Shown here piece after piece: positions 1-33,035 of a DNA stretch of 33,035 nt. Numbering within the stretch: position 1 is the stretch's first letter; each line of letters begins with the position of its first letter. The DNA is taken from positions 1 to 33,035 of the forward strand of contig JAHEYC010000038.1 of assembly GCA_023251775.1 (NCBI GenBank), written 5' to 3'. Under the pieces are notes generated by a model. That model saw only the letters and a program-made list of their open reading frames with translations. It ran no database searches and was not told the DNA's origin. A program made the translations under genes and the position numbers. This DNA is from Sphingobacteriaceae bacterium. GTDB lineage: Bacteria; Bacteroidota; Bacteroidia; B-17B0; Aurantibacillaceae.

Positions 1-648
<648 letters not shown>

Positions 649-694
649 TTAACTCTTCAATAAATATGCCATTAGGACTATTAGATTAGGAATA

Positions 695-707
695 TGACAG
701 CATGGCA
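695..707 (-). promoter_or_regulatory. Candidate regulatory motif upstream of dnaK (two TGnCA half-sites)
   Basis: On the minus strand this reads TGCCATGCTGTCA: two TGnCA half-sites three bases apart, about 68-80 bases upstream of the dnaK start. A further TGCCA lies at 766-770. The spacing and the position in front of a heat-shock gene make it a candidate operator or activator site, but no CIRCE element and no clear TAnnTTTG box were found here. This is inference only. Confidence 0.25.
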
Positions 708-772
708 GTTTCCTTTAAAAAGCCTATAAAAATTGACAATAAAGCCTTGTTTTGAGGACTAAAAATGGCAGG

Positions 773-1900
773 TTAAGGACACCCGATAGCAGCAAGATTG
801 CTCGAAAAGAAATTGTATTTGCAGGTGTATTTATTGAAACTAAACTCATCAACAAATGTGGTCGACATTACCTTTTGAACTTGGCATCGGGTGCGGAATG
901 TGAAGATGCCCATGGCTCCTCTATTTGTAAAATTAGAATAGAGAATTTTTTCCTGAGCAAAACTTAAAGATGGTGCCGAGAACTGAAGATAATCGTAATA
1001 ATCTTGAGTAGCTGCATACGTTATAAAATCAACTCGAAATGTTTTTCTTCCCATAAAGCCCGGAGGATCTTTTCGCATGGCCAGTAAATTTCCACACTCG
1101 GCAAATAACGCCGCGCCTTTGAACGAAAAATTAAAATACTTGGTATTATTAAAATCTATTTGCTGGTATAATTGCTGCGGAAAGAAAATAAAATCGAGGG
1201 TATGATTTATTTTTCCTTGAGGCGCTGCAGAAATAGGAACGCTGTCAAAATAATGAACACGAATGGTAAGATCGTGCAAAAAACCACCGTTACTTGCTTT
1301 TGTTCTTACTATATAATTTGTCCCCGTTTGATTGCTGTAATCGATATAATAATAAGGAGGATCAAAAGGACTTGGTGTGAAGGTATAATATGGTGCAGCA
1401 AATGGCGAAAAGCCGGTTGCAGGAACGCTATCCATTGCTGTAGTTGTAGCAGTGAACACATTATTGGTATGATTATTTTTGATAGTGAGTTTGTAAATGC
1501 CACTGCTGAACAAGCGATCGTTGCAAAGGTAAACGCGCTGCGTAGTTGCAAACGCACCCGGATCTGTTTGAATAAGCGAATCGCGGAAATATAATTCGGT
1601 TTTACCGGTATTTAATTCTGCCGCAACTTTTGATCCATTCACAAAACGCTCTAACATTACGCTTAATTCTCCCGCTTTATAATTCACCGAATCAACTTCC
1701 TTGGCCATTACATTAGCATTGCCTTCTCCTAAAAATATTTTATTGATGCGGATCATTTGCATAGGATCTTGTGGCGTAAGAATAGCATGAACTTGTGGAA
1801 TTTCTTTATAAGGAGCAATGATCTTTAAGTCGTTCTTACACGAGTTAAAAAGTAAAATTCCGAGGGCAGAAATACTTGCTATTTTAAAGGCCTTAAGCAT
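773..1900 (-). CDS. Hypothetical outer-membrane lipoprotein (DUF4249-like layout)
   Basis: 375 residues. The N-terminus MLKAFKIASISALGILLFNSC is a lipoprotein signal with a Cys at residue 21 followed by KND, so it should be lipidated and, in this phylum, probably placed in the outer membrane. The rest is rich in beta-strand-forming residues and aromatic runs, with no catalytic motif I can recognise. The opening of the mature part (IPQVHAILTPQDP, then MIRINKIFLGEGN) resembles the layout of DUF4249 lipoproteins, which start with a short strand, a D-P turn and a strand ending in an acidic loop, but I cannot confirm membership by eye. It stands alone between dnaK and a polysaccharide deacetylase gene, all on the same strand, with a large inverted repeat upstream at 1981-2085 that probably separates its transcription from the preceding gene. 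Function unknown. Confidence 0.8.
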   Translation of the reverse strand: MLKAFKIASISALGILLFNSCKNDLKIIAPYKEIPQVHAILTPQDPMQMIRINKIFLGEGNANVMAKEVDSVNYKAGELSVMLERFVNGSKVAAELNTGKTELYFRDSLIQTDPGAFATTQRVYLCNDRLFSSGIYKLTIKNNHTNNVFTATTTAMDSVPATGFSPFAAPYYTFTPSPFDPPYYYIDYSNQTGTNYIVRTKASNGGFLHDLTIRVHYFDSVPISAAPQGKINHTLDFIFFPQQLYQQIDFNNTKYFNFSFKGAALFAECGNLLAMRKDPPGFMGRKTFRVDFITYAATQDYYDYLQFSAPSLSFAQEKILYSNFTNRGAMGIFTFRTRCQVQKVMSTTFVDEFSFNKYTCKYNFFSSNLAAIGCP

Positions 1901-1980
1901 GCTTCAAATGTAGTGAAATATTGGGATTTTTGAAGTAAAAATAACAACTGGCTAAAGATGCTTGTTATCTGGTTATTAGA

Positions 1981-2085
1981 GGCATTTAACCACGAAAAAC
2001 ACGAAAATTTTACACGAAAGACACGAAACTAGTTTAGTGCATATCGTGTTGCCTCTCAGTTTCGTGCTTTTCGTGGTTAAATGCC
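1981..2085. repeat. Intergenic inverted-repeat element of CCACGAAAAACACGAAA type
   Basis: The left arm (1981-2006) and right arm (2060-2085) are inverse complements over 26 bases with one mismatch. Both begin GGCATTTAACCACGAAAA when read inward. Inside the left arm the word CACGAAA recurs at about 10-base spacing (near 1990, 2000, 2012, 2021), and TTTCGTG recurs in the right arm. The outer end touches the stop codon of the gene at 2086 directly, so the transcript of that gene would fold into a long hairpin just past its end. Probable roles are terminator and mRNA 3'-end stabiliser. A related element lies at 21725-21817. Confidence 0.85.
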
Positions 2086-3441
2086 CTAAAGTTCCTGCAG
2101 TTTCCTATACAACCCCCCAAACCCAGGATATAAAACCTCATCAAAAGTCCTTTCATGAAACACCGTAACAAAAATTCCATTCAAACGTTTCGCTTCTTCC
2201 GCCAATTCCAAAATTTGTTTTTCTGCTGCTGCAACTCCCGCATTTGAATAAATAAAATAAACGCCATCCATCACTGTAAAAGGAACCATTAATAAGTCTG
2301 ATGCTTTTTCATTTTCTAGATCGTAATAATAAAAAGGGGTAAATGTTCCGGCTCTATAACCTGCGCCGGAGGCAAAACCCATGGAGAAGTCTGCTATAAC
2401 GCCGTTAGAAATTAATTGCCTTGGAGTTGTCTTCATATTAAATCGCAAATAATGCTGACGAGAAATTTGAATGGGAGAATTAGAATTTTTTCGCATCAAG
2501 TCAAACTCTTGTTTTAAAAGTTCATTATTATTTATTGTTTCGTACGAAGGATGCAAACCATACCCTACTCCGCTTTTATTTAATTTTTCGAATAGTTCTT
2601 TAAATGCTGAGGAATTTGGATCTACCGTACGATCATATTCCGTTCCGGTACGCTGCAGGAAAAAATAGAACAAAGGAATATTCTTTGCCTTACTTAATTC
2701 GTTCAACTCATCATACACATCAAACGGATCCCTCATTTTACCTTGAAGCACATTGAAGCGGCGGATCAAATTATTTAATTTAAAGGTGATCACATCTCTA
2801 CCACTCGCGCCAATGATCCGCGCTGAACTTTTATGTTTATAGGCATAAAGGTTATCAACATCTACCGTACTTATATATTGGAATTTCTTTTGAGGGAATT
2901 TTATACTTGGATAAAATTTTAAAAGCGCTTGCTTAAATTCTTCTATCCAACTATTCACTTGAGGTTTTAAATGATGCCCGTCTTTAAATAAAACACTTTG
3001 CTGTAATTCAAAACGTCCGTGCTTATCGGCTTCAAACTTTTGCCATTCCTCATAACGCGAAATAAAATAAAACACCGACGAAAAAATATCATAACCCAGA
3101 TCGCAAGAGCTATCACTCATGTGAAAATACAAAGCGCCGTTCTTTGCTGTTCCTTTTGGTTTATAGCTTTCATCCACTCCTGTTTTAAACAACAGATCAT
3201 AAGGAGAAATATTAATGATCTCTTTTTCAGAATGCGTTGAATAACTGATCTTAAAAGCATTTGAATTTTTAAATAGCTGCTTATTTTCAGTGATGGAGTA
3301 CTTGCAATTCAACACAAATTCAAAAATAAATTTACATGTATAGTTTAAACGCTCGTTTAATTTAGAAGAATAAATAATGAATTCGGGAGCATCACTTTTT
3401 GGAGTGAGTTGGAAGAGTTTATGTAGAGATTTATGATCCAA
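2086..3441 (-). CDS. Polysaccharide deacetylase family protein (Bacteroidota type)
   Basis: 451 residues, no signal peptide. The first ~185 residues form the N-terminal domain seen in this phylum's long deacetylase-like proteins (recalled as DUF7033). The C-terminal part has NodB-fold features: TVDVD at residues 192-196, matching the Asp-Asp of motif 1; GYGLHPSYE near 294-301, matching the His of the metal site; and a closing strand GIFVTVFHERTF. Members are predicted to remove acetyl groups from polysaccharide in a metal-dependent way, often beside O-antigen or capsule genes, but no such genes are in view. Substrate unknown. The stop codon abuts an inverted repeat (1981-2085) and the start lies just behind a CGCAGATT repeat (3446-3484), so it looks like a single-gene unit. 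The family call is firm; the activity is inferred. Confidence 0.85.
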   Translation of the reverse strand: MDHKSLHKLFQLTPKSDAPEFIIYSSKLNERLNYTCKFIFEFVLNCKYSITENKQLFKNSNAFKISYSTHSEKEIINISPYDLLFKTGVDESYKPKGTAKNGALYFHMSDSSCDLGYDIFSSVFYFISRYEEWQKFEADKHGRFELQQSVLFKDGHHLKPQVNSWIEEFKQALLKFYPSIKFPQKKFQYISTVDVDNLYAYKHKSSARIIGASGRDVITFKLNNLIRRFNVLQGKMRDPFDVYDELNELSKAKNIPLFYFFLQRTGTEYDRTVDPNSSAFKELFEKLNKSGVGYGLHPSYETINNNELLKQEFDLMRKNSNSPIQISRQHYLRFNMKTTPRQLISNGVIADFSMGFASGAGYRAGTFTPFYYYDLENEKASDLLMVPFTVMDGVYFIYSNAGVAAAEKQILELAEEAKRLNGIFVTVFHERTFDEVLYPGFGGLYRKLQEL

Positions 3442-3445
3442 TTTG

Positions 3446-3484
3446 TTTCCCGCAGATTCCGCAGATTAACGCAGATCTTTTCTG
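3446..3484. repeat. Partial CGCAGATT-type intergenic repeat
   Basis: Three copies of the word CGCAGAT(T/C) follow each other at 10- to 11-base spacing, preceded by TTTCC and followed by a short TTTTCTGC that can pair with GCAGA. Full elements of this type usually carry a complete mirror arm; here only the left arm survives, so it looks like a decayed copy. It lies only a few bases upstream of the deacetylase gene start at 3441 and downstream of nothing on that strand but the PorE-like gene stop at 3547. Confidence 0.6.
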
Positions 3485-3546
3485 CTTCTTCAACGAAAAT
3501 GCTTTTAACTTATTGTCTGTAAAAATAGTGAAATAATGGACTCAAA

Positions 3547-5739
3547 CTAATTACCGATTTTCAAAATTATAAACTCCGTCCGTCTATTCATTGCATGTTC
3601 TTCTTCGCTACAAGGCGATGGCTTTGGACCTTCGCAAGCGCAATTGTTCAGTAATTTACTTTCGCCATAGCCTTTGCCTGAGATGCGCGCAGGGTTAGTG
3701 ATCTTTTGTTTAATATAATCCACACTGGCTTTAGCGCGTTTGTCAGAGAGTTTTAAATTGGCTGCTTTTCCACTTCTGCAATCCGTATGAGCACCCAACT
3801 CCACCACCATATCAGGGTTCTCGTTCATGATCTTTACAATCTTATCTAATTCCTTGGCGGCATCAGGCCTGATATTAAATTTAGCAAGGTCAAAATAAAT
3901 GTTTCCTAAATTACTCATCTTAGCTAAGTCGCCACCCAATTCCACTTTTTCCAAATTCACATTCATCATCTCATGAATTTTTTGATCGCCGGGTGTTTTT
4001 AATTTCCAACGGAACTCAATAGTTTTTGTTACGTAACCTGCTTTAGCAATTTCAATGGTATACCTCAACGAATCGTTCAATTTATTATCAAACAATCCCA
4101 TTTTAAACATACCCGATGCCGGCGTAACACTGCTGGTTACTTTAGCGTAGTACTCACTTGTAAATGAAACCTTCACATTTTCTAAAGGTATTTTGGTTTT
4201 GTTATCGGTAATAAGTGCTAGTAATGTAAATTCAGGAATTTTATCCAATACAAGATCAACGCCAACCGTATATTCGGGCACAGCCGTTGTAAAACGTTTA
4301 GCGTGTTCGTAATAATCCTCCTTTTTTGCTTCAACACGGTATTGCCCTGTATTACTCACAAACAAAACATAGGTTCCATCTTTTTTTGTACACACCTTAT
4401 CCAATATCTTTCCAAATCTACTGGTTAAAAATACAGCCGCTTCGTGTATAGGATTTCCTTCTGCATCGGTAATAGTTCCCTTGATCATTTTTCCAAAATC
4501 AAATGGTTTCATTAAATCAAACCCATACACATCATCATTTCCTTTGCCTCCTTCTCTGTTAGAAGAAAAATAGCCATGTTTTTTTTCTGCATCTAATATC
4601 ATTCCAAAATCATCCTTGGTAGTATTAGCAGGCGTTCCTATATTTTGTGCTTTGCTAAAAAAATCATCAAAACTTTGTGCCGCAAAAATATCTAGGTCGC
4701 CCATGCCCGGTCTGCCGTTGGATGAAAAGAAAAATAAACCGCTTGCATGCATAAAAGGGAACATCTCATCGCCTTCGGTATTGATATTGTCTCCTAAATT
4801 TTGCGGCCTACTCCAATTACCATTACTATTGCGTGTGCTTTTATAAATATCTGTTTTGCCATAACCTCCGGGCATATCGCTCGCAAAATATAACGTATTT
4901 CCATCGGCACTTAAACAAGGATGTCCGCACGAATAATTATCGCTATTAAATGATAATGCTTTTTGCTCTACCCATTCCCCTTTTTCGTATTTGCCTTCGT
5001 AAAGTTTTATGCAACGAACCCCCTCTTTATTTTTTCCGCTATAATTATCGGAGGAATATATCATATAGTTTCCCTTAGCATTAAAACTTACCGGACCATC
5101 ATGATACTTTTTATTATACGCCGGAAATTTTCGAACGCTTTTTAATTCCTTTTTATCGCTGATCTTGCAAGTGTACATATCTACATAAGGCAAACGGTTG
5201 CCATTCCAAATATGTGTTAAGTAACTTAATTTTTGGCGCGATGAAACCAGCATCAATTTATTTTTGTAATACGAAATGCCAAAATCTTGTTGTTGCGAGT
5301 TTCCTGCGATGTTCCATACAACAAATTGCTTTTTATCCTTTAAAAGATCCTCATAATATACTTTGTTCAATTCAAAAAGGTCAACGCGACTATCTTCCGG
5401 TGCCATTTTCCCAAAATCATCCATCACTTTTGCGGCTTCTTTGTATTTGGCATTCACTTTTAAGATCTGCGCATAATTATAAACGTCTTCTGCGCTGTGT
5501 TTTTCATCATTAGCCAGATCTGCCCACACTTTTTCGGCTTCCACATAATTTCCAATACGTTTATAACTATCGGCCAATTCGCGTAACACTTCCATGTCTT
5601 CGATGTTTGCCGGTGTCATGGATGCAACTTTATAATAATCAAAATCGGCGTACGCTTTTTTTACTTTCTTAGGACTAACCTGAGATAAAAGCGCAAACGG
5701 GAAAACTAAAAGGCAATATATGCGGAAAAGTTTTTGCAT
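3547..5739 (-). CDS. PorE-like OmpA family protein (TPR, WD40-like propeller, carboxypeptidase-regulatory and OmpA domains)
   Basis: 730 residues with a Sec signal (MQKLFRIYCLLVFPFALLSQ) and no lipobox Cys. Domains in order: TPR-like helices about 25-130; PD40/WD40-like propeller about 140-405, with typical blades such as SCGHPCLSADGNTLYFASD and the GGYGKTDIYKS and GGKGNDDVYGF turns; a carboxypeptidase-regulatory-like fold about 415-500 (GTITDAEGNPIHEAAVFL); a second beta-sandwich to about 600; and an OmpA-like peptidoglycan-binding domain about 610-730 with IYFDLAKFNIRPDA, HTDCRSG and NRRTEF. This is the architecture of PorE, which ties the type IX secretion machinery to the cell wall. It follows the PorP/SprF gene after 3 bases and closes the operon begun at 10901. 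It is likely the cell-wall anchor of a locus-specific secretion partner rather than the housekeeping PorE; that distinction is inference. Confidence 0.92.
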   Translation of the reverse strand: MQKLFRIYCLLVFPFALLSQVSPKKVKKAYADFDYYKVASMTPANIEDMEVLRELADSYKRIGNYVEAEKVWADLANDEKHSAEDVYNYAQILKVNAKYKEAAKVMDDFGKMAPEDSRVDLFELNKVYYEDLLKDKKQFVVWNIAGNSQQQDFGISYYKNKLMLVSSRQKLSYLTHIWNGNRLPYVDMYTCKISDKKELKSVRKFPAYNKKYHDGPVSFNAKGNYMIYSSDNYSGKNKEGVRCIKLYEGKYEKGEWVEQKALSFNSDNYSCGHPCLSADGNTLYFASDMPGGYGKTDIYKSTRNSNGNWSRPQNLGDNINTEGDEMFPFMHASGLFFFSSNGRPGMGDLDIFAAQSFDDFFSKAQNIGTPANTTKDDFGMILDAEKKHGYFSSNREGGKGNDDVYGFDLMKPFDFGKMIKGTITDAEGNPIHEAAVFLTSRFGKILDKVCTKKDGTYVLFVSNTGQYRVEAKKEDYYEHAKRFTTAVPEYTVGVDLVLDKIPEFTLLALITDNKTKIPLENVKVSFTSEYYAKVTSSVTPASGMFKMGLFDNKLNDSLRYTIEIAKAGYVTKTIEFRWKLKTPGDQKIHEMMNVNLEKVELGGDLAKMSNLGNIYFDLAKFNIRPDAAKELDKIVKIMNENPDMVVELGAHTDCRSGKAANLKLSDKRAKASVDYIKQKITNPARISGKGYGESKLLNNCACEGPKPSPCSEEEHAMNRRTEFIILKIGN

Positions 5740-5742
5740 AGA

Positions 5743-6654
5743 TCAAAAATGCCTCGTTGATTTAATTTTTGTTTCGGGTTTCACAAAAAAGTCGTAGCGC
5801 AAACAAATTTCGTGACTTCCTTTATTATAACGGAATGTTGTATTTGGGAACGACCAATCGAAGGAATACCCAATATATAATTGATCCGTTGCCTGAAATC
5901 CGGTTAAAACTCCAACAGCATCGGCCGAGCGATACATCAAACCAATATTAAAATTATCATCAAATACCAAAGTGCCCGTTATATCTCCTTCAATGGGCGC
6001 ACCGGGAGTTACTTTTAAAAATGCTGTTGGTTTAAAGGTGATATCACGTGTAAATTCGTAAGCATATCCTGCAATAACATAATAATGCCTTTGCTCGCGC
6101 GATAAAAGTGAGGCCGACTTGTTTAATTTATTTTGCAACATCTTCGGACAAGAAATTCCAACGTAATAGGTTTTACTAAAATAATACATTCCAAATCCGG
6201 CGTTCGGTAAAACACTTTTGATATCCGTTGCAAAAGCAGCATCGCTTTGTGTGATGAGTGATAAAGTTGAAACGCTGTTTCTGTAAATATTCACTAAGCC
6301 TTTTAATCCAAACGAAAGTTTAGATGTTTTATTCAAACGAACATGATACGCATAATCGGCCGAGATCCATGTGCTCTTCATAACGCCCAACTGATCACTG
6401 ATCACATTTAATCCCGCACCCGATTTTCCCAATACAAGTGGGGCATGCATAGAGAAAGATGTTGTTTTTGGTCTACCATCAAAATTTAACCATTGCGCTC
6501 TGTGAATTCCCGTAAATGTCATTAGATCGCGCGTTCCAGCATACGCAGGATTTATCCATAATGTATTAAAGGCATAATGCGTGAACATAGGGTCTTGCTG
6601 CGCTTTTGTTTGCAAGCACAGTATTAATAGAGCTATGGAAATTATTTTTTTCAC
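5743..6654 (-). CDS. PorP/SprF family type IX secretion system membrane protein
   Basis: 303 residues. Signal peptide MKKIISIALLILCLQTKAQ, then the family hallmark QQDPMFTHYAFNTLWINPAYAG, TGIHRAQWLNFDGRP and alternating beta strands of an outer-membrane barrel ending in an aromatic-rich strand. SprF-type proteins are needed to export and attach large cargo with type B C-terminal domains, such as SprB in Flavobacterium, and are usually encoded next to their cargo, as here. The start codon is GTG: it shares its G with the TAG stop of the cargo gene (TAGTG on the minus strand), which indicates translational coupling. The start is supported because the signal peptide begins exactly there. Its stop lies 3 bases before the PorE-like gene. 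Confidence 0.95.
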   Translation of the reverse strand: MKKIISIALLILCLQTKAQQDPMFTHYAFNTLWINPAYAGTRDLMTFTGIHRAQWLNFDGRPKTTSFSMHAPLVLGKSGAGLNVISDQLGVMKSTWISADYAYHVRLNKTSKLSFGLKGLVNIYRNSVSTLSLITQSDAAFATDIKSVLPNAGFGMYYFSKTYYVGISCPKMLQNKLNKSASLLSREQRHYYVIAGYAYEFTRDITFKPTAFLKVTPGAPIEGDITGTLVFDDNFNIGLMYRSADAVGVLTGFQATDQLYIGYSFDWSFPNTTFRYNKGSHEICLRYDFFVKPETKIKSTRHF

Positions 6655-9600
6655 TATTTCGTTAATCCTCTGTTTAAATACAAGAAACCCGTATATGGTT
6701 TTGTTTTATTGTTCAGATCCAAAATATAATAATAGGTTCCTTCCGGTAATTTATTTCCGCCGATCTCAATTCCAATTTCAGTTGTTCCGTCCCATGTATT
6801 CGCATAACCTTTCTTTTTATACACCACATTTCCCCAACGATTAATTATTTGTAATTCATTATCCGGGAAGAAACGAATTCCTCTTATTTCGAACAGATCA
6901 TTCACACCATCATCATTGGGCGAAAATCCTTGCGGAATAAAGAAATCAAATTCAACAACAAATACCGTTGGTACACCTTCTCCCGGATCAGAAGGATTTC
7001 CATTTCCATTTGGGTCAGGATCACTTCCTGTTGTTGAAACATCACTTCCGGTATATCCGCCCGAAGGTAAATTACCCGCACTCGCAATTGCTGTATTTGT
7101 AAATGATACTAATCCGTTTGGCGTGAACTTCACCATCACTTTAATTGTATCCGCTTGTCCCGGCAACAACGAACTCGTACTTGCGAACAATAAATTCGTA
7201 TTACTTCCTTGTCCGGTAAAAGAGGGATCAACCGTAACAATACTATTCATACTCACAGGAGGCGGAACAACCGTAAATGTGGAAGGCGCAGGAAATGTAT
7301 TTGCTAAATTATCGTTGATCTGTACATTATATACCGGGTATGTTGCATGATTTTTGACGACAAAACTTAACTCCACATAATAATCAATAAAATTATCGTT
7401 CTTGGTTACTTTTGCTTTTTTAGCCAAACCAATTGGAACACTAACCGAACAATTATTTACCGTCAATAAAACAGTTGCTGAACCCGGACAACCAAAAATA
7501 TTTACACTGCTTACAGTGTACACAGTGGTAGTTGTTGCAAATAAACTAACCGTATTTCCCGGCATTGCACCAGGATTCCATATATATGCTGTGCCGCCCG
7601 TTGCAGTTAATGTAACATTATCTCCCGCGCAACAAATAGAAGGCGTGACGGATGCAATAATTGTTGGATTAGGATTTACTTGTAAATAAACCGCAGCGGA
7701 ATCTTTGCAACCAATATTATCGGTAGCAACAACGGTATAAAAACCGGAAGCAGTTGGCGTGACGACTATCACCGCACCATTTTGATTTCCGGGATGCCAA
7801 GTATACGTAACTCCACCTCCGGCTATTAATGAGCTGGAATTACCCGCGCAAATAACAGATGGAATTGCGATCGCAGAAATATTTGGCCCAACAATTACCG
7901 TGACGACTGTCCAATTTGTACAACCAAATGTATTGGTTCCAACAACCGTGTATTGCGTTGTGACGGATGGTTGGACGACGATCATTGATCCTGTGAGTAT
8001 CGGGAAAAACGGGAACCACGTATATGTGAGTGCACCAAAGGCCGTAAGCGTACTTGTACCTCCTCTACAAATTTGTGTTGGGTTAGGAATTGCCGTTAAT
8101 GTTGGAATTGGATCCACAATAACTTGCACCGTTGTTGTATCGGCACAACCATTGATGTTATAACCAACAACTGTATACGTTGTTGTTACTGTTGGCTGAA
8201 CAGGAACAGGATTTTGCGAAGTGTTTAGCGGAGGCAACCAATAAAATGTAAGCGCTCCCCATGCTTGCAACCAACTTGTTTGTCCCAAACAAATTCGCGT
8301 TGGCGTTGCAATTGCTTGCACTGTTGGAATTGGCCAAACAATTACTGTAACAAATGTACTGGAAATACATCCCGTTGAATGTGTACCATTTACTTGATAC
8401 AATGTTGACACAGTTGGACAGACGACAATTGTTGGACTCACAATGTTCTGCGGGACCCACGTATAAGAAACGCCACCATAGGCGGTGAGTGTACTACATT
8501 CACCAATACAAATTTGCGAAGGGAATGCACTGATGGTTGGAACGAATACAGGAAGATTTACAACTGTATAATTTGTACAACCATTAATATCTGATCCAAC
8601 AACCGTGTATTGCTGAGGAAAAACGCCGATGACCGTTTGTGTTTGTCCAACTAATGGGCCCGGATACCAAGTATAAGAAATAGCTCCCGATGCATTTAAT
8701 GTTCCTGTTCCGCCCGGACAAATTAATGTTGGTGCAGCTGTTGCATTTAATGTTGGAATTGGATTTACAATTAATTGCACGGTTGTACTTCCAATACATA
8801 CTGTAATATTTCCAACCACTGTGTAAATTGTTGAAACCGGCGGAGACACTGTTGGTGTTGGTCCTGTCATGTTTCCGGGAAACCATGTATACGTATTTGC
8901 TCCATTCGCGCTTAATGTTCCAACCGCGCCCAAACAAATTGCCGTAGGAATTGCAACCGCAGTCATCACCACTTCAATAACAGTGAATGCGGGCGCTGCT
9001 GTAAAATTATCTATGGTATAACACTCGGGAGAACCGGATGAAACTGTTCCACTAAAAACGCCAATGTTAGTTGCTGTAATTACACCGGTTAAAATAATTG
9101 AAATAGGAGAATTTGGTGCCACACTTGTAATTGACCAATTTGGTGCCGAATAAGTTCCGGTACTTACACTTGATGATGTAAATGTTACACCTGATGGTTG
9201 CGGTAAATTAACTACAACATTAAGTGCAGGATTACAAGCAGAATTATTTATGGTTACGGTGTATGATTTTTGTTGACCTAAACATAATGGTGGTCCGTTA
9301 CCCGCAATTGAAATAGAAAGATTTACGGGAGCAGAGTAAGGAATGTAAGGCAAATTATTTACAATGGTTCCCGATGCACCTTTTGTTGCGCCGTTTGGAA
9401 TAAATTCGGTGAGTCCGCTTGAAGTTGTTGTTCCATTAGTTCCACCAAACATTGTAGTTAATACACTTGTGTTTGTGGTTTGAATATATCCGCCGCCACC
9501 ACCACCGCCCGGACCTTCGGCTTCATTAGTTGTAATTAATTGATCGCCGCCATTTCCGCCATTTGCAGTAACTGTTACACCGGTAATAGAACTACTAGAA

Positions 9601-10901
9601 AATAAAGTTATGGCACCACCACCGCCACCACCGCCCGGTGCATCGGTATGATTATTAATTGTTGGATTAGCGTCATTTCCTTTTGCAGTTATTAAACCTG
9701 TTCCGCTAATACTTCCATCGGTGATAAAATAAATTATTCCACCGCCTCTTGCACCGCCAACATTATCGCCATTATCGCCATGGCCTGCGCCTCCGCCACC
9801 GCCCATAAATAATCGTGTATTCGAACTATAATCTAAAGGACGTCCACCAAATCCTCCAATATTATTTCTGTTGTCGCCCGCCCATGCAGCATCACCCGGA
9901 CCATTTACTTGTGCGTTCGCATTATTAAATGATTGCGAATATCCGCCGCGTCCGCCACCCGGCGAAGTACTTGTTGCAAAACTTGCCGATTCTAAATTCC
10001 ATGCGGTGGTCCATGTTGCAAATAAATTATCAGGAATTCCTGTTCCGGTATATCCAATTAAATTTCCTGCGTTCGATCCACCACCACCACCGGCGTTATC
10101 CGAGTTTCCACCACCGCCACCATTAGCGGGTGCACCGCGCGAATATCTTCCTGATAAAAAATCATAATCGGTTTGCGTGCCTGCAATACCTTCGCCTTTT
10201 TCTCCGCCCGAACTACTAAGCGATGAAACATAATTTGTAACGTTAACTCCTGCCCCTGCAACAACAGCTGCTCCACCTCTATATCCTTGTCCTTGCGTTG
10301 TAACAGTTCCGTTAATGATCACCGCACCATTCGTTTCAATTGCAACTACACCACCGGTACCTGCAACTTGTGCCCATGGTCGTGATGTAAGTGAAGCCGC
10401 ATTATTAATAGTTAATGTAGTGAATCGCGGAATGCGAACAACCTGAACACGCTGCGTTCCAAAAACAAAATAATTTTTATTGAGTTTACATCCTCCTGCT
10501 AAAGTGATGGTATTATTATTGATGGTACCAACTTCAAATAATTCGTAATCGCCAACACCATTATAGCTTGTAATGTTTCCGTAAGTGGATGCATTAGCAG
10601 TATTCATGGAAGAGCCTTGCATTTTGATGATCATTAAAAGATCACACGATTCTAAACTATTGGCACCATAACAATCATTAATAGCTCCTGGAATTGCAGG
10701 AGCTTCCAGATCAGTGATATTTCCTACCACCACAAAACTACCACCTGCAAATGCACTTTGTGCCAAAGGCGAATAGCGATTATAAATAGCGCCAACACCA
10801 TTAACAATTGCGGCACCGTGTTTTCCTTTTTGAGAAAATAGCGTTAATGAAAAAGCTAACTGCAGAATTAAAACCAGTATTTGCTTTTTTTTATTACTCA
10901 T
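6654..10901 (-). CDS. Giant secreted adhesin-like protein with seven Ig-like repeats and gliding-type (type B/CHU_C) C-terminal domain
   Basis: 1415 residues. Signal peptide (MSNKKKQILVLILQLAFSLTLFS), a beta-rich N-terminal region (about 30-225), a very glycine-rich region (about 225-475), a DUF11-like domain (about 525-640), seven repeats of about 70-75 residues (about 645-1150) each with IC.G....L.A.G...YTW.PG and a T.YTVVG.N..GC step, a second DUF11-like domain (about 1155-1275), a Gly/Asp/Pro linker (SDPDPNGNGNPSDPGEG), and a C-terminal domain opening FFIPQGFSPNDDGVNDLFEI and ending in a short strand. That ending is the gliding-motility-associated C-terminal domain used as a type IX secretion signal. 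The product should be exported to the cell surface. The SprF-like and PorE-like genes follow immediately. Repeat content suggests adhesion, but no ligand-binding motif is visible. Confidence 0.93.
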   Translation of the reverse strand: MSNKKKQILVLILQLAFSLTLFSQKGKHGAAIVNGVGAIYNRYSPLAQSAFAGGSFVVVGNITDLEAPAIPGAINDCYGANSLESCDLLMIIKMQGSSMNTANASTYGNITSYNGVGDYELFEVGTINNNTITLAGGCKLNKNYFVFGTQRVQVVRIPRFTTLTINNAASLTSRPWAQVAGTGGVVAIETNGAVIINGTVTTQGQGYRGGAAVVAGAGVNVTNYVSSLSSSGGEKGEGIAGTQTDYDFLSGRYSRGAPANGGGGGNSDNAGGGGGSNAGNLIGYTGTGIPDNLFATWTTAWNLESASFATSTSPGGGRGGYSQSFNNANAQVNGPGDAAWAGDNRNNIGGFGGRPLDYSSNTRLFMGGGGGAGHGDNGDNVGGARGGGIIYFITDGSISGTGLITAKGNDANPTINNHTDAPGGGGGGGAITLFSSSSITGVTVTANGGNGGDQLITTNEAEGPGGGGGGGYIQTTNTSVLTTMFGGTNGTTTSSGLTEFIPNGATKGASGTIVNNLPYIPYSAPVNLSISIAGNGPPLCLGQQKSYTVTINNSACNPALNVVVNLPQPSGVTFTSSSVSTGTYSAPNWSITSVAPNSPISIILTGVITATNIGVFSGTVSSGSPECYTIDNFTAAPAFTVIEVVMTAVAIPTAICLGAVGTLSANGANTYTWFPGNMTGPTPTVSPPVSTIYTVVGNITVCIGSTTVQLIVNPIPTLNATAAPTLICPGGTGTLNASGAISYTWYPGPLVGQTQTVIGVFPQQYTVVGSDINGCTNYTVVNLPVFVPTISAFPSQICIGECSTLTAYGGVSYTWVPQNIVSPTIVVCPTVSTLYQVNGTHSTGCISSTFVTVIVWPIPTVQAIATPTRICLGQTSWLQAWGALTFYWLPPLNTSQNPVPVQPTVTTTYTVVGYNINGCADTTTVQVIVDPIPTLTAIPNPTQICRGGTSTLTAFGALTYTWFPFFPILTGSMIVVQPSVTTQYTVVGTNTFGCTNWTVVTVIVGPNISAIAIPSVICAGNSSSLIAGGGVTYTWHPGNQNGAVIVVTPTASGFYTVVATDNIGCKDSAAVYLQVNPNPTIIASVTPSICCAGDNVTLTATGGTAYIWNPGAMPGNTVSLFATTTTVYTVSSVNIFGCPGSATVLLTVNNCSVSVPIGLAKKAKVTKNDNFIDYYVELSFVVKNHATYPVYNVQINDNLANTFPAPSTFTVVPPPVSMNSIVTVDPSFTGQGSNTNLLFASTSSLLPGQADTIKVMVKFTPNGLVSFTNTAIASAGNLPSGGYTGSDVSTTGSDPDPNGNGNPSDPGEGVPTVFVVEFDFFIPQGFSPNDDGVNDLFEIRGIRFFPDNELQIINRWGNVVYKKKGYANTWDGTTEIGIEIGGNKLPEGTYYYILDLNNKTKPYTGFLYLNRGLTK
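7450..8970 (-). repeat. Seven tandem Ig-like coding repeats of about 70-75 codons
   Basis: Within the adhesin gene the segments beginning ICLGAVGTL, ICPGGTGTL, ICIGECSTL, ICLGQTSWL, ICRGGTSTL, ICAGNSSSL and ICCAGDNVTL recur at 205-225 base intervals. The two Cys of each unit, one near the start (IC) and one near the end (GC), could form a disulphide. Identity is visible at DNA level too: the 11-mer GTTGGAATTGG (plus strand) occurs at 8101-8111, 8323-8333 and 8752-8762 at the unit boundary that encodes NPIPT-like linkers, which suggests fairly recent duplication or gene conversion. Confidence 0.85.
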
Positions 10902-11038
10902 TACTCATAGATAAAAATTATCATATCTAATTTAGTTCTTTTATAAATTGGATTCAATAAAATTATGAGATGTATTCAACTTTAACAATTTAATTGAGGT
11001 AATGAGGCTGAGAAAGGAAAAATAGAAGGAAAAAACGA

Positions 11039-12406
11039 TCAATCGTTCTCGAAGGGGGTATACGTTAATTTGAAAGTAGGTTTATAGAGTGCGCTCGCAG
11101 AACCTCCAATAACAACGCGTTGTGATCTATCATCACGTCGCACGGTGTAGGTGCGGTCGCCATCAGCTACAACCAAATAAAATCCCCAATTTTTTTTAGT
11201 ACCATTCATAATGGCTTGAACATCGCGTGAGATATTGAAAACATATTCTTGATTATCGAAATCGTAGGATCCGCCATAGTATCTCAAAAAATCGGTAGGA
11301 CTAATTTGATCAAAAGTAAATATTTCGCGACTTAACGAATCCATGGCTAGAACGGCCAATTTTAATGGCGCTCCATATTTTCCATCAGCACCATTGAGGC
11401 CTTGATCAATTTTGAAACGGAGCTGAGCTTGGTTAACCGAAATTTTATGTTGAGAAACATAATTCTTAAGGAATGGGATCTCAAATTTTACTTTCACGCC
11501 TCCTAATCCTTGTAAGAATAATCCTTGCGAACCTTTTGCGGAATCGCCTTGTAATTGTTGCGTTAATAAATTATGCGCACCGCTTGAGTGATCGTGTTTA
11601 AATTCGTTGAATCGCGCCACATTTTCACCGTTGAATGGGAATTTGTAAACTTTTGTTTGTTTGCTTGCTGATATTTCTCCTTCTTGATAATACATATAAA
11701 ATCCGCTTAGCGCATTATCCAGATCAAGTTTTGCAATGACACCTTGCGATCCAACAGGATTTAAATTTGTTGACTTGCATGTGATATAAAATCCTTTGTA
11801 AGTGTTTTGAAACGTTGCATTATCAGTTAGTGTGCTGCTGAGAATAGCTGAAGCATAGGTACTGTTCATTGGAATGCGAACAACAAACAAACCATTGATG
11901 ATATCAAATGAACACGTTCTGCTTGCCAATAAATTACCTTTGTTATACCAATTTTTTGGTGTTGAGTAATGCACTTGGGAAGAAGAGAGATTTTGATTCA
12001 TTTCGAATACTTCGTAAGTTAACGGACATTGGTAATCTCCAAGAAAATCTAGACTTTTTACAGCAAGTACAAGTTCGGAAGAAACAAGATTTGCGTTGGG
12101 AAATGAAACAAAAATTGTATTGATCGAGAATTTTGTGTACAAGCTCACATCAGTTCTTCCAAACACGGGATCTTGATTTGATCCCAAGAATTTTGTGGCA
12201 TCATTGAACGATACAACACTATCCACATTTATGGTATGTGCGATAATGGTTGAAGTATCCGAAAAAGTTCCTTTTAATACATCGCTTTGATCTTGCGCAC
12301 TGGCATTCAAAATATCTGTATCTTTTTTACAAGAAACAGAGAGTAACGACATCACGAAAACTAATATCGCAAATGGGAATAAGAATGTATGTGTTCGGTT
12401 CTTCAA
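11039..12406 (-). CDS. DUF4270 family lipoprotein
   Basis: 455 residues. Lipoprotein signal MKNRTHTFLFPFAILVFVMSLLSVSC with a Cys at 26 followed by KKD. The body matches the DUF4270 layout: an early D-x-S-x-x-x-A-H/T-strand region (GTFSDTSTIIAHTINVDSV), DPVFGRTDVSLYTKF near residue 80-94, a long middle of beta strands, and the closing VVIGGSASALYKPTFKLTYTPF. Function of the family is unknown; it is predicted to face the outer membrane. In many Bacteroidota, DUF4270, a short glycogen-synthase-like gene and panC lie together, exactly as here, so the synteny supports the call. A 10-base-pair terminator hairpin at 12465-12488 separates it from the synthase-like gene, so it is probably transcribed from its own promoter. 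Confidence 0.9.
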   Translation of the reverse strand: MKNRTHTFLFPFAILVFVMSLLSVSCKKDTDILNASAQDQSDVLKGTFSDTSTIIAHTINVDSVVSFNDATKFLGSNQDPVFGRTDVSLYTKFSINTIFVSFPNANLVSSELVLAVKSLDFLGDYQCPLTYEVFEMNQNLSSSQVHYSTPKNWYNKGNLLASRTCSFDIINGLFVVRIPMNSTYASAILSSTLTDNATFQNTYKGFYITCKSTNLNPVGSQGVIAKLDLDNALSGFYMYYQEGEISASKQTKVYKFPFNGENVARFNEFKHDHSSGAHNLLTQQLQGDSAKGSQGLFLQGLGGVKVKFEIPFLKNYVSQHKISVNQAQLRFKIDQGLNGADGKYGAPLKLAVLAMDSLSREIFTFDQISPTDFLRYYGGSYDFDNQEYVFNISRDVQAIMNGTKKNWGFYLVVADGDRTYTVRRDDRSQRVVIGGSASALYKPTFKLTYTPFEND

Positions 12407-12464
12407 ATTAATTTCTATTGGCGTTTTTTATCAGACGCTAAATATCTGATTTTTTCTCAAATAA

Positions 12465-12488
12465 AAAGCTCCGCAAATGCGGAGCTTT
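12465..12488 (-). terminator. Rho-independent terminator of the glycogen-synthase-like gene
   Basis: Perfect 10-base-pair stem AAAGCTCCGC / GCGGAGCTTT with a 4-base loop (AAAT). On the minus strand it is followed by TTTTATTTGAG. It lies 26 bases past the stop of the minus-strand gene at 12514 and before the DUF4270 gene start. Confidence 0.85.
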
Positions 12489-12513
12489 CATAAAAAATTA
12501 TAAAACCTGTTGT

Positions 12514-13344
12514 TTAGCTAAGTACGTCGGCTTCTTCTAAAATAAGGTCATAAAATTCGTTGAACGAATCCATGTACTCTAATTCATTTTTATAACCTAG
12601 GAATTGCTTACCTGATTTCTTAACGTATTTCTCAATTTCCGGATTAATTGTTTCAGTAGCCTGAATAACGCCATCAGCAAGATCAATTGATTGCTTGATC
12701 ATATTCAAATGACTTGATTCCTCAGTCAAATGTTTGATATCCTTTTTGCTGAACCCGTCGAATAATAATTTATCGATGAATTTTTTGTTCAATGTCTTAG
12801 GATACACATCATCATACAATGAAACGATTATTTTAGACTCTGCGAAGATAGGATCTTCGGCATAGTATTTTTTTACATACAATGGCATCAATGAGGTGAA
12901 CCAACCATGACAATGGATGATATCGGGTTGCCAACCTAATTTTTTCACTGTTTCGGCAACGCCGCGAACAAAGAACATGGCTCTTTCATCATTATCTTCA
13001 AAGCTTTTGCCCGATGTTTTATCGGCAAGTGTAGCTTTTCTGCTGAAAAACTCCTCATTATCGATAAAATACACTTGCATACGTGCACTAGGAATGCTCG
13101 CAACCTTGATAATCAACGGATGATCAACATCGTTAATAACAAGATTCATCCCTGAAAGACGTATCACTTCATGTAATTGATGTCTTCTTTCGTTAATACA
13201 GCCGTATTTTGGCATGAACGTACGGATCTCTTTGCCGCGTTCTTGTATTCCTTGGGGTAGTTTTCTAGAGATCTTACCGATTTGTGTTTCGTCCAGATAT
13301 GGAGTAATGTCTTGGGAAACAAATAGTACACGTGATTTCTTCAT
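12514..13344 (-). CDS. Glycogen/starch synthase family protein, N-terminal (GT5) domain only, active-site loop lost
   Basis: 276 residues from the ATG at 13342-13344 (MKKSRVLFVSQDITPYL). An in-frame TTG/ATG upstream would add 20 residues, but the -7 promoter box lies inside that stretch, so the shorter start is chosen. The fold is the N-terminal Rossmann domain of GT5 glycogen synthases: VLFVSQDITPYL, GIQERGKEIRTFMPKYG, and DIIHCHGWFTSLMPLYVK, which parallels the canonical DIVHAHDWQTGLVPLYLK. The usual KTGGLADV glucan/ADP-glucose loop is replaced by LDETQIGKISRKLP, without the Lys-Thr-Gly-Gly, and the whole C-terminal nucleotide-sugar domain (about 200 residues) is missing. It is therefore unlikely to make glycogen. 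The frame is intact and short versions are known in this phylum beside panC, so this is a conserved variant, not a pseudogene. Real function unknown. Confidence 0.85.
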   Translation of the reverse strand: MKKSRVLFVSQDITPYLDETQIGKISRKLPQGIQERGKEIRTFMPKYGCINERRHQLHEVIRLSGMNLVINDVDHPLIIKVASIPSARMQVYFIDNEEFFSRKATLADKTSGKSFEDNDERAMFFVRGVAETVKKLGWQPDIIHCHGWFTSLMPLYVKKYYAEDPIFAESKIIVSLYDDVYPKTLNKKFIDKLLFDGFSKKDIKHLTEESSHLNMIKQSIDLADGVIQATETINPEIEKYVKKSGKQFLGYKNELEYMDSFNEFYDLILEEADVLS

Positions 13345-13373
13345 ACAGCTAATTCCCTTTATAAATGGTAGTA

Positions 13374-13405
13374 CAAAAGTAAGAAAAAAAAAGCCTAATT
13401 TCAAA
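13374..13405 (-). promoter_or_regulatory. Bacteroidota-type promoter for the glycogen-synthase-like gene
   Basis: On the minus strand a TTTG (13402-13405) is followed after 20 bases by TACTTTTG (13374-13381), matching the -33 TTTG / -7 TAnnTTTG pattern of the phylum's primary sigma factor. The start codon is 29 bases further on. Confidence 0.7.
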
Positions 13406-13413
13406 GTAAATTA

Positions 13414-13421
13414 TAGCTTTG
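13414..13421 (+). promoter_or_regulatory. -7 element of the panC promoter
   Basis: TAGCTTTG matches TAnnTTTG exactly. Transcription would begin near 13428, leaving only about six bases before the panC ATG at 13434, so the transcript would be almost leaderless. No good -33 TTTG is seen at the right distance, so the box is weaker than its divergent neighbour. Confidence 0.5.
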
Positions 13422-13433
13422 CGGGGCCATTAT

Positions 13434-14279
13434 ATGTTAATTTTCGAGAGAAATAGCGAATTAAAAATCTATTTGGATAAAATAAGAGCAGAAAGCAGAC
13501 AAATTGGCTTTGTTCCCACTATGGGAGCACTTCATGCGGGACATATTTCTTTGATCAATGAAAGTAAGAAACAAGAACTATTTACGGTGTGCAGCATCTT
13601 TGTGAATCCAACACAATTCAACGATAAAAAAGATCTGGAAAATTATCCGCGCACTCCCGAAAAAGATATTGAAATGCTAAGGCAAAGTGGCTGCGATGCA
13701 CTGTTCATGCCAAATGCAGAGGAGATCTATCCAAAAGAAGATACGCGTGTTTTTAATTTTGGAGAATTGGATACACTACTTGAAGGAGCTCTTCGTCCGG
13801 GACATTTTAACGGCGTTGCCAAAGTAGTGAGCATTTTATTTGATAAAATTAAACCTAATGTTGCTTTTTTTGGAAGTAAGGACTACCAACAAGTGATGGT
13901 GATAAAAGCTTTGGTAAAACAATCGAATTTGCCCGTGAAGATCGTTGCTTGTCCTATTATTCGCGAGGCGGACGGACTTGCCATGAGTTCGCGCAATATG
14001 CGTTTAACCAAAGAGGAAAGAGAAGCCGCTAAACTTATTCCTTTGCTTTTAAACGAATCTAAGCTACTTTTTAAGGCTCGTAAACCTATTTCGGAAATAA
14101 AGGGTTTTATAGCCTCAAAATTGGCCCAAAAACCCACCTATAAGCTCGATTATTTCGAAATTTGCGACCCTCAAGATCTCCATATTTTAACCGATAAAAA
14201 TGAGGTAAAACAGGGTATCGCCTTGATAGCCTGTTTTGTAGGAAATATTAGGCTCATCGACAATCTTCTATTGGATTGA
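13434..14279 (+). CDS. panC: Pantothenate synthetase (pantoate-beta-alanine ligase)
   Basis: 281 residues from the ATG at 13434; a TTG 15 bases upstream overlaps the -7 box and is rejected. The enzyme joins pantoate and beta-alanine with ATP in the cytosol, the last step to pantothenate and hence coenzyme A. Signature motifs in order: FVPTMGALHAGHISLI (residues 27-41, the HxGH nucleotide-binding motif), FVNPTQFNDKKDLENYPR (56-73), LRPGHFNGVAKVVSILF, FFGSKDYQQVMVI, and MSSRNMRL. Length is normal for the family. It is divergent from the glycogen-synthase-like gene with only about 90 bases between their starts, so the two may share control. panD and panB are not in the window. Confidence 0.97.
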   Translation: MLIFERNSELKIYLDKIRAESRQIGFVPTMGALHAGHISLINESKKQELFTVCSIFVNPTQFNDKKDLENYPRTPEKDIEMLRQSGCDALFMPNAEEIYPKEDTRVFNFGELDTLLEGALRPGHFNGVAKVVSILFDKIKPNVAFFGSKDYQQVMVIKALVKQSNLPVKIVACPIIREADGLAMSSRNMRLTKEEREAAKLIPLLLNESKLLFKARKPISEIKGFIASKLAQKPTYKLDYFEICDPQDLHILTDKNEVKQGIALIACFVGNIRLIDNLLLD

Positions 14280-14290
14280 TTTTTAACAGT

Positions 14291-14387
14291 TTGGCTCGAT
14301 TTTTGCATGTTTTAAGTATTAAAATTAATTAAATTTATTAACCCAACTATCTATATGCGTTATGCGTATTAGTTAGTATCGAGCCAA
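14291..14387 (+). promoter_or_regulatory. Upstream region of the ECF sigma operon with inverted and direct repeats
   Basis: A perfect 10-base inverted repeat brackets the leader: TTGGCTCGAT at 14291-14300 and ATCGAGCCAA at 14378-14387, the second ending five bases before the sigma factor start. Between them a 7-base word is repeated in tandem (TATGCGT at 14354-14360 and 14361-14367). These are plausible operator or auto-regulatory sites, or a hairpin occluding translation start. No TAnnTTTG box of the primary sigma was seen, which would fit transcription by the encoded sigma itself. Confidence 0.45.
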
Positions 14388-14392
14388 GATTA

Positions 14393-14953
14393 ATGATAAT
14401 TCAGCCAAACCTGATAAAGGATTGTATCAACCGAGACCGTCGGGCTGAATATGAATTGTACAAAACATTATATAGCTATTTGATGAGTATTTGTTATCGC
14501 TACACCCATCAAAAAGAATTGGCCGAAGAAATGTTGAACATGGGTTATTTGAAGATCCTCACCAATCTTACAAAATACGACCCGCAACTCCCGTTCAAAG
14601 CGTGGGTGCGAAGGATCATGGTGAACACATTGATAGATGAATATCGCAAGAACAAGAATTTAAAGAGTAAGATAAGTTATGTGGAAGAGTATTATGATAC
14701 CGAATCGTTTTCGGACACGAACTCTGCACTAAAAAAATTGAATGCAAAAGAAATTCTGCAAATGATAGAGAAGTTACCAAAAGCGAGCGGACAAGTATTT
14801 AACTTGTTTGCTATTGATGGTTACAGTCATAAAGAAATTGCAGCAATGCTTGAGATAAGTGAAGGTACCAGTAAATGGCATTTGAATTATGCTCGACAAA
14901 AATTAAAAGAAATGATCGGTGAAACAGTATTAACAACAGCAAAAGCCTCATAA
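14393..14953 (+). CDS. ECF-type RNA polymerase sigma factor
   Basis: 186 residues. Region 2 spans about 20-90 (YKTLYSYLMSICYRYT, AEEMLNMGYLKI, then the PFKAWVRRIMVNTLIDEYRK segment that contacts the -10 element), a short linker follows, and region 4 spans about 118-176 (MIEKLPKASGQVFNLFAIDGYSHKEIAAML, then ISEGTSKWHLNYARQKLKE as recognition helix). There is no region 1 or 3, as expected for the extracytoplasmic-function group. It replaces the primary sigma on RNA polymerase to express a small regulon. The next gene starts one base after its stop, so the pair is co-translated. Upstream repeats at 14291-14387 may mediate its own control. The usual small FecR- or ZAS-type anti-sigma gene is absent; the neighbour at 14955 may take that part. 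Confidence 0.95.
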   Translation: MIIQPNLIKDCINRDRRAEYELYKTLYSYLMSICYRYTHQKELAEEMLNMGYLKILTNLTKYDPQLPFKAWVRRIMVNTLIDEYRKNKNLKSKISYVEEYYDTESFSDTNSALKKLNAKEILQMIEKLPKASGQVFNLFAIDGYSHKEIAAMLEISEGTSKWHLNYARQKLKEMIGETVLTTAKAS

Positions 14954-14954
14954 A

Positions 14955-16490
14955 ATGAAAAAGTTTGACAATTTTGACGAATCGGTAAAGAACAAATTGG
15001 ATGGAACGAACTTCCCGTTCAATGAAGCCAATTGGGAAAAAATGAGCCAGATGATCGACGCGTCTCGTCCGGCCAAAAAACCATTCGGTAATTTACCGTT
15101 AATTTCATCCATCGTAATAGGAAGCGCGCTTCTTATTGGAACGGCTTGGTATTTTGCAACGCAAACTTCAGATGCAAAAGAAGTGGCTCAAAACAATACT
15201 CCTGTTTCGATAATTGAAACAAACAACGCGAACGTAACTAACGGAAACACAACTTTAGTTTCTGATAATTCAAACAGCAAGTCATCTTCAACTAATTCTT
15301 CTACAAATTTAAAAGTAACAACTACCAATAATTCTAATTCATCTTCTTCTACTAATGAAAGAGATGAGTTAACAGGTAAGAATGAGAATAACACCGTTGT
15401 GAATTCTTCTTCTTCTTCAACTAAAAATGTTACTGTTAAACGATCAACTACAATGCCTGCGAATGAGGTTGTTGCTACTTCGAAAGGTTCGTCGGATGTA
15501 AAAATAAGTGCAGTTGAGAATAACAACGATCAAAAAGACATTGTTGGCGAAACTCAAAATGCTCATGAAAAAACCACAGCTAATAATTCTGCTAATTATG
15601 CCTCGAATACAGATCTTACAAAAACAACTGACAACTCTAAAAGCAATATCAAACCTGTGTTAGAAAAGGTAGCGGAGCAACAAGCTAATCAAAAAGCGGC
15701 GGGCGATGACAGAAATATTGCTGTAAATGATGTAGAGGAAAATGATCTGATAGCTTTACCTAGCACTACGACAAATTTAGGTCAAACTGCTGATGCAATT
15801 GCCGCTGCAAATTTAAAAACAGCTGTTGAAGAGAAAAAAGTGACGGAATATGTTCGTATCAAACATCACACCATGAATATCGAAGCAGGTGCAAGCAATT
15901 CGTTTGGATGGCAAGTGAACAATACACGTAATGGAAATAATATCAGTCCGCTTTTAGGAATCAATTACATGTACAATATCGATTCGCGTTCATCATTGTT
16001 AGTTGGTCTTCAGTATAACGGACTTGCGAACTTAGGCGAAGCTAAAGCAAACTTTAGCGTTACTACATATGGTTTTGGAATAAATAACGAAGTAACAACT
16101 TACAAATTGAATGATCTTCATTATGCGGTGATGCCATTGAAATTCATTTACAAAATAAACAAAAGCAATGCGTTTGGTGTAGGATTTAATTTGATGTACT
16201 TAATGAATACCCGCACTCAAATAATCAATACAACTACTTTAGAAAGCAATGTTACTACAACACATAGTCGTTACGAATATGGTTATGGATTTGATCAGTT
16301 GAATACGTTCAATGGTCAGTTAGCATTGAATTATAATTATAATATCTCTAAAACACTTGGATTGAATTTTGAAGTGAATAAATCGCTGGGTAATGTAGTG
16401 AAGGATTACAAATACTTTGGCATTAAGAACCAAAGCAGTGCTCCTGCCGCCGTTAAACTTAGCTTAACCTATACCCTGTTCAATAAATAA
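14955..16490 (+). CDS. Membrane-anchored protein with long linker and outer-membrane beta-barrel domain; possible anti-sigma/sensor
   Basis: 511 residues in four parts. Residues 1-45 are cytoplasmic, with a motif FDESVKNKLDGTNFPFNEAN followed by WEKMSQMID, seen at the N-terminus of similar proteins beside ECF sigma genes. Residues 47-68 form one membrane helix (PLISSIVIGSALLIGTAWYF). Residues about 70-305 are a Ser/Thr/Asn-rich low-complexity linker. Residues about 305-511 alternate as eight or so amphipathic strands (MNIEAGASNSFGW, SSLLVGLQYNGL, NAFGVGFNLMYLMN, TLGLNFEVNKSLG) ending LSLTYTLFNK, the pattern of the PF13568-like outer-membrane barrel. An inner-membrane helix and an outer-membrane barrel in one chain would make it span the envelope. 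It is inserted between a sigma factor and a lipoprotein in one operon, so I infer control of that sigma. The domain calls are by eye. Confidence 0.8.
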   Translation: MKKFDNFDESVKNKLDGTNFPFNEANWEKMSQMIDASRPAKKPFGNLPLISSIVIGSALLIGTAWYFATQTSDAKEVAQNNTPVSIIETNNANVTNGNTTLVSDNSNSKSSSTNSSTNLKVTTTNNSNSSSSTNERDELTGKNENNTVVNSSSSSTKNVTVKRSTTMPANEVVATSKGSSDVKISAVENNNDQKDIVGETQNAHEKTTANNSANYASNTDLTKTTDNSKSNIKPVLEKVAEQQANQKAAGDDRNIAVNDVEENDLIALPSTTTNLGQTADAIAAANLKTAVEEKKVTEYVRIKHHTMNIEAGASNSFGWQVNNTRNGNNISPLLGINYMYNIDSRSSLLVGLQYNGLANLGEAKANFSVTTYGFGINNEVTTYKLNDLHYAVMPLKFIYKINKSNAFGVGFNLMYLMNTRTQIINTTTLESNVTTTHSRYEYGYGFDQLNTFNGQLALNYNYNISKTLGLNFEVNKSLGNVVKDYKYFGIKNQSSAPAAVKLSLTYTLFNK

Positions 16491-16492
16491 AA

Positions 16493-17656
16493 ATGAAAAA
16501 GTTACTGATCATAGTTTGCACTTTTGTACTTGTAATTTCTTCTTGTAAAAAGAAGGAATTCCCCGAGAACGTTTCTCAAGAACCGGCGTTTTATATTTCG
16601 GCTAATGTTGATGGCACACCTGTAAGTTTAAGAGCCGGTGCATTTGGCTATTATATGTATTCGAGCTATGTGCAAGACACAAATGGCATGTATAGTTTTA
16701 TTGCCGAGGTTAAACCGGCTAATTGCGGGAACGCTTGCGCTAATTCTTTACGAATTGAATTGAACGATGATCAACCAAGTGTAAGCAACGGAACTTCAAA
16801 CATCAATAGTTCCATTAAAGTCGCCGATTATCAGTTTGCGAATACAGCTACAGTTGCTCCTACGCTTGTTGGATATGCAGTTAGTTTTAAATCTATCTAT
16901 AATAAACCAACTGCTAATGCTTCTTATTTATGGAATTTTGATGATGCCGGAAGTTTATCTGTTGATGCAAATCCTACGCATACCTATTCAACCGCAGGAG
17001 TTAAAAATGTGAATCTTGGAATTTCCGAAACTACCAGTTCAGGTATGACCTTCATGGAGAACCCAATTAAAGTTACTATAAGTCCTGTTGCCGTTAAAAC
17101 TCGAATTTTAACGCCGGCGGTTAATGGCAATACTATTTCATTTTACAATTCAACAAATGGCGGAACAGGAACTCCACCAGCGTATTCATATAAGTGGGAT
17201 TTTGGAGATTACAGTCCGTTTTCTACTTCTCCAAATCCAAGTCATACTTATAGCGTAGGTGGTATGTATAAGGTTAAGTTGGCCGTTTGGGATCAATACA
17301 ATGATACGGCAAAATATAATTTCAATATCAACACGACAAGCAGCAATTTACCTGCAACAAACTTTAGCGTTGTAAGTACTGTGCCTTTATATTATACAAC
17401 GGCAACAAATCTATTATCTAAAGTTAAGATCACTTACGTTGATGCAAGTGGTAAAGTATACTCTTCTCATTTACAATCACAAGTTGGAGCAGGAAATATA
17501 TTCCATATTACCTCTGTAGAGGAATACAGAGCAAACGAAAAAGGTCAAGCCACCAAAAAACTGAAGATCAATTTCGATTGTAAATTATATAACGGTACTA
17601 CCAGCGCGGTTACTTTAACTAATGGTGAGGCAGTAATTGCGGTTGCCTACAAATAA
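16493..17656 (+). CDS. PKD-domain lipoprotein
   Basis: 387 residues. Lipoprotein signal MKKLLIIVCTFVLVISSC with Cys at 18 followed by KKKE. After a short N-terminal beta region (PAFYISANVDGTPVSLRAG), two PKD domains follow: about 125-195 with SYLWNFDDAG and NPTHTYSTAGVKNVNL, and about 204-280 with YSYKWDFGDYSPF and NPSHTYSVGGMYKVKL. A C-terminal beta-rich region of about 100 residues follows. PKD domains are Ig-like folds used in surface protein-protein or glycan contacts. It begins two bases after the barrel protein gene and is the last gene of the sigma operon, so it may be its ligand, partner or target. The stop codon touches the stop of the opposite-strand gene at 17657 with no spacer. 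Confidence 0.9.
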   Translation: MKKLLIIVCTFVLVISSCKKKEFPENVSQEPAFYISANVDGTPVSLRAGAFGYYMYSSYVQDTNGMYSFIAEVKPANCGNACANSLRIELNDDQPSVSNGTSNINSSIKVADYQFANTATVAPTLVGYAVSFKSIYNKPTANASYLWNFDDAGSLSVDANPTHTYSTAGVKNVNLGISETTSSGMTFMENPIKVTISPVAVKTRILTPAVNGNTISFYNSTNGGTGTPPAYSYKWDFGDYSPFSTSPNPSHTYSVGGMYKVKLAVWDQYNDTAKYNFNINTTSSNLPATNFSVVSTVPLYYTTATNLLSKVKITYVDASGKVYSSHLQSQVGAGNIFHITSVEEYRANEKGQATKKLKINFDCKLYNGTTSAVTLTNGEAVIAVAYK

Positions 17657-20077
17657 TTAATTCTTAAGAAAAACTATTTGCGCTGTTTTGTGTTTGATCA
17701 CAAATTGGTTGATGTCTGTTTTTACGTTATTCTCGTCAACCACTTTATCTTTTGAAGGCAGAATTAATTTCGCGCCTTTTTTTAATTCGATCTTACTTCC
17801 TTTACAGATAATAAGCTTTGAAGTGATCGTATATTTCTTTCCTTTGAATATGGTTAATTTTCCATCCACTTTTACAAAACTCTTTTCAGTAATGTTCTTT
17901 CCTATAGTAACATCGATATTATTGAATGAAGGAATGGATGAACCCCAAATACCTCTTCCAAAAGTGGCCGCATAAATAGAATTGGTGTGATAATTAAGAA
18001 CAATATCGCTCACCAATACTCTCGGAAAAAAATTCATGCTTCTCCAAGTGGAATCTACTTTAAGCGTATTCAAAAAATACACACCGTCATTAGCCGCCAA
18101 ATACAATATGCCATTGTTCTCATCCATTTTTAATTTATTGAATCCTATTTTCTTCAGATCGTAAGTTATTTCTTTGAGCTCTGCTTTATTACTATCGGGA
18201 TAGTAAGTGAACTCAAAAACCCCAGAAGTTTTTTGATCGAAAGGGTCTTTGTAGATCATGTAAAATTTATTATCCCAAAACCCATCGGCCACTAAACACT
18301 CCACATTCCACCATCGGCACAATTCAATTTTTGCATTGGCACATAAAGCCGAAACATCAATGTATTCCGGTTTCTTACTCAACATATTTTTACAATAAAA
18401 TAATTTTCCACTATTAGTTGGCGTATTGTATTGCGGATTTGCATACCCTATCAAAGCCGAATTATCTCCTGAGATACACATGGCCTTTATCTCTCGATTC
18501 TTTATATTATTGTTTTCATCTTTTACATCTTGGATATGACTCACATTTTTAAATTCAAGTTTATTTGCCACAATATCTTTTACCCTTGCGCGCCAAATAT
18601 CGTGATACCCAATATAAACAAAGGAATCTCTTAATATCAACGGACGCCGTGCTTCGCAATTATTATCGGCAATGGAAATATAACTATTCGAGTTGCGATT
18701 GATGTTATGCAACAGCATAAGAGGAGGATTTCCCAAATTGATGGCCAAACTATCGTTAAGCACTAAACCATAATAACCATCACCACAATTCCCAAGATTA
18801 TTGGTCTCTTTATTTTGTTTAATAAAAAATCCGCCATTATCTTGCGCACCTCCCGCAATAAATAAACTATCGCTTTGCAATACATCAATTCCCCAAAACA
18901 TGTTCGCATCTAAACCGGTTCCATTCAAACTTCTAAAGGGGATCTTAGGTGTTCCAAAATAACTATTGGTTAATGATATTCCTCCATCATTGGCCAAAAA
19001 TAATCCATCACCTGAACCATGAGGCATGCTTTTTGCCAAACACATAGCTCTTACATCAGCATGCGCATTAACACCATTGTAATAACCCACCTTTACAAAT
19101 GTTTTGCCGCCATCATAACTCATGGATGTTTCGGTTAAACTTACATAAATGACCGAAGTATCAACCTGATTCACTTTTAGATCCAAACACCAAAATGATG
19201 TAGCGCCTAAATGACTTATTGGCGAAGTATTAATTGCTTTTGAGAATTCTTTACCATTATAATAGTGAATAAATATTCCGCCATTTCCCGAGGTCGCGTA
19301 AAATTTCCCTTTGTATTTTGGATCACTCATAGTTGCAATAGCAATGCGTTCGCAAGCGATCTCGGACGGAGTTAGATCTTTCCACGTATTTCCTCCATCG
19401 CGTGTTACAAATAATTGCGCTTTGTTCTTTCCATACGTTCGCGTGCAAACATAAATTACACCAAGCTCATGAGGCGCGTATTCCACTTCCGAGATCTCTA
19501 CATTATCTGCATCATTAAGAAAGGGCAATTTTGGAGAAGAAAATGTTCGCCACGAATCGTTAGTAAGATAAAGTAACTTATGATCGAACGTTGCCATTTG
19601 ATCTTGATTTTCAGCGTTCGCAATTAAACCGAGTAATGGAAAATTTATATCATTTTTATCGCCCGGACCAACATGTTCCCAACTTTCGCCACCATTGACG
19701 GTATGAAGTATGCCATTACCAAAACCTCTTGTTAAAAGTCCGCCACCCGTTGCGGTTGAAATATAAATGTTCTTGTTGTCAGTTTTTTTCTTCACCACAA
19801 TTCCACTCACACCATAGTTCATATAAGGCAAATTATCGGTAATATTTTTCCAAACAGGGTTTTCTGAAAGGGCGTTTTGAGTTGAAAATAAACCTGCACA
19901 ATGACTTGCCGCCATAACATTGTTAAGATCATTCTCATCGGCCCAAACAGCCATCATTATTCCCTTGAATTGATACGAATTCGACTTGGGTCCTACATAG
20001 GTCCATTTGTTTGGAACAGACTGAGCATACAGCTTGAATGCAAGAATATATATGATAAAAGAAAGCCCGCGAACCAT
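17657..20077 (-). CDS. Secreted BNR/VPS10-type beta-propeller protein
   Basis: 806 residues with signal peptide MVRGLSFIIYILAFKLYAQS. Asp-box (S-x-D-x-G-x-x-W) turns are visible at ILHTVNGGESWEHVG, LFVTRDGGNTWKDLT and SMSYDGGKTFVKVG, spaced as in the large propellers of sortilin, photosystem II assembly factors and xyloglucanase-like glycosidases. Repeats continue to about residue 720 (ILYLAANDGVYFLNT, SIYAATFGRGIWGSSI). The last 80 residues are a strand-rich tail (FVKVDGKLTIFKGKKY, then KGSKIELKKGAKLILPS) that does not show the usual type A or B secretion signal. No catalytic residues for a glycosidase can be assigned. Probably a periplasmic or surface protein. It converges on the PKD lipoprotein gene with zero bases between stops. 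Confidence 0.88.
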   Translation of the reverse strand: MVRGLSFIIYILAFKLYAQSVPNKWTYVGPKSNSYQFKGIMMAVWADENDLNNVMAASHCAGLFSTQNALSENPVWKNITDNLPYMNYGVSGIVVKKKTDNKNIYISTATGGGLLTRGFGNGILHTVNGGESWEHVGPGDKNDINFPLLGLIANAENQDQMATFDHKLLYLTNDSWRTFSSPKLPFLNDADNVEISEVEYAPHELGVIYVCTRTYGKNKAQLFVTRDGGNTWKDLTPSEIACERIAIATMSDPKYKGKFYATSGNGGIFIHYYNGKEFSKAINTSPISHLGATSFWCLDLKVNQVDTSVIYVSLTETSMSYDGGKTFVKVGYYNGVNAHADVRAMCLAKSMPHGSGDGLFLANDGGISLTNSYFGTPKIPFRSLNGTGLDANMFWGIDVLQSDSLFIAGGAQDNGGFFIKQNKETNNLGNCGDGYYGLVLNDSLAINLGNPPLMLLHNINRNSNSYISIADNNCEARRPLILRDSFVYIGYHDIWRARVKDIVANKLEFKNVSHIQDVKDENNNIKNREIKAMCISGDNSALIGYANPQYNTPTNSGKLFYCKNMLSKKPEYIDVSALCANAKIELCRWWNVECLVADGFWDNKFYMIYKDPFDQKTSGVFEFTYYPDSNKAELKEITYDLKKIGFNKLKMDENNGILYLAANDGVYFLNTLKVDSTWRSMNFFPRVLVSDIVLNYHTNSIYAATFGRGIWGSSIPSFNNIDVTIGKNITEKSFVKVDGKLTIFKGKKYTITSKLIICKGSKIELKKGAKLILPSKDKVVDENNVKTDINQFVIKHKTAQIVFLKN

Positions 20078-20156
20078 CCTTTAAATTTAATAAAGAATTA
20101 AACACTATTTGTTACTTATTAATTGAAATAAATGAGCCCAAAATCCAAACTTTCTT

Positions 20157-20164
20157 TAATTTTG
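20157..20164 (+). promoter_or_regulatory. -7 element of the glyS promoter
   Basis: TAATTTTG matches the TAnnTTTG box exactly and lies 20 bases before the glyS ATG at 20185, so transcription would start near 20171. No clear -33 TTTG is present at the right distance. Confidence 0.5.
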
Positions 20165-20184
20165 TGATTTATTGATCAAAACCT

Positions 20185-21726
20185 ATGTCGGCTAAACCGG
20201 AAGATTTTTTTAAGAACATTATTTCTCACTGTAAAGAGTACGGCTTTATTTTTCAAAGCAGTGAAATTTACGATGGTTTAGCTGCAGTATACGATTACGG
20301 ACAAAATGGTGCCGAACTCAAAAAGAACATTCGCGAATATTGGTGGAAAGCCATGGTGCAAATGAATGAGAATATTGTGGGGATAGATAGCGCTATTTTT
20401 ATGCATCCAACAGTTTGGAAAGCAAGCGGACATGTGGATGCATTTAATGATCCATTAATTGATAATAAAGATAGCAAGAAACGTTACCGTGCGGATGTAT
20501 TGATAGAAGATCATATTGCAAAAATTGAAGATAAGATCACCAAAGAAGTTGAGAAAGCAAAAAAGCGTTTCGATAATTTTGATGAGCAAATGTTTCGCAC
20601 AACAAATGCTAGAATTATTGAATATCAAACAAAGATCAACGATATTAATGCGCGTTTTAAAACTGCTTTGAATGATAATAATTTGGCGGATGTAAAGCAG
20701 ATCATTGTGGATTGCGAGATTGTTTGTCCTATAAGCGGTACGCGCAACTGGACAGACGTAAGACAATTTAATTTAATGTTCTCTACCTCCATGGGTTCTG
20801 TTGACGGAGAAGGAAATACTATTTATTTACGCCCTGAAACCGCGCAAGGAATTTTTGTGAATTACCTCAACGTGCAAAAGACAGGACGAATGAAAATTCC
20901 TTTTGGAATTGCGCAAACAGGTAAAGCATTTCGAAATGAAATTGTGGCTCGTCAATTTATTTTTAGAATGCGCGAGTTCGAACAAATGGAAATGCAATTC
21001 TTTGTAAAACCGGGAACAGAGATGCAGTGGTACGAACATTGGAAAACTGCGCGCTTAAAATGGCATCACAGTTTTGGTTTAGGTGAATCAAATTATAAAT
21101 TTCACGATCATATTAAATTAGCGCATTATGCGAATGCAGCAGCGGATATTGAATTTCAATTCCCTTTTGGATTTAAAGAATTAGAAGGCATTCATTCGCG
21201 TACAGATTTCGACTTGAAACAACACGAACAATTCAGCGGAAAAAAATTACAGTATTTTGATAACGAAAGCAATTCGAGTTATGTGCCTTATGTTGTAGAA
21301 ACTTCTGTGGGATTAGATCGTTTATTTTTAGCAACCTTAAGTGCGGCGTATAAAGAAGAAACTCTTGAAAATGGAGAAACACGCGTTGTATTGAACTTAC
21401 CTCCTGCTCTATCTCCAATTAAAGTGGCCATTTTCCCTTTAGTAAAAAAAGATGGCTTACCGGAACTTGCAGATAAAATATTTGAGAGTCTTAAATTTGA
21501 TCACATTGTTACATACGATGAAAAAGATACGGTTGGAAAACGTTACCGCCGTCAAGATGCGATTGGAACACCGTATTGCATCACCGTTGATCATCAAAGT
21601 TTGGAAGACCATATGGTAACTGTTCGCGAACGCGACAGTATGAAACAAGAAAGGATCACTATTTCTTCGATCCCTCAGTATATGAATGAAAGAGTGAGTT
21701 TAACTTCACTTCTTAAGAAACTATAA
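20185..21726 (+). CDS. glyS: Glycine-tRNA ligase (alpha2 type, class II)
   Basis: 513 residues. It charges tRNA-Gly with glycine using ATP in the cytosol. This is the single-chain dimeric form found in Bacteroidota, archaea and eukaryotes, not the alpha/beta tetramer of E. coli. Motifs visible: GFIFQSSEIYDGLAAVYDYG at the N-terminus (specificity for glycine pocket), MHPTVWKASGHVDAFNDP, LRPETAQGIFVNYLNV, AFRNEI of class II motif 2, REFEQMEMQFF, and SVGLDRLFLATLSA of motif 3, then the anticodon-binding domain from about residue 410 (PIKVAIFPLVKKDGLPELA). Length is usual for this type. The TAA stop lies at the edge of an inverted-repeat element at 21725-21817, which probably ends its transcript. 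Confidence 0.98.
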   Translation: MSAKPEDFFKNIISHCKEYGFIFQSSEIYDGLAAVYDYGQNGAELKKNIREYWWKAMVQMNENIVGIDSAIFMHPTVWKASGHVDAFNDPLIDNKDSKKRYRADVLIEDHIAKIEDKITKEVEKAKKRFDNFDEQMFRTTNARIIEYQTKINDINARFKTALNDNNLADVKQIIVDCEIVCPISGTRNWTDVRQFNLMFSTSMGSVDGEGNTIYLRPETAQGIFVNYLNVQKTGRMKIPFGIAQTGKAFRNEIVARQFIFRMREFEQMEMQFFVKPGTEMQWYEHWKTARLKWHHSFGLGESNYKFHDHIKLAHYANAAADIEFQFPFGFKELEGIHSRTDFDLKQHEQFSGKKLQYFDNESNSSYVPYVVETSVGLDRLFLATLSAAYKEETLENGETRVVLNLPPALSPIKVAIFPLVKKDGLPELADKIFESLKFDHIVTYDEKDTVGKRYRRQDAIGTPYCITVDHQSLEDHMVTVRERDSMKQERITISSIPQYMNERVSLTSLLKKL

Positions 21727-21817
21727 GCCACGAATTACACTAAATTCACTAATCTGTTTGTATAGATCTGTGTTTTTATAAACACAGATCAGTGCTAATT
21801 CGTGCAATTCGTGGCTT
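21725..21817. repeat. Nested inverted-repeat element of CCACGAATT type, probable bidirectional terminator
   Basis: Outer arms AAGCCACGAATTACAC (from 21725) and its near-complement ending at 21817 pair over about 32 bases with few mismatches. Nested at the centre is a perfect 11-base-pair hairpin, GATCTGTGTTT (21765-21775) with AAACACAGATC (21780-21790) and loop TTAT. The plus strand continues TTTTTCT after the right arm. It starts within the glyS stop codon and ends 4 bases before the stop of phbB on the other strand, so it can terminate both convergent transcripts. It shares the CCACGAA word with the element at 1981-2085. Confidence 0.85.
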
Positions 21818-21820
21818 TTT

Positions 21821-22567
21821 CTAATACACGTGCTGCCCACCATTAATGCTGTAATTAGCACCGGTGATAAAACTAGTTTCTTCGCTGGCCAAAAAACTCA
21901 CCAAATGTGCTACTTCATGTGTTCCGCCTAATCTTCCTAACGGTACTTGCGCCACAATTTGATTCAATACTTTTTCGGGAACAGCCATTACCATATCTGT
22001 TCCAATATATCCTGGCGAAATTGTATTTACCGTAACACCCGACTTTGCAACTTCCATGGCCAAACTTTTTGTAAAGCCATGCATACCTGCTTTTGCGGCG
22101 CTGTAATTGGTTTGTCCGAATTGTCCACGCTGTCCGTTAACCGATGAGATATTAATAATGCGACCAAACTTGCGATCGATCATTCCTTGGATCACATTTT
22201 TTGTGCAATTAAAAACGCTATTAAGATTTGTGTTTATCACCAAATTCCAATCTTCAGGTTTCATATTTATTAAACGGCTATCGCGTGTGATACCTGCATT
22301 ATTTACAAGTGTATCAATTGAGCCAACTTTTTCTTCAATTTCTTTTATCATATTAGCTGCACTATTGAAATCGCTTACATCACCATAAAATAATTTTATA
22401 TCAAAGCCATCACTTTTCATTTGCTCCAACCATTTATCCGCTTTTTCTTTGGTGTGATAATTTCCCACAACATTATATCCATCTTGGTGCAATTTTTTAC
22501 ACATCGCTGTTCCCAAGCCGCCTGTAGCTCCGGTAACAAGTACTGTTCGCTTACTATTCATCTTCAA
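21821..22567 (-). CDS. phbB: Acetoacetyl-CoA reductase (SDR family)
   Basis: 248 residues. Short-chain dehydrogenase with the NAD(P)-binding TGATGGLG at 12-19, NNAG at 89-92 and catalytic Ser142, Tyr155 and Lys159 (NISSVNGQRGQFGQTNYSAAK). The VVGNYHTKEKADKWL region and ISSVNGQRGQFGQTNYSAAKAG, GYIGTDMVMAV and NGGQHVY ending are marks of PhbB/PhaB rather than FabG. It reduces acetoacetyl-CoA to 3-hydroxybutyryl-CoA with NADPH, the second step to polyhydroxybutyrate. No phaA, phaC or phasin gene is in the window, so it may serve another 3-hydroxyacyl-CoA pathway. The start may be Met1 or Met3; both fit. It is a single-gene unit, with its promoter region in 22568-22681. Confidence 0.93.
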   Translation of the reverse strand: MKMNSKRTVLVTGATGGLGTAMCKKLHQDGYNVVGNYHTKEKADKWLEQMKSDGFDIKLFYGDVSDFNSAANMIKEIEEKVGSIDTLVNNAGITRDSRLINMKPEDWNLVINTNLNSVFNCTKNVIQGMIDRKFGRIINISSVNGQRGQFGQTNYSAAKAGMHGFTKSLAMEVAKSGVTVNTISPGYIGTDMVMAVPEKVLNQIVAQVPLGRLGGTHEVAHLVSFLASEETSFITGANYSINGGQHVY

Positions 22568-22583
22568 AAAATAAAATTATGAT

Positions 22584-22631
22584 CAAAATTAGAACTTATT
22601 GTTGTACAAAAATTATTTCTGAGCAAATATA
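22584..22631 (-). promoter_or_regulatory. Two TAnnTTTG-like boxes upstream of phbB
   Basis: On the minus strand TATATTTG (22624-22631) and TAATTTTG (22584-22591) both match the -7 consensus, at 56 and 16 bases from the phbB start. Neither has a TTTG at the expected 19-21 base distance, so which one is used cannot be told. Confidence 0.35.
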
Positions 22632-22681
22632 GTTTCCTAAAAGCTTACAGACAGAGGGGTTAACGAAAAAGGAAGAGATAT

Positions 22682-23074
22682 CTAAAGTGCTTTACTTATA
22701 GCAGAAGCGATATTTTCAAATTCTTCTTTTGATAATTTGAGTTTAGCATTTGTAAAATTACAATCATTCATTGTGTTTATTGGTATCAAATGAATGTGTG
22801 CATGCGGAACTTCTAATCCAATAACATGTGATGTAACGCGAACACTCGGTATTACTTTTTTTATGGCGTAAGCTACTTTTTTACTGAACAAATGTAATTG
22901 CTTAAAACTTTCATCGTCGAGATCAAAGATATCATCCACTTCTTTTTTTGGAACTACAAGTACGTGTCCCTTTTTTAAAGGCGCAATATCTAAGAAGGCA
23001 AAGCAGAATTCATTTTCGGCTACTTTGTATGAAGGGATCTCACCGTTTATTATTTTAGTGAAGATGCTGGCCAT
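22682..23074 (-). CDS. HIT family nucleotide-binding protein
   Basis: 130 residues, cytosolic. The histidine triad is seen as VPHAHIHLIPI near residues 88-98 (HxHxHxx), and the N-terminus MASIFTKIINGEIPSYKVAE with FLDIAPLKKGHVLVVPKKE is the usual Hint-type opening. Such proteins hydrolyse nucleoside phosphoramidates or adenylylated compounds; the natural substrate is often unknown. Its ATG follows the greA stop after one base, so the two are co-transcribed, an arrangement common in Bacteroidota. Confidence 0.95.
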   Translation of the reverse strand: MASIFTKIINGEIPSYKVAENEFCFAFLDIAPLKKGHVLVVPKKEVDDIFDLDDESFKQLHLFSKKVAYAIKKVIPSVRVTSHVIGLEVPHAHIHLIPINTMNDCNFTNAKLKLSKEEFENIASAISKAL

Positions 23075-23075
23075 A

Positions 23076-23552
23076 CTATAATGAGATCTCGATGATCTCG
23101 AAGGTTACAAGACCTGCTGGAACTGTAACGTCTACTTTGTCTTTTACTTTTTTTCCTAAAAGTGCTTTTCCTATTGGGGAGTCAACAGATATCTTACCGC
23201 TTTTAAGATCAGCTTCACTTTCGGCTACCAAGGTATACTTCATAGTAGCATTATTTTTTGTGTTCTTGATCTTTACCGTGGTTAAAATACTTGCTTTACT
23301 AAGATCCAATTTTGTTTCATCAACAATGCGAGCATTGGCAATAACTTCTTTGAGCTTACTTATTTTGAGTTCTAATAAAGCCTGTGCTTCACGGGCAGCA
23401 TCATACTCGGCATTCTCGCTCAGATCGCCTTTATCTCTTGCTTCAGCAACCGCATTTGTGGCAGCCTTACGCTCTACGCTTTCCAGTTGATGTAATTCGT
23501 CCTTTAGCTTCTGAAGCCCTTCCTCTGTGTAATATCCTAACTGCTGTGCCAT
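23076..23552 (-). CDS. greA: Transcription elongation factor GreA
   Basis: 158 residues. The N-terminal coiled coil (YYTEEGLQKLKDELHQLESV, then ERKAATNAVAEARDKGD) carries the acidic tip LSENAEYDAAREAQ at about 44-57, which reaches into the RNA polymerase secondary channel and stimulates cleavage of backtracked RNA. The C-terminal FKBP-like domain ends with KISVDSPIGKALLGKKVKDKVDVTVPAG, the family signature. Length and start are standard. It is first of a two-gene unit with the HIT gene; a hairpin at 23576-23595 separates it from the operon upstream. Confidence 0.97.
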   Translation of the reverse strand: MAQQLGYYTEEGLQKLKDELHQLESVERKAATNAVAEARDKGDLSENAEYDAAREAQALLELKISKLKEVIANARIVDETKLDLSKASILTTVKIKNTKNNATMKYTLVAESEADLKSGKISVDSPIGKALLGKKVKDKVDVTVPAGLVTFEIIEISL

Positions 23553-23575
23553 TGTGAATTTTATTTAAAACAAGA

Positions 23576-23595
23576 GTCCCGACATATATCGGGAC
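23576..23595 (-). terminator. Hairpin terminator after the PorV-like gene
   Basis: Perfect 7-base-pair stem GTCCCGA / TCGGGAC with a 6-base loop, 33 bases past the stop at 23629. On the minus strand it is followed by TCTTGTTTTAAAT, an imperfect T-tract. It ends the long operon that begins at 32980. Confidence 0.65.
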
Positions 23596-23628
23596 CCTCT
23601 GTCTTAATTCAAATATACTAAAAATATC

Positions 23629-24708
23629 TTACAAATTGATCCTAAAGCCGAAACTGTGAACCCCTGAGAATGGGTTTGTAAAGCGGTATGAGTAATCGAT
23701 CGCAACTGTAGACTTCTTATCATTAAACGGAAGTTCAAAGGTTGCGCCCATGGCAGGACCTGTAAATACGGTCATTCTATCGGTACCTCCTTTAAATATG
23801 CCTTTCTCTGTATATAAACCTGCTCTTAACATTACCATTTCTTTCCATGCATACTCTAATCCTAAAAGATAATTATCATAAGTAAATGAGTTTGATTGGA
23901 AAGCTGCATTTACCGAAAGTCTGTTCTTTTTAGACAAGGCACCTGTACTATCTTTGGTCATGAAAATATCATAAGCAACTCCGATATTCACTAAAGCCGG
24001 CATTTCAAAAGCTGCCGAGCGATTATTAACGGTCATCTCATAATTATTACCATACTTAACATTCATTTGACGTGCAAGACCATCACCTTGGTACGACATT
24101 TTTGGTCCCCAATTTTTTAAAGTGATACCCAAATGCATTTGATCGTATTTACCGGTGTGATATTGAATACCTGCATCTACTGCAATTCCTTTTGCGCTTA
24201 CGTTTGGAATTTGTTCGGAGATCAATTTTACGTTGATACCCCCAAAGATATTTTCGGAGAACATTTTAGCGTATGATAAATTCACATTATAAGCAGTGTA
24301 TTGATATGTACCTAAACCTCCTTCGGGTTGATCTTCTGTTGTGATCTCAATTTTACCTGAGTTCAATGCAACAAATCCTAAACCTATGGTACTTGTTTCA
24401 CCTAAGCCCTGAGTAAATCCAAAGCTGTTTAAAAATATTCCTGTACCCGATAACCAGCTTGTGCGATTGAACATCATTTCGCTTTTGCGCGTATATGCTG
24501 TTCCTGCTACGTTACAGAATTGAGCTTCGAGACCACGAACTCTTGCTGAGTTAGATCCCCACATACCACTGTTACGCGCATATGGATTGATCAACAAAAC
24601 AGCAGCTCCGGCCTGACCTGCACGATCGGGATTACCTGCTTGCATTAGCATGCTTGCAGAAATAAAAGCTGCTAAACCGTAATATTTTATTTTCTTAACC
24701 ATCATCAT
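23629..24708 (-). CDS. PorV/PorQ-type outer-membrane barrel protein
   Basis: 359 residues. Signal peptide (MMMVKKIKYYGLAAFISASMLMQA), then GQAGAAVLLINPYARNSGMWGSNSARV, which parallels the start of PorV-like proteins (a small-residue block, LLI-P-AR, then G), the GLEAQFCNVAGTAYTRKSEMMF region, and alternating strands such as SAKGIAVDAGIQYHTG and LGLEYAWKEMVMLRAGLY, ending HSFGFRINL. PorV in the type IX system collects cargo from the SprA channel and hands it to the attachment complex. This copy sits directly after a 1507-residue secreted protein gene (18-base gap), so it may be a dedicated shuttle for that protein. It could instead be a general paralogue; the family call is fairly sure, the cargo relation is inference. 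Confidence 0.85.
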   Translation of the reverse strand: MMMVKKIKYYGLAAFISASMLMQAGNPDRAGQAGAAVLLINPYARNSGMWGSNSARVRGLEAQFCNVAGTAYTRKSEMMFNRTSWLSGTGIFLNSFGFTQGLGETSTIGLGFVALNSGKIEITTEDQPEGGLGTYQYTAYNVNLSYAKMFSENIFGGINVKLISEQIPNVSAKGIAVDAGIQYHTGKYDQMHLGITLKNWGPKMSYQGDGLARQMNVKYGNNYEMTVNNRSAAFEMPALVNIGVAYDIFMTKDSTGALSKKNRLSVNAAFQSNSFTYDNYLLGLEYAWKEMVMLRAGLYTEKGIFKGGTDRMTVFTGPAMGATFELPFNDKKSTVAIDYSYRFTNPFSGVHSFGFRINL

Positions 24709-24726
24709 AAATTCAAGATATAAGTT

Positions 24727-27700
24727 TTAATAATTTTGTAAGTCTAAAGGACGCATTACGCCAAACCATTTAATGATCTTTTCTCCAATTATATTATCAG
24801 CGTCATCCTTGGCCTCTATGTGGAAAATGTATAATCCACTGGCGATAGGAATATTGCTTTGATTCTTAAGTTCCCAATCCCAATAAGAGATCCTTCTGGT
24901 CTTATTAATATCATCTCCTGTTTGCGCTGCAGTAGTTGTAGTTTCGCCATACGCAGGTTTTGAATACAAGGCCTCAAGCCCACTAACATCACGCTTATAT
25001 GTTTTCACTAACGTTCCATTCAAACTGAAGATCTTTATAGTACATCTATTTGGGAGATTTGTTACTCTTACACGCGTATCTAAACGTTTGTTCTCATAAC
25101 TTGAATTACCGTAGTAAGGATTTGGAACAACTTTTATTAGATCCAAAGCATTTTTAGCTACATCCTTATCACCATACAATGCCGCCAATTCTTTTGTACT
25201 GAAACTATACATTGGAAAATTGTTATTTACAACTCCTGTTGTTTTAATATTAGAAGGCAATTGAGTTTGACTTGTTACTGCAAATAAACGATTAACTCCA
25301 ACAGAATATGTTGCACTTAAAAGGTTATTGTTGGTCCAGTTCTGTGATGTTGTTCTCATCATTCCTGAATAACCATAACGATAAGGTTTGCTAACATTGA
25401 TCTGAATTCTTACATCACAAGGCATATCCTTTGGATTCTTAAAGGTGTATCCTGAAGCGGTCATTGGCATACTTACCCACATGATATCTCTTTCAATACC
25501 TGCAAAACCCGAAAGACGAGCTCCATTTAATACGCTCAAACCCGATGATCTTACAAGGCCAAAATATTTAGAAAGCTGGTTATATACTTTTGCTCCACCA
25601 TCGTATGCACCTGCACCGTATGGCTCATCTTGTAAAGTTGCAAAATCAATAAGAGTTGGATTGTTTGCTACATCCACATCACCTTTACCTTCAACAGAAT
25701 TACCAAACACATATACAAAGTGTTTTCCGCCGAACGTATAAGAATAAGGGAAGTTGGTATTTGATGTTGGATTCCACATCATATCATCACCATTATTTTC
25801 TTTTTGGTAACTATCTTCTCCAAAGGCCATGTTCAATCGCTCACCGGTTTCTATATTGATAGCATAACCAGGGAACCAACCCATGCCCATTGTTGATGTT
25901 AAAGCAGCATCAGTTGAATTGCAACCAGAAGCACCAAATGCGATACCATTTTTATCAACCGATTTCACACGTCTTGGTTCGAAGAAGAATGAATTACTGC
26001 TAGATAATTCAGAAACTTCTTGCATTTCAAGAACCGGACAACGGGTCCATTTAGATTGATCTTTTGTATACACAATAAGTACACTACTTAATTTTCGAAG
26101 ATCCGTATTTGCACCATAAGGTATAGAACCATTGTTTGTAACTGAATTGGTAATAGAAGCATCTTTAGAACTAATTGCTCCGTGATATGCCGGTCCACCA
26201 AAATTACGTGATGCGGTAACAGAATAATATCCTGCACATAATGGATAAGGCGCCCATGTTCCATCAAGGATATCGGCGAATTGTTTTTGTGGATCAACAA
26301 ACGATTCAATATCTCCGTTCGCATCTTTCGTATAATACGCGTCGATCTGTCCTGCCGTTTTGTTTGTACCCGAAAGTATCCAGTTTTGCGGTGTACCACC
26401 GTCAACATCTTTTACAGGATTTAGCCACGGTGTTGAACTGTTGGCATACGACATGCTTGCACCAAGTAAAGTTCCAACTGCAGGGCCCGAATAGTCGCTG
26501 TTAACTCCACCAAAATTAGTGAAGCTGGCCAGCTCGCCGGGATCGGAAACCTGTCCTATTTTTACAGAGAATCCTAATTCAGGGAAAAATGTTTCGTCAC
26601 CAACTTTAATTGGTTTAATTACGAATGCATACGAACTCGCTGCCGAATTACTTTGCGCCGAACTTAAGTTAGGATAATAGAATCTTGCATTTGTTTTATC
26701 ATATAACACCCAACTGATACTATCAGGATTAACGGTATTAATATTACCAATAACACTAAGTGTTGTTGTTGTTCCTGAGGTAACCGAAATTGTTTTTGTA
26801 AGTGCGTGACTGTAATCAGGTGCGCCTTTTGTTCTAAAATCAACCAAGCTGAAATTAAAATCTGCTGCTATAATTCCTAATGGATCAACCACTTTGATTG
26901 AAACAGGACCTTGTCCGTTTTCATAAGTAACTCCGGCAACAAATGTATTTGTTACGATCGCATCTTCCGAAGCTTTTGTAAGCGTTAATAAATTCCCTCC
27001 GTTACCTTGTCCTTCTAAACGAGTTACCTTAACACCGGTACCATAACTTGATTGCATTGCATTTCCGCCGTATTGGAATATAGGATTGTTAGGAATTGCA
27101 GAGGCTCTTTTTGTTTTTCTTCCTTCAAGGTAAGGACGTTTTTGTCCCAGATAGTTTGCTGTTTGAGAAGAGTTAGGAGACACATCTTCCGCATACGTTA
27201 AATAGTTATTATAAGCGTAAGCAACCGCGTAATAAAAATACGTTTTATTATTTACCAGTTTTTTATTCTCGCCATTTGCAAAAGCATCGTCGGTAACTCT
27301 AAACGTTGATACCATTCCTTTATCTTCTCCGTCAACCATTACAGTAGGCACATAACCACCAACGGCATTATTCAATAAGTGATTCACCAAACGTGAAACG
27401 CCATTTTTAACATCGCATTGGAAAACAGGAACTGCTTTTGTAATATCTTTTAGATCGGTTGAAGTTACTTTATCATCTTTTACTTGATATACAATATAAC
27501 CTTCAAAACGATAATGCTTATCAGGAGATTTGATAGCCTGAATAGTAGAAGAAGGATCGGAGCTGATAGAGATATCTTGCTCGTCGTAATCATTATTATA
27601 ATTATTGAAGTTATTGCTCAAGCCTTTTTTGTTGGTTAGGTAGAATAATAATTCTCCATCTAATTCCTGAATGGTCATATCGGGTGCCTCAGGACCATCT

Positions 27701-29250
27701 AATAATTTGAAACAATTATCAAATAAAGCTTGTGCTTTATCATCGGCTGTTTTTAATAAAGTTACCGATTCAAGATTACCGCCTTTGTTAGCAGTTTGTG
27801 CCCAAGGCATACCAAATGTTACGTTATTAACGGCTCCCGGTTTTAATGTGAACGGGCCTGCCGATTGCAAGAAACGACGGTCACCTGCAAGGTTACCTGC
27901 AGTTCTTTCTGTCCAACCTGTACCTGCTACCGGATCGCCATCATATACATAATTCACCGGAGTAGACCCACCATATGCATTTCCGTTTGCTGTAAATGGA
28001 GAACCATCTTTCCAGAAACCTGTCATGTAATAATAATAGTGAATTGCAATATCAGGATTTACAGTTTGATTTGGGAAAGGACCAATATTATTATTGTAAT
28101 ACAAGAATTTGCTCATCTGAATGGTCTCACCTGTTTCATCTAAGATATCATCAAAATCATTATCAATTCCATCGGTTGGATCAGCCAGAGGACCGCGGAA
28201 AAAGTCGCAACCAATTGCAGGAGGATAATCACCGTAACCCGGTGTACCATTATAAAGGATAAGGTCGTTCGCGTTTGCGTTATAGATATAACCTAAACCG
28301 CGTTTTGTATCACAACCAACATAATCATCTAAATAATAACCGAGATCGGCATCATTCCAAATTGTGAAATAGGTTTTGTTGATCTGGAAAGATGAACGGT
28401 TATGGATCTCGTAAGTATAGAAGGTCATGTTATTGATCTCGTCGTTAGTTTTGAAACCAAAAGCCTGAGCTCTTACCTCAATACCAATAGGCACACCTTG
28501 AGTTTCGGAGTGAACTCCGCCTTTATCATTATAAACCCAGAATAATGTGTAATCGCCGTATAATTTTGTTTTACAAACGCCAAGATTATCTTTTGATGCT
28601 TTATTGTATACATCATATCCCGGATAATCTCCCGAGAGAGGATCATATTGACCATCGTTATTTACATCTTCGTATGGCGCCAAGTGAGATGCTTGTCCCA
28701 ACAGTGGCTCGGCATTGCCCGGCCAATCATTAATATTTGAAGTTATAGGTCCGTTAGCAACCACAAAATTATCAACTTCAACCCTTGTTACTTGAAAGAT
28801 CTTATCATACTTATTACAAACATCCACATCTGCTTCTGCATTTGTTGTGTCTAAAGGTCCCGGCCAAAAATCTATACCATTCTGACGATAGGTCATAGCA
28901 GCAACTTTTAATTGTCCACCCGCATCATATCCACCGATCCAAACGGCACCTGCAAATAAAGAAGATGCAGCTGAAGCTCTATTGGTAGAAGCAGGTATAT
29001 AATAGTAGGCATTTGTATTACCAAAAAGATCCCACCACATATCGCCACCATTAAAAATAATGGTCCTTACATTATTAACCCATAATTCTCTAGCGGCTTT
29101 AGGGGTAGAGCAATTGCCCAATGCTTTTCCGGCCATAGCAGCTTGCTGTGCCTTTATTACCTTTCCGGCATCAACTCCGGATTTTTCTCTCGAAAAAACC
29201 GACAGTGCAGAAAGTAAGCAGATATAAATAACTAATTTTCTCATGATCAT
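24727..29250 (-). CDS. Giant secreted protein with type-A-like C-terminal secretion domain
   Basis: 1507 residues. Signal peptide MIMRKLVIYICLLSALSVFS, then a long beta-rich body with calcium-loop-like turns (EDVNNDGQYDPLSGDYPG near residue 200 and DGIDNDFDDILDETGE near 357). Many aromatic-rich strands follow but no catalytic motif I recognise. The C-terminus (about 1375-1507) resembles the FlgD-like/type A sorting fold: IKVVPNPYYGN, TIKIFSLNGTLVKTYKRD, WDWELKNQSNIPIASGLYIF and GEKIIKWFGVMRPLDLQNY. An insertion rich in Thr and Ala breaks the domain and the last nine residues (MRPLDLQNY) go beyond the normal end. It follows the TonB receptor after 13 bases and precedes the PorV-like gene by 18, so the three are one operon and probably one surface complex. 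The biological role is unknown. Confidence 0.85.
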   Translation of the reverse strand: MIMRKLVIYICLLSALSVFSREKSGVDAGKVIKAQQAAMAGKALGNCSTPKAARELWVNNVRTIIFNGGDMWWDLFGNTNAYYYIPASTNRASAASSLFAGAVWIGGYDAGGQLKVAAMTYRQNGIDFWPGPLDTTNAEADVDVCNKYDKIFQVTRVEVDNFVVANGPITSNINDWPGNAEPLLGQASHLAPYEDVNNDGQYDPLSGDYPGYDVYNKASKDNLGVCKTKLYGDYTLFWVYNDKGGVHSETQGVPIGIEVRAQAFGFKTNDEINNMTFYTYEIHNRSSFQINKTYFTIWNDADLGYYLDDYVGCDTKRGLGYIYNANANDLILYNGTPGYGDYPPAIGCDFFRGPLADPTDGIDNDFDDILDETGETIQMSKFLYYNNNIGPFPNQTVNPDIAIHYYYYMTGFWKDGSPFTANGNAYGGSTPVNYVYDGDPVAGTGWTERTAGNLAGDRRFLQSAGPFTLKPGAVNNVTFGMPWAQTANKGGNLESVTLLKTADDKAQALFDNCFKLLDGPEAPDMTIQELDGELLFYLTNKKGLSNNFNNYNNDYDEQDISISSDPSSTIQAIKSPDKHYRFEGYIVYQVKDDKVTSTDLKDITKAVPVFQCDVKNGVSRLVNHLLNNAVGGYVPTVMVDGEDKGMVSTFRVTDDAFANGENKKLVNNKTYFYYAVAYAYNNYLTYAEDVSPNSSQTANYLGQKRPYLEGRKTKRASAIPNNPIFQYGGNAMQSSYGTGVKVTRLEGQGNGGNLLTLTKASEDAIVTNTFVAGVTYENGQGPVSIKVVDPLGIIAADFNFSLVDFRTKGAPDYSHALTKTISVTSGTTTTLSVIGNINTVNPDSISWVLYDKTNARFYYPNLSSAQSNSAASSYAFVIKPIKVGDETFFPELGFSVKIGQVSDPGELASFTNFGGVNSDYSGPAVGTLLGASMSYANSSTPWLNPVKDVDGGTPQNWILSGTNKTAGQIDAYYTKDANGDIESFVDPQKQFADILDGTWAPYPLCAGYYSVTASRNFGGPAYHGAISSKDASITNSVTNNGSIPYGANTDLRKLSSVLIVYTKDQSKWTRCPVLEMQEVSELSSSNSFFFEPRRVKSVDKNGIAFGASGCNSTDAALTSTMGMGWFPGYAINIETGERLNMAFGEDSYQKENNGDDMMWNPTSNTNFPYSYTFGGKHFVYVFGNSVEGKGDVDVANNPTLIDFATLQDEPYGAGAYDGGAKVYNQLSKYFGLVRSSGLSVLNGARLSGFAGIERDIMWVSMPMTASGYTFKNPKDMPCDVRIQINVSKPYRYGYSGMMRTTSQNWTNNNLLSATYSVGVNRLFAVTSQTQLPSNIKTTGVVNNNFPMYSFSTKELAALYGDKDVAKNALDLIKVVPNPYYGNSSYENKRLDTRVRVTNLPNRCTIKIFSLNGTLVKTYKRDVSGLEALYSKPAYGETTTTAAQTGDDINKTRRISYWDWELKNQSNIPIASGLYIFHIEAKDDADNIIGEKIIKWFGVMRPLDLQNY

Positions 29251-29263
29251 ATCTTTTAATTTT

Positions 29264-32200
29264 TTAAAACTCTAACAATAAACCAATTCTTATTTGACGT
29301 GGCTTATTAAAGAAGTCAGGATTTGCCATTCGTATTGAATAAAGATCTCTAAATGATTGTGGACTATTTGCCGTTGCCAATGCTGCTACCGCTTGAGATG
29401 ATTGTAAATAACCGTCATCATCAGGGTTACCGGTAAACGCATAAATACCTAACACATTTCTGTTGTTGAATAAATTCAATACTTGCAAGTAAATATTCAA
29501 GTTAGCTGAGTTCTTATTCTCAGAATCTTTTTTACCCCAAGTTAAAGGAATGTTCTTGTCGATACGTAAATTACTTCTGATGGTCCAAGGTAAACGTGAA
29601 CCATTGATAGTTCCAAGGATATTTGAACGTGAACCACCGTTAAGTGCTACAGGAGTTGAGTAACGGGTGTATGGAGTTCCTGAACCAATTACGCATGATA
29701 AGTTAAGACCAACATCTTCAAATACGTTCAATGTTTTTCCGCTCTTACGTTTAATTTGCGGGCCTTTATAATCTTTCTCAGAACCAAAACGATAATCATA
29801 GATCAAATTGATAGTGTGACGTTGATCATTATCTAAAGGGATTAAGATCCTTAAGTTAGGTTGACCAGAGCTTGCTAAGTTACCACCGCTTGTATTATTA
29901 GATCCTGATCCTTCAGCAAATTGTAAGGTATAATTCGCTTTTAAAGATGATCCGCCACTTCTTCTGAAGTCGAATGTTACTGTTAAACCTTTAACCGTTC
30001 CAAAATCGATGTTATCAAGCATCAAGTAATTCCTTGGATATGCACCAACAATAGCTCTGTATTGGGTCATATTTCTCATTTCTCTATAGAAAGAAGTGAT
30101 GGTCATAGAAGCACTTTTTCTTTCGTTGAGGATCTGAGAGAATCCTAATTCATAGTCAACTGTTCTTTCAGGTTTAAGATCGGCATTTTGAACAACCGGC
30201 AATCCACTTTGAGAACCTAAGAAGTAGTAATCGAACGGATTTAATCTGTTACCAAAATTCAAAGGTCTTTTTGTTAGAACATCATAGTGTGCAAAAAAGT
30301 TTGCTACGTCGGAGATAGGGAAAGAGAAAGCGATACGCGGCATTGCATTAATTGCAGCCACGTAATTCTTAAATCCACCGGACGACATATTCTCATTATA
30401 GTTACTTATATCTTTCAACAATGGTATTTGACGACCGTTGTTAGCAGCGATAAGAGCAGGATCGGAAACTTCATTTCCTTCAGCATCGTACCATTTATTA
30501 CCATCTCTAAATCCTTTGATCTGATAATTACCTTCGGTAGGAAGATTAGAAATGTATACAACAGCGTTTGAAGGAAGCGCTTTAGGAACATTTGCTGAAA
30601 AATTACTAGGCAAACCCTGAAGAGACGCAAGATCTCCAATTGTTGCTGCATCGTGAAGTACAAATTTATCTTTCAGCACTTTTTGATTTGCATCATAACG
30701 ATCCACACGTAAACCTGCGTTGATCTTGATATCTTTAAAATCAAATTTATCCATTAAATACACCGAAGAGTAAATAGGCTTATACGTTCCTACAGGGAAA
30801 AGATTTCTTCCCGCGCCATCTTTCGAAAGGAAACCATCAATGCTGTTCTCGGTCTTGGTCTTTTTTCCGGTATGGTCAAATCCAACATAACTTACGTATG
30901 CATTACCAGTTGATTTATCGATCACATCTTCAACACTGAACATGCTTAGGTTAAAGGCTGAAGGATCGAGTGCATCAATATTTATCTGCTTATTATAATC
31001 TTTAGGCAAACCCAAACTCTCTAACAATTTTTCGGAGAATTGAGTTTGCTTATCGGCTTGATATTTATAATCAAAGTAATAATAAGGAATAGAACCACTG
31101 AATTGAGGAACAAGTTGAGGATTTGAAATGTCAAGATTTGAAAGATGAGCGTTTGTTATTTGTCTCATACGACCCCATAATGCACTTCCTGCAACGCTGT
31201 AAAAGCTTACAAACCTTTGGTCAAATTCCATACCAGCTGTTACTGCATGATTTTTTATATCGGCATTAAAACTTGCCGTGAACCTAAGTTGATTAAAGTT
31301 AGTTTCGCTGTAACCGCCCGGATAAGAACCGAAATTAAGATACATTCCATAAATAGCGGCAGGACCATCACCATTACGTAACGCATTATTTCCGATCACC
31401 TGATTAAGGTCAAATATCTTTCCTTGTTCTTGCGAAAATAAATACGAGGTATATAACGAAGCGTCCGGATTTTTATCGGAAGGTGTGAACACGATCGGTT
31501 TTGGGAATCCACCTTGATACGTGTATGCTACAACTGTGTCGCCATTAACAACAAACTCAGGATCGTACTGATAATTTAAAGCTAATTCACTTTCATATTT
31601 TGAAGTTTCGAATTTTCCGATATAACCATAATCGAAATAATTTTTTTTATGTTTCAAGCTTTGTGAAACACTTTTTGTTCTTTCATAACTCGCTTGAAAT
31701 TTGAAGAAAGCATTAGAAATAACAGATTGACTTTTTTCTTTACTGGCAGTAGCAGTTTTGAATTTTTGAGTTAGAGAAATATACGGTCTTAAGGTTAAGC
31801 CCGTGCCATATGCAGTATTTGCAGCATTAAATATTTGGCCTGCTTGACTATATCCACTGTTACCATTGTATTCGACAAAACCACCCATGGTGATATTTGT
31901 GCTTAACGTAGGCTGAAAATCAATTTTACCATTTAAACTTAAAGCGCGTGCCGCAGCATTTATCCTGGTTTTACGGGTGATCATATCATCTTTGGTAACA
32001 TATTCTGATGATCTAACATATCCAACACCTGAAGGTGATTTCAATAGTGGTTTGTCTTTTATCTCTTGAAGCTTATCATTGTTAAGTGTATAGATAGGTA
32101 AGAAAGACGGATCTGGCTCTTTCAAGTAAGTACCTTGACCTGAAATGAAAAATCCAAGAACGGTACGTTTATTACCTGCTGTATCTTTTTTGTTATAGAT

Positions 32201-32980
32201 CGGTCCACCCAAACTAAAACCTAATGAATTATATCCGTAAGGATCGGTGATCTGAGAAGAGATCAACTCAACTCCACCAAAGAATTTTGATTGAGGACCA
32301 CGTGTTGAAATAGAAACAGCGCCAGATGTAAGGTCACCATAACTTGCAGGAACACCACCTGTAATTACTTCCAATGAACCAATGGATTGTTGAGGTAAAT
32401 TCAATCCGCCAATAACTTTCATACCATCCACAAAATAAGTTGTAGTAGCTCCTCTTCCTCCGCGAACACTAATACCGGCACCATCATCTGATTGGAATAC
32501 ACCACCGGTTGTTGCGGCAACTGAATTTATATCTTTTGTTGCTAAGTTTTGATATTCTTCACGTGTTACAGTTTGACCTGATTTTGTATCCGGATCGATC
32601 AAAGGAACAGCATACGTAACAATTTCCACCTCATCTAACTGAACACCTCCATCATTTGAAAGCGCCACATTTACGTAAGCAGTTTTACCTTCACCAACAA
32701 TGATATCCTTGATCTCCTGAGCTTTATAACCAACGTAAACACCTTTGACATTGTATTTTCCCGGGCGTAAAGGTTTAATAACAACCTCTCCATCCATGTT
32801 GGTTGTACCAACCGCAACCTGCACACCACCTTGGTATGCAACAATGTTTGCAAAAGGAATTGTTTCCTTTGTTGCCTTATCGGTGAGGGTGACTTTAATT
32901 GCACCGTTGTTATCTTGCCCTATGAGCGAAAAACCGGTTAAAACTAAGACTGCCAGCGTGATGTAAATCTTTTTAATCAT
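29264..32980 (-). CDS. TonB-dependent receptor with carboxypeptidase-regulatory-like N-terminal domain
   Basis: 1238 residues. Signal peptide MIKKIYITLAVLVLTGFSLIG, a CarboxypepD_reg-like domain about 25-110 (IKVTLTDKATKETIPFANIV, MDGEVVIKPLRPGKYNVKG), a TonB-box-like DEVEIVTYAVPLI about 116-128, a plug about 130-235 (GISVRGGRGATTTYFVDGMK, SIGSLEVITGGVPASYGD, SGAVSISTRGP), and a barrel to the C-terminal Phe (IRIGLLLEF). The plug wording matches the receptors found with PorV and FlgD-like secreted genes, not the SusC glycan importers: no SusD gene is nearby. It should be an energised outer-membrane gate; the substrate is unknown. It opens the operon that continues with the 1507-residue protein and the PorV-like barrel. 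The 55 bases upstream hold only a weak -7-like TAACTTTA. Confidence 0.93.
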   Translation of the reverse strand: MIKKIYITLAVLVLTGFSLIGQDNNGAIKVTLTDKATKETIPFANIVAYQGGVQVAVGTTNMDGEVVIKPLRPGKYNVKGVYVGYKAQEIKDIIVGEGKTAYVNVALSNDGGVQLDEVEIVTYAVPLIDPDTKSGQTVTREEYQNLATKDINSVAATTGGVFQSDDGAGISVRGGRGATTTYFVDGMKVIGGLNLPQQSIGSLEVITGGVPASYGDLTSGAVSISTRGPQSKFFGGVELISSQITDPYGYNSLGFSLGGPIYNKKDTAGNKRTVLGFFISGQGTYLKEPDPSFLPIYTLNNDKLQEIKDKPLLKSPSGVGYVRSSEYVTKDDMITRKTRINAAARALSLNGKIDFQPTLSTNITMGGFVEYNGNSGYSQAGQIFNAANTAYGTGLTLRPYISLTQKFKTATASKEKSQSVISNAFFKFQASYERTKSVSQSLKHKKNYFDYGYIGKFETSKYESELALNYQYDPEFVVNGDTVVAYTYQGGFPKPIVFTPSDKNPDASLYTSYLFSQEQGKIFDLNQVIGNNALRNGDGPAAIYGMYLNFGSYPGGYSETNFNQLRFTASFNADIKNHAVTAGMEFDQRFVSFYSVAGSALWGRMRQITNAHLSNLDISNPQLVPQFSGSIPYYYFDYKYQADKQTQFSEKLLESLGLPKDYNKQINIDALDPSAFNLSMFSVEDVIDKSTGNAYVSYVGFDHTGKKTKTENSIDGFLSKDGAGRNLFPVGTYKPIYSSVYLMDKFDFKDIKINAGLRVDRYDANQKVLKDKFVLHDAATIGDLASLQGLPSNFSANVPKALPSNAVVYISNLPTEGNYQIKGFRDGNKWYDAEGNEVSDPALIAANNGRQIPLLKDISNYNENMSSGGFKNYVAAINAMPRIAFSFPISDVANFFAHYDVLTKRPLNFGNRLNPFDYYFLGSQSGLPVVQNADLKPERTVDYELGFSQILNERKSASMTITSFYREMRNMTQYRAIVGAYPRNYLMLDNIDFGTVKGLTVTFDFRRSGGSSLKANYTLQFAEGSGSNNTSGGNLASSGQPNLRILIPLDNDQRHTINLIYDYRFGSEKDYKGPQIKRKSGKTLNVFEDVGLNLSCVIGSGTPYTRYSTPVALNGGSRSNILGTINGSRLPWTIRSNLRIDKNIPLTWGKKDSENKNSANLNIYLQVLNLFNNRNVLGIYAFTGNPDDDGYLQSSQAVAALATANSPQSFRDLYSIRMANPDFFNKPRQIRIGLLLEF

Positions 32981-33035
32981 ATTGTTAAAATACCTTAAAT
33001 TCTACAATAATATCTAAGTGGCTAAAGTTATAAAT

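Follow-up and report, generated by a model that had tools for sequence, protein, structure and literature searches.

The stretch of DNA analysed here (33,035 nucleotides, hereafter the window) carries, at positions 14393-17656 of the forward strand, a three-gene operon encoding an ECF sigma factor, a 511-residue Dma-type protein and a PKD lipoprotein. Taken as a whole, the operon is very probably best explained as a Dma-type switch that senses the envelope, in which the sigma factor is held by a tethered barrel protein and the lipoprotein acts with the barrel. Dma anti-sigma factors were described in 2024 in gut bacteria; in these proteins, an anti-sigma domain at the N-terminus is followed by a membrane helix, then a disordered tether and finally a barrel (Pardue et al., J Bacteriol 2026, PMC13088901). 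The window protein belongs to this already published kind, being likened to it by layout and set beside Dma1 and Dma2 by description. Little is understood about outer-membrane sensing in Bacteroidota, and a covalent line between outer membrane and sigma factor would be an unusually direct way of signalling.

The operon and its genes

An earlier note had described three genes spaced by one and two bases, and the ORF coordinates agree: one base separates the sigma gene from the Dma gene, and two bases separate the latter from the lipoprotein gene (Table 1). The operon contains no receptor gene and is followed, 3′ of the lipoprotein gene, by a convergent gene. Searches of Pfam and NCBIfam assign the sigma factor to TIGR02937 (5.6e-28), PF08281 (5e-13) and PF04542 (3.2e-12), and it shares 53-88% identity with its counterparts in 26 relatives.

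Table 1. Features of the operon, in positions of the window
Feature	Position	Strand	Basis or details
ECF-type promoter, predicted	14342..14368	+	CCCAAC (14342-14347), 17-base spacer, CGTA (14365-14368)
ECF sigma factor, regions 2 and 4	14393..14953	+	186 aa; TIGR02937, PF08281, PF04542 matches
Dma-type trans-envelope anti-sigma factor	14955..16490	+	511 aa; alignment, predicted fold, layout as in PMC13088901
Cytoplasmic anti-sigma domain (predicted), residues 1-45	14955..15089	+	Alignment, AlphaFold2, homology to short sigma-adjacent proteins
Inner-membrane helix, residues 47-69	15093..15161	+	AlphaFold2 and hydropathy
Disordered S/T/N-rich periplasmic tether, residues 70-304	15162..15866	+	AlphaFold2, composition
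Outer-membrane barrel, probably 8 strands, residues 305-511	15867..16487	+	AlphaFold2, Foldseek, VIA-align
Lipoprotein	16493..17656	+	387 aa; Cys18 codon 16544-16546
Lipoprotein core, N part, about residues 19-120 (approximate limits)	16547..16852	+	Kept in PKD-less homologues
PKD part, about residues 121-299 (approximate limits)	16853..17389	+	Two PKD_4 stretches; missing in some homologues
Lipoprotein core, C part, about residues 300-387 (approximate limits)	17390..17653	+	Alignment, relatives

Predicted layout of the Dma-type protein

The 511-residue protein has no Pfam match at E ≤ 1, FecR domain and PF13568 included, and its sole NCBIfam match, to a YSIRK lipase model (residues 50-286), scores 20 bits where the cut-off is 650. 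Its short cytoplasmic N-terminus and single membrane helix, both proposed in the earlier note, are borne out by AlphaFold2 and by hydropathy, which (19-residue windows) reaches at least 1.6 in one stretch only, within residues 43-68, with a maximum of 1.82 at 47-65. The basic stretch RPAKKP directly before the helix gives the orientation as N-terminus in. Beyond the helix, the S/T/N-rich and disordered character of the linker held up; its length, put at about 235 residues, is better given as 230-235, since the tether reaches about residue 300. AlphaFold2 gives residues 70-299 a pLDDT below 50 and no structure, and S/T/N make up 43% of them.

For residues 305-510, AlphaFold2 yields ten strand segments, the closest matches being 8-strand barrels. 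The best Foldseek matches of this model are OmpA, OmpX and Ail (E down to 2.4e-7), and VIA-align gives Z of 14.6-15.9 to OmpA, NspA and OmpW. The C-terminal domain is thus predicted to be a membrane barrel of the OmpA/OmpX/NspA type, as had been expected after residue 305, and a soluble sandwich is ruled out by the predicted fold and its structural matches. In some distant homologues, PF13568 is found at or over its gathering score (L113, L033, L035, L038 and L043) and in L055 at 0.001, Pfam having been run on ten of the 19 distant long-form loci from the Dma-profile search, plus L055.

When the window protein is modelled without its partners, its N-terminus forms helices at residues 2-17 and 24-36 (pLDDT about 70, 69-71). 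This N-terminus carries the motif FPFNEANW at residues 20-27, in which F22 and W27 are invariant across 29 aligned Dma sequences, the window included. Moreover, short proteins encoded next to sigma genes have homologous N-termini (hhalign probability 96.7, E 3.2e-10). These features suggest that residues 1-45 may bind the sigma factor. As a weak test, AlphaFold2 was given the sigma factor, Dma and lipoprotein of the relative L067 as one chain with a linker of three residues; in five rows sigma and Dma were joined, and the run gave no PAE. The N-terminus came out at pLDDT 44-63, without confident docking to sigma.

Conservation of the gene order

The order sigma-Dma-lipoprotein is kept in 29 of 30 loci, the window included. 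The lipoprotein gene lies 3′ in all 30 and the sigma gene 5′ in 29, L013 being cut by its contig before sigma; two other sigma genes are truncated. In 80 loci found by sigma alone (some genomes recur from the first set, on which the profiles were built), a Dma-like ORF comes next in 78 and the lipoprotein is present in 72, the remaining eight loci ending at contig edges before it. The two loci without a recognised Dma are L101, which is cut, and L123, where an ORF of Dma layout has no profile match. A search with the Dma profile placed an ECF sigma gene directly upstream in 26 of 29 loci. The sigma and Dma reading frames often overlap in relatives, and the gene recognised 3′ of Dma is the lipoprotein, with one ORF between in L139. 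The expectation that the three-gene order would recur elsewhere is thus confirmed in many Bacteroidota: the titles of 78 of the 80 sigma-found loci name this phylum or one of its groups, L062 and L092, from a single isolate, being titled only "bacterium". The invariance of F22 and W27, together with the kept gene order, indicates that the three-gene arrangement is more than chance.

Seven distant loci are split: the sigma gene is followed by a short protein (212-268 aa) that shares the Dma N-terminus and membrane helix, and then by a separate protein with a signal-like start. PF13568 matches this separate protein in L049 (2.1e-10). In the other six no barrel match was found for it, and a profile of these six proteins gave no match to the window family (probability 3.3). 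Across many genomes, the putative sigma-binding head thus occurs with a fused barrel, without a barrel beside a separate gene, and in tandem, so that the design looks modular.

The lipoprotein and co-divergence of the three proteins

The window lipoprotein has, by eye, a lipobox LVISSC with Cys18, a residue invariant in 29 aligned sequences. Pfam finds PKD_4 (2.3e-18) in two stretches, and a profile built over the full lipoprotein hit PDB chains in this middle part only. The PKD part is optional, in that homologues from L111, L113 and L120 (210-214 aa) lack it and keep the core. These three have no Pfam match at E ≤ 0.1, and that of L120, the only one tried, has no PDB match. The NCBIfam model Riean_0653, matches to which are present in 20 of 61 sampled genomes, gives a weak match to the window lipoprotein, at 1.2e-4 and 23 bits where the cut-off is 57. 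No family name is therefore given to the core. In a fold search with the three-part model, the matches listed were taken up by sigma and barrel and gave no information on the lipoprotein.

Distances were compared over 58 loci, numbered up to L110, in which each of the three genes is complete and no barrel is a duplicate. Partial correlations are 0.45 for N-terminus and sigma and 0.44 for barrel and lipoprotein core (p 0.001 each), against 0.04 for sigma and lipoprotein and -0.07 for N-terminus and barrel. Sigma and barrel correlate at 0.54, so shared ancestry makes up part of the distance signal. In earlier tests holding only sigma constant, the barrel-lipoprotein correlation likewise exceeded that of N-terminus and barrel. 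A lipoprotein whose divergence appears, from these sequence distances, to track that of the barrel is possibly new. It may be a physical partner of the barrel, and its constancy makes it a specific candidate for the sensing partner.

The promoter-like site

The site CCCAAC-N17-CGTA ends 24 bases 5′ of the sigma ATG. A looser form, CCAAC-N17-NGTR, picked after inspection of the sequences, occurs at exactly the same spacing in 63 of 87 distinct 200-base upstream regions (shuffle mean 0.14) and is missing from the other 24. In the window's own genome, the strict pattern has eight sites against one for the reversed-pattern control, six of them intergenic and two (L150, L151) overlapping reading frames; it is also found 5′ of other genes. 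Across 40 genomes of the genus, the excess is modest, with 215 matches against 153 reversed controls; matches outnumber controls in 24 genomes and fall below them in 13. Genome-wide matches of the pattern therefore define no regulon, and none is claimed. The site offers a starting point for a read-out.

Proposed mechanism and alternatives

It can be proposed that, at rest, residues 1-45 of the Dma-type protein would keep the ECF sigma factor bound close to the inner membrane. After a single pass through this membrane, the chain would cross the periplasm as a disordered tether and end as an outer-membrane barrel resembling OmpA. The lipoprotein would act with the barrel, probably reporting or setting its state. 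If the barrel were lost, misassembled, pulled or occupied, the N-terminal domain would free the sigma factor, the tether being either pulled or cut. The freed sigma factor may then use CCCAAC-N17-CGTA to transcribe the operon that encodes it, perhaps along with further genes. In this way, the state of the outer membrane might be sensed directly.

Cell-surface signalling through FecR and TonB-dependent receptors is common in Bacteroidota, and a plug-domain receptor is encoded at 29264-32980 of the window, on the other strand, about 12 kb from the operon. However, a classical system of this type, with a FecR-like anti-sigma factor signalled to by a separate receptor, is a scarcely credible account and was rejected: the Dma protein shows no FecR match in Pfam at E ≤ 1, the operon holds no receptor gene, relatives have the lipoprotein gene as the one recognised after Dma, and the chain carries a predicted barrel of its own. 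It is also highly improbable that the chain is an outer-membrane protein with an odd N-terminus which leaves a chance neighbour, the sigma gene, unregulated. The absence of confident docking in L067 and the lack of an annotated anti-sigma domain in Pfam and NCBIfam would fit such a reading, but the adjoining ECF sigma gene recurs in all three locus searches, often with overlapping frames, the two invariant residues are followed by a basic patch before the membrane helix, and the same N-terminus is found in short proteins beside sigma genes.

A different possibility, which we regard as unlikely, is that the chain is cut constitutively after export, leaving a conventional anti-sigma factor in one membrane and a barrel detached from it, so that nothing spans the envelope at rest. 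The predicted disorder of the tether would make it easily cut, and the seven split loci encode the N-terminal half alone, with a separate gene next. Yet the long forms measured keep both halves joined by a helix-to-barrel spacer of roughly 151-355 residues, which is hard to explain if the link is useless, and Dma1 is described with domains from the outer membrane to the cytosol (PMC13088901). The trans-envelope switch is thus preferred. That barrel and anti-sigma factor are joined in one chain, as the earlier note suggested, is supported by the predicted barrel and the conserved order, and the idea is already in print (PMC13088901).

Multi-headed chains

Among 88 distinct ORFs of at least 300 residues, seven carry two to four copies of the putative sigma-binding motif: two in L018 and L137, three in L118, L121 and L126, and four in L125 and L127. 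The initial count gave 11 ORFs without exactly one motif, comprising the cut L013, two missed by the expression (L031, L039), two with false extras (L073, L077) and six true repeats; L121 was then revised from two to three copies and L137 from one to two. By eye, L055 has four or five degenerate copies. A head period of 38 residues is shared by L118, L121, L125, L126 and L127 (four titled Flavobacteriales) and by L018, from the window's genus. This pattern suggests a fixed module that was duplicated independently. A search of 395 genomes of the phylum with the L127 multi-headed N-terminus gave one weak match (G304, E 6.5e-4), so that the form is either uncommon or has diverged beyond the reach of a single-sequence query.

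Chains with two to four motifs are possibly new. We put forward, as a tentative and rather doubtful proposal, a three-part sensor (sigma factor, tethered anti-sigma factor with OmpA-like barrel, dedicated lipoprotein) whose cytoplasmic end is multi-headed in several lineages, such that several sigma molecules could be held by a single barrel and released together. If so, an outer-membrane event might give a graded or burst-like response. The stoichiometry of these forms is open to direct measurement.

Comparison with known systems

As in FecI/FecR, an ECF sigma factor would here be under outer-membrane control, but FecI/FecR depends on a FecR-domain protein and on a TonB-dependent receptor as a protein apart, neither of which is encoded in the window operon. 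In the RcsF-OmpA-IgaA system of E. coli, an OmpA-type barrel and an outer-membrane lipoprotein are proposed to signal the state of the envelope; in that system the barrel and the regulator are distinct proteins, whereas they form one chain in the window. They are also separate in SigX-CfrX-OprF of Pseudomonas aeruginosa, where an OmpA-type barrel is likewise proposed as reporter of envelope state (PMC8999054).

The closest likeness is to the Dma proteins, as presented in PMC13088901. An N-terminal anti-sigma part, a membrane helix, a disordered tether, a C-terminal barrel and an adjoining ECF sigma gene are shared. Dma1 is reported there to control its own sigma factor, and the effect of Dma2 loss to depend on the cognate sigma factor. 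Dma3 of B. thetaiotaomicron shares the trans-envelope idea but has its sigma domain within the same chain, whereas the window sigma factor is a separate gene (PMC13088901). Unlike the systems described there, the present one comes from an uncultured Bacteroidota host related to MAGs partly titled Sphingobacteriaceae, has in third place a lipoprotein gene whose product combines a conserved core with an optional PKD part, and includes relatives with two to four sigma-binding motifs.

Gene Order and Its Conservation

The three-gene arrangement put forward in the earlier note, sigma factor, middle protein and PKD lipoprotein, is present as stated. The sigma factor matches TIGR02937 (5.6e-28, NCBIfam scan), the middle protein, called Dma below, matches zero Pfam domains at E<=1, and the third protein has Cys18 in a lipobox as well as two PKD stretches. 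Homologues of Dma were found in 56 of the 150 related genomes searched. In the 30 loci drawn from this search, the window's included, the same order, sought as a check on the operon, recurs: the lipoprotein gene follows Dma in 30/30 and the sigma gene precedes it in 29/30 (the contig cuts off locus L013; in L002 and L026 the sigma gene is truncated). Gaps in this set are mostly small (maximum 97 bases), and the sigma and Dma frames commonly share 4 to 11 bases, suggesting coupled translation.

The sigma alignment, used to scan public species genomes, gave at least 574 confirmed stretches, of which 80 loci were kept. The next ORF was recognised as Dma-like in 78/80, and the lipoprotein was recognised in 72/80, counts that share some genomes with the 30-locus set, from which the profiles were built, and thus are not independent of it. 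All 8 loci without the lipoprotein stop at a contig edge; in L139, Dma and the lipoprotein are separated by one ORF. The titles of 78 loci name Bacteroidota or a subgroup (Sphingobacteriaceae, Saprospiraceae, Flavobacteriales, Chitinophagales and Bacteroidales are represented), the remaining two only 'bacterium'.

By eye, panC also stands upstream of the operon in relatives (e.g., L004, L008, L011, L016, L022). Many relatives (L060, L063, L066, L068, L081, L082, L085 and others) have an extra ORF with PKD-like stretches after the lipoprotein gene.

Features of the operon and of other genes in the window
Position	Strand	Feature	Remarks
3547-10901	-	OmpA/PD40 protein, PorP/SprF protein, 1415-aa protein	consecutive; the last with CHU_C type IX secretion signal
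11039-12406	-	DUF4270 protein (3.9e-34)	also matches BamH (6.3e-15), far under cut-off (55 bits vs 420)
13419-14279	+	panC	directly upstream of operon
14393-14953	+	ECF sigma factor	
14955-16490	+	Dma	511 aa
16493-17656	+	PKD lipoprotein	387 aa
17656/17657		ends of lipoprotein gene and convergent 806-aa gene	on neighbouring bases
24727-29250	-	1507-aa ORF	zero Pfam matches at E<=0.001

Predicted Fold of the Middle Protein

AlphaFold2, run on a 29-row alignment, predicts two N-terminal helices (2-17 and 24-36, pLDDT about 70), a membrane helix at residues 47-69 and strands between 305 and 510 (pLDDT means over ten residues, 80-98); residues 70-299 have no predicted structure. The barrel proposed after residue 305 is borne out by this model, its top PDB matches in Foldseek being OmpA, OmpX and Ail (E down to 2.4e-7). 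VIA-align gave Z 15.9 for an OmpA model (rmsd 6.5 over 179 residues), 15.7 for NspA (2.9 over 153) and 14.9 for OmpA 1qjp (2.9 over 135). Across the 29 sequences, F22 and W27 do not vary, nor do several residues of the barrel.

Basic residues beside a membrane helix mark its cytoplasmic side (positive-inside rule). Since a basic stretch directly precedes the helix, the N-terminus is predicted to lie inside the cell. From polymer values, 230 disordered residues can extend tens of nanometres, so that the tether can amply span a periplasm.

In L067, all three genes are in the same frame, separated by single TAA codons. A joined model, with TAA read through as glycine (39 rows, AlphaFold2, no PAE), reached pTM 0.48, with sigma, barrel and lipoprotein mostly well predicted; the Dma N-terminus had pLDDT 44-63, lower than in the window model (69-71).

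Tandem Heads and Split Forms

The N-terminal motif, a predicted sigma-binding head present once in the window protein, is repeated in 7 of the 88 distinct ORFs that reach at least 300 residues, with two copies in L018 and L137, three in L118, L121 and L126, and four in L125 and L127. Spacing is exactly 38 residues in six of the seven and 35 in L137; copies within a chain are 29-69% identical. In L055, from another family, four or five degenerate copies are seen by eye and two by the motif expression. As a query against 395 genomes, the four-headed stretch gave one weak match.

A whole-protein profile run on 395 genomes of the phylum had matches in 71. An ECF sigma gene lies directly upstream in 26 of the 29 loci taken from these matches (L031-L059). 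Of the 19 long forms ten were scanned, and eight of these have PF13568 matches at E<=0.01; four reach or exceed the gathering score. The N-terminus and the membrane helix also occur in seven short forms (212-268 aa), and in all seven the next gene encodes a separate product beginning, by eye, with a signal-like stretch. Between the N-terminus of these short forms and that of the window family, profile-profile alignment gave probability 96.7 and E 3.2e-10 over residues 3-71. The separate protein of L049 is a PF13568 protein (2.1e-10). For the remaining six, Pfam gave no barrel match, and comparison of their profile with the window family was negative (probability 3.3); that they might be barrels, from their strand-like pattern, is therefore only a guess. 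That one group has the two halves in a single chain and another has them separate is what a functional link would predict, firmly so for L049 only.

Lipoprotein

The lipoprotein alignment has conserved N and C parts. L111, L113 and L120 have both without PKD (210-214 aa); the PKD part is thus dispensable, the core being what is retained in the operon. In partial correlations of distances over 58 loci, each given the other two parts, N-terminus and sigma gave 0.45 (p 0.001), barrel and lipoprotein core 0.44 (p 0.001), N-terminus and lipoprotein 0.25 (p 0.002), sigma and lipoprotein 0.04, and N-terminus and barrel -0.07. This would fit two working pairs, one per side of the envelope, yet sigma and barrel gave the highest value (0.54, p 0.001) and shared ancestry is not fully removable. 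Directly after Cys18 the window lipoprotein has KKKE; some Flavobacteriales relatives have acidic stretches there (KEDDG in L118), which resemble surface-export signals.

Promoter-Like Site

CCAAC-N17-NGTR lies upstream of sigma in 63 of 87 distinct 200-base regions, a pattern picked after reading the sequences, in regions related to one another. Other spacings from 12 to 23 occur in 0 to 7 regions and shuffles average 0.14; the single spacing of 17 is clearly preferred. A wider -10 raises the count to 68/87, the base following CCAAC always being C or T; the 24 regions without the first form belong mostly to more distant loci. The -35/-10 type is like that of known ECF promoters. The simplest reading would be autoregulation of the operon by its sigma factor.

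In the window's own genome, the strict pattern CCCAAC-N17-CGTA has 8 sites vs 1 for the reversed pattern: six stand before genes, namely this operon, an rpoD-like gene (twice), another ECF sigma gene and two other genes, and the remaining two overlap reading frames. Over 40 genomes of the genus it has 215 vs 153 for the reversed control; single matches are thus often due to chance, and a regulon from genome-wide matches was dropped.

In L152, of the same genome, an ECF sigma gene of 194 aa, distinct from that of the operon, has the pattern 62 bases ahead of it. The rpoD-like gene (contig C103; L154, L159) belongs to a set of three paralogues in the genome. Among its closest 30 loci fetched, 29 with a found start (L160-L187 included), the strict pattern lies within 200 bases upstream in 23/29 (reversed control 0), with G as the next base in 16/23, unlike in Dma operons. 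This suggests that an ECF factor drives a second RpoD.

Comparison With Known Dma Proteins

As described, the Dma kind agrees with the window operon in layout, neighbours and phylum, Dma2 likewise lies in a three-gene operon, and the effect of its mutant required its sigma factor (PMC13088901). The window protein is likely of this kind by its architecture, known Dma being compared by description. The titles and abstract openings of the papers searched gave no mention of tandem anti-sigma heads. These tandem heads are possibly new, and so are the lipoprotein core kept throughout, the conserved promoter-like site and the split relatives.
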